NCBI RefSeq assembly: GCF_000340215.1
Contig: NW_006921532.1
Location: 1,963,337-2,027,336, forward strand
Direction of reading: 5' to 3'
DNA from: Pseudocercospora fijiensis CIRAD86
Lineage: Eukaryota; Ascomycota; Dothideomycetes; Mycosphaerellales; Mycosphaerellaceae
Length of the DNA: 64,000 nt
Position numbers and translations under genes: made by a program
Shown here: positions 1 to 64,000 of the stretch, one piece after another
Layout: each line of letters opens with the position of its first letter
How positions within the stretch are numbered: position 1 is the first letter of the stretch
The notes under the pieces: generated by a model
The model's input: the letters and a program-made list of their open reading frames with translations, nothing else
What the model was told of the DNA's origin: nothing
Database searches by the model: none

Positions 1-2456
1 GTTTTGCCAACTTCTATCGCCGATTTATTAAGGGCTATTCGAGGCATATAATGCTACTAACTAAGCTTACTAAAACTAAGGCCAACCCGACTAGAGAGTT
101 CAAATAGACTAACAGAGCACAAGCCGCTTTTAACGGTCTAAAGCAGCGCTTCACTAAGGTCCCCTTATTGCACTATTTTGTACTAAGTAAGCAGATCCGT
201 ATTGAGACTAACGCTTTACAGTTTGCTATATTAGCTATTATGTTACAATAGGCTAATAACAATTACTAGCACCCGATTGCCTTCTTCTCGAGGAAGATAA
301 TTAACGCTAAGCGTCGCTACGAGACCTACGAGTAAGAGCTCCTAGCTATTGTCGAGGCCTTTAAGCACTAGAGGCACTACCTCGATAGGGCTTAATATAT
401 AATATAGGTCTATATAGACTATAACAACCTCCGTAGCATCACTAAGGTTACTAGGGTTATAGGTCGACAGGCTAGATAGGCCGTCTACCTCGCCGGGTTT
501 AATTTTAATATATTATACCGGCTAGGCGTAAGTAACCCTACCGATAGCCTATCGAGGCGACCTGATTACGATAGCGAGACCTAACACATTAATTCTTTGT
601 TTCTAACCCTACAGTATAAGATTGCTATAGCCCGTATTGTTAATAAGCAAGCGCAGGATAAGCGGCTTACCGGACTCCGCGACGGCTTGAAGTATATTAA
701 TACTCTTGCTATATTAACAGTGCGTATTAAGGCAAGAGCTAAGGATATAGACAGGAGAAGTTATAATAACTCCCTAGTCGACATCGCAATATATAGTAAT
801 AGCGATAGTACTAATGCAGTTAATCCGGCTGCTAGTGCTATTAGATATATATAATGCGTACCTCGTTTAATAGCGAGGGTGCTATTAAATAACCTTGTAA
901 ATAGGGATAGTCAATCGTTTATAGATAAGCTATTACGGGCTCAGTAGAGGGACGCCTTTGCTGCTAAACGTATAGATAAGCTTGTAAGTAGGCGAAAGAC
1001 TCGATCTAGTAAGAGTAATTAGTCGATCGACGACAAAGGTCACTTAAGGTTCAAGGGCAGATACTATATCCCCGCTAAACATTCGATCCGATAAGAGCTT
1101 CTTAAGCGACACTATAATAGTAAGCTTGCCGGTCACTATAGTACAGAGAGGTCGTACGAGCTACTATCGCGTATATACTACTAGCTAAATAGTAAGCGGG
1201 ATATAAAGGACTACGTAAACACGTATGCCGTATGTTAACGAGTTAAAGTACTAAAGCACTTACTATTTAGCGAGTTGTCTTTACTCCCTATTCTAAAGAA
1301 GCTATTTGTAGAGCTTACAATAGACTTTATTATAGGCCTTCTACCTACTAAACGTAGGGGCAGTAAGGACATCTTCGATACTATCTTTGTTATAGTAGAT
1401 CGGTTTACTAAAGGCGCTCGATACATCCCGGCACGGAAGGACTAGACTGCTATTAATATAGCAGAGGCTCTATAGAGCAACATCTTCTATACCTATTAGG
1501 GGACCCCTAAGGGGATAGTCTCTAACCGGGGTACGATATTCACATCCTATTATTAGAGCGAGATATGCCTATAGCTAAGACTAAAGTATCGGCTATTAAC
1601 AGCCTTCTATCTATAGACTAACGGTTAAATAGAGAGGCAGAATGCTACCCTATAGCAGTACCTACGCAGTTACATTAACGAGAACCCTAGCGACTAGGTT
1701 AACCTCCTGTAGCCTGCAGAATTCGTGTATAACAATAGTGTACACTTATCCACTAAGGTTTTACTATATATAGCTATAATAGGCTAGAACGCCGCCTTAC
1801 TATAAGATCTATTCACCTCGCTCGAGGCCGAGCGTAAGGAAAGGGAAGCGCGTCAAGTACCCGAAATACTAGCGGCTATTAAGAGGGTTTAGAAGATGCG
1901 AGAAATCTATACTAAGATAGCCGAGAAGTTAATAAAGGCTTAAGAGTACTAAAAGACCTACTACGACAAGCACTATACGCTAATAACCTTTAAACAAGGC
2001 GACATAGTTATGCTAAGCACTAAGAACCTCCGTATCCGCAAACACCTATTACCTAATAGTAAAACAAGGCCCAAGCTCGCACTAAGATATATTAGCCTAT
2101 TTCGCATCCGAGAACCGAAGGGCAGTAGCTAGGCCTATTAGTTATAGCTTCTACCTTATTATACTATCTACGATACCTTCTATGTATCCCTCCTTAAGCC
2201 GTACTACCTACGCGAAGGGGATGAAGCCCCTATAGAATACGAAGATATACTAGCGGACGGTAAAGAGCTATAGTCTATAGAACGTATCTTGCAGTACCGG
2301 ACTAGGTAAGGCAAGAAGGAGTACCTGCTGAGATAGCAAGGCTATCTACCTAAATAGGACTCGTAGGAAGCTAAAGGTTCCTTTAAAGACATAACCGAGT
2401 TGTTAGATAAGTATTGGACTAGTATAAAGAACAAGAAGAAGGCTAAGGGCCTATAA
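1..2456 (+). pseudogene. Gypsy pol relic: RT end, RNase H, integrase, chromodomain
   Basis: Reading through RIP-type stops, the frame gives the RT thumb (FYRRFIKGYS), RNase H (HPIAFFSRK, RRYETYE, ELLAIVEAFKHxRHYL), the integrase zinc-binding and catalytic core (TIDFIIGLLPT, VDRFTKGARYIPA, TNGxxERQN), and a chromodomain-like end (ERILQYRTRxGKKEYLLRxQGY) before a TAA at 2454-2456. In life it would have made the polyprotein that copies and inserts the element, with the chromodomain guiding integration to heterochromatin. Dozens of premature TAG/TAA codons make it non-functional. The start lies outside the window. Confidence 0.88.
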
Positions 2457-3612
2457 TGTCGCCTAGGAACAATGCTACCCCCGGGGTACTATTAGCTAAC
2501 TAATTAGAGGCCGGCAAACTAGGACAATAAGACTATACTACTATAGTGAACGCGCGCCGAGTGTTAATAAGCGCGCTATAACGCGTTAACTATCTACTGC
2601 TCTTTTAGGAAACCGCCTCTCTACTAACGCGCCCTATAAGGCCCTTCTCCTAGTGTTTAGGTCCCCTCTCTTGTTCCCTTATTCTATCGAGGCCTCGAGG
2701 CCTAGGCAATCGGCGAGGACGGCGCGGCCGGCGCGGCTATATTAGTAACGGTGTTACGGAGTGTATTGTTAACCGAAGAAGGAAATCGAAAGCAAGGTAA
2801 AGTTAGCGCTAAGACGACTAGCGCCGCTATTGTTAATATTACTTGCTGTTGTCGCTACGCCTATAGACACAACCTTACCTGCACTACGAGCCTAAGGCAC
2901 CTTAATCAAACTTTGATCAAAACTTTGATTAAAACTTTAAGCCGCTTAAAGGATTGAGCGACTAATAGACTAGCTAACTAAGGGCAAAACTATAGAGCTA
3001 AGCTAGCCGGGGTCGATCTTGCGGACAATAGGTTACTCCTCGATTTATCTAACCCTTTAAGCGAGGCGAACCTCTACTACTACACTTACAATAGCCTTTA
3101 CCTATAGAAACTAGACGAGCTGTGTTTTTTAAAAAGATAAGATAAGATTAACACTTAAAGGCTACCAAACCTAACTAATTAGGGCTAGCGAAACTACGAA
3201 CAATAATAGCCCTCGTAACAATAAGAACAAACCCTCGGAGCGGACATTTCTAGGTCTTTTAAGAGTAGACGCAAAGAACTCGGTACGACATTACTTAGAG
3301 CGGAGGCAGGGCTACAATACCTCGTACGTCTACCTATTATAGTAGGGAAGACGCGCTCGTATCGTAATTAGTCGATAGCCCTTAATTCTTATAGCTTTAT
3401 GTCCCTTTACTTTATTATATGTAAGGATAGCGCAGTTAGAGTTAGACGTTATATTAGAAAGTAAGGTTTGATATAGTTATATAATTAGGTAGTTGAGTGT
3501 TTAATTTAGCGCGGACTAAGAAGCTTGCCGGACCTGCTAAGTTAGCAGCGACAGAGGTTGAGAATGGAATATAGACCGGCTACGAGGGCGCGGCCTTTAG
3601 AAGGGAAGCGTA
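2457..3612. other. Gypsy 3' non-coding spacer
   Basis: This stretch of about 1.15 kb lies between the pol stop and the LTR of Gypsy 1. It is repeated at 7887-9092 and 30991-32202 in the sister elements. All three begin with a shared box containing CCCCCGGGG. I see no convincing protein frame; the open frame at 2751-2957 is not supported by its equivalents in the other copies. It is an unusually long 3' untranslated region for a Gypsy element with such short LTRs and may hold the polypurine tract and packaging signals. Confidence 0.6.
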
Positions 3613-3810
3613 TGTTAGGACTAAAGAGGTTATACGTGATTGGCATGTAACTAGGCTCGAGTAAAGCTAGGGTCTTGATGCCTTAGGCAGGGCTTGGCGC
3701 TTGGCGTTAGGCCAACTAGCCTGCCTTCCTCCCTCTCCTCTTAGATCTCTATCGAATACTACCTGTACCTACTACTACCCTATCTACCTACTGATATAAC
3801 CCTTCTTACA
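3613..3810 (+). repeat. LTR (198 bp) shared by Gypsy 1 and Gypsy 2
   Basis: It starts TGTTAGG and ends CTTACA, the classic TG...CA ends. Closely matching copies lie at 9093-9288, 10984-11181 and 32203-32400. This copy keeps the original TG and CA, so it is the least RIP-mutated at its ends. It closes Gypsy 1 on the left and directly abuts the truncated internal part of Gypsy 2 on the right. Confidence 0.85.
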
Positions 3811-3824
3811 GGCAGTCTACTAAC

Positions 3825-6800
3825 CGGATTGAAGTACTTTAATTGTAATAGTACTAGCTATCTACTAGGCTAATGCGACAAACCTAAGGACTAGGCCCGA
3901 ATTAACCGTGCTTCCGCTAAATACCGAAAGCACCTCTTAGCGGCTAACGCTACCCCTATAGGCTAACCTTCGAAAAAAGAGTAAGCGCCGCACTAACTAT
4001 TAGCCTCGTACGGCGTAAAACTATCGACATTATACTAGCTATTATACGTACCTGTCTTATATAGGACATATATAGAGATAGCTATAAGACTAAGGTTATA
4101 CTAGATCTAGGAAATTCGGTTAGTGCCCTTATTAGCTATCGCCTAGTTAAGCAATTAGACCTCCGACAATTGCCTAGAACTAATATACTAACCCTTGCTT
4201 AGTTTAATAACGCTCGGCACTTAACCTATAAGGCCTACTATATTCCTATAGTTCTAAAGGACGACCTCGGAAATAAACGCCTACTAGACTTTACTACCTA
4301 CGCGGTAGATATAGACAGCCTCCCCTCCGATATTGTTATTAGCAACCCTATTCTTAAGTACTACGCTATAGTTATAGACCTAGGCCTTTAATAGTAGCGA
4401 TTTGGAATCGCTAGGAAAGAGGATATTAAACATATCGATATTAGCGAGTGTCCTAATAATATTAGGGTCCTGTTTATTAGCAACCTAATACCTACCTTAG
4501 CTAATCCGACAGCTAATCTTCTCGGTAGAGATAACGATAAACCTATACCCCCTAATAGTATAGACCCTAATTAGCTCTCTCGTATACTAGTGCCTATTCG
4601 AGAAACCTATATTAATATATTCAAACACTACTTAGCATCGATATTGCCTATATTTAAAGAGACGGATTATAAGATTAATATTATAGAGGGCAAGGAGGTT
4701 CCTTTTAGACTACTCTATAACCTTAGTAAACGAGAGCTTACTATATTACGTAAGTACCTAGAGGAAAACTTAGCTAATAGTCGAATTCGGTATAGTAACA
4801 GCCCTACTAGTACACCTATCCTGTTCGTGCTAAAGAAGGATAGTAGCCTACGTTTATATATTAATTACCGTAGACTTAATACTGTTACTATTAAAGACCG
4901 CTATCTACTCCCTCTTATTAATAAGACCTTCGATCGCCTTTCTAGGGCTTACTACTATACTATATTAGATATTAAGGATGCATACTATCGCATCCGCATC
5001 CGTAAGGGTAATAAATAGAAAACAGCCTTCCGTACCCGCTATAGCTATTTCGAGTATTTAGTTATACTATTTAGGCTAGCGAACGCCCCTACAACATTCT
5101 AATCCTATATTAATCGGGCCCTGTTAGGCCTATTAGATTACCTCTGTATAGTTTACCTAGATAACATCCTAGTTTATATATACTTACCTAATATTGCGGA
5201 GTACTAGGCTATAGTCCGTAAGGTCCTCGACCGCCTACGGGCCTACAGACTGTATTACAAGCCTTCTAAATGCACCTTCGCTACTAAGGAGGTAGCCTTC
5301 CTTAGTTTTATCGTATTAACTAATAGTATTAAGGCTAATCCTAATCGGATTAAAACAATTACTAAATAGCCTGTTCCTACGTCTATTAAGGAGCTTTAAT
5401 CGTTCCTAGGTTTTGCTAACTTCTACCGTCGGTTTATTAAGGGTTATTCGAGGCATGTAATGCTACTAACTAAGCTTACTAAAACTAAGGTCAATCTATC
5501 TAGAGAGTTTAGATAGACTAATAAGACACAAGCCGCTTTTAACGGTCTAAAGCAACGCTTTACTAAAGTCCCTTTATTGCACTATTTCGTACTAAGCAAG
5601 TAGATCCGAATTAAGACTAACGCTTTACAGTTCGCTATATCAGCTATTATGTTATAATAGGCTAATAACACCTATTAGCACCTAATTGCCTTCTTTTTAC
5701 GAAAGATAATCAATATAGAGCGTCGCTACGAGACCTACGAGTAAGAGCTCCTAGCTATTATCGAGGCCTTTAAATATTAGAGGCACTATCTCGATAGTGT
5801 ACAGTACACTATTTAGGTCTATACGGACTATAACAACCTCCGTAGAATTACGAAGGTTACTAGGGTTATAGGTCGATAGGCTAGATAGGCCGTCTACCTC
5901 GCTAGGTTCGATTTTGATATATTATATTAGCTAGGCGTAAGCAACCCTACTAATAGCCTATCGAGGCGGCCTAATTACGATAGCGAGACTTAGCAATCTA
6001 TTAATTTATTGTTTCTAACCCTATAGTATAAGATTGCTATAGCCCGTATTGTTAATAAGCAAGCGTAGGATAAGCGGACTTCCGGACCCCGCGGCGGTAA
6101 CAAATACTATAGCGGAGTTGTCGTTCTTCTAGTATACGTTAAAAGAAAGGACGTAGATCGCTCGAGCTATAATAACTCGATTAAGGACATTACTATCTAT
6201 AGTAATAGTCTATATAGCGATAGCACTATAGAAGAGGTTGTAGTAGTTCCGGCTACTAGTACTATTAGATATATATAATACGTACCTCGTTCGATAGCGA
6301 GGGTACTATTAAATAACCTTATAAATAGGGATAGTTAATCGTTTATAGATAAGCTATTGCGTGCTTAGTAGAGGGACGCCTTTGCTGTCGAGCGTATTAA
6401 TAGGCTTATAAGTAGACGGGCGACTCGATCTAGTAAGAGTAATAATAATTAGTCGATCGACGATAAGGGTTACTTAAAGTTTAAGGGCAGATACTATGTC
6501 CCCGCTAAACAATCAATTAGACAAGAGCTTTTAAAGAGGCACTATAATAGTAAGCTCGCTAGTTACTATAGTATAGAGAGGTCGCACGAGCTACTATCGC
6601 GTATATACTACTAGCTAAATAGTAAGCGGCATATAAAGGAGTATATATAGACCTATATAGTATACTAGCGAGTTAAAGCACTAAAGCACTTACTATTTAG
6701 CGAGTTGTCTTTACTTCCTATTCCTAGGAAGCCGTTTGCTAAGCTTATAATAGACTTTATTATAGGCCTTCCTCCTACTAAGCGTAGGGGTAGCAAGGAT

Positions 6801-7886
6801 GTATATAATGCTATCCTTGTTATAGTAGATCGATTTACTAAAGGCGCTCGATATATCCCGGCGCGCAAGGATTAGACTGCTATTAATATAGTAGAGGCGC
6901 TATAGACTAATATCTTCTATACCTATTAGGGAACCCCTAAGGGGATCGTATCCGATCGTAGATCGATACTAATATCTTACTATTAGAGCGAGATTTGCTT
7001 ACAGCTAAGACTAAAGCATCGGCTATTAATAGCCTTCTATCTACAGACTAACGGTTAAATAGAGAGGCAGAATGCTACCCTATAGCAGTACCTACGCAGT
7101 TACATTAACGAGAACCCTAACGACTAGGTCAACCTCCTATAACTAGCTAAATTCGTATACAATAATAGTGTCTACTTATCGACTAAGGTGTTACTATATA
7201 TAGCTATAATAGGCTAGAATGCTGCTATGCTATAAGACCTACTATCGCTCGAGGCCGAGCGTAAGGAAAGGGAAGCGCGTTAAGTACTAGAGATACTAGT
7301 AGCTATTAAGAGGGTTCAAAAGATGCGAGAAATTCACGCTAAGATAGCTAACAAACTAGCAAAGGCCTAGGCCTATTAGAAGGCCTACTATAAGAAATAC
7401 TATACGCTAATAACCTTTAAGCAAGGCGATATAGTTATGCTAAGTACGAAGAACCTCCGTATCCGTAAACACCTATTACCTAATAGCAAAATAAGGCCTA
7501 AGCTCGCACTAAGATACATTAGCCTATTCCGCATTCGAGAAGTTAAGGGCTCCTCCGTATAGGCCTATTAGTTGTAGCTTCTACCTTATTACACTATCTA
7601 TAATACCTTCTACGTATCCCTCCTTAAACTATACTACTAGCGCGAAGGCGATAAAGCGCCTACTAAGTTAGAAGAAGTCTTAGCTAATAGTAAAGAGCTG
7701 TAGTCTATAGAACGTATCCTAAAGCACCGGACTAGGCAAGGCAAGAAGGAGTACCTACTAAGATAGCAGGGCTATTTACTAGAATAGGACTTATAGGAGG
7801 CTAAAGACTCTTTTAAGGATATAACTGAGTTGTTAGACGAGTATTAGGCTAGTGTAAAGGACAAGAAGAAGGCTAAGAGGCTATAA
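3825..7886 (+). pseudogene. Gypsy pol relic: zinc knuckle, protease, RT, RNase H, integrase, chromodomain
   Basis: The frame, read across stops, shows a degraded CCHC knuckle (KYFNCN...GxCDKPKD), a retropepsin-like stretch (VILDLGNSVSALIS near 4095; family motif DSGA), then RT from about 4650 with LDIKDAYYRIRI and YLDNILVY. The second catalytic Asp of the YLDD box has become Asn, explained by TpG-to-TpA change on GATGAC. RNase H, integrase and chromodomain follow to a TAA at 7884-7886. The longest undamaged stretch, 4590-5018, is part of RT and not a separate gene. Confidence 0.88.
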
Positions 7887-9092
7887 TGTTACTATTAGGG
7901 CCTAGGAACAATACTACCCCCGGGGTGCTATTAAGCTAACTAATTAGAGGCAAGCAATTGTTAGCAAAGGACAACAAGACTACACTACGATAATAGATAC
8001 GTACCGAGCGTTAATAAACGCGCTATAACTGTTAACTAATCGACTACTCTTTTGAGGATTCTACCTCTTTACTAATACGCTCTATAGGTCCCCCTTTTGT
8101 TCTTTATTCTATCGAGGCCTCGAGACCTAAGCGTTCGATAAGGGCGATGTACGCGCGTATACGAATAATAGTAATAAAGGTAATAGTGTCGCGCTACGAG
8201 CTAGTAGTACGCTAGCGGCTAACGCGGCTATATTAGTAACGGTATTGCGGAGTATATTGTTAGTCGAAGAAGGAACTCGAAAAGCAAGGTAAAGTTAGCG
8301 CTAAGACGACTAGCGCCGCTATTGTTAACATTACTTACTATTGTTACTGCGCCTATAGATATAACCTTACCTACACTACGAGCCTAAGGCACCTTTAATT
8401 AAAACTTTAATCAAAACTTTAAGCCGCCTAAAAGATTAAGCGACTAATAGACTAACTAAGGGCAAAACTATAGAGCTAAGCTAGCCGAGGTCGATCTTAC
8501 GGATAATAGGTTACTCCCCGATCTATCTAACCCTTTAAGCGAGGCGAACCTCTACTACTACACTTATAATAGCCTTTACTTATAGAAACTAGACGAGCTG
8601 TGTTTTTTCTAAAAAGATAAGATAAGATTGACAATTAAAGGCTACTAAACCTCGCTAATTAGGGCTAGCGAAACTACGAACAATAATAGCCCTCGTAACA
8701 ATAAGAACAAACCCTCGGAAGCGGACATAGCTAGGTCTTTTAGAGTAGACGCAAAGAACTCGGAACGACATTACTTAGAGCGGAGGCAGTGCTACAATAC
8801 CTCGTACGACTACCTATTATAGTAGGGAAGACGCGCTCGTATTATAATTGGTCGAAGGCCTTCAATTCTTATAGATACATATTACTTTATAGTTTATTAT
8901 ATATAGAGATAGCGCAGTTAGAGTTGTATATTGTGTTATTAGAGGTAAGGTTTAATATAGTTATATAATTAGGTAGTTAAGTGTTTAATTTAGCGCAGGC
9001 TAAGCAGCTTATTAGACTTGCTAAGTTAGCGGCAATAGAGGTCGTAGAACATAGACGGGCTACGAGGGCGCGGCCTTTAGAAGGGAAGCGTA

Positions 9093-9288
9093 TGTTAGGG
9101 CTAAAGAGGCTATACGTAATTAGTATGTAACTAGGCTAAGTAAAGCTAGGGTCTTAGTGCCTTAGGCAGGGCTTAGCGCTTAGCAATAGGCTAACTTGCC
9201 TGCCTTCCTCCCTCTCCTCCTAGCTCCTTATCGAATACTACTCGTACCTACTACTACCCTATCTACCTGCTAACATACCCTTCTTATA
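9093..9288 (+). repeat. 3' LTR of Gypsy 2 (196 bp)
   Basis: It begins TGTTAGG and ends CTTATA, where the terminal CA has become TA. It is colinear with the other three LTRs in the window with two bases missing. Beyond it the sequence changes to the Harbinger-derived segment. Confidence 0.8.
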
Positions 9289-9294
9289 TAGGTA

Positions 9295-9860
9295 AAGCGC
9301 GCAGCGAAGAAGTAGAAGATAAATAAGAAGAAGTCTCTAAAGGCGAAGGCAGAAGGCAAGCGTGTCTACCGCCGCTAGATAGCTAAGGCCGCTACTAATA
9401 AGGATATTATTGCGAAGGCGTTTAATCTACTAAAGGACATACTAGCTAATTTCCTTTACAAGTCTAACGCTAGGTCTTCTATACTAATACTACGAGTTAA
9501 GGATCCTTTAAAGCTAGTATATAAGCGGCTATTTAATCCGGAAGTGCTAAAGGAGTAGCCGTTTACTATAAAGAATAATATAGCGAAGGAGGTTAGAAAG
9601 GTACTATACCGCGTAAATATTGCCGTCTTAATAATACGACCTAAACGGCAAGCGGACTTCGAAGCCTTCTTCGTAGAGCTTTAAAACGAGGTTAATAGCA
9701 TGCCTCGACTATAGGGATAGTATCTAGATACACCTACGTATAGCTAGCCGTCGCCCTTTACCCCTTTACCCGGTTTAGGGTATCTATAGAGCTAGCGATA
9801 GGTTGTTATTTGTAGAAGAGTTAGTATAGACTAAAGGTTAGAGGTTAAATTTAGCTAATC
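9295..9860 (+). pseudogene. Degraded ORF of unknown function beside Harbinger transposase
   Basis: One plus-strand frame stays open apart from RIP-type TAG/TAA codons, with a basic start (KKKSLKAKAEGKRVYRR), then KDIIAKAFNLLKDIL and QADFEAFFVEL, about 185 residues. I do not recognise it. PIF/Harbinger elements commonly encode a second Myb/SANT-like DNA-binding protein, and position and basic content would fit, but no SANT tryptophan pattern can be confirmed. The 5' end is lost at the junction with Gypsy 2. Confidence 0.4.
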
Positions 9861-10289
9861 CGAGTCTAAGTCTAATTTTATAGTTTAGGAGGTCGGAGAG
9901 GTACGCACTTATATATATAGTAACTCTACGTTAGCAATTAATTCGACTTTGTTAGTATTTCATTATATATCGACGAATCGTACGTAACTAGCTTTTATAT
10001 AAAGTACAAATTCCAAACTCTTTATATCCTAAACCCTACCCCGCTAAGACCGTACTAATATAACGTTAACTTACCTCGAGATATCGATATAGAGACGTAG
10101 AAAGGCAGTCTATATACCGTTGCTATAGCTAGAAGGGAAGAAACAGCGAAAACCTTACTAAAAACGCCCCCTATATCCCCTAGTAGATAGCCTCCGGTAA
10201 TAACTAAACTTTACCCTACTTCTATAGGCGCTAATCGAGCCGTTTCCGCTCTAAATACTCGAGATAGTCCTACTACATTTCCTCCGCTA

Positions 10290-10983
10290 GTTTATTACGA
10301 AACTTAATTATTACATCGTCTTTAATACTGCCTTATATCTCGTTTGCGGACCTATCGGGGTTTCTAATTATACTATTACTTCTAGTAAGCTTAGGCTCGC
10401 TCTCGAGAGGCTATCCGCTATAGCTAAGGATAAAGTTATAGAGTACGAAATAGGCTATTAAGATGCGCTTCTAGTCGATAAGTTTATAACCTTAGTATAG
10501 ACCTTAAGCGACGATTTCGAAGCGCTTCTTAATAATGCTAAATATCCGCTCTATACAGTTACGAAGCTACGCGTAGCGGAGGTTAAATAGCTCTTCCTTT
10601 GTCTCTAGTCGCCGAGAAGAAGCGTACTACTTACGAAGATAATATCTTGTTCTTTAGTATAGTACTAGAAGGCGCTTATCGAGTAGTAAATAGCTACTAT
10701 TAGCGAGATAATATCGACCTTTAGGTATACTAAATCTACCGCTCTTAAAGGCGCGACCTAATACAGTTCTATCGTTTATAGAGCCTTCGTAACCGACAAA
10801 CGCGTATAAGAACTTATAGTCGAAGTCGTACGCCGCTATTATATTCTACGCGATAAAATTCTTCCTATAACGCTAGGCGCTCTGTTCTTAGTATAGTATT
10901 TAAGCGTAGATATAGGTGCTATTAAGGGCGCCGAGCGCGCCTAAGAAGTACTTAAATAGAGGATCTTTTAGCTTCTCGTAGAT
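10290..10983 (-). pseudogene. Harbinger DDE transposase, C-terminal part
   Basis: The minus-strand reading gives the DDE_Tnp_4-type core: FKYFLGALGALNSTYI (family GAIDGTHI; first Asp now Asn), NIIAAYDFDYKFLYAFVGYEGS with SINDRTVLGRA (second Asp), GRYYLANSSYF (family YLADAGY), and LRNCIERIFSIIKKRF carrying the catalytic Glu. The reading continues in frame into 32401 once the 5-bp target duplication and Gypsy 3 are removed, so the gene was whole before insertion. Damage is of RIP type. Confidence 0.85.
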
Positions 10984-11181
10984 TGTTAGGACTAAAGAGG
11001 TTATACGTAATTAGTATATAACCGGGCTCGAGTAAAGCTAGGGTCTTAATGCCTTAGGCAGAGCTTAGCGCTTGGCCGTAGGCTAACTAGCCTACCTTCC
11101 TCCTTCTCCTTCTAGTTCTCTATCGAATACTATACTAATTTACCACTACCCTATCTACCTGCTAATATAACCCTTCTTATA
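10984..11181 (+). repeat. 5' LTR of Gypsy 3 (198 bp)
   Basis: It runs from TGTTAGG to TTCTTATA and equals its 3' partner (32203-32400) in length. TAGTATTCGATC follows directly, a plausible RIP-altered primer-binding site in which a starting TGG became TAG; the priming tRNA cannot be named. Confidence 0.85.
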
Positions 11182-11189
11182 TAGTATTC

Positions 11190-14100
11190 GATCTACCCTT
11201 TAAGGGCAGTAGCTAGATAGTCCCTATTTCAAGCTTTTAGCGGTATAGTTACGAAAACTATCGATTTAACTATATTACGCCCGAAGAACGGGACCTATAC
11301 GTACTATTCTACTAAAACAACCGTACCAATTATTAAGCAAGGCCTTCTATACGGCCTATTACACTAAGTTAAGCATACTAGACCGATACCTACTAATTCC
11401 GCTACATCCGCATCTTAGGGGCTAACAATATATTATTAGTGCTACCCCTTATAATAGCCGGTTTATTACGAAATAACAACCGTGCTGCCGCTAGCAGCGC
11501 TAGCAACGACAACGCTAGTAGCATAGTGCCTACTAAAGTGCCTACTAAAGCACCTGCTAAAGTACCTGCTAAAGAGCCTACTACTAGGCCTGCTAAAGAG
11601 CCTATAGTTCTAGGTAATAATCTAGAATTGCCTATTAACGACATTCTTAATAACATTGTTAATCGACGATATAGCTAACTAGCCTTCGGGCCCTAGCCGA
11701 TAACGAGACTTTAAGAAGCTACTTAGAACAGGCTTACTGCCTTACGTTAAGAACAACAGCTAAGGGATAACCTCCTCGAAATTTATCGCCTATAGGAAGC
11801 CTTAGCAACTAATGCTAAGCTAATAGCAGGACCTTCCTTACTAGCTATTTAAAAGAAGGATGCTAAACTCAAGGATTGCACCGTGTTTAATAGCTCTAGC
11901 CGCAAGCAGTATAATAATTATATACGTAATTGTAAATTGAACTAGCGGAATATACTAAGGGCCCTACTAGATAACTATTTATTAGTCGTCTACGCTATGC
12001 AATACATTAATAGCGACCTAAAACGTACCTAGGATAACTATTTTAACTCTCTTAATAATTAGACCGCTGTTTAATAGCAAGACTACAAGACTATTATATT
12101 AAACACCCTTAGTAACCCTATATTGCGCTAGCAGCACGCCTAAGACTAATACCTACGTGCTAAACAAAAGGCCGACTAAACCTCTCGATCCTTCGAGGCC
12201 TATCTAAAGACCCTTAAGGACGATTTGCTACCTAAAACCGACTCTATCTAGATATCTAAGATACGACCTAAACTAAGATAGGAACTAGTCCTTAAACTAG
12301 ACCGCCGCCGTATGTTTAAACAGGCTAACCTAATACGCATTTAATTTATAGTCGAAGTAGAAATAGCCGAGCGGGCTGTTTAGCTCTAGTAACGACTAGA
12401 ATCGAGGATCCGACTAGCTAGTACTAACCGCGGCAATCGTAGTACCTACGGAGGCAATAGCTAAGGGTCCTACTAAAATAATAGTGCTAATAATAGGAAC
12501 AGTAACGACCGCGGAAGAGGTCGTAGCCGACGGCTATATAGAGGAGGCCGTAATAGGGGCCGTAGAAGGGGCTCGTATCCCTATAATACTAACCGCTCGA
12601 CTAATAATAGTAGCAATAATAGCTACGGCAACAATCTCCCGACCGGATTAAAGTACTTCAACTGTAATAGCACTAGCTATCTACTAGGCTAATGCGACAA
12701 ACCTAAGGACTAGGCCCGAATCGACCGTACTGCCGCCGAATACCGAAAGCACCTTTTAGTAGCTAACGCTACCCCTATAGGCTAACCTTCTTATTAGTCG
12801 AAAAAAGAGTAAGCGCCGCACTAACTATTAGCCTTGTGCGGCGTAAGACTATCGACATTGTGCTAGCTATTATACGTACCTATCTCGTATCGGATACGTA
12901 TAGGACTAACTATAAGACTAAGGTTATACTAGATCTAGGAAATTTAGTTAGTGCCCTTATTAGCTATCGCCTAGCTAAGCAATTAGACCTTCGACAACTG
13001 CCTAGGACTAACCTGCCAACCCTTGCTTAGTTTAATAACGCTCGGCACTTGACCTATAGGGCCTACTATGTCTATATAGCCCTAAAGGACGACCTCGGCA
13101 ATAAGCGCCTACTAAACTTTACTACCTACGCGGTAGATATAGACAGCCTCCTATCTAACATTGTTATTAGCAACCCTGTTCTTAAGTACTATACTGTAGT
13201 TATAGACTTAGGCAGTTAACAATAGCGATTTAGAATTGCTAGGAAAGAGGACATTAAACACATTAATATTAGCGAGTGCCCTAATAATATTAGGGTCCTA
13301 TTTATTAGCAACCTAACCCTAGCCGATCCGACGGCCGACCTACTCGGTAGTAATAACGATAAACCTATACCCCCTAATAATCCTAATTAGCTTGCTCGTA
13401 TACTAGAGCCTATCCGAGAGACCTATATTAATATATTTGAACACTACCTAGTATCGACATTGCCTATGTTTAAAGAGACGGATTATAAGATTAATATTAT
13501 AGAGGGCAAAGAGGTCCCCTTTAGGCTACTCTACAACCTTAGTAAAAGGGAGCTTGCTATGTTGCGTAAGTATCTAGAGGAAAACCTAGCTAATAGCCGG
13601 ATACGGTATAGTAACAGCCCTACTAGCGCCCCTATCCTATTCGTACTAAAGAAGGATAGTAGCCTACGCCTATATATTAATTACCGCGGACTTAATGCTG
13701 TTACTATTAAAGACCGCTGTCTACTTCCGCTTATTAATAAGACTCTCGATCGCCTTTCTAGTACCTACTACTATACTATATTAGACATTAAGGACGCCTA
13801 TTACCGCATCTGTATTCGCAAGGGCGATAAATAGAAGACAGCCTTTCGTACTCGCTATAGCTATTTTAAGTACTTAGTTATGCTATTTAGGCTAGCTAAT
13901 GCCCCTGCTATATTCTAGTCCTATATTAATTAGGCCCTATTAGGCCTATTAGATTACCTCTATATAGTTTACCTAGATAACATCCTAGTTTATATATACT
14001 CTCCTAACATTGCGGAATACTAGGCTATAGTCCGTAAGGTACTCGATCGCCTAAGGGCCTATAGCTTGTATTGCAAGCCTTCTAAATGCACCTTTACTAC

Positions 14101-14953
14101 TAAAGAGGTATTATTCCTCGGCTTCCTCGTATTAACTAAGGGTGTTAAGGCTAATCCTAATCGGATTAAAACCATTACTAAATAGCCTATTCCTACGTCA
14201 ATTAAGGAGCTGTAGTCGTTCCTCGGTTTTACTAACTTCTATCGCCGATTTATTAAGGGCTATTCGAGGCATGTAATGCTACTAACTAAGCTTACTAAAA
14301 CCAAGGCCAACCCGACTAGAGAGTTTAAATAGACTAATAGAGTATAAGCCGCTTTTAACGGTTTAAAGTAGCGCTTTACTAAAGTCCCCTTGTTATACTA
14401 TTTCGTACTAAACAAGCAGATCCGAATTGAGACTAACGCTTTACAGTTCGCTATATCGGCTATTATGTCCTAGCAATTAGATAATGACTATTACTAGTAC
14501 CCGATTGCCTTCTTCTCGAGGAAGATAATCGATACTAAGCGTCGCTACAAGACCTACGAGCAAGAGCTCTTAGCTATTGTCGAGGCCTTTAAGTATTAGA
14601 GGCATTACCTCGATAGGGCCTAATATACGATACAGGTCTATACAGACTATAACAACCTCCGTAGCATTACTAAGGTTACTAGAGTTATAGGTCGATAGGC
14701 TAGATAGGCCGTCTACCTCGCTAGGTTTGATTTTAATATATTATATCGGCTAGGCGTAAGCAACCCTACTAATAGCCTATCGAGGCGACCTAATTACGAC
14801 AGCGGGACTTAGCAATCTATTAATTTATTGTTTCTAACCCTGCAGTATAAGATTGCTATAGCCTATATCGTTAATAAGCAAGCGTAGGATAAGCGGCTTA
14901 CCGGACTCCGCGACGGCTTAAAGCATATTAATGCTCTCGCTATATTAATAGTA
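11190..14953 (+). pseudogene. Gypsy 3 gag and first part of pol
   Basis: Gag starts soon after the LTR with a Pro/Ala/Lys-rich repeat (VPTKVPTKAPAKVPAKEP, near 11530-11580). A capsid-like region follows (SFEAYLKTLKDDLLP, about 12190-12240), then a Gly/Arg/Asn-rich stretch near 12430-12620, the zinc knuckle near 12645, protease near 12925 and RT from about 13470 (LDIKDAYYRICI; YLDNILVY). RNase H follows before the LINE insertion at 14953/14954. Gag would form the virus-like particle. The open stretches 11439-11678 and 13460-13834 are surviving pieces of gag and RT. Confidence 0.85.
14940..14953 (+). repeat. LINE target-site duplication, left copy
   Basis: Fourteen bases, CTATATTAATAGTA, are repeated exactly at 19838-19851 on the other side of the LINE. 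Both match the uninterrupted Gypsy sequence in elements 1 and 2. Confidence 0.85.
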
Positions 14954-14976
14954 TAGCAAAGACGAACTAAAAAAAA

Positions 14977-16250
14977 ATGGCAGCGAACAACCAGAGACGA
15001 AGGGAAGACAGTCAAGAAGGAAGGGAGGACGAATAGAAAGTACTATATACTAGGGTAGAGGAGGTGCTAAAGGCGGAAGATAGAAGAACCCCTAAGAGGG
15101 TATATAGGATAATGATCTTAGAACTCCTTAGAGGACTAAAAGCAATCTATAACTAGGCAAGCTACGTAATTATAAAGGTAGCTAATACAGTCGTAGCAAA
15201 GATTACGAAGAAACAATAGGAGATAAGCCTAAACTACCGCACCTAGGCAGCAGTAGCTAGTTAGGAGGCGCTAAAACCCCCGAGGATAGTAGTTAGAGTC
15301 TATATTACGGACCTATAGGAGCAAAAGGAAATCTAAGGACTTATAGGGAAAGAGATTGTAGAAAGAATTGCAGTTAAAGAGGTAATTAGGGCTAGGAACG
15401 AAGGAAAAGGGGTAATCAAGCTATTTATAGTATAAGAGTAGGACAAAAAGAAGCTAGAAATATAAAAAGAATAGATAACTAAAATAGGGAAAACAGTAAA
15501 GGTCTCCTAACAGCAATTCATAATTATAGCCTATAGTATAACAAGAAGCTTTAAGGAAGAACAGGATATTAAGAGCCTATAAAGACAAAACCAAGCTATA
15601 TACCTAGGCCTAAAGATTACAAAAGTGGCATAGATTAAAAGGAAAATCGAAGAGACTAAGAAGCAGTCTTCCCTAATTATCTAGGTAGGGAGTGCAGAGT
15701 AAGCTAATATAGTGCTAGACTAGGGGTTGTTCTAGGACTTTAAAAGATTAGAAACAGAGATATACAGAAGCAACTACAGGATAATGTAGTGCTTCAAATG
15801 TTAACACTATAGACACTTAGCAGCTAAGTGTATAAAGATAACTAACACCTGCTCCTATTGTATAGGGGATTACTAGGTTAAAGAATGCAAAGTATACAAG
15901 GGAGAAGCAAGATATACATACTATACTAAAAGACACCCCTCTTAGGCGAAGGAATGCCTAGTAAGAATACAGGTAGCTAGGAAGGCAAAGGAAGCTAGAA
16001 TCAACACCCTAAAAAGATATATAACAAGCTAGGGCAGCTAGGTATAGAAGCAACCTAGCTAAGTGCTATAAAAGAGGTCTAGACAAGATAATAGATTCAC
16101 ATTTAGGGCCTTACTAGCATAAGAGAGTTACTAGCAACTAGGGAGACTAAGATACCTTAATATTACAGGAAAGGAAGCAGGGCAGACAAAGCTTAGTCAA
16201 ATGTTAGTCTAAAGTAAGGGAAGACTAAAGGAAAACTTATAGGGAAATGA
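14977..16250 (+). pseudogene. LINE ORF1: gag-like protein with CCHC zinc knuckles
   Basis: It starts at an intact ATG after a run of A (MAANNQRRREDSQEGRED). The middle is helical and charged, and near 15790-15960 there are knuckle motifs (CFKCxHYRHLAAKCIK, then CSYCIGDYxVKECK and a third degraded one). This is the RNA-binding protein of the retrotransposition particle. About every tenth codon is a RIP-type stop. The 3' limit is approximate. Confidence 0.8.
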
Positions 16251-19200
16251 TATAGATAAAACCTAATAAACATTGCAACATTACTAAACATTATATAGTA
16301 TAATATTAATAAGAGCAAAGACAAGGTATAGAGGAGCTTCCTTTAAGCACTAAACCTAAAAGAACATTATATTATTGCAATCTAAGAGCCCTAGCTTAAC
16401 CTATATATAAAGAGACTAGCAATAGTTAAAGACCTAAGACACTACCTAATTATCTACAACTAGGGAGCCCTAAGGACATACATCTACATTAGCAAGGAAA
16501 TAGATACAGAAACCTAGTAGGCTATACTATAGGAGGATAGGGACCTAACATTAGTTTAAGTAGAGACATCCTAAGGTACACTCTAAGTCCACTGTATATA
16601 CAACCTACTACTAGACTTAAGAAGCAGTACCTAACTGAAAACCCTAGAAAGACTACCTAGGGTTATCTAGGGGAATACCTACTAAATCCTACTTAGGGAT
16701 TTCAACCTCTACTACCCCCTCTAGGGCTCAGACTTTACCCTAGCTTACTACTTCCTAGTAGGAAGACTAATTGATATATTAGAGAAGGAAGGAATAGAAA
16801 TTATTACCCCTAAGGGACTAATTACTTAGGAGGCAAGAGGAAGCAGCAGCATACTAGACCTATACTTTATATTATATTAGATTAGGAACAGGATTACAAG
16901 ATATAGGGTTAACTAGGAACTAGAAGAATCATTAGACTACTTCCCGGTATAGATTAAGCTAAATGTCTAAGCTAATTAGGAAAGGGAACTAGAGGAGAAG
17001 CTTAACTAGAAAGGTGCTTAATAGGGCAGGATTAGGGAGGAACTAGAAAAGGACCCAAAACTAGAGGAACTCTTAACAAAGTACCTACTAAGGCTAGAGG
17101 ACATTAATAAGGCAGTAGAAGAACTAATAGGAATCCTAAAACAGGTAGCTAGAAAGCATACCCTAGCAAAGAAACATTCACTATACTAGCAACTATACTA
17201 GACTAGTAAGTATATAAGGAAGGTTAAAGTAGCAAGGAAGGCTAGGAGGCAGTAGATACAAACCTATACCTAGGAAGTATAGGACAACTATAATAAAGCC
17301 TGCTAGGAAAAGAAGATCTAGATTAAGAAAGATAAGATATAAGAATAGAGATCTATAATAGGAATAATTACAAAGAAACTAGAGGAGATATAAAGGATAG
17401 CTAAATAGGCAAGGAGACCTAAACAGGATAAGGATATACTACTACAATTCCCGGACATTATAGACTAACAAGGACAAATGTAGACTATAATAGAAGGGAA
17501 AGCAAGAGCCCTAGGCTAACACTTCTTCTATAGAAAAGTATAAGCAGACCTATTAGATATAAAGGAGAAAGAATAAGAGACTCTACTACTAGGTATACTA
17601 AGAGACACCTAGGTCAAACCCGAAACCATTAAAAGGATCCTAAAGAAAATTCTAGGTAACAAGGCACTAGGAGAAGATAAGATCTACAACAAACTTCTAA
17701 AAGCATATAGGAAGGGGCTAGCCCTAGCACTAGCCAATATCTTTTTATAAAGCCTAGCACTAGGACACTACCTAAGACCATTTAGGAAGTCCCTAACAGT
17801 AGTGCTAAGGAAGCCCTAGAAGGAAGACTATATACAGCTCAAGGCCTATAGACTAATAGCCCTACTTAATACAATAGGTAAGGTACTAGAAAAAATTGTC
17901 GCTAAAAGGCTAATAACCTTTACCGAGGAAAGGAACATCCTTCCTAAAGGCTAGATAGGAGGAAGAAAGAAGAGGTTAACACTAACAGCTATAGAACTAA
18001 TTATAGAACAGATCAAGCATATCTAGCACTACAGTTAAAACTAGGTAGTAACCCTCCTCTCCCTTAACATCTTAGGAGCCTTTAATAATATCTCCTATAA
18101 AAGGCTCCTATATATACTTAAACAGAAAGCTATACTAAACTAGATAGTCTAATTTATCTAGTCCTTCCTATAGGAAAGATTAATATAGCTTATTCTAGGC
18201 AAATTCAAATCAGACCTAATACTAACTAAAAAGGAAATCCCCTAAGGATCAACACTCTCCCTAATCCTCTTCCTTATCTTTATAGCAGACCTACTCCTAC
18301 TCCTAGAATCAAAAAACATATTAGCATTAGGGCCTATAGATAATACAAACATCCTAGCCTAGTCTAAGATAACAGAAACCAACTATAAGATCCTAAAAGA
18401 GAAGCACTAGGAGTGTAAAAAATAGGTAAGGAGGTATAGAGCAAAATTCGCCCTAGAAAAGTACTAGCTTATCCACTTTAGCAAGGCTAAATCAACCTAT
18501 AATACAAAGCAATCAATCACTATCTAAGGCTTTAAAACCTAACTATTAATAGAGCTTAGGGCACTAGGGATCTAGCTGGATCTAAAACTGAATTAGGGAC
18601 TATAAGTAAAGAAGGCAAAGTAGAGGGCAGATGCTAACATGCAATCTATTAATAGGCTTATAGCCTCTATATAGGGGGCTATATTCGAGAAAGCTAAAGT
18701 TATATACAAAGCAATTGTCAAGCTAGCAATACTATATAGAGTATAGATATAGACAGCCTAGGAGAAAACACTAAAGAGGATTAAGCAACTAGTTAGCAGG
18801 TCCTAAACCTAAAGCCTAAAGAAAATCCTAGGAGCATATAAAACTACACTAATAAGGGTAGTAGAAATAGAATTAGGGATCCTACTAGTCAAACAATACT
18901 TTAAGGGACTAAGACACTAATATGCAGTAAAGACAATAGAATACCTAGCCTAATAGACTATCTAAAAGGCACTAGATAAGATAAAAGCCTAGTATATTAG
19001 GACTAGGAGGCGAGACAGACTACAAATAACTCCCTAGAAAGTTAAAGACCTAGAGCAATATAGAGTCTTAATAAGAGAAATGCTAGAGAAAGAGCTTTAG
19101 GGACTAAATATAAGGCTAAAGGAAGATAAGCTAAAGGGAGAGAAACAAAGCCTAGCAGAATCAATTACTAGATACCTATAGGAGTAGGAATAGAACAAAA

Positions 19201-19735
19201 CACAAGTCAGACTAGGAACCCTAAAGGCACTAATCAAATTTGGTTAATACAACTACTAGCTCTATAAGGACCTAAATAGGGCCGAGGCAAGCCTAGCTAT
19301 CTAAATCAGATCTAAACATATTAGACTCAGATCTTACCTATTTAGAAGAAACGTTCTAGGAATTAAAAGCAGAGCTTACTAATATAGCTACTAATCTCAG
19401 AACCCTAAGCATATACTGCTAGTCTGCCCTTAATAGTCAGAAGGCAGAAGTAATTAGAGACTAAAAGCAATAGAAAGGGAATACGACAAGCTAATCTAGA
19501 GCAAAGAAGACCTAAAGAGGATAGTAAAGTAGATTATTAAATAGGGATTTATATAACAATTCGTACTAGCAAGGGAAACTAAGGAGTAGATAAGAAGGAG
19601 GGAAGAAGAGGGGGAAAGAAGGGTAGGGCAGCAGGTAAGGTAGTTAGAGGGTAACAACTATAACACTAGTATACCCTAGAGGAAGGAAAACAAGGAAACG
19701 AGGAAGATTAACACTTATAAATAGGATAGGAGGGA
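16250..19735 (+). pseudogene. LINE ORF2: endonuclease and reverse transcriptase
   Basis: Endonuclease signatures include AIQEPQLNLY near 16380 and later SILDLYFIL. RT begins near 17640 with GNKALGEDKIYNKLL. Later come LIALLNTIGKVLEKIVAKRL, KEIPxGSTLSLILF near 18230 and GPIDNTNILA near 18335, where family members have a YVDD-type box. A C-terminal zinc-binding region (NPKHILLVCP, near 19405) is present. I find no convincing RNase H domain. Target-primed reverse transcription would be its role; it is inactivated by many TAG/TAA codons. Confidence 0.85.
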
Positions 19736-19837
19736 GGTTTTTACCAACTAAGTTGGTTTCCTACCTAAAACAATATATAGAAACAGACCTACATAGGCCG
19801 AAAGGCACTACAATAGGCAAATGAAATATCTATCTAT

Positions 19838-19851
19838 CTATATTAATAGTA
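19838..19851 (+). repeat. LINE target-site duplication, right copy
   Basis: CTATATTAATAGTA, identical to 14940-14953. Gypsy 3 pol resumes in register immediately after it. Confidence 0.85.
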
Positions 19852-20671
19852 CGTATTAAGGCAAGGGCTAAGGATACAGACAGGAGAAGTTATAATAACT
19901 CCCTAGTCGATATCGCTATATATAGTAATAGTGATTAAAGTACTAATACAGTTAATCCGGCTGCTAGTGCTACTAGATGCATATAGTACGTACTACGCAA
20001 GACAGCGAGGGTGCTATTAAGCGAACTTGCAGACAGTAATAGCCGAGCGTTTATAGATAAGCTGTTACGTACTTAGCAGAGGGACGCCTTTGCTGCGGCT
20101 CGTATAGATTAGCTTAGAAGTAGCCGCAAGACTAGATCTAGCAAGAATTGGTCGATTAATGCTAATAGCTATTTGCGCTATAAGGGTAGGCTCTATGTCC
20201 CTGCCGAGCATTCGATCCGATAAGAGCTTCTTAAGCGACACTATAATAGTAAGCTTGCCGGTTACTATAGTATAGAGAGGTCGCACGAGTTACTATCGCG
20301 TATATACTACTAGCTAAATAGTAAGCGGGATATAAAGGACTACGTAAACACGTATACCGTATATTAACGAGTCAAAGCACTAAAGCACTTACTATTTGGC
20401 GAGTTGTCTTTACTCCCTATTCTAAAGAAGCTATTTGCTAAGCTTATAATAGATTTTATTACAGGCCTCCCGCCTACTAAGCGTAGGGGTAGCACGGATG
20501 TATATAATACTATCCTAGTTGTCGTAGACCGGTTTACTAAGGGCGCTCGTTATATTCCTGCCCGAAAGGATTAGACGGCTATTAACCTAGCTAAGTCGCT
20601 ATAGAACAACATCTTCTATAGCTATTAGGGAACCCCTAAGGGGATAGTCTCCGATCGAGGCTCGATATTTA
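19852..20671 (+). pseudogene. Gypsy 3 pol, middle segment (integrase)
   Basis: It continues from 14953 after removal of the LINE. It contains the linker, the integrase zinc-binding region (HSIRxELLKRHYNSKLAGHYS) and the start of the catalytic core (FIxGLPPTKRRGST, VDRFTKGARYIPARKD). It stops at the hAT target duplication; the core continues at 30073. Confidence 0.85.
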
Positions 20672-20679
20672 CATCTTAC
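20672..20679. repeat. hAT target-site duplication, left copy (8 bp)
   Basis: CATCTTAC, repeated exactly at 30065-30072. Eight-base duplications are the hallmark of hAT transposons. The undisturbed site is visible in Gypsy 2 (ATATCTTACTATTAG near 6970). Confidence 0.85.
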
Positions 20680-20699
20680 TAGACCCCGCAGTAGTTCGG
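20680..20699 (+). repeat. hAT left terminal inverted repeat
   Basis: TAGACCCCGCAGTAGTTCGG; the partner at 30045-30064 differs only at base 10 (C versus T in the same orientation). Inside it, two copies of a TTTGGTTTG...TTTGCTAAGC-like block (to about 20752) form subterminal repeats, a usual site of hAT transposase binding. Confidence 0.8.
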
Positions 20700-20993
20700 G
20701 TTAGTTTAGTTTGGTTTGCTAAGCCGAAACTCTAGTTTGGTTTGGGTTAGTTTGCTAAGCAACCATATAAGTAGCTAGTTCGAACTATATAATTTATCGG
20801 TTTTTAAGAAGTGTACGAATGTATACGTAGCTTCAAGCAAGCCCTTTGTAAGACTTAGCAGTATAGCCGGTAGCGTAGCCGGCATTTTTAGTCCTTAGTA
20901 CTTATAGAATTTTCGAATCCTACTTAGGCTACGTAGTTGTATAAAGGTACTTATATAACTTAAATCTATAGACAATTAGCTAAGGGCACTAAC

Positions 20994-21030
20994 CAATCAA
21001 AAGTATATATATATATATATAAGGCATATA
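20994..21030. repeat. (AT)n microsatellite
   Basis: A run of about ten AT units centred at 21005-21022, also present at 54530-54551 in copy 2, slightly longer there. Confidence 0.7.
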
Positions 21031-21105
21031 GTCAGTTCGGAAACTGACTCCTTAGGTATGAATTCATCCTTTCGTTACGGTTCAATTCCCTAACTGCTTA
21101 GTAGA

Positions 21106-21641
21106 ATGTCTTATCTAGATCTAGGCAGAACTTATCGATTTCCCTAAAGTCTCCTCCTTAAGAAGTTATATACTTTCCTACCGAACCATTCGACAATATT
21201 AAGTACTAGGATAGCTCCTCCCTCGGTATCGGTATAGTATATAAAAGAGCTATAAGGCAGCTCTATAGAACGTTCTACTAGTTACTCGCTATACTAAGGC
21301 CGAATGCTAGTTCGTTCCTTAGAACTCTTAGTTATTTAGGAGATATAAAGGGTAGGGCAGGTAGTAACTTCGTATTATATAAGGAGGTAGAGGCTACTAT
21401 AGAAGAGGCCTTCAACCTATAGAAGATAGTAAAAGATATAGAGGCAGCTACAGGTCTAGGTATCTAGTTGAATTTTTAGTAGGTAGAGTATAAGGATATT
21501 TAGAGGGAGTATTAGGTAGAGTTACGAAGGCAGGTATATAATATGCTCTAGAAAACAGGGATAGTACCTATAACTATAACTATTAGGCTCTTTAACCTTC
21601 CTTATTTTTCCCTATTTTCTTTTTATAAAAATCTAAACTAA
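21106..21641 (+). pseudogene. Unidentified plus-strand gene of the hAT element (frameshifted copy)
   Basis: This corresponds to a frame of 180 codons at 54641-55180 in copy 2, which starts with an intact ATG and is broken only by TAG codons. Here several single bases are missing near its start (21106-21185), so the frame is lost. Recognisable stretches are GSNFVLYKEVEATIEEAFNL and KTGIVPITITIRLFN. It is the only gene on this strand of the element and I do not recognise the family. The predicted protein is helical and mildly acidic-basic mixed, with no signal peptide. Confidence 0.55.
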
Positions 21642-22051
21642 TACAAATCAACCGGAATGTCTATCTTCTTTTAGTTCTTTAAAAAACCTAGCAGCGTAGC
21701 TAGTAGCGTAGCCGGCAGCGTAGCCGGCAGCGTAGCCGGCCTTTTTACTCCTTAGTACTAACGGGATTTTAGGAGACTTCTATTCCGTACGGCTAATAAA
21801 GTATACTATACTATATATATATGCTTAGAGAGTATTTAGAGCGCGGTATATAGCGCCGTATAATAGCGGCTTATTTCGTATATAGAAAAGCTTGTAGATA
21901 ATACTACGAACATCCTTTCTACTAGAACATCTATCCTACCTAGCACCGTCTCGAATGTAGACATTCTAGCCTTTTAGAATCTGATCGAGTACTTTAAAAT
22001 CCTTGTCTATAATCGTTATACGCTTCGCGTAGATAGCTATAAGGTTAACCG

Positions 22052-22099
22052 CTAAAATAGTATTAGTATAGTCCGAAAAGAGGTAGAAGAGAAACATAC
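22052..22099 (-). other. Intron 2 of H3-like gene A (48 bp)
   Basis: It begins GTATGT, has a CTAAT branch-like sequence, and ends TTTTAG. Removing it joins FE to SVNLIAIYAKR, the same length as FEDTNLCAIHAKR in ordinary H3, strong evidence that it is a real intron. Confidence 0.8.
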
Positions 22100-22282
22100 A
22101 TTCGAAGATACGAACTAGGTAGGCTTCTATAGCCTCTTAAAGGGCGCCTATCGCGGAGGCTTAGAAGCGAAGGTCCGTTCTATAATCCTAGGCAATTTCG
22201 CGAACAAGTCGTTAGAAAGGAGTTTTACGGATTAGGAGCTAAGAACTCTTCTAATACTACCGAATCTTACGGAGGGCTACGG

Positions 22283-22373
22283 CTAAAGAAGGATTAGTAA
22301 AAAGATAGTAAGAATGCCGGCTACGCTACCGGCTACGCTGCCGGCTACGCTGCCGGCTATAAATAGGACTTAC
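22283..22373 (-). other. Intron 1 of H3-like gene A, with AGCCGGC array (91 bp)
   Basis: It begins GTAAGTCC, contains four consecutive AGCCGGC/AGCCGGT units spaced about 11 bases, then ACTAATCC, and ends TTTAG. Splicing turns GGA A + CC GTA into Gly-Thr-Val at the most conserved point before helix N of H3. Confidence 0.8.
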
Positions 22374-22849
22374 TTCCTAGGCGCTATCGACGCTTCGTAC
22401 GATTGCTACTAGTAGTAGAAGCGCTAGTTGTCGTCTTGCGTAGAGCCTTGCCCGCCGTTGTCTTACGCGGAGCCTTACTCGCGACGCCCTTTCTAGTACC
22501 GGAGCTAGCGGTAGTAGTAGCAGCCCTCTTGCGTTAATATACTATACTCGTTCCACTATTTCCGGTCTTGTTACGACCCGTAGAAGCACTAGGTCCCTTC
22601 TTGCGAGGCGTCGTAACTTAGTTAAGTAGACTCGCTATTATAAAAGTCGTCGAATTAAGGAAAAAAGTGCGTTACGAAGGTATACGAAGGCGCGCGCGGA
22701 GCGAGGGTATTGCGGAGGTAGTAGATATAGAGCGTAGAGGTATAGGTATCGATACGAAGGTTAAATATAGCGGTAATGTCGCGGTATCGCTAGGTAACAG
22801 AGTAAGCTTCGCGCAAGCCTATATTATAGTAACGTTAGAGTAAGGAAAG

Positions 22850-22910
22850 AAGGCAGGTACGGCTAAAAAAGGCAGGCACGGCTAAAAAAGGCAGGTACGG
22901 GAGACTTTGA
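22850..22910 (+). repeat. 19-bp tandem repeat upstream of H3-like gene A
   Basis: AGGCAGGTACGGCTAAAAA occurs twice and is followed by a partial third unit; copy 2 has four (from about 56415). It lies about 210 bases upstream of the H3-like A start and could be promoter sequence. Confidence 0.7.
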
Positions 22911-23169
22911 AATATAGCCGGCATATATAGCCGGTATAGTAATAGGCGAAAGCCTCCTTTTAATAAATAGCCGGCGTAATAATAGTATCTTACTATAGTA
23001 TAGATATTCTTTAGTAATGCCTTTACTAGCTATAGTAATCTTATAAGTAACCTAGGCCTATTGCTAGTAAATATAAGAAATATTAGGTAGGCTATACTAA
23101 ACAAGCTAGTTATTTAGTAAGAAAAGGCCTACTACCGTCTCTATATGCCGGCTACGAGTGCCGGCTATC

Positions 23170-23850
23170 GCTCTAAATTCAACTCCGCCCTATCTCGGAG
23201 GCTAAGGTACCGAGCGGAAACCCTATAGCTTATATTCACTCGGTTGTCGCGGAGCGCTTATAGGTAAGGTATTAGAAAAGAGTATAAAAAGTACAAGAAG
23301 AGTATCCTAGGATATAGGTCGTAAGTGAATAAGAGTAGTACGCCTAGTTATTTATATAGTACGTTACTCTATACGACTAAGAGCCTATATTATCTTATGC
23401 TTCGCTTATAAGACCTCGACTCTACTAGTATACTATCGATCTCTTCCTCGGTCGCTAATACGCTGTCTTAATTCTTCTTCGAGTTGCCGGACTTAGTATG
23501 TATCTATAGCTATATAATAGCGCTATACATTATAGAGAATTTCTCGTTAAAGTTTCTCTCTCGTAGGCTTGCTATCTGCCTCGTAGTACAGAGGATCAAA
23601 GTGCTAATACTAAAGAATCTCCTTATAGTTAGGATACTAGGGCTCCTTAGGACCTTTGTATTTTAGGTCTAAATAGAGACGTATTATAAACGTTCTATCG
23701 CCCTTTCGCTTACTACCCGCTAGGTCGCGATATGCGAAGAAACTAATCTAAATGTAGCTCGTCTCTATAATAGCCGAGTGAATATAGAGCGCTAGGTTTC
23801 TACTTCGTACCTTAGATTTAGGGACGGCGCGGAGATAAAATTAGAAATAT
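23170..23850 (-). pseudogene. Unidentified minus-strand ORF between the two H3-like genes
   Basis: One minus-strand frame is continuous apart from RIP-type stops: ALYIHSAIIETSYIxISFFAYRDLAGSK, then LDLKYKGPKEP, PLYYEADSKPTREKL, and a helical stretch (VRQLEEELRxRISDRGRDR). It is bounded on both sides by AGCCGGC motifs (23150s and 23860s). I do not recognise the family. Recombinase-like fungal domains came to mind, but no catalytic pattern can be shown. Part of it is duplicated in copy 2. Confidence 0.45.
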
Positions 23851-23930
23851 AGCCGGTACCTATAGCCGGTAAAAGGATGCGAAAATGGGCCTCCTCCTAG
23901 GTTAATCTAACGACTAAATACAATTTCTAA

Positions 23931-24524
23931 CTAATCCGCTATAAACCGACGCCGAATTTTAGCTAGAAGCTGTATATCTTTATTTTAAAGAGTAACCCGC
24001 TTCGTATAGATAGCAAGGAGGTTTAAAAGCTTAAGCTCGGTTACGAGAAATGCCTCCGTAGCTTCCTAAAGAGCACTAATCGCCTTAGCCGTAAATCGCA
24101 TACTAGACCGAAAATCTAATATAATTTCTCGGACAAGTCGCTAGAAGGGAGTCTTAGGGATTAAAAGCTCGGTCCCTCTTTTGTTTTAGAAAAGCCGGAT
24201 CTAGCGAAGGGCAATAGTACCTAGTTTAAAGCGCCGCTTCTTTGTCGTCGAGTCCTACCTTGTTCCCTTTCTTTTAATAGAAAGATAACTTTTCTTCGCG
24301 ATAGTCTTCGTCCGCCTACTCTTTTTAGCCTTCTCCTATCTATCTATAGCCTTCTTATTTTTCGGTACTGTTTTCCGAGGAACCCCCTTCCTTCGTATAT
24401 ACTACGGAGAGCCTTACTCTTCCGATATCTCGTTCTCGCTACGGTCTCCCTATACTTAGCTTGCTTTACCCTTGCCCTTTAGCCTCTAAAGATATTTATC
24501 TGCGCGTTTAGGCGACGAGGGCAT
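23931..24524 (-). pseudogene. Histone H3-like gene B of hAT copy 1
   Basis: A 198-codon single-exon frame with an intact ATG at 24524-24522 (MPSSPKRADKYL) and a TAG at 23933-23931. An N-terminal tail of about 101 residues rich in Lys and Arg (including RRKGVPRKTVPKNKKA) precedes a full H3 fold: RRFKLGTIALR, GTELLIPKTPFxRLVREI, LDFRSSMRFTAKAISAL, EATEAFLV, LAIYTKRVTL and NKDIQLLAKIRRRF. The order, spacing and PKTPFxRLVREI/DIQLLAKIR signatures are diagnostic of H3. The tail length is like that of centromeric H3 variants, but loop 1 lacks their usual insertion. All internal stops are TAG or TAA at Gln/Trp-type positions. It is clearly different from gene A, so not a simple duplicate. Confidence 0.9.
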
Positions 24525-24894
24525 ATCGGTAGGACCTAGAAAATTAATAAGCATATAATCGTAAGGAGATATTAATACTTCTTACCTTCTAGAATAAATA
24601 GTCTTCTATTAAACCGCCTTATTAGGTTATCGTTAGATTCGAATAAAGGATAGTAGCTTAAGGAAGGGGAGGTAGCCGGCTTAGGAAGGCCCGAAGAGCC
24701 GAATCCTTAAGGCATATTTGTCTTTAAGAATATAGGAAAAGGGAAGAAGGAGAGGAAGAGCGAATAGAGAATTAGAAATAGTCCGTAGGTAAGCGGGGTC
24801 GGTTACTATAGCAACTAGTCTGTTTAGGTCCTAGGAATTCGAAACACATTTCGGATATATACCGGCTATATATACCGGCTATATTACCTTATAC

Positions 24895-27800
24895 GTAAAC
24901 GCTTCGTCTCCTTAAAGCTGCTCTAAGCCTATATACGTTTCCGCTTCTCGACCCGGTATCGCCTTCTACCTCCGCCCTCCTCCTCTTCGTTATCGCTAAT
25001 TAGGGTTTCGCTTAGACTAAATTTCGCATTCTCTTCGCGCTCTTAGGTTTCTTCGATCTTAAGGTTTTCTAATTCCTCGATTAACTCCTTTAGTATAATC
25101 TTTAGTAACCTACCTTAGCGATTCTAGTAGAGGAGATAGTATCGGAATACTATAATAGATTCGAAGGTAGTAGGCGAGTATATTCGATTAAAGCGGCCCT
25201 AGTAACGAGCGATACTAAAAGACCTCTTATAGCCTATACCTACGCTCGGGATAGCGAGGACGTCCCGAGCGACCGACGCTATCGTTAGAAACTTAGGCTC
25301 TAACCGCTACTATATAGCGAGAATATCGTCTCCGAATTCGTCTAGAAGACCGGTAAGATCTAGAGATTATTAGCCCTCTTTCTGAGCCTACGGGTTTATA
25401 CTTACTTGCGCGCCGATAGAGATCGAACTCTTCTTTATTTACTTTAGTAGTTGCTTCCTCTTCTGCCTCTACTTCCTGCCTACGAAACAGGTATAATATC
25501 GGAGCCTTCTAAACCTTCTTTTTCTTTATAGGAGCTATATTTAGACTAGTTTCTTTCCGACGCTCGTAGAATATCTTTTCTAGAATAGTCTAGTAATACT
25601 TCGGCTATACCTCGTCCGCCTTCTATTCCGGCCTCTACTAGTATATATCCTTTTCTACCGGGTTAAGCAAGTACGCAACGCTATAGATATCCCCGAACGA
25701 GTTAAAGGTAGTACTATAATATTTATGCAACTTAGTATAGGAGGTATCTATAGCTTTCGTTATAGCTACTTTCTAGGGAACGCTCTTCTTAGCTAGCTTA
25801 GCTACGGTTTCCTCGAGCTCGTTAAAGAGCTAGTTATAGTACGTAAAGATAAGGTAGATCGTCGGTCCTCGGGTTCTTCTAATCGTAGTAGTAACCTTCG
25901 CGTAATGCTTACTAATATCGACGAGATACTCTACTTAGCGCTATTCGGCGGCGGTAAGGCCGAGCTACTTAATGCCCTCGGAACTCTAATAGATCTCGAG
26001 AGCGGTACGTAAAGTATATCCCCTCGTAACTATATAGAAAGTCGAATCGAACCGGGTCTTAACGTCTTAGGTAAAACGGAGTAGGCGCTAAGGAGGCCGC
26101 TTTTACTATCGCTTATTCTATGCGATATTCTAGGCATCGGTTTTAGGGCGCTCGATTAGGTTCTTTTAAATAGCCTCGAATCGGTTATATCTCTATAAGC
26201 TCGAGTTCGTATATATTGCTAGACGACGAAGCTAGAGAAAAAGAGTTAGAACTATACTAGGTTACCGGCTATAGGTGCCGGCTACGGACAAAAGTTATAC
26301 CTTATATAAAACGAGAGCGAGGCTCTCTGCCTTATCCCGTCTTATTACTATAATAAGTTTCTCGACTTTCGACTTTGCTTTATCCTTATCTAGGATCTTC
26401 TATTAGTCGTCGTTTAATAGTGCAATTTTAAGCATCTTAAAGAGGGCTCGGATCGCGATTTAAACTATATAAGCGAGGTAGGGAAACTTCTATAGGGATG
26501 TAACTAGTAACGACGTCGGCTCCGATTTAATAGGGCTAGGGCTATTAATAGGCTCCTCTTTATCGTTATTATCGTGCGTATTGTCGTGCGTATCCGGAAT
26601 CGTAGCGAGCTTAATATTCGGAAGATTAAGCTAGATTGTAGACCTTATAATCTCCTCTACGTACTCGACCCTATCGATACAATTAGTAATTTTAAAGACA
26701 TATACGAGTAAATTGTATATACAACGCCTTATACAATGTTCGATTATTACTAGCGTTGTCCGTAGTAATCGAGATCAGTTTCGTTGTTACGCTAACCCTA
26801 TCTATTGCCGTATAGACAAGCTTCGCTATATCCTTACTAGTATAGGAACCTAGAATTTCAGGGAATCCGATTATAAGTTCCTAGAGTTTCTAATCCGAAT
26901 TAATAAAGTATAGCATAATCGAGAGGAAGGAGGCTCTTATAGTCCGGCTTAACTAGCTATCGATAGCAATAGCTACTTAGCGAGTATTACGGAGGATCTC
27001 CCGAATGTCGTCTAACGCAGCCTCTTTGTTCTTTTTAAACATAATACGCTAGGTTATCGCGCCGAGAAATAGGGGAGGGTAGTTTGTAAGATATAGGTAT
27101 ATCTTCTATATAGACTCCCTTTCGTAGAAGTCTTCCGGAAGACCGTTTATAGCTAGCATTTCGTTTGCTAGTTGCTTAAAGTCTTCGGGGGAGAAATCGG
27201 TAGCCTTTAATCCTAGAGCTTCCTTAAGCGTAGCCTATAATAATTAGCTAGATCTCTACGGTTAATTTAGGTAGCCGGAATCTATAGCCGGCAGCTGTAG
27301 CCGGTAGCTATAGCTAGCATTTTAGAAGACATACCTCTTTCTAGAACGCTATATCTATATCAACTCTCCTCTCTCCTTAAGATTCCCGATACTGTTTAGA
27401 ATAGAGATAGTTCGTAGGCGATAAGTTCCTATCCCCTAGTTTCGGGTGTTTTAAGATTAAACCGTAGAAGTTATAGATAATTACTAGTTAACCTTTAAGT
27501 CGAGAAGTCGTATAACGGTGTAATGCCCCCTCTAGAAAGAACTTCTAGAATGTGTCCGTTCGCTCCTTACTCCCCTATCGTATCGAGTACTTCCGGAGTT
27601 TACGCTCCTTCGAACGTAAGTATAAAGGGAACTATATCTTATAGACCTATTAATTGAACTGCTCTATATACTCGGGTTTCTAAAGATACGCCTAGCTAGC
27701 CTTTTCGAAGATTTCCGGGTTAATACTCGATGTTCTTATATCTCCGAACAACCTTCTACTTAGACTCCGTAAAGGTAAGGACTAGGTAGTAGTACCCTAT

Positions 27801-28080
27801 AATAAATTCCTACTACTAGGATTCGGAGAGGATAAATCTAGCCCTAATCGTAGTCTAGGACTCGATAGGCTCGAAGGTAAGTATACGACCTCCTCTCGAC
27901 GTTGTCGCAATCTCGCTCGTATACTAGACTGTTTCGACTATCGTCTCGTTATTACCCTTCCTAGTATAGCGCCTAGTGTATATACAATGTCGGTCGGCAT
28001 GTTTTAAGGTTTCGTACGGTAAGGTAAGGACTTAGGAGTAGTAGATGTATACTAGTAGCTATAGAGAAACACCCTTTCTT
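24895..28080 (-). pseudogene. hAT transposase of copy 1
   Basis: The minus-strand frame has the hAT core: YFINSDxKLxELIIGFPEILG, then VSVTTKLISITTDNASNNRTL (the ITxDNASNN signature, about 26730-26800), DVKTRFDSTFYIVTRGYTLR (TRWNST-type), KYYSTTFNSFGDIYSVAYLLNP, and the C-terminal dimerisation region LTIASVARDVLAIPSVGIG with YKRSFS. It ends in an acidic then basic tail (RRRYRVEKRKRI, about 24950). Introns are predicted at 26232-26300 and around 27260-27345, both with GT...AG ends and both containing AGCCGGC-like motifs. Upstream coding-like sequence to about 28080 is probably the N-terminal, DNA-binding part, but no BED finger can be shown. Inactivated by RIP stops. Confidence 0.85.
26232..26300 (-). 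other. Predicted transposase intron with GCCGGC motifs (69 bp)
   Basis: GTATAAC at the 5' end, two GCCGG-containing units (AGCCGGC, AGCCGGT) in the middle, and TTCTCTAG at the 3' end. Both flanking exons stay in the transposase frame (…LVLYK | LRRLAIYTNS…). Confidence 0.75.
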
Positions 28081-28129
28081 TTATAGCATCGTATCGTTAG
28101 GAATAGCTAGACAGTAAATAGCTAGCTAC

Positions 28130-28240
28130 CTTTTTTTTTGTTTCCTAGCTACCTAACTACTAGATTTTTTTTCCTAGCTACCCTAGCTAGCCTAACTACT
28201 AGAATTTCTTTCCTAGCTATCCTAACTACCTAAATTTTGC
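28130..28240 (-). repeat. Short tandem repeat near transposase start
   Basis: Three to four variants of a unit containing CCTAGCTACC-TAACTACTAGA-TTTTTT. Also at 62085-62190 in copy 2. On the minus strand it would read as basic Val/Arg-rich peptide or as leader sequence. Confidence 0.6.
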
Positions 28241-28269
28241 CTTCTATACGGCGGCTCTCTCCTACTAAC

Positions 28270-29590
28270 GGAACCGAGCTACTATACCTAACGAATCTAA
28301 GCTCGTTTTTAGTCTTAATCTATCCTCTTTCGGTATAAGATACTCGATAAGCAAATGCTTAGGCCGAGTCTAACTACGAGACCTAAGACTAACTAATAGC
28401 TCTATTAACTAATCCTAATCCTCGAACTCCTTCCGCTTCTTAGTAAAGACCTTAAAGAGCGCTCGAGCTTCTTCGGGTACCTACGGAGTAGTCGAGATAA
28501 AGCCGTATCGCTAAAATAGGTAATCCTTCGGAGGCTTATATAGAGATTTAGAGAATTCTAACGCTAACCTATCCTACTAGTAGCTTAGATTCCGGATACA
28601 AGCCCTCTCTACCTTAGTAAAGATTTTATATAGTAGTAGCACTCTGCCTTCGAGAAACGCTTTCTATTTAACTGTTAGTATCTACCGGCTACGAACGCCG
28701 GCTATATATGCCGAGTATAGAATAATTACCTATACCCCTTCCTCCTATAGTAACACTTCTACCGTCCCTAGATACCTAGCCCCGATCGCATTAATCGCAA
28801 GCTACTTTGCCTTTATAAACGTAAAGGCTTCGCTCTAATACTAATAAAGAAACTTCTACTCTATATCGAGGATATAAAGACGACTAGTCTCGATTCCAAT
28901 CCTTACTAGCTTTTCGTAGTAGCTTTAACTATGATTTTCTAGATTAATAGGACTTATACCTTAGCCCTTTACTAGTATCTCGTCTCTTTGACTATACTCG
29001 ATCTACTCCTAGCGCTTATCGTCTATAGCGTTAGGCCCTAAGACTGCACCTGTTACTAGATCGACGTATAGTATCTCCTCGCTTTTTTCAGTTCCTTTAT
29101 TCGTAGTATTAAGCTCTGTCGCGGCATCCTAAACTCTAGTATTGTTGTTCTCGGCTATCTAAACATCTCCGTTACTATCGGTCGTATCGATAGAGGTAGC
29201 GGCTATAGGTCTAAATACTATTAGTTAACGTATTAAAGAAAAATATGCCGGCTATAGCTGCTAGCTACGGCCGCTAGCTAGATTGACTTACGCTACTAGA
29301 ACTTTACGCTCGAAAACTAGCCGCAATTCTTTCCTCCTCTTAGCCTTCTCTTAGGTTGTCTTCTTATTCTAACCTTTACTTTTTTCTATAGGCGCTAGCT
29401 ATCGATAGAATGCCTTATTCCGCGCCTTTCTTCTCTTATCCTTAGCTCTTTTATCCTTATCTATCTTGTCCTTTCTCTCGCGGTCTCGTACGGAATTCTT
29501 CTTCGTAGAGTACTCCTCTTTAGTCTTGCGCTTTTTAGTTAGACGCTTAGGCAAAACAAACTCGCGGTCTTTAGTTCTATCTTCTGTTTA
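28270..29590 (-). pseudogene. Unidentified minus-strand gene at the right side of hAT copy 1
   Basis: Three coding-like blocks on the minus strand are separated by predicted introns that contain GCCGGC motifs (about 29225-29300, from GTAAGTC to TAACTAATAG; and about 28675-28740, ending TACTAACAG). The first block is very basic (LPKRLTKKRKTKEEYSTKK, ERKDKIDKDKRAKDKRRK). The second contains SEEILYVDLVTGAVLGPNAI and VRIGIETSRLYILDIE. The third has KPPKDYLF and PEEARALFKVFTKKRKEFED. I do not recognise the family; a nuclear protein is suggested only by the basic start. Confidence 0.5.
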
Positions 29591-29754
29591 GCGCGCGGCG
29601 CGCTTCTCTCTTACTATTGTAAGGGAAAGGGGCGGGGGCGTAGCGTATAGTAGTTATTGTTAGTATAGGTATAGAGGAAGAAGTTAAAAGTGTAAGAATA
29701 TCGCGAAGCCCTAATTGTTGCCGCCTACGTAACGTTATATAGGTAAGCTTTCGC

Positions 29755-29842
29755 AACTACGGCAACTACGCCCTAGCAATAGCAACTACGCCCTAGCAAC
29801 GGCAACTACGCCCTAGCAACGGCAACTACGCCCTAGCAACGG
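29755..29842 (+). repeat. 20-bp minisatellite in hAT copy 1
   Basis: About four units of CAACTACGCCCTAGCAACGG. Copy 2 has a matching array at 63729-63823 plus an extra block at 63904-63946. Confidence 0.8.
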
Positions 29843-30044
29843 TAATAAAGCGTAGTAAATACAACCTAGTAACTATTATAGCCGGCAATCGTAGCCGGTA
29901 GTCGAATAAGAGTGTCCTTATAGTAAAACTAATACAGTCTCTAGTTCAAACTAGGAATCTATATAGTTCGAAAAAACCAAACCGGAACTAGGGAGCTAGT
30001 TCGCCGCTAAGAAACCAAACTATATACGTTTGGTAGTTCGGAAA

Positions 30045-30064
30045 CCGAACTACTACGGGGTCTA
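30045..30064 (-). repeat. hAT right terminal inverted repeat
   Basis: Reverse complement reads TAGACCCCGTAGTAGTTCGG, one mismatch from the left end. The target duplication CATCTTAC follows at 30065-30072. Confidence 0.8.
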
Positions 30065-30072
30065 CATCTTAC

Positions 30073-30990
30073 TATTAGAGTAAGATTTGCCTACAGCTAA
30101 GACTTAAGCATCGCCTGTCTATAGCATTCTATTTATAAACAGATAGTTAGACTAAAAGGCAGAATGCTACCCTATAGCAGTACCTACGCAGTTATATTAA
30201 CGAGAACCCTAACGACTAGGTCAACCTCCTATAGCCTATAGAATTCGTATACAACAACAGTATACACTTATCTACTAAGGTTTTACTATATATAGCTATA
30301 ATAGGCTAGAACGCTGCCTTACTATAAGACCTATTTACCTCGCTCGAGGCCGAGCGCAAGGAAAGGGAAGCGCGTTAAGTACTAATACCTAAGACGCTAG
30401 CGGCTATTAAGAGGGTTCAAAAGATGCGAGAGATTTACGCTAAGTTAGCTAATAAACTAGCAAAGGCCTAGGCATATTAGAAGGCCTACTATAATAAATA
30501 CTACACGCTAATAACTTTTAAGCAAGGCGATATAGTTATGCTAAGCACTAAGAACCTCCGTATCCGCAAACACCTATTACCTAATAGCAAAACAAGGCCT
30601 AAGCTTGTACTAAGATACATTAGCCTATTTTGAATCCGAGAACCGAAGGGTAATAGCTAGGCCTATTAGTTATGGCTCCTACTATACTACACTATCTATA
30701 ACACCTTCTATATCTCCCTCCTTAAGCTATACTACTACCGCGGAGATTCTAATAAAGAAGCCCCTACTAAACATAAAGAAATACTAGCCGACGGTAAAGA
30801 GCTATAGTCTATAGAACGTATCCTAAAGCACCGAACTAGGCAGGGCAAGAAGGAATACCTATTAAGATAGCAAGGCTATTTACTTAAATAGGACTCGTAG
30901 GAGGCTAAAGATTCCTTTAAGGATATAGCTAAGTTATTAAACGAGTATTAGACTAGCGTAAAGAATAAGAAGAAGGCTAAAAGCTCGTAA
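30073..30990 (+). pseudogene. Gypsy 3 pol, last segment (integrase end, chromodomain)
   Basis: It resumes the integrase frame after the hAT target duplication. It contains RQNATLxQYLRSYINENPSD, LEAERKEREAR, the FKQGDIVMLSTKNLRIRKH region (integrase C-terminal domain) and a chromodomain-like end (IERILKHRTRQGKKEYLL) to TAA at 30988-30990. Confidence 0.85.
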
Positions 30991-32202
30991 TGTTACTAAG
31001 GCTTAGGAATAATGCTACCCCCGGGGTGCTATTAGCTAACTAATTAGAGGCAAGCAATTGTTAGTAACAAAGGACAATAAGACTATACTATTATAGAATC
31101 CACCTCTTTACTAGCGCACCCTGCAAGACCCTTCTCTTAGCGCCCCTCTTACTCTTTTATTCTATCGAGGCCCTAAGGCCTAAGCGATCGATAAGAGCGC
31201 GCGCGCGCGTGCGAATAACGGTAATAAAGACGATAGCGTCGCGCTACGAGCTAGCAAAGGACGGCGCGGCTAGCGCGGCTATATTAGTAATAGTATTGCG
31301 GGGTGTGTTACTATTTAAGAAAGGAAGGACACCGCTATATTAGTAACGGTATTACTAAGTTATTATTAGTTAAAGAAGGAAATTAGAAGCAAGGTAAAGT
31401 TAGCGCTAAGACGGCTAGTACCGCTATTATTAATATTACTTGCTACTATTACTACGCCTACGGGCACAACCTTACCTATACTACGAGCCTAAGGCACCTT
31501 TAATTAAAACTTTAATTAAAACTTTAAGCCGCCTAGAAGATTAAGCGACTAATAGACTAACTAAGGGCAAAACTATAGAGCTAAGCTAGCTAGGGTCGAT
31601 CTTACGGACAATAGGTTACTCCTTAATCTATCTAACCCTTTAAGCGAGGCGAACCTTAACTACTACACTTGTAATAGCCTTTACCTATAGAAACTAGACG
31701 AGCTGTGTTTTTTCCGAAAAGATAAGATAAGATTAACAATTAAAGGCTACTAAACCTAACTAATTTAGGCTAGTAAAACTACGATAGTAAATAATAACCC
31801 TCGGAAGCGGACAAACCCTCGGGAGCGGACATTGCTAGGTCTTTTAAGAGTAGACGCAAAGAACTCGGTACGACATTACTTAGAGCGGAGGTAGGGCTAT
31901 AATACCTCGTATGTCTACCTATTATAGTAGGGAAGACGCGCTTGTATTGTAATTAGTCGAAGGCTCTCAATTCTTATAGATATATATTACTTTATAGTTT
32001 ATTATATATAGGGATAGCGTAGTTAGAGTTAGACATTGTACTATATTAGAGGTAAGGTTTAACATAGTTACATAATCGGTAGTTATACGTTTAATTTAGC
32101 GCGGACTAAGCGGCTTATTAGACCTACTAAGTTAGCGGCAATAGAGGTTAAGACTAGAACAAAGACCGGCTACGAGGGCGCGGCCTTTAGAAGGGAAGCG
32201 TG
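30991..32202. other. Gypsy 3 3' spacer
   Basis: Homologous to 2457-3612 and 7887-9092. It has a GCGCGCGCGCG run near 31197-31210 and an extra partial repeat near 31275-31375 (a TATTAGTAACGGTATT-like unit occurs twice). No supported gene. Confidence 0.6.
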
Positions 32203-32400
32203 TATTAGGACTAAAGAGGTTATACGTAATTAGTATATAACCGGGCTCGAGTAAAGCTAGGGTCTTAATGCCTTAGGTAGAGCTTAGCGCTTAGCCGTAG
32301 GCTAACTAGCCTGCCTTCCTCCTTCTCCTCCTAGTTCTCTATCGAATACTACACTAATTTACTACTACCCTATCTACCTACTAATATAACCCTTCTTATA
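32203..32400 (+). repeat. 3' LTR of Gypsy 3 (198 bp)
   Basis: It starts TATTAGG (TG now TA through RIP) and ends TTCTTATA. The same length as the 5' LTR, followed by the 5-bp duplication TAGAT. Confidence 0.85.
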
Positions 32401-32830
32401 TAGATCGAGTCTGCTTCTAGTAACGATATATATTTATCCGCTATCCTATAGAGCGCTTTGCTAACTCGCTTAATAATTAACTTAAAGGTACTAAACGAGT
32501 GCTAATATTCCTTTCTTAGCTGCCTTATAGATAGGTTATACGCTACGAAGTCTAAGAATATAACTACCTACTCCTCGACTAAGACTTTAATCGCGCTATA
32601 TAGATCTAAATCGCCGCCTTCCTTTAGCTCCTATATTAACTTATATAGTACCGGCTGTCTAAGACGTATTATATTATAACAATCCTACTCCGGACTATAT
32701 AGCACTCGAAAGGTCTCCTTTATACCTTTATTTAGCTCTATAAGAGTCTTAGTCTTACTAGACGGCTAGTACTACTATCTACGCGTATTTCGTTAAAAGA
32801 AGGGGATCGAGGCGGCGAGGGTCGCTCCGG
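32401..32830 (-). pseudogene. Harbinger transposase, N-terminal part
   Basis: The minus-strand frame has LVEExVVIFLDFVAYNLSIR and LRKEYxHSFSTFKLIIKRVSKALYRIADKYISLLEADSIYEKL, running directly into 10983 once Gypsy 3 is removed. This matches the helix-turn-helix-like region before the DDE core in DDE_Tnp_4 proteins. Limits approximate. Confidence 0.8.
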
Positions 32831-33142
32831 CGATAAGAACGACGACTATAGCGACTTAGATAGAGTCTATATTAGATATATAATAATAGTTAGAAAGAAG
32901 AGCTACTATAGAAACGACGAGAAGTCTATTATTTAGGGGCTAAAAGCACCTCTCGAGGTGTTTAGTAGGTTATTCGTATACAACTACCGCAATTAGTATC
33001 CCTAATAATCTCTTTACGATAACCTATAATCTATAATAGTCGTACGATTAAGAAGTATATAGTATTTAAGAAGCTATAGATTGTAGATTATTGCTAATAA
33101 TCTATAGGAAATAAGCCGATAATCTACAGAAGTATATAGGGC
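32401..33142. mobile_element. PIF/Harbinger element, right portion
   Basis: The right part of the split Harbinger element. The N-terminal third of the transposase lies at 32401-32830 on the minus strand. About 300 bases of degraded sequence follow, ending near the abrupt change to C-rich, non-RIP sequence at about 33143. AGGGCCTTATTCA at 33137-33149 might be its terminus (Harbinger ends often start GG-G), but no inverse partner was found. Confidence 0.65.
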
Positions 33143-33738
33143 CTTATTCACAGAACCGCCCCCGCCCCGCCCCGCCCCGCCCCCTCCCCCTCCTACCGTG
33201 CGGCACGATCTGTCTCGGATAGCGTCCTGTGAGGCGCGGGGCGGAGCGATCCCTAGAATATCCGTCTAGTCTGATCTGATCATCGTGTTTCAGGCTAAGC
33301 GCGACGTAAGGCTGCTCACGACTCTCATTGGCACCGTCGTCTAGCGCCTCACAATGGCCTTCGACTTCATGTCCGACACTCCATTTCGGGCGACGCACAA
33401 CCTGTGACGAGTCGATGGAACATGATTTCTCAGGGCCAAGACGATTTTCTCCGACAGTCGTGTCCAGAGTCACACGCGTTTGGGCTACGCGACAATGGCA
33501 GTGTCTCGTTCAGACAATAGGCAAGTGAAGAACATCGTTCACTCGTTCGCACTTCCACCATTCGTCCCACTTCTTCGATTGTGCTCTTCTCGCAGTTCTC
33601 AGTGCCGTTCGCTTTCTTCACCTTCCTTCCAACGCATCACATTCTCTTCGATCAACCGTCTGGCACGGTATTACAGTATAGCCTTCTTTCCCAAACAGAG
33701 CTTTTCCTGCGACAGCGACAGCGACAGCTCAGGCAGAA
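33143..33738 (+). promoter_or_regulatory. Left edge of gene island and subtilase upstream region
   Basis: At about 33143 the sequence switches from CpA-poor transposon to normal composition. The first 50 bases are a C-rich run of CCCCG units (33150-33195). The rest is ordinary upstream sequence with several overlapping open frames on both strands that disagree with each other and show no family signature. No clear TATA box. Confidence 0.5.
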
Positions 33739-35151
33739 ATGCAGAAAATGGCATTATCCCTTCGCTCGATACTGGCCGGCCTGGTCTTGCTTCCTCTCAC
33801 ACAATCACGGCCCACATCAGGATACATTTCTGCTGCAGCATCTACACATGAGTCCGGCGGCGAAGAGCACATTGTCATCGTCAACAAGAACGCCCCAGTC
33901 ACACCACAGGTAGCCCAAGTGCTCCGACGCCTCGATCTTCACGAATCGCACCCCGATGTCCGCCATATCTTCAACAACAGCGCCTTCCAAGGCTTCGCCG
34001 CATCCATGAAATCCCACTGTCTAGACCTCCTCGCCAACATGTCAGACATCTCTCATGTCGAAAAGACCATATCCATCAGCCATGCAAGCATTCCAACCAC
34101 AATGGACGTCCGACCCAACGCTCCTTGGGGCCTTCAACGCATCTCCACCGCCAATACCAAATTCAGCGGCAGTCCCTCAGCAATGGACTACACCTACACT
34201 TACACAGACTCCAACCTCGGCTCCGGTTCCGACATCTACATCCTCGACACAGGCGTCTACACAGCCCACAACGTCTTCTCCAACCGCGCAAAAATGCTCT
34301 GGTCCTACGACAACGATCTCTCCGACCAAGACGGCCACGGAACCCACGTTTCCGGCACAGCAGCAGGCAACATCCTCGGAGTCGCCAGTAACGCCAACAT
34401 CTTCGGCGTCAAGACGTTATCTTCCGATGGATCTGGATGGTCCTCGAACGTCGTAGCAGGAATAGATTTCGCAATCAATAACCACGAAGCCCGCTCCAAC
34501 GACCAAACCCATTCCGGCTCAGTCATAAGCATGTCTCTAGCATCATCCTCACCAGTCGACGCCATAAACGCCGCCGTCAGCGCCGCAATTTCCCGCGGAA
34601 TCCACGTTTGCGTCGCAGCGGGAAACTCGGATACAGATGCGTGTTCCTCCTCACCAGCAGCTACCGGAGGTTCACAAGGCGGCGCAATCACAGTGGGAGC
34701 AGTAGACATCACCAACAGACCCGCGTCGTTCTCGAACTACGGGTCTTGTGTAGATGTCTATGCTCCGGGCGTCAATGTGATTTCATCGTGGATCGGTGCT
34801 CCAAACATGGTCAACAGTTTGAGTGGGACTTCGATGGCCACCCCTCACGTCACGGGAATCATAGCTTACGCTATGGCTGCGAACAGGACTATGGCTAGGA
34901 ATCCTGGACTGATGAAGGAATGGGTGAGAATGCAGGCTCTGGATGCAGGAAATGGGATTATGGTTGCGAATAATGGTGTACAAGGACCGTATCAGATTCA
35001 GAAGAGAGAACAGGTGGGGAAGGAGGTAGGTTGGAAGTTCGCGAGACGCGCGTTTTCTGGTTTGGATGCTTTGATGTTGTGTGCTCGTAGTGAGAGCATG
35101 TCCGTTGCTTCTGCTTGGCTGTGCAATGCGAAGAGGAGTTGGGGAGTTTGA
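33739..35151 (+). CDS. Secreted subtilisin-like serine protease (peptidase S8, proteinase K type)
   Basis: A 470-residue single-exon frame. A signal peptide covers about residues 1-23 (hydrophobic LAGLVLLPL). An inhibitor I9-type propeptide follows (GGEEHIVIVNKNAP to about 115). The catalytic domain has Asp170 in YILDTGV, His200 in DGHGTHVSG, the oxyanion Asn295 in CVAAGNS, and Ser365 in SGTSMATPHV. It would be an extracellular endoprotease for nutrition or host-protein breakdown. The start at 33739 is the first ATG; Met4 (33748) is equally good. The last 60-70 residues after the usual end of the catalytic domain are not typical; an unrecognised intron near 35025 (GTAGGT) could give a different C-terminus. 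Codon use is normal and no RIP damage is seen. Confidence 0.92.
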   Translation: MQKMALSLRSILAGLVLLPLTQSRPTSGYISAAASTHESGGEEHIVIVNKNAPVTPQVAQVLRRLDLHESHPDVRHIFNNSAFQGFAASMKSHCLDLLANMSDISHVEKTISISHASIPTTMDVRPNAPWGLQRISTANTKFSGSPSAMDYTYTYTDSNLGSGSDIYILDTGVYTAHNVFSNRAKMLWSYDNDLSDQDGHGTHVSGTAAGNILGVASNANIFGVKTLSSDGSGWSSNVVAGIDFAINNHEARSNDQTHSGSVISMSLASSSPVDAINAAVSAAISRGIHVCVAAGNSDTDACSSSPAATGGSQGGAITVGAVDITNRPASFSNYGSCVDVYAPGVNVISSWIGAPNMVNSLSGTSMATPHVTGIIAYAMAANRTMARNPGLMKEWVRMQALDAGNGIMVANNGVQGPYQIQKREQVGKEVGWKFARRAFSGLDALMLCARSESMSVASAWLCNAKRSWGV

Positions 35152-35510
35152 AAAGGGATGAAGTAAGAGGTGCGTGCATAAATTAGATTAGCATTTTTAC
35201 GAGATACCCACGACGTGATGAATGAAACGAGACAGCATGTATCGTGTCCCATTGAGTTGACTTGTTCGATTTTCATTATACATATATCTCATGCTATTGT
35301 ACTACAAAACGGGCTCTGCAGGTGAGCCAGAGCAAGATCAACCCGCCCAATGCGTTGTAGTTGTCACAAAGTTGCCTCTTAAAGTTTTGATGTTGTCATT
35401 CCGTTTCATAACGCCATGCTGCCTGGGTATTCGTAGAAAAAGCTGACCTCCAGGAGCAGCATATTGAATCCCAAGTCGTGTAGGTCGCTCGTCGTTCCTT
35501 CTATCAAGCT
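35152..35510. other. Convergent 3' intergenic region
   Basis: This lies between the tail-to-tail subtilase and checkpoint kinase genes. It is AT-richer, as expected of two 3' untranslated regions; no gene seen. Confidence 0.5.
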
Positions 35511-38500
35511 TTAGCTTGAAAGTCCTGCTTTAGCTTGAGAGCCCTGCTTTTCATTATCGCTGCTCTCCGAACGTTGCTTCTCCATGGCCACCTCAAAGCC
35601 TGGCGCGTCTGGACTTCGCGGGTTCTTGGTAGTACCGTGGTAAACCTCGACATAGAAGCGCAGAGGAGCCTGCTTGTCATTACCGGGCCAGACCTCAATG
35701 ATGTCTCCAGTATGAATCTTGCCGTATAGCTGTTTGCCCACCTCACCTTTGTCCAGCTGAAAGCCATTGATCTTCACACCGTTACTACCGTATGTGACGA
35801 TACCGCAATACAACCCCTTGATCGAATCGAGCTCTTCTTCCGGTCCGGACGCCTTGCTCAGATCCGAAGCATGGAAGAAGATTGTAAGGCACTCCTTGGC
35901 TATACGAATATCGTTCTTATCGGGATGAGTGTATGTGCACCGAGAACTTCGGCCATATGTCGTGACTGTGGTGTGCAAATCCAGGACCAAGTCCGGTGCT
36001 GATCCTTGCGTCGAAATCAGCCTGCCGAAACGCGGCCGCGGGCCAGAGATATTCGCATGCTTTATGAGATGTGCTGTCTGTGGAAGCTTTGGAGCTTTTG
36101 CTGATTCCGCTTGGACACGATATGCTGCATTTGTCATGGAGTCATTTGCTGACACACCGTCATTATCACTGGTCGGCTTGCTCCTCGGCTGCGTGGTAGC
36201 TAGCGAGGTGTCCTTGATCGCGGCATGTTTCGCAGCCTTAGTGTAGTCATGGCTACTAACCTCAGAAGCATACTGAAGATTATGCGTGCTCGGATTCGCC
36301 GGGTCATGGTAGAACGATGGTGGATCCGGTATGCTGATGCGACGAGTGTAAGTGTGCGCCTGGGTTTGCGGATCTTGCTGTAATTTCGGAGTCTCCTCAA
36401 GATCGTCTGGTTGAGCCTCTTGCGATTGCGCAGCGGAGTCGACGCTGTTGCTGTCACGTTGAGATTGCGAAGCGCTTGAAATTCCAGTAAAAGGCGAATC
36501 GATTTCCATTTCGCGGACCATTGATTCAGCACCGAGCAGACTTTGACTCCGGTCGTCCTGCGCATCTTGACCTAGGCTGTGCTCTGATACAGCTTCTCCA
36601 CGGGAGGCAGCTGAGCTTGTCAAGTTCTCAGCAACCCTGCCCACTTGTCTTCGAAGTGTTGGCAAGTCCGACTGACTGATTTCTCCAAACAGCTTTGGTG
36701 CTCTGGGTTGCGTCTGACCTCCTACTTGCTCTTGGTGCATGATGGGGATATCGCCAACCAATTCTGGACTGGAGCCGTAGTAGTTGTCCTCGTCAACTTC
36801 CTCGTTATCTTCATGGTTGTCATCGCCAGTCTTCAATCGCTTTGAGACCCGCGAGGATTCGAAAAAATTCATGTCGGAGGAGTTGAGACTGACTTCACTC
36901 TGTTGGCTGCCCATGAGCTCGTCAACGTCCCGCTCATCTAAACTCAACCCAGCGACATCAGGTTCTTGGGCACCAGGAATCGTATCAAGCTGAGCTTCCT
37001 CCTGAATAGCGCCAAGAGATCGCTGCGGCCGTCGATATGTCGGAGGCTTACGCGAGCCAAACCATGGAAGACGCAGACACTCTTCTGCAGAAGGTCGGGC
37101 CATTGGGTCTGTATTAAGCATGGCTACCAACAAGGCAACAGCTGCCTCAGAAACCCCTTGCCTCGCGAGATCGGCAGCATCCAGAGGTGTCATCATAATC
37201 TTATCGAACATACCGCGGCCGGTGTTATCAGCCACGCCTTCGAAAGGAGGTCTGTGACACAGAGAATACCATAGTACAGCACCAAAAGACCAGATGTCCA
37301 CAGCATGGCTGTAGCTTCGGAACGTCTTGGTGCCTTGTGGCTTGCGAGAGCGCTTGATACCTTTATTTGCAGAATGTGTGTCGTAGTGAGGGAAGACTTC
37401 GGGTGCACAGTAGAGCAGTGTGCCGCAGAAAGTCTTCAAGAATGTATCGTTATTCTGTACTGCTTTGGATAGACCAAAATCGGACAGCTTGATTAGGAAG
37501 TTCTTTGGGTCGATTGAAGAGAGCAGAATATTGTCAGGTTTGATATCACGGTGGGTGATATTCTTCTTGTGAAGATAATCTAGCGCATCGAAGACCTGAG
37601 AAGCCATCTGCTTTGCGATCGATTCGGGAAGAGGTCCATACTCGGTCAGGTATTGCTGAAGATCTCCACACGGCACGAACTCCATGATAATGTACAGATG
37701 GTTGGAGACGTCCTGGTAGTCGTGGTATGCGACAATACTGGGATGGTCGATCGACTGCATTATCCGCATTTCATTTTCAAGCTTCCGGTCCAAGACGCCG
37801 TTCTTCATAAACCTCCTCTTCTCCAGCTCTTTCGCAGCGTATAGCTGCCCATCGATCTTTGTGGCCAGTTGATAGACACTGGCAAATGCGCCTTTTCCAA
37901 TGTGGCCAACCACATTGTACACCTCGCCGCCGTTCCAGTGCATTCCAAATTGATTGTGTGGAACGGGCGCTTTCACCGCAGTGTGCCGGCGTTGAGCAGA
38001 TGTGGGAAGATGTGGATCGTCGTTGCGGCCATCTCGTTGCCGCCGCTCAAGAGCGGCAAATTGTCGACTCATGTAATCTTGAAACATCTTGTCGTACTCC
38101 TGGTAATATCCATCGCGGGATGGAAAGCGCACGATAAATTTCAGCACTTCATCCTTCGACGGAGAAAGTATCTGGACCACGGAACCAGGACTGAGTATTC
38201 GGGAGTGAGGATGGTGCGTTGTCCTGCATTTGAGCAGAACATCATCTACCATTGTTCCGTTTGTGCTCATGTCCCTAAGCATGAGAATGCCGGTTTCGTT
38301 GAAGAAGATGCAGAAGTGGAAATTGCTGACCCGCTTGTGAGAATCTGCTCGGACGACAATGTCGCATGCTTCGCTGTTACGACCAATGACGAATCCAAGG
38401 TGAGGCTGATGCGTGCGCGTCGAGAATCTCAGAGCCAGATCCATTGCCTGCTCCCCAGCATTTTCGTTGAGGATGAATGTTTCTTCATCGTCGAGGGCGG

Positions 38501-38747
38501 CACCGTTTCGGTCTGGTCGACGAAGACTCGAGTTCTGCAAGATGTGCTGAGGGGCACGAGCAGCTGTATCCGAGACAAGACGGAAGGCTGCAGGGGAGGC
38601 AGGATGGAGGATGCAGATAACATCGGCGACGTCACTGGCAGAAAGACCGGAGTTGTTTCTACCCATTCGCCTCGGGTCGACTGACGGCTGCGTGCACTGC
38701 GTCAAGACATACTCGTCCACCATGCTATCCGTTGTCTCAATCGCCAT
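35511..38747 (-). CDS. rad53: FHA-kinase-FHA checkpoint kinase (Rad53/Chk2 type)
   Basis: The open frame extends to an ATG at 38864. The ATG at 38747 (MAIETTDSMVDEYV) is preferred because the upstream 39 residues look like random translation. Numbering from 38747: FHA1 about 115-210 (FVIGRNSEACDIVV, STNGT); protein kinase about 276-570 with GKGAFASVY, Lys306 in YAAKEL, Asp401 in HRDIKPDN, DFG at 423-425 and the CAPEV box; then a long disordered Ser/Gln-rich region; and a second FHA (TTYGRSSRCTY) near the C-terminus. SQ/TQ motifs occur in both disordered parts. FHA-kinase-FHA is the yeast Rad53 architecture, a DNA-damage and replication checkpoint kinase acting in the nucleus. Single exon of 1078 codons plus stop. 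Orthology to Rad53 rather than a related FHA kinase is inferred. Confidence 0.9.
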   Translation of the reverse strand: MAIETTDSMVDEYVLTQCTQPSVDPRRMGRNNSGLSASDVADVICILHPASPAAFRLVSDTAARAPQHILQNSSLRRPDRNGAALDDEETFILNENAGEQAMDLALRFSTRTHQPHLGFVIGRNSEACDIVVRADSHKRVSNFHFCIFFNETGILMLRDMSTNGTMVDDVLLKCRTTHHPHSRILSPGSVVQILSPSKDEVLKFIVRFPSRDGYYQEYDKMFQDYMSRQFAALERRQRDGRNDDPHLPTSAQRRHTAVKAPVPHNQFGMHWNGGEVYNVVGHIGKGAFASVYQLATKIDGQLYAAKELEKRRFMKNGVLDRKLENEMRIMQSIDHPSIVAYHDYQDVSNHLYIIMEFVPCGDLQQYLTEYGPLPESIAKQMASQVFDALDYLHKKNITHRDIKPDNILLSSIDPKNFLIKLSDFGLSKAVQNNDTFLKTFCGTLLYCAPEVFPHYDTHSANKGIKRSRKPQGTKTFRSYSHAVDIWSFGAVLWYSLCHRPPFEGVADNTGRGMFDKIMMTPLDAADLARQGVSEAAVALLVAMLNTDPMARPSAEECLRLPWFGSRKPPTYRRPQRSLGAIQEEAQLDTIPGAQEPDVAGLSLDERDVDELMGSQQSEVSLNSSDMNFFESSRVSKRLKTGDDNHEDNEEVDEDNYYGSSPELVGDIPIMHQEQVGGQTQPRAPKLFGEISQSDLPTLRRQVGRVAENLTSSAASRGEAVSEHSLGQDAQDDRSQSLLGAESMVREMEIDSPFTGISSASQSQRDSNSVDSAAQSQEAQPDDLEETPKLQQDPQTQAHTYTRRISIPDPPSFYHDPANPSTHNLQYASEVSSHDYTKAAKHAAIKDTSLATTQPRSKPTSDNDGVSANDSMTNAAYRVQAESAKAPKLPQTAHLIKHANISGPRPRFGRLISTQGSAPDLVLDLHTTVTTYGRSSRCTYTHPDKNDIRIAKECLTIFFHASDLSKASGPEEELDSIKGLYCGIVTYGSNGVKINGFQLDKGEVGKQLYGKIHTGDIIEVWPGNDKQAPLRFYVEVYHGTTKNPRSPDAPGFEVAMEKQRSESSDNEKQGSQAKAGLSS

Positions 38748-39652
38748 CTTGCGTGCCGGGTTCGAAGCCTGCGTGGAAGCGAAAGGACAGCTCAAAGGCG
38801 TTGTCAGGCAACAGGCGCCTCGCAGCCAGGTTTTGCGAGGCACAGGGAAAAGTTCGAGAAGCAAGTCGCTCTTTCGTGCAAGACGGCAGACACCAGCCCT
38901 TTATATGCCCAGCCCCTCCCCGCCGCCCCGGCCAATGCCGGGTTGCTAAGGCGTCGTACAGCGCGTTTCTAAGGCGGAAACATCTATGTCGAGGAGTCGA
39001 TTTCGTTGCAGCCAAGCGGAGTGAAAATGGCGAGTGCTGGCGAAGTTCGCAGTGGTTCAGCGGTAGTGATGTGGCGTGTTTTCATTCAGGAATATCGCCG
39101 CGTGCGGTCGTATCGAGCTTCGTCGTGTTGCGTATGGATTGGTGCTGGTGACGGTCGGAGGAATACAGACTACATTGGCCAGGCAACGGCGGCTAGGCAG
39201 ACATTGGCTTGCTGAAAGTGATGGAAGGACTCGCGGAAGGCCGATACAGCGAGTTGGCTATCGTCCAGAAGACGAGTGATACCGGAAAGGGAGAGTGAGA
39301 GGTGCAAGGCGAAGAGTGACTCGAAGCAGGCAGGCGATTGAATGTCAACGTCCGAGGGTCGAGCTGAGGCCCCAAACCTTAAAGCGACGCCATGGGCTAC
39401 CGGGCCGCGTTCTGGCGCGTTGCGGTTCGCGGAGACAAACTGCCGAACCAAACGACTGGTCCAGAGGCCTGGAAAGTCGCATCTGAAACACTGCGCCTTG
39501 ACTAGGACTCCTGGTCTTCCGCGCTTCACATTACTGATAACTTACACCCGAAAAGTGACTGATCACATCACGGATCAGCATGTGGGAGAGGAGACAGCTG
39601 TAGCAAGAACCAAGAACAACCTGAGGCTCATACAGCATCACTGCAGCCTTCT
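38748..39652. promoter_or_regulatory. Upstream region of the checkpoint kinase
   Basis: About 0.9 kb between the kinase start and the amidase fragment. A CCAAT box lies at 38932-38936 and a TTTATAT stretch near 38900, about 150-190 bases upstream of the chosen start. Short opposing open frames look accidental. The right part may contain unrecognisable remains of the lost amidase 3' end. Confidence 0.4.
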
Positions 39653-40237
39653 TCACAGACTCAAAGCACTCCAACACGATACGCATTCGGCACATTCCCA
39701 GCTTCTGGCGTAACAGTGGGCACATTGTCGTCGGCTGAAATCGTAAGGGTTGATCGTTTGGCCTCCAAGAGAAGAGACACTGATTCCTTCAAGTGCCAAT
39801 TCATGCAAGTTCGCTTTGCCCAGGATGATTGCTCCAGCCTTCTTGAGAGCAGCGACAGAGGGTGCGTCGACATTAGGCTGAGAATGAGCCAAGCTTATAC
39901 TACCGCCCGTTGTTACCATATCAGAGGTGTCGAAGTTGTCCTTGAGCAGGATTGGTATGCAGAAAAGAGGGCCATAGGTGCCATTGCTCGCTTGTAGCTT
40001 AGAGTCATATTCTCGAGCGATTGCCAGGGCCTGTGAATTCAGAGCGAGAATCGCATTTGTTCGAATATTCAATGCCTCGATACGTGACAGGAAGGAAGAT
40101 ACCACTTCTTGGCATGTCGTCAGACCAGTGTATAGATTGTGATGAGTTGACGAGATGGTCGCTTCACGAGGGTCGAATGTCGGCTGTGCAGATACGAACG
40201 CAGAAGTAAGCGCAGCAGTGATGCAAAGCACGTACAT
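39653..40237 (-). pseudogene. Amidase-family gene, 5' fragment only
   Basis: The frame from 40237 (MYVLCITAALTSAF, a signal peptide) gives the N-terminal third of an amidase-signature protein: LTTCQEVVSSFLSRIEALN, GPLFCIPILLKDNFDTSDMVTTGGS (with the conserved Lys of the Ser-Ser-Lys triad) and LGKANLHELALEG, ending at INPYDFSR. The Gly/Ser-rich segment that should follow and carry both catalytic serines is missing; the frame runs into unrelated residues and stops at 39653. Full-length relatives are about 500-550 residues, here about 195. I see no continuation within the next kilobase, so this is a truncated gene rather than an intron effect. An upstream ATG at 40297 adds 20 unlikely residues. 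Confidence 0.75.
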
Positions 40238-40297
40238 CTTGACGATAAAACTTGCTCGACAGGTATGCAAGGAGACGAAAACATGATTGAATTGCAA

Positions 40298-40865
40298 CCT
40301 ACTCCGTACCTGAGCAAGAGAGAGCCTAGTGGCTTGTCACTCGGGCCGTGACTCTGGCCGGGGGATCTTTCTCTGCCGGGCGTCATTTTGTTCACATGTT
40401 CACATTGTTGTGTGCTCAAGGTCGTATATCTCCCGATGCACCCTCTTGATGAGGTCTGAGCTGCAATATAGGTAGGTGTTTGGTCGGCGGAACTCGCATA
40501 GCACTGCTTCGTCGGAGCTCTGACGTAGCTGTGCTTCTCTTTGCTCGTCCGCACCGAGAGCTTAGCTTAGTTATGCTCACCGCATACTTATTTCCACAGC
40601 AGAAGCACACTGACTCTAGTCACCTCGCCTACCGCTCCCTTTGGACCTCTTTTATCGTCCTCAGTGTCTCTTATGCTGGTGCTCCAATTGCTGCAGCTCA
40701 CGCGATTCCTGCAAGCCACGTTGTGACGATTTTTTGCAGACCGCAAGACATTTATAACGCAAGTAATGGGCGACAAATGTGCAGCGGTGATCCCTCTTAT
40801 CCCAGTAGCACTTTTTACGGGCCATGCACGATGTTTAAGTGCGCTCCTTCCGGTGCACAATGGCA
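40298..40865. other. Intergenic region between amidase fragment and Pcc1
   Basis: It contains an open plus-strand frame (40480-40974) that overlaps the Pcc1 coding end and has no recognisable motif; judged accidental. Nothing else convincing. Confidence 0.4.
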
Positions 40866-41420
40866 TCACATTCCACCTTCAGGGCCCAAGGCCGAGATAG
40901 CCCATCCTGTGCTACCAGTCATGCCCTGCTCAACGCCTTGTGCGCCTTCGAGGCTGTCAAGGCCCTTCTCATGAACCACATCGATATCAAGCTCTTCCAT
41001 GACCTGGATGACAGTGCCCAATGACTCAAAGAAGCCATTGACTGAGACTCTGAGCATGCGATTCGTCGTAGCCTTGTATTCAGTCTTCAGTATATTCGCG
41101 GCAGGATCATCAAGATGTCCATCGGATGACTCCTTCGTAGATTCTATCGTCGTAGTAGCGTGAATAGGCTCCGTTGGCGCAGCATTGACTAGAAGTGAGG
41201 CCTTGAACGGATCATGTTGCACAGTGCTTTGGCTATCTGGAACAGCTGTCACCAGACTGAAAGACCTTTCGACCAAAGAGGACAGCTCTGGGTCGACACA
41301 GAGCGTGCGCAAAGCTGCTTTGGCCAGGCGATTGCTCGGGAAAGGAATGTAGACCGTCCTATTCGATGGTTCAGCTGCGGTTCCAGCTCGGTCTACGGTG
41401 GAAGGTCGTACAGTGAGCAA
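40866..41420 (-). CDS. PCC1: KEOPS/EKC complex subunit Pcc1
   Basis: A 184-residue single-exon frame. The Pcc1 signature is present in two parts: IPFPSNRLAKAALRTLCVDPE (about 26-46) and YKATTNRMLRVSVNGFFESLGTVIQVMEELD (about 112-144). Pcc1 is the small dimerising subunit of the KEOPS complex, which makes threonylcarbamoyl-adenosine-37 in tRNAs and, in yeast, also affects telomeres and transcription. Typical Pcc1 proteins are 80-110 residues. This one has a Thr/Ser/Glu/Asp-rich insertion of about 60 residues between the two halves and about 40 extra residues at the C-terminus. No splice signals were found that would cleanly remove the insertion. It is divergent from the gene at 41783. Confidence 0.82.
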   Translation of the reverse strand: MLTVRPSTVDRAGTAAEPSNRTVYIPFPSNRLAKAALRTLCVDPELSSLVERSFSLVTAVPDSQSTVQHDPFKASLLVNAAPTEPIHATTTIESTKESSDGHLDDPAANILKTEYKATTNRMLRVSVNGFFESLGTVIQVMEELDIDVVHEKGLDSLEGAQGVEQGMTGSTGWAISALGPEGGM

Positions 41421-41782
41421 GGAAACTTCGAATCATGAGCTGTCACCGCCATAGTGCTCGCGATTTGCGAAGTATTGTGTCGTGTCTAGAGCGTAAATTG
41501 AATCAGGAAATTTAGTAGCAGGAGGACAGCACGTGAAGAATGGCGGGGAAAGAAGGCTAAACTCAATGCGTGCTGGCTGCAAAGTGACGATGGTGGAGGT
41601 CACGACGATGATGCTTTCATCGAAATCATTCACATGCTAATAAGGTAATCGAAAGTTGGGACTATAACAGACCCGTGCCCTAGACGTGCCGGGGCAGTAG
41701 GTCATCATCAGTGGTAGTACTACTTCTCCTACCTGTCAGCGAGCGTGACTTCATCTCCCGCAACAACAACAGCACAGCAACA
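41421..41782. promoter_or_regulatory. Head-to-head promoter between PCC1 and the gene at 41783
   Basis: 362 bases separate the two divergent starts. No clear TATA box. A CT-rich patch (CTTCTCCTACC) and a CAACAACAACAGCACAGCAACA leader directly before the plus-strand ATG are typical of fungal 5' untranslated sequence. Confidence 0.45.
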
Positions 41783-42217
41783 ATGGCACAATCATCCCCT
41801 TCCGAATTCCTCACCTTCTACCGAACAATACGCGCCGCCCATCGCATTGCTTCAAGATCAGTTCAGACTAGACCTTTCAGTCAATCGATGGTCGCGTTGA
41901 GACCAGCTTCGAACCCCGATAAGAAGCACGATGTGGGTGATCATCACAAGAGCAAGAAGCATGTCTTAGACAAGGGCTATGATCCGAATGTGCAGACCGA
42001 TCAGTCGAAGCAGGGTAGAGAGTGAGTATTGGTACCGAGGCTTGGGGGAAAGATTTGGGCCATAATAACTTTGTGCTGCAGAAACCGAGCAAATGATTCC
42101 GGCGGCGTAGCGACACAACAGAAGAGCGGCGGTGCACATGAGAAGGCGAAGAAGGAGTTTCCTGAGGCGCCCACGACGATAGGTTTCCAGGATGAGAGAG
42201 GTGGGAAGGGGCATTGA
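41783..42217 (+). CDS. Small conserved-looking protein with likely mitochondrial N-terminus
   Basis: Two exons, 41783-42021 and 42082-42217, joined across a 60-bp intron (42022-42081, GTGAGT...CTGCAG); the product is 124 residues. The N-terminus is rich in Arg, Ser and Ala (TFYRTIRAAHRIASRSVQTR), like a mitochondrial targeting sequence. The rest is hydrophilic, Lys/His/Gly-rich and probably disordered (HHKSKKHVLDKGYDPN, AKKEFPEAPTTIGFQDERGG). Without splicing the first frame ends at a TGA after QGRE; splicing restores an open frame to TGA at 42215. No known catalytic domain. Function unknown. Confidence 0.75.
42022..42081 (+). other. Intron of the 41783 gene (60 bp)
   Basis: GTGAGTATT at the 5' end and TGTGCTGCAG at the 3' end; phase 2. 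It joins the QGRE codons to NRANDSGG. Confidence 0.7.
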
Positions 42218-42317
42218 GGAGATGAACGGCGTAGGATAAATGGGTGGTCTGCATGCATAAAGGCGTGGCGCATGTATGTCGAGCAAGAGCTTCGAAATCC
42301 AGTTGACCATGGTGTGG

Positions 42318-44238
42318 TCACTCATTCCTGACGTACAGGCCAGTAGCTTTCCAATTCTCAACTTGCTTTCCCGGAGGCATCTCACCGGGGATTTGCGAAA
42401 GCGAATGACCACTACCGCTCCTTTCACTCGGAGTCTTGCCTTCGATGACTTCGGCACTCCCAGCAATCTGGTCATCACCAGCATGCATTAGGTGCTCTAA
42501 GTTCACCTTAGGTCCTTTGAACCACTTCCTAGCCGACACAACCCACCAAATCATCACAAGAAACTGTCAAATGTTAGTTGACGCTGGGCACTATAGATCA
42601 TCCTTGTGTAGGAACTTACCATAGTACCTCCATAGACGACGGCAGTCCAATTCATGCCGTCCAGCGTCAAGTCGCTACCAGTAGTGGATGGCAAGCATAG
42701 GATTGGAACCATGAGCGCCACGAAACCTGACGCAATCGTTCCAATAGGAATCGAAAATCGACCAAGATTCCACGGACCACGCCTGAAACGATTACCCACG
42801 AAGAAGACACGGATGAAGATCGGTGTTGTGAATGCCACGAAAGCGGCACAAGCTCCAATCGAGAAGATCGCTCCAATTGCGATTGAGCCTCCAAAGATGA
42901 GACAAAGCAAGGCGCAGCCGATAGCACAATTTATCCACACCGCATTGACTGGGGTCCGGGTTGTCTTGTTCACCTTCTTCCAAATGTTACTGAAGGGGAA
43001 GCAGTCGTCTCGAGCATATGCGAAAGTGACTCTTGAAGCTGCAATCATGCAGCCTTGTCCCATCGCAAATCCGGCAATGATGGTGAGACTGAGCACAGCC
43101 AACACGGCTTTCTGTGGCAAGACCTGGATGAGGTATGCTGCAAATGGCTGTCCAAGGTCGGAGTCCAGCACGTCGGGAATGCTAACAACCGTGTATGCAA
43201 CCACGAGTTGCAGAAACCACCCTGCTGTACCACCGACAGCGGAAGTCAAAAAGATGGCGCGCGGAGAAGCAATGTTGGCATTTGAACATTCCTCTGCCAG
43301 ATGGAAAGGCGAGTCGTACCCAGACATTGTCCAGATGACTCCAGTGAAACTCATAAGAACAGCGACACCGGCTGGATAGTCGGTCCCCGCGTATATATCT
43401 CCCCAAACCTCGCTGCTCGGCGTGAACTTGGGAAGGCCCTGGTCTTCACGATTGGTTGCGGCTGGAATGAGGATAATGACTACCAGAAGGGCAATGATGT
43501 TGAAAGTCGAGCCAGCACTATTGATCCTCGCGATCCACTTGGTTGATGCGCTTGCCATGCATGAGTGTATGAGCATCAAGAATACCGTCAACAGGAAAGT
43601 CTGATAGTTGGTCGGCGAGTAGTTGGGGTTCTGAATACTCGCTGCAGCGAGGATCATAGCCGCAGTTCCATAGTCAACACTAGGTGCTCCAGTAACCTGT
43701 CCAACCCAATTGCTCCAGCCTGTGATCCAAGCAGCGAGAGGTCCCCAACCTGGCGGTGCTAGCACGGCGGCAGCGTAGTAAAGTCCTCCTAACTCGAAGG
43801 TCAGCAAATGTCTCAGACATTGGGGTATCCTCAAGTTATTTCGTTCCTACCGGACGTCGGCATGCTCGAACAAAGCTCAGCCATCGAAGCGGCAACACTC
43901 TGAATCCCGACCATTGCCACCAGCCAACCCCAAGTCATACCAGCTGTGCCTGCGTAGCCCATGCCATAGTAAAGTGTTGACGCGAAAGACGGTAGTAGGC
44001 CCAGCACGGCGAAAGAGACGCAGAAGGTCGTCCATAAGCTAAACTCGCGCTTGAATTCGGGCTTGTAACCAAGCGCCGCGAGGACTTCTTCATCTGGTGT
44101 CCATTCTTGGCCGGAGTCGTTGATAGGGATGTCACCGCCTTTCAAAACGGACGTTACTGGCTCTTCTGCCACACTTCGTTTTCGGTGGGTCGTGATGGAC
44201 GGTCCGCTAGCATTGCGCCTCTCGGAAATGGTCGCCAT
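42318..44238 (-). CDS. Amino-acid/GABA/choline-type permease (APC family)
   Basis: Three exons on the minus strand: 44238-43851, 43788-42620 and 42563-42318, with introns 43789-43850 (62 bp, GTAGGA...TTAG) and 42564-42619 (56 bp, GTAAGT...ACAG); 600 residues. The start at 44238 (MATISERR) is chosen over an ATG 38 codons upstream. A cytosolic N-terminus with the fungal motif ALGYKPEFKREFSLWTTF is followed by about twelve membrane segments (LYYAAAVLAPPGWGPLAAWITGW, MSFTGVIWTMSGYDSPFHLAEE, FFVGNRFRRGPWNLG). That pattern is typical of the GABA/choline/amino-acid permease branch (Uga4/Hnm1-like) of plasma-membrane importers. The substrate cannot be told from sequence. Splicing rebuilds TSGGLYY across intron 1, a conserved spot. 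The C-terminus is long and hydrophilic. Confidence 0.9.
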
Positions 44239-45279
44239 TGTGTATAATGTGACATTCGCCAGGGAATCACGTGTTGCGCAAGATGTTGTGGGGGTTGTGT
44301 CTATAGTAGAATGTGATAATGTCTGCTTGTGGCGCCGTTGGGATGAAAGCAAGGCTTGAGTGACGTTGACTGCGTTGTTCAGAAGAAGGAAGTGCTGTTG
44401 ATAATTGGCGGCTCGCCTCCCATCTTAAGGTATCTCCTACGCATCTAGGCTAGGTGATGAGCTACGTATATAACCGCGTAGGCTTAGCGACGGGCAACCA
44501 GACAGTACACGAGCCGCGTAGGGCTCAGTACAGGCTTATAGTAGACACGCCGCACTATTCTGACAAAAGGCACTTGTTAGTCCTACCATCTATCGACCTA
44601 TCGGCAGAAGGGTGTTCCATGCGTTGCTACAAACCCATTCCTAACAGAGTCAAAATAGTGTCCTTGTTATCAGAGTGCTTATCCATATCCCAGCCGAAGG
44701 TCTAACGATTCCAAGTAAGTCGATGCGAGATAACAATCGCTCCAAATCGAGGTCGAGCAGCACGTATGTATGTATGTAGTTGGCGATGTTCGTGCGATGC
44801 GTTCCCAGGCGCGCAAGATAGGCTCGGTGGATACGTTCACCACGGTTGCTGCGACGTGCAAAGGTACTGAGAGGGGCCAGACCCAAAACGGGCCGCCTTA
44901 AAGATTAAACAGCATTGTATTGGCATGTATTGCTAAACCTTGTTTGACAAACCGCCAACTCTCACATCGCAAGTTGCGATTCCGCCAAGCACGCCTGAGG
45001 GTATCAATCTTTCCTAGCGGAATCGCTCCATCCTAAACGCTTGTGCAACATCGTAAGGAGTCATTGACCAACTCGTGCTCTGGCAGCGGGTATGACCTTG
45101 CGGTCATGCTGATGACGTTGGCACCAGTTTCAGCATCGCCAGCAGAAGGTCGTCGGTTCTCCTCATCCTAGATCTGAGAACTGCGCGCATCATCTTTGGA
45201 ATAAGCATTCGGGCAGGCGCGCTTTGTTGGAGAAGCTGCTCTGGGCGGCGGCTCATCCAGTACCTTGCTCAGTGATTCT
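44239..45279. promoter_or_regulatory. Upstream region of the permease
   Basis: About 1 kb between the permease start and the 3' end of the NTF2-like gene. The part from about 44430 to 44720 has short TAG-rich stretches (GCATCTAGGCTAGG) and may be an old repeat fragment. No supported gene. Confidence 0.4.
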
Positions 45280-46913
45280 TCAGAAGTCCAGCTCGGCTCC
45301 CGCTCCCGTTTCTTGTTGGGCGCGACGACTTCTAGCACTGGGTCTCACATCAGCATCGACTTCTGGATCCGAATCATCACCAATTCCCCAAGCTCGGCGT
45401 CCAGCGCGCGAACCCATACCATCACCTGCTGTCTTGTAGATCTTCTTCTCTTCCTGAACTGGGCTTTCGAAGCTCCAGTTGCTTGCCATATCGGATCGAG
45501 TCTCGCGTTTGCTCTGAGCCGGTTTTGCACCGGCCGGAGACTTGTCCGAAATCTCGTAGTGAGGTCCAAAATCATCTCCGCGGCGAGCATTGTTGACATT
45601 GGGCTTCGGTGGCTGTCTGACGCGCTCGTCCTTGTGCAGAGGGTCGCCGTACAGGCCAAGTCCCTTCTGGCGCTGGAGAGACTTCTCCTTGGAAGGAGCT
45701 GGGGACGAATCGTGTGCAGTCTCCCAGTGAGGCTTTGCGTCCTTCCTTGGATGGTGGACTACAGGACGCTTGGGAGGAGACTCTGGATCGTCCTGCAAAA
45801 GGTTAGTCACAGATCTCAATTGCTTTCAAGATTGGAAAGAATTACCTCATCAACACCAGCGCCCCAGTGACGTTCATAATCCGGGCGGTTCTTCTCGATG
45901 TGCTTCGGCGGGGTGTGGAAATCCTCAAAGCTGAATGTAGCATCGTGCTGGCTTGACTTGTTCTTGCCCAAGGGACGGTTTTCTTTTGGAGCGTCTTCGC
46001 CGTTGCCGAATGCGAAGTGCTCATACTTCTGACTGTACGTCTTCTTACGCTCAGGCGAACGTGGAGGCTCTTGGTCGTCCTGGTCATCGAAGAGTCGGTT
46101 GTTCTGGTGGTTTCGGCCTGCTCCTGCCTTCAAGACAGTGCCATCCATCTTGTGCGGTGATTGACTGCGCGATGGGTCTGGAGCGGTGTCTTCGCTCGTG
46201 AAGAGCTCGCCAAGGTCGCGTGGGATTGGCTTGGCCGACTTGACTGGCTCATACTTGGGTCCGTTGTAGGTGCGTCCATCTTCGTTGACGTCGCGCTCAG
46301 CGAACAAGGTCAGACTGGCGTGAGGATCGCGAGTGACAGAGACGCTGTCTCGTTTGTGGTGATCTCTGATGACAACCTCATTGGGATTGCGCACGCCTAA
46401 TGGCTCCTTCCCAGCGCTTCCTCCACCCTGAATGCCGGACTTGACGCTGGCATTGATGGAATCAATCTGAGCCTTACCGTCGCGGATTGGCCAGTTGCGT
46501 CCAGTCTTGCCGATAGCCTCCACTTGCTTCAAGAGCGTGCCTTGGTCCCAGTAGAGACGGATCTGTTGGATCTTGTCGCCCTTGTAGGTAACCACATGCG
46601 TCATTGGGAAGGTCACTTCACGCTCGTCTAACATGTTCGAGTCCATGCCTGGCAGGTACGCGCCACCACCCATGCGGAACTGGAGGGTTGTGATGGTCTC
46701 CAGACAGCAGCCATTGTCGCCTTCAATCGTATAGATGACTTTCTGTTCCTTCTGTTCGATTTGCTTGCCTTGAGCTCCTAGATGCTTGAGGACGGCGGTA
46801 GGCTCGCTGATCGTCGTAGTCGTGGTGATGTAGTTGATCGATGCATCGCTCGCTAGTACACCCGTGCTGGGCGACTGGAGGAAGTTCAGGTACAAGCCCG
46901 ACTTGTTGGACAT
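45280..46913 (-). CDS. NTF2-like fold protein with long disordered C-terminus
   Basis: Two exons, 46913-45846 and 45792-45280, with a 53-bp intron at 45793-45845 (GTAATT...TTTGCAG); 526 residues. Residues about 1-160 look like a SnoaL/NTF2-type fold: NFLQSPSTGVLASDASINYITTTTTI, LETITTLQFRMGGGAYLPG, FPMTHVVTYKGDKIQQIRLYWDQGTLLKQ and GRNWPIRDG. The remainder is hydrophilic and low complexity (Pro, Asp, Lys, Ser), with repeated short motifs of the type FAFGNGEDAPKENRP and AWGIGDDSDPEVD. I recall similar fungal proteins as uncharacterised. The NTF2-like assignment is by sequence feel, not a search. A nuclear or cytosolic location is likely since no signal peptide is seen. Confidence 0.8.
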
Positions 46914-47416
46914 GGCGCCGTTGTCTCACACCGTTCGAGTGATGCGGGTCAATTGATTGATTGCCAGGCCGAAAAAGTGATTCGGATGTGGACACTGCGG
47001 GTTTAGTGACACCAGGAGTGTTGTTGACGCGGCGAAGGCAGAAGGTGATGCACGTTCACGAAGCAGCTGCAGTAGTCGCGGCCGCGTTGTTGTTTACTCC
47101 TTGCCCAGGAGGATTTTATGCAGGGTGCCTTCCAGGGGACGGCGGGGCCAATGCGCCTGCCGACGCTTGCCTGTTCTTGCTTCGGAAGTCCTGACCACCA
47201 ACCAGACGACATCTCTATAGCAACTGTCACGCGGCCCTGTGCGGTCACAAAGCCAATAATGATGTGGCGCGTGGTCTCGAGCAAACATCATCATACATGT
47301 TGCTCACGGCAGTCGCAGTCGCGAAGTGGTCGCCGCGATCAAACGCGAAACTGCCACGGTAGCACACCCGACGTTTTCGCGAACGAAGTCAAAACGACCA
47401 TGGTACCGAATGAGCT
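46914..47416. promoter_or_regulatory. Head-to-head promoter between the NTF2-like gene and the 47417 gene
   Basis: About 500 bases with a CCAAT box at 47252-47256. It contains short opposing frames only. The two genes diverge from here. Confidence 0.45.
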
Positions 47417-48343
47417 ATGGACAGCATAAGTGAGCTGCTGACAGCGAAGTTCGATGGAGCACTCATCGGCTATCTCAGAGGAATCGACATCGCTTGCGTT
47501 TCCCGCCTATCGACCCAGCGACTCAAGCAGAACGCACTGCCCGCAATCGGACTCATCGAGTCTGTCACTGGCCCGATATTCGAAAGTCATTACACCCCCT
47601 TATACCTGGCCAACTTTCATGGAGCTGAACGCGAGCACCCCGATCTGATCATCAATCGCCTCAACGAGAGACACTCACAACGGCGACGCCACGATTTTCC
47701 GTATTGGGTAATTGGAGTAAGGGATCCGTCTGGACAAGCAGCTGCTGCGGCACAATTCTCCGTCTTCCTTCAAGGGCGACATGCCATTCCATATCTTCAG
47801 TATATCTATGTGCGTCCCCAGTCTCGTCGGAAAGACCTCAGCGAAGTTCTCCATACCATTACCCTGGCTGTTGCGATGGCAGAGGCGGCCATACATCATC
47901 CGGATGCTCCACCACAAGTACCATTCACCTTGTGCGAAACAAAACCCGCAGTTCACGGCTCAAACGCGGAGACAAAAGCTGCGGCCGCCGAACGGGTGTC
48001 GATTCACGCAAAGAGTGGCAGTCAAGCACTTATGGTACGCCGAAAAGGACACTGCAGGATCTTGACAGCCCATTGTCAGCCTGGTCTGGAGAATGGCCAG
48101 CCGCCTTTGACTTTGATTTGGGTCCTTCGCCCCAACCCTGCATCGCCTCTGACCATCGCTGATGAGAACCTCGGCAAAAGCATTATTGCTAGCTATTATC
48201 AAAATCTGCGTAACGAAGGTTTTCCTGAAGAGAACATTGCACTAGCAGAAAGCTTGGTGGAAGGCAGGCTGGAATTGGATCACGAGTTCTGTCTCATCCC
48301 ACTGGACGAAGTTGCCAAGGAAATGTACGTGGACATCGATTGA
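47417..48343 (+). CDS. Protein of unknown function, possibly GNAT-like
   Basis: A 308-residue single-exon frame. Residues about 93-150 (FPYWVIGVRDPSGQAAAAAQFSVFLQ, then YLQYIYVRPQSRRKDLSEVLH) resemble the strand-then-V-x-x-x-x-R-x-x-x-x-L arrangement of GNAT acetyltransferases, where the loop before the helix binds acetyl-CoA; the usual Q/RxxGxG/A is not clear. The C-terminal part (ENLGKSIIASYYQNLRNEGFPEENIALAESLVEG) is unassigned. No signal peptide or membrane segment. Codon use matches neighbours and the frame is long enough to be trusted as a gene. Function open. Confidence 0.7.
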   Translation: MDSISELLTAKFDGALIGYLRGIDIACVSRLSTQRLKQNALPAIGLIESVTGPIFESHYTPLYLANFHGAEREHPDLIINRLNERHSQRRRHDFPYWVIGVRDPSGQAAAAAQFSVFLQGRHAIPYLQYIYVRPQSRRKDLSEVLHTITLAVAMAEAAIHHPDAPPQVPFTLCETKPAVHGSNAETKAAAAERVSIHAKSGSQALMVRRKGHCRILTAHCQPGLENGQPPLTLIWVLRPNPASPLTIADENLGKSIIASYYQNLRNEGFPEENIALAESLVEGRLELDHEFCLIPLDEVAKEMYVDID

Positions 48344-49116
48344 GGATGCACAAGTGGATGGACGTCGCTTTGCAGGACATAGAGACCTTCCCGCTTTAAT
48401 CTGAGGGACCGCAGTCAAACCCTTCAAGCAAATGCCTCAAAGTCCGATGCATTACTGCGGCCAAGCAGCCTATCGCGACGGCTATGCAAAGTACTATGCA
48501 TCGGATCGGGGCACGAGAGCTTTCTTGTTCAGCTCCAAAGGGACGCACGCAAGGCAGGAAATCGACAAACTCCAGCTTTGGTTGCAAGGTCTTGCAGAAA
48601 TAGCTCAGCCGACATCAGCCCCGTCCATCGTCATAAAGCACTGAACTACAAGACTCCCGTTTGGTTGCGATAGCCTTGGCATGGTCAGCGAGCACTCCAC
48701 CAAGCATTGCATACAAAATCCCCAAGCTCATCGGAAGTATTCTCTGCACGAAAGACCATTTGAATTAATTAAAGGATCAGCTGAATGATGCACGACGCGC
48801 GAAAGAAATACCTCCGACGTAGATCCGCTTACGCCGCGCGACAGGCTGCAGACCGTACAACACTGGAGCTGTGCTTCTGCGTCCACTCTATGCTACAAAG
48901 GACGATTTTGCCAAGGGGTTTATAGGACTTGCAGCGACCATCTGCAACGTAGGATGCGATGCAGACCGGAAGATCAGCGCGACATTCCAATGATTCTCTC
49001 GAATTCTTGGCAAGAGCTACATCGCAATGCAACCAGTTGTTTGCAGATATAAAGACAGCACAGTCTAGCTCAAACAATGCACATCAATTTACTTTTTCTC
49101 GAGATTTAGAAACAAG
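48344..49116. other. Intergenic region before tyrosinase
   Basis: About 770 bases. A 70-codon open frame at 48432-48644 has no recognisable motif and no support. AT content rises near 48755-48800 (GAATTAATTAAAGG). Likely tyrosinase upstream region. Confidence 0.4.
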
Positions 49117-50219
49117 ATGCCCAAGCTTCCCGTGTCACTGATTGTCATTGGACTTCTTTCTTTTACGTCTGCAACGCCAATCCGTCACGACCAAGGATCA
49201 TGTTCAGAAACACTCATTCGCAAAGAATGGCGAAACCTCACCTCGACACAGAAACAAGATTATATCGGTGCCATCAAATGCCTACAAGGGAAGCCCAAAG
49301 AGGTTACACCGGACTGGCTTGCACCAGCAGCTGTAACCCGCTACGATGACTTTACGACTGCCCATATTCTTCAAACAAATACATCACATAAAGTCGGACA
49401 TCTCCTACCCTGGCATCGATACTACCTGAGCGTATACGAGAAAGCTCTGAGAGAAGAATGCAACTATGCTGGTAGCGCTAACCATATCTATCACGTCTAA
49501 ATATTCGCTGACACAATCTAGGCGCTGTTCCATTCTGGGACTGGACATTAGACGTAGCAAGCGACGACGACTTCCTCCAAAGTCCCGTCTTCGACCCAAT
49601 CGACGGCTTCGGCGGCAACGGAGTCTTCGTCCCATCCTCCAACAAATCCAAAGAAACATTCGAAATTCCAGGCCGCACAGGAGGAGGCTGCATCCAAGAC
49701 GGGCCCTTCAAAGACACGATCGTAACTCTCGGACCCACCAGCGATCTCTCCGGAAACCCGCGCTGCCTCAACCGAGACCTGAGTCCTTACTGGGCGAGAC
49801 GATATATAGGCATGAATCGAACGAAAATCACACTTGAGAAGTGCACGTTCGGCGACTTCACTTATGATGCGGAGCTTGGACCTCCTCAGATCCATTCGGG
49901 GATTCATGGAGGAGGACATTCGGGTGTAGGAGGTGTTATGAGGGATCCGTATGTGAGTCCTGCAGACCCTTTATTCTATCTCCATCATGCGAATCTGGAT
50001 CGTGTTTGGTGGTCGTGGCAGAAACGAGATTTGGAGAACAGGTTGTTAGATATTTCGGGGCCGGTGTATAGGGATGATTGGAATAATACTCAGGGTGGGA
50101 ATATCACGCTGGAGTTTCAGATGACGATGGGATATGTGGCTGGTCCGGTGACGATTAGGGATGTGATGGATGTGAGAGGAGGGAAGTTGTGTTATGATTA
50201 TGATACGATTTATGATTAG
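49117..50219 (+). CDS. Tyrosinase (type-3 copper monooxygenase), secreted
   Basis: Two exons, 49117-49471 and 49522-50219, joined over a 50-bp intron (49472-49521, GTAGCG...TCTAG); 350 residues. A signal peptide (LIVIGLLSFTSAT) points to the secretory route. CuA ligands are His83 (TAH), His91 (SHKVG) and His100 in LLPWHRYY. Splicing creates AVPFWDW, a conserved tyrosinase block. The CuB region has HSGIHGGGHSG and DPLFYLHHANLDRVWW. It would oxidise phenols to quinones, for example in melanin formation or phenolic detoxification. It is shorter than classic tyrosinases with a C-terminal lid domain. The intron start GTAGCG is not the commonest form, but the reading frame supports it. Confidence 0.9.
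49472..49521 (+). other. Intron of the tyrosinase gene (50 bp)
   Basis: GTAGCG...CTAG with a CGCTGACA branch-like sequence. Without it the frame stops at 49500; with it removed the conserved AVPFWDW is formed. Confidence 0.75.
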
Positions 50220-50384
50220 TGATATGGTGAGATACTTTATGATTATATGGAGTAGTATTATATGGAGTAGTGTGCAATGGGTCGATTAGAATTCTTGGGT
50301 ATAGCTATGAATGATCGGGGGTATCAATAATGTCGTAGAATGCAAAGCCCGCCTCATCTCGCAGGTTCAACTGGTTGCGCAGAC

Positions 50385-51666
50385 CTAGAACCTCTTTCCT
50401 TCAGTGAAGCCATTCATGAAACCTAACATGTAGTCCTTTCCTTTAATGAGGCGGACAGCGAAAGCTGGCATGCCCCAACCATTGAAGGCTGCAACGCCAG
50501 TCTTTGGTCCCACCTGTGTATTGTTAGTCGTCGTTCTCATTTGAACATGCTATCGTACTCACCGGCACAACCTGAGTCTCCGCCTCTTTGAAGGCATATT
50601 TCTTCTCTGGCGAAGTTCCGGCCTTGGCATCTTCGAGCAGATCATGGGCCATGTTAGAGCCAAGGATCGGAATGGTAGCATTCATTGCCATCACGCCTCC
50701 TTTATCAACTCCAGCCACATCACCCGCCGCATAGACTCGCGCTCCAGCTTTGTCGACTCTCAGCGTGGCAGCATTCGTGGCCACATAGCCCTTGGGGCCT
50801 CTCAGTTCCTCGGGCAGCCAGTCAGTATTCGGCGTCACTCCGTAAGCGGGAATGTAGACATCCGCTGTCATGGATTTGCCATTGTCCAGAAGGACCTCAG
50901 TCTTGCCATCAGCAGTGTCATTCTTTCCAGTAGCCTTCACGCCGTAGACGACCTTGACTCCAATCTTCTCCAGCAGCCTCTGCGCCTTTTCAGCGCGGGA
51001 CTTGTTCAAGACGGGAAGGAGTTTGTCACCGCCGGCAATGAGGGTGATCTTGGCCTTGCTGCCATACTGCGTGGCAATCTCACCAGCTGTTTCTACGCCG
51101 ACCGGGCCGCCTCCAGAAATCACAATTTCCTTCGCGGAGGCGAGCTTGGCGTTCATGTCCTTCAGGGCTTGCTCGGAAACAGTGTAGTTGCCATGGAAGC
51201 CTGTAAGTGGTGTCGGTGTCTTCACCCCAGTTGCTATCACGAGTGCATAGTAGTCCAGAGTCTCCGAGCTGCCATCGGCTTTGGTGATGGTCAATTTGCG
51301 GTCCTGTGTGTTGAGAGCAGTTGCAGATGCTTGTGTGAAGACGATCGAGTCCTGAAGGGTTGGATATTGTTTGAAGCAGTCCTTGATAGGCACGAAGCTC
51401 TTCTCAATCGTCAACTCTTTGACTGAGACAATCTGTCGAGGCGCTGCAATGTGCCACCTAGGAAGAAATGTTAGTGCTTGTCACATAAGGAAGATTTGGC
51501 TTAGACGCTGATACCAGAAATGTGTTGATGGATCGATGAGATGTAGCACATATTTCGCATCCTGGGATTGGCGAAGCTTCGGTAAAATATGCTTGCAGAT
51601 GTAGTGGGCGACTCCAAGGCCACCAAATGAGGCTCCTACCACTACAATATTTCGAGTTTCGGACAT
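50385..51666 (-). CDS. AIF/FSP1-like FAD-dependent NAD(P)H oxidoreductase
   Basis: Three exons on the minus strand: 51666-51515, 51457-50563 and 50513-50385, with introns 51458-51514 (57 bp, GTATCA...CCTAG) and 50514-50562 (49 bp, GTGAGT...CACAG); 391 residues. FAD-binding Rossmann motif VVVGASFGGLGVA lies near residue 10. The second nucleotide fold has VISGGGPVGVETAGEIA, and the FAD-closing motif is RVYAAGDVAGVDKGG. Splicing rebuilds THFWWHIAAPR, conserved in the AIFM2/FSP1 and fungal Aif families. Such enzymes pass electrons from NAD(P)H to quinones. No targeting sequence or membrane anchor is obvious. The 5' splice site GTATCA is weak; confidence in the first junction is moderate. Confidence 0.85.
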
Positions 51667-52599
51667 CGTGGGCTGCTGATTTATTGCAAAGTGTGTGCGT
51701 GGGCTTTGTTGCGAGTCGAGTGGATGATTACTTTATTAGTTGATGTCCACGTCAGATGTAGGACACGCCTGGTCAATGCTATCGATCGATCTGTTTGGGG
51801 CGGATGAAGGTGAGTTGCTGGGCGAAGAGGATGGATTCAGGTCGGTATTATGTACATTAGAAGCTTGAACAGGAGTGGTCTGACTGACAAACAAGGACGT
51901 AAGATGCTAGACAACAGTCTGCGCTGCTGCTGTGCTATGGTCACTATTGTCGTCAAGGGTGAGGGAGCCGCCGGATCCGACCTCCGAGATTTGCTGGGAT
52001 TTCTAAGGACCAGATCAGGTAAGGCGCGTGTCCACATCGAATGATCGAGACATCAACGGTCCAGGCCAGGGAGTGGGACAGCGCTATGTTCGGCGAAAAG
52101 GCTTTGCTGACAACGCAGTTGCTCGGTGAAGTCGTTTGGTTGCAAGGCACGCACATCAACTTCTGCCAATCACCAGCCGAGCGCAGCTCTTCAAGGGCCA
52201 TTTCCACGTGGGCATGTCGACACCCGAGACGGCGACATGGCTTTCTTACGTGAGCAGAGAGCGACCACCGCCCGGGTCTCTTCAACGGATTGTATCAGCA
52301 GCAGTGCCAGCAGACAATAATATATCGTGAAATCGTCTCTTCCCCAACCGCTGCGCCGACCCCTGGCGTTCGACTCTTCTGGAATGTGGATGCACGATGC
52401 GCTCCGCGGCGGCCCGGCGGTATTGGGTGTTGGGAGGATATCATCAGCTTCCTGCCCGGGGGCCAGTCGACGCGCGCTGCTCTGCTGTGGCGAGGTTGGC
52501 TTGAGCCTCGAGACTAAACCGAGCCCCAGCTACCCGCCCGAGCCCCAGCATATCCCGGTGCTAGCACTATTGTAGAATCGCCTCTGTATCAAATTACGT
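51667..52599. other. Right edge of the gene island
   Basis: Sequence of normal composition upstream of the oxidoreductase, with only short conflicting open frames, then a transition to CpA-poor transposon sequence at about 52590-52620 (marked by CCTAATATAGGC). No gene seen. Confidence 0.45.
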
Positions 52600-52754
52600 G
52601 CTCTTTCCGCCTAATATAGGCTGTTTCCATTCCTAGTTAGTATTGTTAATAGGCGCGTAGCGTATTACCTAGGAAGTCGCGCCTCGAATTCTACTATAGA
52701 CCTAAAGTTCGCATTTCTTCCCCCTTTTGTAGTAGATTGCCTAGTAACTACCGA

Positions 52755-54204
52755 AAATAGCTAAATCTCTATCCTACGACGAGTTTCTCGATAAAGTTAT
52801 CGCCGGCGGTAGTAATAGCGTAGCGGTAGTAGTAGTAGTTAAGTCGTAGGAAGAGGTAGAAATAGCGATAGAAGGCGCGCTCTTAGCGGTAGTTATTAAG
52901 TCGTAGGAAGAGGTGGAAATAGCGGTAGAAATAGCGGTAGAAGGCGCGCTCTCGGCGGTAGTTATTAAGTCGTAGGAAGAGGTAGAAATAGCGGTAGAAA
53001 TAGCGGTAGAAGGCGCGCTCTCGGCGGTAGTTATTAAGTCGTAGGAAATACGTATTCGAGGTCGCAGTCGCTTACTAAACGTGCCTCGAGAACGTATATC
53101 GCTTCCTAACTATCGATTAGTATTACTACGCCCTTAGAAGTACCCGTTCTTACTAAAGGAGCGCTCTCGTAGTCTAATGCCGCGCGAGTCGTAGTTTCCG
53201 TCTTATCGAGCCCTCGAGTCGTACGTCTATACCTTTAGAAAGGCGACTAGATACGAGTTTAAGTAGTATAAGCCGTAGAAGAACAAGAATAGTATTAAAT
53301 ATCGCTACCGCTAGGTATATAGTTACTTCGGCTTACTAGACAAGCGTACCTAGAAGGAAGTAATAAAGCGGAAGTTAACCTCGAAGAAGATAGATTATAA
53401 ATTCTACTTCTACGCTATTACTGTCGACCCGAGCTAGCCTAAAGGTTAATAGGTTATCCGGCATTCTACTAAAGAAGATTACTGCTTCTATAACTATAAG
53501 AAGGACGATATCGTCGCTCTTACTATATATAGGCGCCGCTCGAGATCCGCGGAGTTCCTTAAACAACTAGAGCGCTTATAGTAGTCTCGTATACTAACCT
53601 CGAAGATTATAGCCTACTTCCGCGGCCGTAGTATTATTCTTAAGCCGAAGGACGTACGGAATGTCGTATAGGCTCGTAATATAGACGCTCGACAATAGAT
53701 AAACTAGGCTTAGCGGATAGTTAAGTTATTAGACGAGAATAGTATATTCTACGATATTTACGAGAACCCCGAGAACGGTACTATTCGAAGTATAGTTGCG
53801 CTCTACCCTAAGTCCCTCGAGGCCTTTAAGAACACGCTATATACCCTTATTGTTAATACGACGTATTTAACTAATATCTATAACCTCGAGCTTCTAGATA
53901 TTATCGCTACTAGACCGATAAATAATACTATTAAGCTTAGTGTTAGCCTTATCCGTCCGAAGCTAGATAAACCGGACTTTGTAGAGTTGTTACGCTTACT
54001 ACGGAAGGGCCTCGAATAAGCCGGTTGTCTAATGCCCCTAGTTATTAGTACTAATCGCGAAGAGTTACTAATCTACGCTATTAAGGAGGTTATACTAGAA
54101 GCTAAGAATATCGTATATAACTAGTATCTATAGCAAGATGTATTAACTCGTATCCGTAAGGAACGGGGAGAGTTTAGACAAGTAAAGAGCGCTAACGGTA
54201 GCTA
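52755..54204 (+). pseudogene. MULE transposase, N-terminal part
   Basis: Read across RIP-type stops: KSLSYDEFLDKVIAGG, then an in-frame tandem repeat, then a region resembling the FAR1/WRKY-GCM1-type DNA-binding domain (KFYFYAITVDPSxPKG). MULE-type blocks follow: KLLDENSIFYDIYENPENGTIRS and ALYPKSLEAFKNTLYTLIVNTTYLTNIYNLELLDI (family: ...DxTYKTNxxxxPLL; first catalytic Asp now Asn). The frame runs to QVKSANGSY, where the hAT element begins. The rest of the DDE domain is beyond the window. Confidence 0.75.
52838..53047 (+). repeat. 69-bp tandem repeat, in frame within MULE transposase
   Basis: Two full 69-base units and flanking partial ones (the first unit lacks 12 bases). Each encodes VIKSxEEVEIAVEIAVEGALSAV, 23 residues, so expansion keeps the frame. 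Predicted acidic helical repeat. Confidence 0.75.
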
Positions 54205-54640
54205 TAGACCCCGCAGTAGTTCGGGTTGGTTTGGTTTAGTTTGCTAAGCCGAAACTCTGGTTTAGTTTAGGTTGGTTTGCTAAGCAACTATATAAGTAGC
54301 TAGTTCGAACTATATAATTTATCGGTTTTTAAGAAGTGTACGAATGTATACGTAGCTTTAAGCAAGCCCTTTGTAAGACTTAGCAGTGTAGCCGGCAGCG
54401 TAGCCGGCATTTTTAGTCCTTAGTACTTATAGAATTTTCGAATCCTACTTAGGCTATATAGTTGTATAAAGGTACTTATATAACCTCAAATCTATAGACA
54501 ATTAGCTAAGGGCACTAACTAATTAAAAGTATATATATATATATATATATAAGGCATTATAGTTCAGTTCGGAAACTGCACTCCTTAGGTATGAATTTCA
54601 TCCTTTCGTTTACGGTTCAATTCCCTAACTGCTTAGTAGA

Positions 54641-55180
54641 ATGTCTTTATCTAGATCTAGGCAGAACTTATCGATTTCCCTAGAAGTCCTCCTCCTTAAG
54701 AAGTTTATATACTTTCCTACCGAACCATTCGACAATATTAAGTACTAGGATAGCTCCTCCCTCGGTATCGGTATAGTATATAAAAGAGCTATAAGGCAGC
54801 TCTATAGAACGTTCTACTAGTTACTCGCTATACTAAGGCCGAATGCTAGTTCGTTCCTTAGAACTCTTAGTTATTTAGGAGATATAAAGGGTGGGGCAGG
54901 TAGTAACTTCGTATTGTATAAGGAGGTAGAGGCTGCTATAGAAGAGGCCTTCAACCTATAGAAGATAGTAAAAGATATAGAGGCAGCTATAGGTCTAGGT
55001 ACCTAGTTGAATTTTTAGTAGGTAGAGTATAAGGATATTTAGAGGGAGTATTAGGTAGAGTTGCGAAGGCAGGTATATAATATGCTCTAGAAAACAGGGA
55101 TAGTGCCTATAACTATAACTATTAGGCTCTTCAACCTTCCTTATTTTTCCCTGTTTTCTTTTTATAAAAATCTAAACTAA
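54641..55180 (+). pseudogene. Unidentified plus-strand gene of hAT copy 2
   Basis: An ATG-to-TAA frame of 180 codons interrupted only by TAG codons of RIP type. It begins MSLSRSRQNLSISLEVLLLKK. Later stretches are KRAIRQLYRTFY, SSFLRTLSYLGDIKGGAGSN, YKEVEAAIEEAFNL and KTGIVPITITIRLFNLPYF. It has no signal peptide or catalytic signature and I do not recognise it. Copy 1 has lost the frame through several single-base deletions. Confidence 0.55.
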
Positions 55181-55474
55181 TACAAATTAACCGGAATGTC
55201 TATCTTCTTTTAGTTCTTTAAAAAACCTAGCAGCGTAGCTAGTAGCGTAGCCGGCAGCGTAGCCGGCAGCGTAGCCGGCCTTTTTACTCCTTAGTACTAA
55301 CGGGATTTTAGGAGACTTCTATTCCGTACGGCTAATAAAGCATACTATACTATGTATATATACTTAGAGAGTATTTAGAGCGCGGTATACAGCGCCGTAT
55401 AATAGCGGCTTATTTCGTATATAGAAAAGCTTACAGATAACACTACGAATATCCTTTCTACTAGAACATCTATC

Positions 55475-56204
55475 CTACCTAGTACCGTCTCGAATATAGA
55501 CATTCTAGCCTTTTAGAATCTGATCGAGTGCTTTGAAATCCTTATCTATAATCGTTATACGCTTCGCGTAGATAGCTATAAGGTTAACCGCTAAAATAGT
55601 ATTAGTATAGTCCGAAAAGAGGTAGAAGAGAAACATACATTCGAAGATACGAACTAGGTAGGCTTCTATAGCCTCTTAAAGGGCGCCTATCGCGGAGGCT
55701 TAGAAGCGAAGGTCCGTTCTATAATCCTAGGCAATTTCGCGAATAAGTCGTTAGAAAGGAGTTTTGCGGATTAGGAGCTAAGAACTCTTCTAATACTACC
55801 GAATCTTACGGAGGGCTACGGCTAAAGAAGGATTAGTAAAAAGACAGTAAGAATGCCGGCTACGCTGCCGGCTACGCTACCGGCTACGCTACTAGCTATA
55901 AATAGGACTTACTTCCTAGGCGCTATCGACGCTTCGTACGATTGCTACTAGCAGTAGAAGCGCTAGTTGTCGTCTTACGTAGAGCCTTACCCGCCGTTGT
56001 CTTACGCGGAGCCTTGCCCGCTATTGTCTTACGCGGAGCCTTACTCGCGACGCCCTTTCTAGTACCGGAGCTAGCGGCAGTAGTAGCAGCTATCTTACGT
56101 TAATATATTATACTCGTTCTACTATTTCCGATCTTATTACGACCCGTAGAAGTAGCAGGTCCCTTCTTACGAGGCGTCGTAACTTAGTTAAGTAGACTCG
56201 CTAT
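55475..56204 (-). pseudogene. Histone H3-like gene A of hAT copy 2
   Basis: The same structure as 21936-22638: a basic tail with repeated KAPRK-like motifs, one extra KTIAGKAPRK-like tail unit compared with copy 1 (about 56010-56045), then an intron with AGCCGGC motifs and the H3 fold. The damage differs at scattered transition sites, so the two copies can be used to infer the original sequence. Confidence 0.85.
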
Positions 56205-56414
56205 TATAAAAGTCGTCGAATTGAGGAAAAAAGTGCGTTACGAAGGTATACGAAGGCGCGCGCGGAGCGAGGGTATTACGGAGGTAGTAGATATAGAGCG
56301 TAGAGGTATAGGTATCGATACGAAGGTTAAATATAGCGGTAGTGTCGCGGTGTCGCTAGGCAACAGAGTAAGCTTCGCGTAAGCCTACATTATAGTAACG
56401 TTAGAGCAAGGAAA

Positions 56415-56485
56415 GAAGGCAGGCACGGCTAAAAAAGGCAGGTACGGCTAAAAAAGGCAGGTACGGCTAAAAAAGGCAGGTACGG
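56415..56485 (+). repeat. 19-bp tandem repeat, copy 2
   Basis: Four units of AGGCAGGTACGGCTAAAAA or close variants; one more than in copy 1. Confidence 0.7.
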
Positions 56486-56778
56486 CAGACTTTGAAATAT
56501 AGCCGGTATATGTAGCCGGTATAGTAATAGGCGAAAGCCTCCTTTTAATAAATAGCCGGCGTAATAATAGTATCCTACTATAGTATAGATATTCTTTAGT
56601 AATGCCTTTACTAGCTATAGTAATCTTATAAGTAACCTAGGCCTATTGCTAGTAAATATAAGAAATATCAGGTAGGCTATACTAAATAAGCTAGTCATTT
56701 AGTAGGAAAAGGCCTACTACCGTCTCTATATGCCGGCTACGAGTACCGGCTACGAGTGCCGGCTATCGCTCTAAATTT

Positions 56779-57484
56779 AACTCTGCCCTATCTCGGAGGC
56801 TAAGGTACCGAGCGGAAACCCTATAGCTTATATTTACTCGGTTGTCGCGGAGCGCTTATAGGTGAGGTATTAGAAAAGAGTATAAAAAGTACGAGAAGAG
56901 TATCCTAGGATATAGGTCGTAAGTGAATAAGAGTAGCACGCCTAGTTATTTATATAGTACGTTACTCTATACGACTAAGAGCCTATATTATCTCGTGCTT
57001 CGCTTATAAGACCTCGACTCTACTAATATACTATTATTCTCCTACTCGGTCGCTGTCTTAAATCTTCTTCGAGTTGCCGGACTTAGTACGCATCTATAGC
57101 TATGCAATAGCGCTACGTATTATAGAGAATCAACTCCGCCGTATCTCGAAGGCTAAGGTACCGAGCGGAAATCCTATAGCTTATATTCACTCGGTTATCG
57201 CGGAGCGATTATAGGTAAGGTATTAGAAAAGAGTATAAAAAGTACGATAAGAGTATCCTAGGATATAGGTCGTAAGTGAATAAGAGTAGTACGCCTAGTT
57301 ATTTATATAGTACGTTACTCTATACGACTAAGAGCCTATATTATCTTATGCTTCGCTTATAAGACCTCGACTCTACTAGTATACTATCGATCTCCTCCTC
57401 GGTCGCTAATACGCTATCTTAATTCTTCTTCGAGTTGCCGGACTTAGTGCGCATCTATAGCTATATAATAGCGCTACGCATTAT
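56779..57484. repeat. 353-bp tandem duplication inside hAT copy 2
   Basis: The block beginning CTATCTCGGAGGCTAAGG is repeated 353 bases later and ends ATTATAGAGAAT in both. Copy 1 has a single block. The first block has a small internal deletion (…TATTCTCCTACTCGGTCGCTGTC…). It duplicates the C-terminal part of the unidentified minus-strand ORF. Confidence 0.8.
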
Positions 57485-57815
57485 AGAGAATTTCTCGTTA
57501 AAGTTTCTCTCTCGTAGGCTTGCTATCTGCCTCGTAGTATAGAGGATCAAAGTGCTAATGCTAAAGAATCTCCTTATAGTTAGGATGCTAGGGCTCCTTA
57601 GGACCTTTATATTTTAGGTCTAAATAGAGACGTATTATAAACGTTCTATCGCCCTTTCGCTTACTACCCGCTAGGTCGCGATATGCGAAGAAACTAATCT
57701 AAATATAGCTCGTCTCTATAAGAGCCGGGTAAATATAGAGCGCTAGGTTTCTACTTCGTACCTTAGATTTAGGGACGGCGCGGAGATAAAATTAGAAATG
57801 TAGCCGGCACCTATA
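56780..57815 (-). pseudogene. Unidentified minus-strand ORF of hAT copy 2, with duplicated end
   Basis: Counterpart of 23170-23850, enlarged by the 353-bp duplication. The motifs YEADSKPTREKL and LEEELRxRISDRG are recognisable. No family assigned. Confidence 0.45.
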
Positions 57816-57881
57816 GCCGGTAAAAGGATGCGAAAATGGGCCTCCTCCTAGATTAATCTAACGACTAAATACAATTTCCAA

Positions 57882-58475
57882 CTAATCCGCTATAAACCGA
57901 CGCCGAATTTTAGCTAGAAGCTATATATCTTTATTTTAAAGAGTAACCCGCTTCGTATAGATAGCAAGGAGGTTTGAAAGCTTAAGCTCGGTTACGAGAA
58001 ATGCCTCCGTAGCTTCCTAAAGAGCACCAATCGCCTTAGCCGTAAATCGTATACTAGACCGAAAATCTAATATAATTTCTCGGACGAGTCGCTAGAAGGG
58101 AGTCTTAGGGATTAAAAGCTCGGTCCCTCTTTTGTTTTAGAAAAGCCGGATCTAGCGAAGGGCAATAGTACCTAGTTTAAAGCGCCGCTTCTTTATCGTC
58201 GAGTCCTACCTTATTCCCTTTCTTTTAATAGAAAGATAACTTTTCTTCGCGATAGTCTTCGTCCGCCTACTCTTTTTAGCCTTCTCCTATCTACCTATAG
58301 CCTTCTTGTTTTTCGGTACTGTTTTCCGAGGAACCCCCTTCCTTTGTATATACTACGGAGAGCCTTGCTCTTCCGATATCTCGTTCTCGCTACGGTCTCC
58401 CTATACTTAGCTTACTTTACCCTTGCCCTTTAGCCTCTAAAGATATTTATCTACGCGTTTAGGCGACGAGGGCAT
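57882..58475 (-). pseudogene. Histone H3-like gene B of hAT copy 2
   Basis: Exactly the same length (198 codons) as 23931-24524, with the ATG intact at 58475-58473 and the final TAG at the same place. H3 blocks (KTPFxRLVREI, RFTAKAISAL, EATEAFLV, NKDIQLLAKIRRRF) are preserved. No indels have accumulated, only RIP-type changes. Confidence 0.88.
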
Positions 58476-58844
58476 ATCGGTAGGACCTAGAAAATTAATA
58501 AGTATATAATCGTAGGGAGACATTAATGCTTCTTACCTTCTAGAACAAATAGTCTTCTATTAAACCGCCTTATTAGGTTATCGTTAGATTCGAATAAAGG
58601 ATAGTAGCTTAAGGAAGGGGAGGTAGCCGGCTTAGGAAGGCCCGAAGAGCCGAATCCTTAAGGCATATTTATCTTTAAGAATATAGGGAAAGGGAAGAAG
58701 GAGAGGAAGAGCGAATAGAGAATTAGAAATAGTCCGTAGGTAAGCGGGGTCGGTTGCTATAGCAACTAGTCTGTTTGGGTCCTAGGAATTCGAAACACAT
58801 TTCGGACATATGCCGGCTATATACGCCGGCTATATTACCTTATA

Positions 58845-61800
58845 CGTAAACGCTTCGTCTCCTTAAAGCTGCTCTAAGCCTATATACGTTTCCGCTTCTC
58901 GACCCGGTATCGCCTTCTACCTCCGCCCTCCTCCTCTTCGTTATCGCTAATTAGGGTTTCGCTTAGACTAAATTTCGTATTCTCTTCGCGCTCCTAGGTT
59001 TCTTCGATCTTAAGGTTTTCTAATTCCTCGATCAACTCCTTTAGTATAATCTTTAGTAACCTACCTTAGCGATTCTAGTAGAGGAGATAGTATCGGAATA
59101 CTATAATAGATTCGAAGGTAGTAGGCGAGTATGTTCGATTAAAGCGGCCCTAGTAACGAGCGATACTAAAAGACCTCTTATAGCCTATACCTACGCTCGG
59201 GATAGCGAGGACGTCCCGAGCGACCGACGCTATCGTTAGAAACTTAGGCTCTAACCGCTGCTATATAGCGAGAATATCGTCTCCGAATTCGTCTAGAAGA
59301 CCGGTAAGATCTAGAGATTATTAGCCCTCTTTCCGAGCCTACGGGTTTATACTTACTCGCGCGCCGATAGAGATCGAACTCTTCCTTATTTACTTTAGTA
59401 GTTGCTTCCTCTTCTGCCTCTACTTCCTACCTACGAAATAGGTATAATATCGGAGCCTTCTAAACCTTCTTTTTCTTTGTAGGAGCTGCATTTAGACTAG
59501 TTTCTTTCCGACGCTCGTAGAATATCTTTTCTAGAATAGTCTAGTAATGCTTCGGCTATACCTCGTCCGCCTTCTATTCCGGCCTCTACTAGTATATATC
59601 CTTTTCTACCGGGTTAAGCAAGTACGTAACGCTATAGATATCCCCGAACGAGTTAAAGGTAGTACTGTAATATTTATACAACTTAGTATAGGAGGTGTCT
59701 ATAGCTTTCGTTATAGCTACTTTCTAGGGAACGCTCTTCTTAGCTAGCTTAGCTACGGTTTCCTCGAGCTCGTTAAAGAGCTAGTTATAGTACGTAAAGA
59801 CAAGGTAGATCGTCGGTCCTCGGGTTCTTCTAATCGTAGTAGTAACCTTCGCGTAATGCTTACTAATATCGACGAGATACTCTACTTAGCGCTATTCGGC
59901 GGCGGTAAGGCCGAGCCACTTAATACCCTCGGAACTCTAATAGATCTCGAGAGCGGTACGTAAAGTACATCCCCTCGTAACTATATAGAAAGTCGAATCG
60001 AACCGGGTCTTAACGTCTTAGGTAAAACGGAGTAGGCGCTAAGGAGGCCGCTTTTGCTATCGCTTATTCTATGCGATATTCTAGGCATCGGTTTTAGGGC
60101 GCTCGATTAGGTTCTTTTAAATAGCCTCGAATCGGTTATATCTCTATAAGCTCGAGTTCGTATATATTGCTAGACGACGAAGCTAGAGAAAAAGAGTTAG
60201 AATTATACTAGGTTGCCGGCTATAGGTGCCGGCTACGGATAAAAGTTATACCTTATACAAAACGAGAGCGAGGCTCTCTGCCTTATCCCGTCTTATTGCT
60301 ATAATAAGTTTCTCGACTTTCGACTTTGCTTTATCCTTATCTAGGATCTTCTATTAGTCGTCGTTTAATAGTGCAATTTTAAGCGTCTTAAAGAGGGCTC
60401 GGATCGCGATTTAAACTATATAAGCGAGATAGGGAAACTTCTATAGGGATATAACTAGCAACGACGTCGGCTCCGATTTAATAGGGCTAGGGCTATTAAT
60501 AGGCTCCTCTTTATCGTTATTATCGTACGTATTGTCGTGCGTATCCGGAATCGTAGCGAGCTTAATATTCGGAAGATTAAGCTAGATTATAGACCTTATA
60601 ATCTCCTCTACGTACTCGACCCTATCGATATAATTAGTGATTTTAAAGATATATGCGAGTGAATTGTATATACAACGCCTTATACAATGTTCGATTATTA
60701 CTAGCGTTGTCCGTAGTAATCGAGATCAGTTTCGTTATTACGCTAACCCTATCTATTACCGTATAGACAAGCTTCGCTATGTCCTTACTAGTATAGGAAC
60801 CTAGAATTTTAGGGAATCCGATTATAAGTTCCTAGAGTTTCTAATCCGAATTAATAAAGTATAGCATAATCGAGAGGAAGGAGGCTCTTATAGTCCGGCT
60901 TAACTAGCTATCGATAGCAATAGCTACTCGGCGAGTATTACGGAGGATCTCCCGAATGTCGTCTAACGTAGCCTCTTTGTTCTTTTCGAATATAATACGC
61001 TAGGTTATCGCGCCGAGAAATAGGGGAGGGTAGTTTGTAAGATATAGGTATGTCTTCTATATAGACTCCCTTTCGTAGAAGTCTTCCGGAAGACCGTTTA
61101 TAGCTAGCATTTCGTTTGCTAGTTACTTAAAGTCTTCGGGGGAGAAATCGGTAGCCTTTAATCCTAGAGCTTCCTTAAGCGTAGCCTATAATAATTAGCT
61201 AGATCTCTACGGTTAATTCAGGTAGCCGGAATCTGTAGCCGGCAGCTATAGCCGGCAGCTATAGCCGGCATTTTAGAAGATATACCTCTTTCTAGAACGC
61301 TGTATCTATATTAACTCTCCTCTCTCCTTAAGATTCCCGATACTGTTTAGAATAGAGATAGTTCGTAGGCGATAAGTTCCTATCCCCTAGTTTCGGGTGT
61401 TTTAAGATTAAACTATAGAAGTTGTAGACAATTACTAGTTAACCTTTAAGTCGAGAAGTCGTATAACGGTACAATGCCCCCTCTATAAAGAACTTCTAGA
61501 ATGTGTCCGTTCGCTCCTTACTCCCCTATCGCATCGAGTACTTCCGGAGTTTATACTCCTTCGAACGTAAGTATAAAGGGAACTATATCTTATAGACCTA
61601 TTAATTAAACTGCTCTATATACTCGGGTTTCTAAAGATACGCCTAGCTAGCCTTTTCGAAGATTTCCGGGTTAATACTCGATGTTCTTATATCTCCGAAC
61701 AACCTTCTGCTTAGACTCTATAAAGGTAAGGACTAAGTAGTAGTACCCTATAATGAATTCCTACTACTAGGATTCGGAGAGGATGAATCTAGCCCTAATC

Positions 61801-62030
61801 GTCGTCTAGGACTCGATAGGCTCGAAGGTAAGTATACGACCTCCTCTCGACGTTGTCGCAATCTCGCTCGTATACTAGACTATTTCGACTGTCGTCTCGT
61901 TATTACCCTTCCTAGTATAGCGCCTAGTATATAGACAATGTCGGTCGGTATATTTTAAGGTTTCGTACGGTAAGGTAAGGACTTAGGAGTAGTAGATGTA
62001 TACTAGTAGCTATAGAGAAACACCCTTTCT
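58845..62030 (-). pseudogene. hAT transposase of copy 2
   Basis: Colinear with 24895-28080. ITTDNASNN-type signature near 60690-60730, the TRFDST motif near 59990-60010 and the dimerisation region near 59170-59240 are all present. Same intron pattern with GCCGGC motifs (near 60210 and 61230-61270). RIP stops throughout. Confidence 0.82.
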
Positions 62031-62219
62031 TTTATAGCATCGTATCGTTAGGAATAGCTAGGCAGTAAATAGCTAGCTACCTTTTTTTTTTGTTTCCTAG
62101 CTACCTAACTACTAGATTTTTTTTCCTAGCTACCCTAGCTAGCCTAACTACTAGAATTTCTTTCCTAGCTACCCTAACTACCTGAATTTTGCCTTCTATA
62201 CGGCGGCTCTCTCCTACTA

Positions 62220-63568
62220 ACGGAACCGAGCTACTATACCTAACGAATCCAAGCTCGTTTTTAGTCTTAATCCATCCTCTTTTAGTATAAGACACTCGAC
62301 AAGTAAATGCTTAGGCCGAGTCTAACTACGAAACCTAAGACTAACTAATAGCTCTATTAACTAATCCTAATCCTCGAACTCCTTCCGCTTCTTAGTAAAG
62401 ACCTTAAAGAGCGCTCGAGCTTCTTTAGGTACTTACGGAGTAGTCGAGATAAAGCCGTATCGCTGAAATAGGTAATCCTTTAGAGGCTTATATAGAGATT
62501 CAGAGAATTCTAACGCCAACCTATCCTACTAGCAGCTTAGATTCCGGATACAAGCCCTCTCTGCCTTAGTAAAGATTTTATATAGTAGTAGCACTCTACC
62601 TTCGAGAAACGCTTTCTGTTTAACTGTTAGTATCTGCCGGCTACGAACGCCGGCTATATATACCGAGCATAGAATAATTACCTATACCCCTTCCTCCTAT
62701 AGTAACACTTCTACCGTCCCTAGATACCTAGCCCCGATCGTATTAATCGCAAGCCACTTTGCCTTTATAGACGTAAAGGCTTCGCTCTAATACTAATAAA
62801 GAAACTTCTACTCTATATCGAGGATATAAAGACGACTAGTCTCGATTCCAATCCTTGCTAGCTTTTCGTAGTAGCTTTAACTATGATTTTCTAGATTAAT
62901 AGGACTTATACCTTAGCCCTTTACTAGTATCTCGTCTCTTTGACTGTGCTCGATCTACTCCTAGCGCTTATCGTCTATAGCGTTAGGCCCTAAGACTGCA
63001 CCTATTACTAGATCGACGTATAGTATCTCCTCGCTTTTTTCAGTTCCTTTATTCGTAGTATTAAGCTCTGTCGCGGCATCCTAAACTCTAGCATTGTTGT
63101 TCTCGGCTATCTAAACATCTCCGTTACTATCGGTCGTATCGATAGAGGTAGCGACTATAGGTCTAAATACTATTAGTTAATGTGTTAAAGAAAAATATGC
63201 TAGCTACAGCTACCGGCTACGGCTGCCGGCTATAGCTACTAGCTACGGCCGCTAGCTAGATTGACTTACGCTACTAGAACTTTACGCTCGAAAACTAGCC
63301 GCAATTCTTTCCTCCTCTTAGCCTTCTCTTAGGTTGTCTTCTTATTCTAACCTTCACTTTTTTCTATAGGCGCTAGCTATCGATAGAATGCCTTATTCCG
63401 CGCCTTTCTTCTCTTATCCTTAGCTCTTTTATCCTTATCCATCTTGTCCTTTCTCTCGCGGTCTCGTACGGAATTCTTCTTCGTAAAGTACTCCTCTTTA
63501 GTCTTACGCTTTTTAGTTAGACGCTTAGGCAAAACAAACTCGCGGTCTTTAGTTCTATCTTCTATTTA
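62220..63568 (-). pseudogene. Unidentified minus-strand gene at right side of hAT copy 2
   Basis: Counterpart of 28270-29590: a basic first block, two further coding-like blocks, and introns carrying GCCGGC motifs (about 62635-62660 and 63195-63240). The latter array has more units than in copy 1. Function unknown. Confidence 0.5.
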
Positions 63569-63728
63569 GCGCGCGGCGCGCTTCTCTCTTACTATTATAA
63601 GGGAAAGGGGCGGGGGCGTAGTATATAGTAGTTATTGTCGGTATAGGTATAGAGGAAGAAGTTGAAAGTGTAAGAATATCGCGAAGCCCTAATTGTTGCC
63701 GCCTACGTAACGTTATATAGGTAAGCTT

Positions 63729-63946
63729 TCGCAACTACGGTAACTACACCCCGGCAATAGCAACTACGCCCTAGTAACGGCAACTACGCCCTAGTAACGG
63801 CAACCACGCCCTAGCAACGGTAATAAAGCGTAGTAAATACAACCTAGTAACTATTATAGCCGGCAATCGTAGCCGGCAGTCGAATAAGAGTGTCCTTGTA
63901 GCAAAACTACGCCCTAGTAACGGCAACTACGCCCTAGCAACGGCAA
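63729..63946 (+). repeat. 20-bp minisatellite of hAT copy 2, two blocks
   Basis: Units of CAACTACGCCCTAGTAACGG at 63729-63823 and again at 63904-63946, separated by a segment containing AGCCGGCAATCGTAGCCGGC that is itself repeated at 63978-64000. Confidence 0.75.
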
Positions 63947-64000
63947 AAGAGCGTAGTAAATATAACAGAGTTACTATTATAGCCGGCAATCGTAGCCGGT

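Follow-up and report, generated by a model that had tools for sequence, protein, structure and literature searches.

The transposon at the centre of this analysis (element 1) is best explained as a dead member of a known hAT family that carried two paralogous histone H3-like genes, H3L-1, which appears to be intron-bearing, and H3L-2, and that divided into subfamilies before repeat-induced point mutation set in. We give this reading a probability of about two in three. It was built on the observed anatomy, subfamilies, length pattern and substitution counts, and past splicing and expression were deduced from these. The living element would have spread via its own transposase with the two genes as lasting residents, probably both expressed as proteins, the H3L-1 transcript being spliced from three exons and H3L-2 consisting of one. 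The family would then have split into at least three subfamilies, with both genes found in each, and repeat-induced point mutation would have killed it. Positions in Table 1 are those of the window, i.e. the whole stretch of 64,000 nucleotides that was analysed.

Table 1. Features of element 1, copy 2 and the related repeats. TSD = target site duplication.
Feature	Position	Strand	Remarks
Element 1	20680-30064		9,385 bp; hAT-type transposon, inverted ends, 8-bp TSD
Terminal inverted repeat, left	20680-20699	+	TAGACCCCG(C/T)AGTAGTTCGG
Terminal inverted repeat, right	30045-30064	-	TAGACCCCG(C/T)AGTAGTTCGG, inverted, up to 30064
TSD, left	20672-20679	.	CATCTTAC
TSD, right	30065-30072	.	CATCTTAC
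H3L-1	21966 (or 21936)-22638	-	H3-like, long variable tail, stop-broken; three putative exons
H3L-1 putative exons	22638-22374, 22282-22100, 22051-21966	-	from H3 alignment and splice signals
H3L-1 putative intron 1	22283-22373	-	91 nt, tail/core boundary; GTAAGT...CTAAT...TTTAG
H3L-1 putative intron 2	22052-22099	-	48 nt, in loop 2; GTATGT...CTAAT...TTTTAG
H3L-2	23931-24524	-	single-exon H3-like, ~100-residue tail, stop-broken; Pfam and PDB match
hAT-type transposase	24962-27231	-	pieces 27231-26715, 26090-25448, 25372-24962
Dimerisation-like stretch of transposase	about 25399-25070	-	Pfam Dimer_Tnp_hAT, sub-threshold
Further coding-like region	28290-29605	-	pieces 29605-29302, 29185-28720, 28640-28290
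Copy 2	54205-64000 in window	+	9,961 bp; true end equivalent to position 64165, outside the window; TSD GGTAGCTA
H3L-1 of copy 2	55505-56204	-	ends derived from exon lengths; donors of both introns at 55912, 55638
H3L-2 of copy 2	57882-58475	-	placed by match to copy 1; core matches Pfam Histone
Related repeat, site unoccupied	about 1512-1600	.	similarity to element 1 flanks
Related repeat, site unoccupied	about 6942-7030	.	similarity to element 1 flanks

The sequence-only reading had described inverted ends and an 8-bp duplication, and both were found, CATCTTAC flanking the 20-bp ends on either side. The two repeats with an unoccupied site were 81-85% identical to the flanks of element 1. Plus-strand frames at 20980-21700 and 22900-23930 had Pfam matches no better than E 0.16, which is below cut-off and not credible, and 21270-21620 showed no codon-position pattern when subfamilies A and B were compared.

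The suggestion that a hAT element with this cargo was new did not survive, being ruled out by the H3-carrying hAT family of the Mycosphaerellaceae fungus Pseudocercospora fijiensis published by Dhillon et al. 2019 (PMC6710886); a smaller relative is known from Pyrenophora tritici-repentis (PMC3538342). The published family is 9.5-9.9 kb long with 20-bp ends, an 8-bp duplication, CpA-to-TpA mutation and a pair of H3-like sequences that differ by a 16-residue insertion present in one of them; its authors report neither introns in the copies nor any further domain (PMC6710886). In that account the histones go back to a retrocopy: a transcript of host H3 was captured without introns, amplified as a passenger and quickly pseudogenised. 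The element described here, from the same species, is very probably identical with this family. Both have the 8-bp duplication, the 20-bp ends, two H3-like sequences and mutated copies genome-wide, and the intact host H3 lies on contig 6 here and on scaffold 6 in the paper; against the published lengths element 1 (9,385 bp) is slightly short and copy 2 (9,961 bp) slightly long. Our description differs in reading the insertion as an intron and in placing a second intron between tail and core, and it adds the paralogy of the H3 genes, the subfamilies and the further coding-like region.

The Pyrenophora element is a 5.6-kb hAT with inverted ends, a transposase, an extra ORF and an H3-like gene (H3L) that has tail insertions, is neither H3 nor CenH3, and is mostly intact with ESTs (PMC3538342). 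It has one H3 gene against two here, and the likeness is drawn from its description rather than from a comparison of proteins; no nucleotide similarity between it and the P. fijiensis elements was found (PMC6710886). H3-carrying hAT elements are known in this way from two fungal orders, Capnodiales and Pleosporales (PMC6710886, PMC3538342). Repeat R25 of Stagonospora (Phaeosphaeria) nodorum is a mutated repeat that resembles H3 and, weakly, DNA transposons, but differs in that the available part of the source traces it to the region of an endogenous gene (PMC3017866).

The transposase is the weakest part of the hAT assignment proposed in the sequence-only reading. The ends and the 8-bp duplication fit hAT, but the dimerisation-like stretch matched Dimer_Tnp_hAT (PF05699) only below threshold (E 0.0092, 16.2 bits against a cut-off of 21.4; E 0.084 for a longer read-through). 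This stretch was alike in seven of eight loci, L064 being out of frame there. No hAT match was obtained in Pfam for the other transposase pieces and frames, DUF659 matched none of the pieces in the window, and TNP-like_RNaseH_N matched one piece below threshold (E 0.13). DUF659 (PF04937) occurs at 21 places in the genome, and the three that were fetched (L072-L074) did not resemble the element in blastn. The transposase had 0 matches to solved structures up to E 1. Searches of a 5.8-billion-protein collection, limited by X at the stops and perhaps by the make-up of the collection, returned no homologue of the transposase (7,995 scored) or of the further coding-like region (3,197 scored) at E 1e-3, nor of H3L-2 at E 1e-5 (86 candidates). 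The TDNASNN and RFDST-like motifs we take to resemble those of hAT.

The histone fold of the two minus-strand genes, also proposed from the sequence, was confirmed by Pfam Histone (PF00125), with 4e-18 for H3L-1 over part of the core, the introns being left in, and 1.8e-22 for H3L-2 across tail and core. The best PDB match of H3L-2 was histone H3 (1.9e-26), and its match to CENP-T was below threshold (E 0.0074, 16.8 bits against a cut-off of 28.1). Core identity to host H3 was 68% for H3L-1 and 58% for H3L-2, to host CenH3 57% and 54%, and between the two genes 58%. Judged by their sequences the two genes are paralogues, present together in three subfamilies.

H3L-1 contains two segments, delimited by alignment with H3, that possess donor, branch and acceptor. 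Under a donor/branch/acceptor rule formulated after the segments had been seen, one of 9,337 48-nt stretches and one of 9,294 91-nt stretches on the minus strand of the element qualified, and none on the plus strand. The donor of intron 1, GTAAGT, was present in 10 of 10 aligned copies. Intron 1 encloses a GCCGGC minisatellite and differs in length among copies, its 69-116 nt covering all residues modulo 3, and the tail exon lengths (235, 265, 280, 292 and 295) all differ by multiples of three. The intron of host H3 lies one codon from the position of intron 1, in the same phase. Intron 2 has exactly the length of the published 16-residue insertion, which looks like this 48-nt intron. Its branch and AG were found in all 28 subfamily-A loci spanning it; the donor there was GT in 13, AT in 14 and GC in one, AT being what TG-to-TA mutation would give. 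None of the seven copies of subfamilies B and C had a GT donor, nor did L066, so that intron 2 is only presumed in these. Because two introns are proposed, one of them near the host H3 intron, H3L-1 would be no processed retrocopy; spliced from three exons, it would therefore descend from an intron-bearing H3 gene. H3L-2 has no intron, as expected of a processed retrocopy. Between subfamilies A and C, intron 2 had 0/48 transversions and intron 1 had 1-2 in about 90, minisatellite included. Fewer transversions in introns than in exons is unusual for free introns.

Selection was examined by counting transversions, since repeat-induced point mutation does not make them. The control, host H3 against host CenH3, gave a clear codon-position difference (p 5.5e-7). 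In the transposase, transversions between A and C numbered 36/1050 at first and second positions against 33/525 at third (p 0.013), and between H3L-1 and H3L-2 third-position transversions were higher in all four pairs (p 0.013-0.06). The codon-position difference of the H3L genes from host H3 was not significant in six comparisons (p 0.055-0.34), nor was between-subfamily constraint on H3L-2 (p 0.31 and 1; core, A-C, 8/180 at first and second positions, 6/90 at third). H3L-1 evolution is unusually fast. In comparisons selected after the data were seen, its replacement transversions between A and B (25/326) were roughly sixfold those in the transposase (13/1046, p 3e-8) and exceeded those at pooled fourfold sites (20/486, p 0.04; A-C p 0.06). 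A replacement rate at or above fourfold sites is compatible with relaxed constraint. Third-position transversions in the H3L-1 core were high too (9/87 A-B, 15/87 A-C), and the H3L-2 and H3L-1 cores did not differ significantly (8/180 against 16/174, p 0.09).

The two genes could instead be independent captures, for example one genomic and one a retrocopy, with no duplication within the element. This would account for introns in H3L-1 and none in H3L-2, and separate origins stayed acceptable in the AU test (p 0.25 and 0.16), but it is somewhat doubtful given that the best tree joined the pair (ultrafast bootstrap 92, about 90 residues) and that in both genes T or A stands where the host KLPF motif has Leu. 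Subfamily C was represented in the tree and identity comparison by the H3L-2 of L033, that of L065 being frameshifted. That either gene was the centromeric H3 (CenH3) of the element was rejected as highly improbable: H3L-2 shares AFLV with host CenH3, the tail is long and an extended C-terminus, which H3L-2 has, occurs in some CenH3, but neither gene has the loop-1 insertion in the alignment, where host CenH3 has four extra residues, and neither core is closer to host CenH3 than to host H3. Passive transduplication, in which a host H3 transcript is caught, carried as a passenger without function for the element and rapidly pseudogenised, is the conclusion of the published analysis (PMC6710886). 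It would agree with the intronless H3L-2 and with replacement transversions in H3L-1 that are not below those at fourfold sites. The intron-like segments with splice signals, the divergence of the paralogues, which are not one sequence twice, and the H3L-1 tail indels in threes across three subfamilies make it improbable, and intron-less copying-in does not appear to fit H3L-1.

Under the preferred reading, that of resident paralogues, both were probably once expressed genes of a living element. The sequence-only reading had suggested a chromatin role, which may hold. Their likeliest use, itself a tentative suggestion, would be as variant H3 that was built into host nucleosomes and upset silencing, from which the element would gain; otherwise they were passengers. 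It is similarly speculative that variant H3 put into host chromatin weakened silencing or the mutation process, with H3L-1 diversifying in an arms race, and slightly more so that the pair were true accessory genes, a fast intron-bearing one and a slower variant, altering host chromatin in the element's favour. The joint presence of both genes in the subfamilies, the fast replacement in H3L-1 and the mostly intact, expressed Pyrenophora H3L point this way. So does an analogy: fungal DNA transposons, hAT7 among them, encode a TET/JBP dioxygenase, according to the available part of PMC12730594, and thus also join a fungal hAT-type element to an extra gene whose product acts on epigenetic marks, though the gene is another and the duplications are 7 bp. 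Against it, the rate comparisons were picked post hoc, local recombination between subfamilies could lift divergence everywhere, as the high third positions of the H3L-1 core would allow, and the slower rate of H3L-2 was not significant. If H3L-1 was intron-bearing and the pair was kept through subfamily splits, the two genes can be regarded as candidate histone variants of a transposon, and why hAT elements of two fungal orders have H3 genes becomes testable in species where copies are intact.

The claims that an independently inserted second copy has the same genes in the same order, and that the cargo belongs to the family rather than to a single copy, both held. Copy 2 has its own duplication, GGTAGCTA, and the order recurred in eight more loci, chosen from Histone matches, across subfamilies A, B and C. 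Among four copies checked, the 8-bp duplication was perfect in element 1, copy 2 and L068 and imperfect in L065 (GTAACTTG/GTTACTAG). The copies observed are dead. Element 1 is broken in frame, with one ORF of at least 60 aa along its length, and bears the dinucleotide signature of repeat-induced point mutation (TA/AT 1.89; (CA+TG)/(AC+GT) 0.28); 148 of the 150 Histone matches scored in the genome carry four to seven stops, and the other two are host genes. Copy 2 has an internal tandem duplication of roughly 360 bp near 57130. In L063 a further end sequence cuts into the copy close to where H3L-1 ends, and the locus diverges at that point.

At 20680-30064 the element is bounded by inverted ends and flanked by a perfect 8-bp duplication. 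The repeat into which it inserted has two relatives elsewhere in the window, and both show the site unoccupied. Its dinucleotides carry a strong signature of repeat-induced point mutation. The sequence-only reading placed two histone H3-like genes, H3L-1 and H3L-2, between these ends and proposed a Histone profile search as a check; both genes were matched (Pfam Histone, 4e-18 for the H3L-1 core and 1.8e-22 for H3L-2, stops read as X), and the top PDB match of H3L-2 was histone H3 (1.9e-26). The second copy, from 54205, proposed as an independent insertion, has both ends and a duplication of its own. The finding is real, and the element is already known as an object.

Coding features of the element, in minus-strand order from right to left
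Feature	Position	Strand
Coding-like region, function unassigned	29605-28290	minus
Transposase, in pieces	27231-24962	minus
H3L-2	24524-23931	minus
H3L-1	22638-21966	minus

The accessible text of PMC6710886 describes for P. fijiensis 784 H3-like copies and 471 elements, a full-length element of 9.5-9.9 kb with 20-bp ends and an 8-bp duplication, a 16-residue insertion in the second H3-like copy and a host H3 on scaffold 6; its authors conclude that a transcript without introns was captured. The host H3 lies on contig C6 here, and the element is therefore taken to belong to that family, so that a hAT element with H3 cargo, for which the sequence-only reading could name no described example, is already in print. 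Literature searches gave no further report of the element besides this family, and the accessible literature on the element describes its H3 genes neither as intron-bearing nor as paralogues. For H3L-1, though not for its partner, the origin by retrocopy given in print has to be corrected.

The genome search covered 73,937,190 bases in 30 contigs. Among 665 candidates for the element's left end, 40 matches were scored; 30 loci, the window copy included, were taken, all too short to extend to H3L-2, and H3L-1 was reached in 29 (the exception being L016; L013 only partly). The Histone profile gave 150 scored matches among 772 candidates. Two have no internal stop, namely host H3 (C6) and host centromeric CenH3 (C5); the other 148 are each interrupted by four to seven stops. 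Eight longer loci chosen from the Histone matches fall, over matched segments, into subfamilies A with the window (L066, 95-96%), B (L067 and L068, 83-92%) and C (L061-L065, 70-86%). Every one of the eight has both H3-like regions, in an identical order, H3L-2 by selection and the adjoining H3L-1 as an independent result, which bears out the claim that the genes belong to the element family.

Removal of 22373-22283 (putative intron 1, between tail and core) and 22099-22052 (putative intron 2, in loop 2) from H3L-1 leaves ...RLGTVALRKIR... and ...FESVNLIAIYAKR..., which keep the register of host H3. Donor, branch and acceptor of fungal type are present in each segment. A rule combining these three signals, composed after both segments had been seen, picked out one 48-nt stretch among 9,337 and one 91-nt stretch among 9,294 on the minus strand of the element, with no fit on its plus strand. 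The donor of intron 1 is GTAAGT in all ten aligned copies (two in the window, eight loci), in which the intron measures 69-116 nt and the tail exon 235, 265, 280, 292 or 295 nt, lengths that share one remainder modulo 3. Intron 1 lies at T45 phase 1, the host H3 intron at G44 phase 1. The 48 nt of intron 2 equal the length of the 16-residue insertion reported in the accessible text of PMC6710886. Against intron 2 stands its donor, which in 28 A loci is GT in 13, AT in 14 and GC in one; the seven copies of B and C, like L066, all lack GT there. AT would be the expected product of a TG-to-TA mutation. A further point against the introns is that between A and C there are 0/48 transversions in intron 2 and 1-2 in about 90 positions of intron 1 including its minisatellite, in both cases fewer than in the exons. 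In L002, a 23-nt span of the donor and pyrimidine tract of intron 2 holds seven T-to-C differences from the first window copy, at sites that are T in the other A loci, apart from a single C peculiar to L005; some C occurs in this tract in L065 of subfamily C as well.

In subfamily A the core of H3L-1 is 68% identical to host H3, that of H3L-2 58%, and the two to each other 58%. They were grouped in the tree (ultrafast bootstrap 92), and separate origins were not rejected by the AU test (0.25, 0.16). The loop-1 insertion of host CenH3 was not found in the alignment of either. Between H3L-1 and H3L-2, third positions exceed first and second in 4/4 pairs (p 0.013, 0.042, 0.049 and 0.06); six comparisons with host H3 gave p 0.055-0.34, and the control, host H3 against host CenH3, 5.5e-7. 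These tests and those below are post hoc, with non-independent pairs and uncorrected p values. A role of the H3L pair for the element is thinkable, because two histone paralogues have long been resident in it. The identity of H3L-1 to host H3 is 68% in A and 54-55% in B and C, though as whole elements A and B are nearest to each other; more rapid change of the B and C genes or a local exchange may account for this.

All these counts, those of the codon-position tests above included, are of transversions only, which repeat-induced point mutation does not make, and each subfamily is represented by a single copy. The transposase differs between A and C at 36/1050 first and second and 33/525 third positions (p 0.013); the coding-like region gave p 0.06. 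For H3L-2 the comparisons between subfamilies gave p 0.31 and 1. By codon position, H3L-2 A-C counts are too small for a decision (core 5/90, 3/90, 6/90; tail 10/102, 10/102, 11/102). For H3L-1 they are 8/87, 8/87, 15/87 (A-C) and 11/87, 5/87, 9/87 (A-B) in the core, and 9/86, 14/86, 4/86 and 1/76, 8/76, 5/76 in the tail. First and second positions of H3L-1 (A-B 25/326) exceed those of the transposase (13/1046, p 3e-8) and the pooled fourfold sites of all genes (20/486, p 0.04); A-C gave 39/346 against 33/449 fourfold sites (p 0.06), and 8/180 in the H3L-2 core against 16/174 in the H3L-1 core (p 0.09). In the three-way alignment, indels in threes make up 5/6 (A-B), 6/10 (A-C) and 5/10 (B-C) in all coding segments and 11/40, 14/53 and 10/41 in non-coding sequence. 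In the H3L-1 tail all seven are in threes (pairwise counts, non-independent). Of the coding indels that are not in threes, H3L-2 accounts for one in A-C and one in B-C, L065 being frameshifted there, and the transposase and coding-like region for the remainder.

The genome seems to contain further hAT elements in a less damaged state, given the long frames around dimerisation domains at G000:C2:4666571-4666819 (805 aa, match without stop) and G000:C6:3122626-3122874 (809 aa, match interrupted by one TAG). The minisatellite motif GCCGGC has 17 sites in 20680-30064 against 0.7 expected from base composition (e.g. 22316-22352, 26277, 28697 and 29247), in introns and spacers outside coding segments whose limits were drawn with the motif already known. 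The second copy has a tandem duplication of ~360 bp at about 56770-57490, not in the first. Left of the element, AT skew is strong (0.24-0.37) across ~5 kb (15001-20000). A block at 33001-53000 is rich in GC (about 49-56%), and its dinucleotides from about 36000 to 52000 show little signature of repeat-induced mutation compared with the AT-rich flanks.
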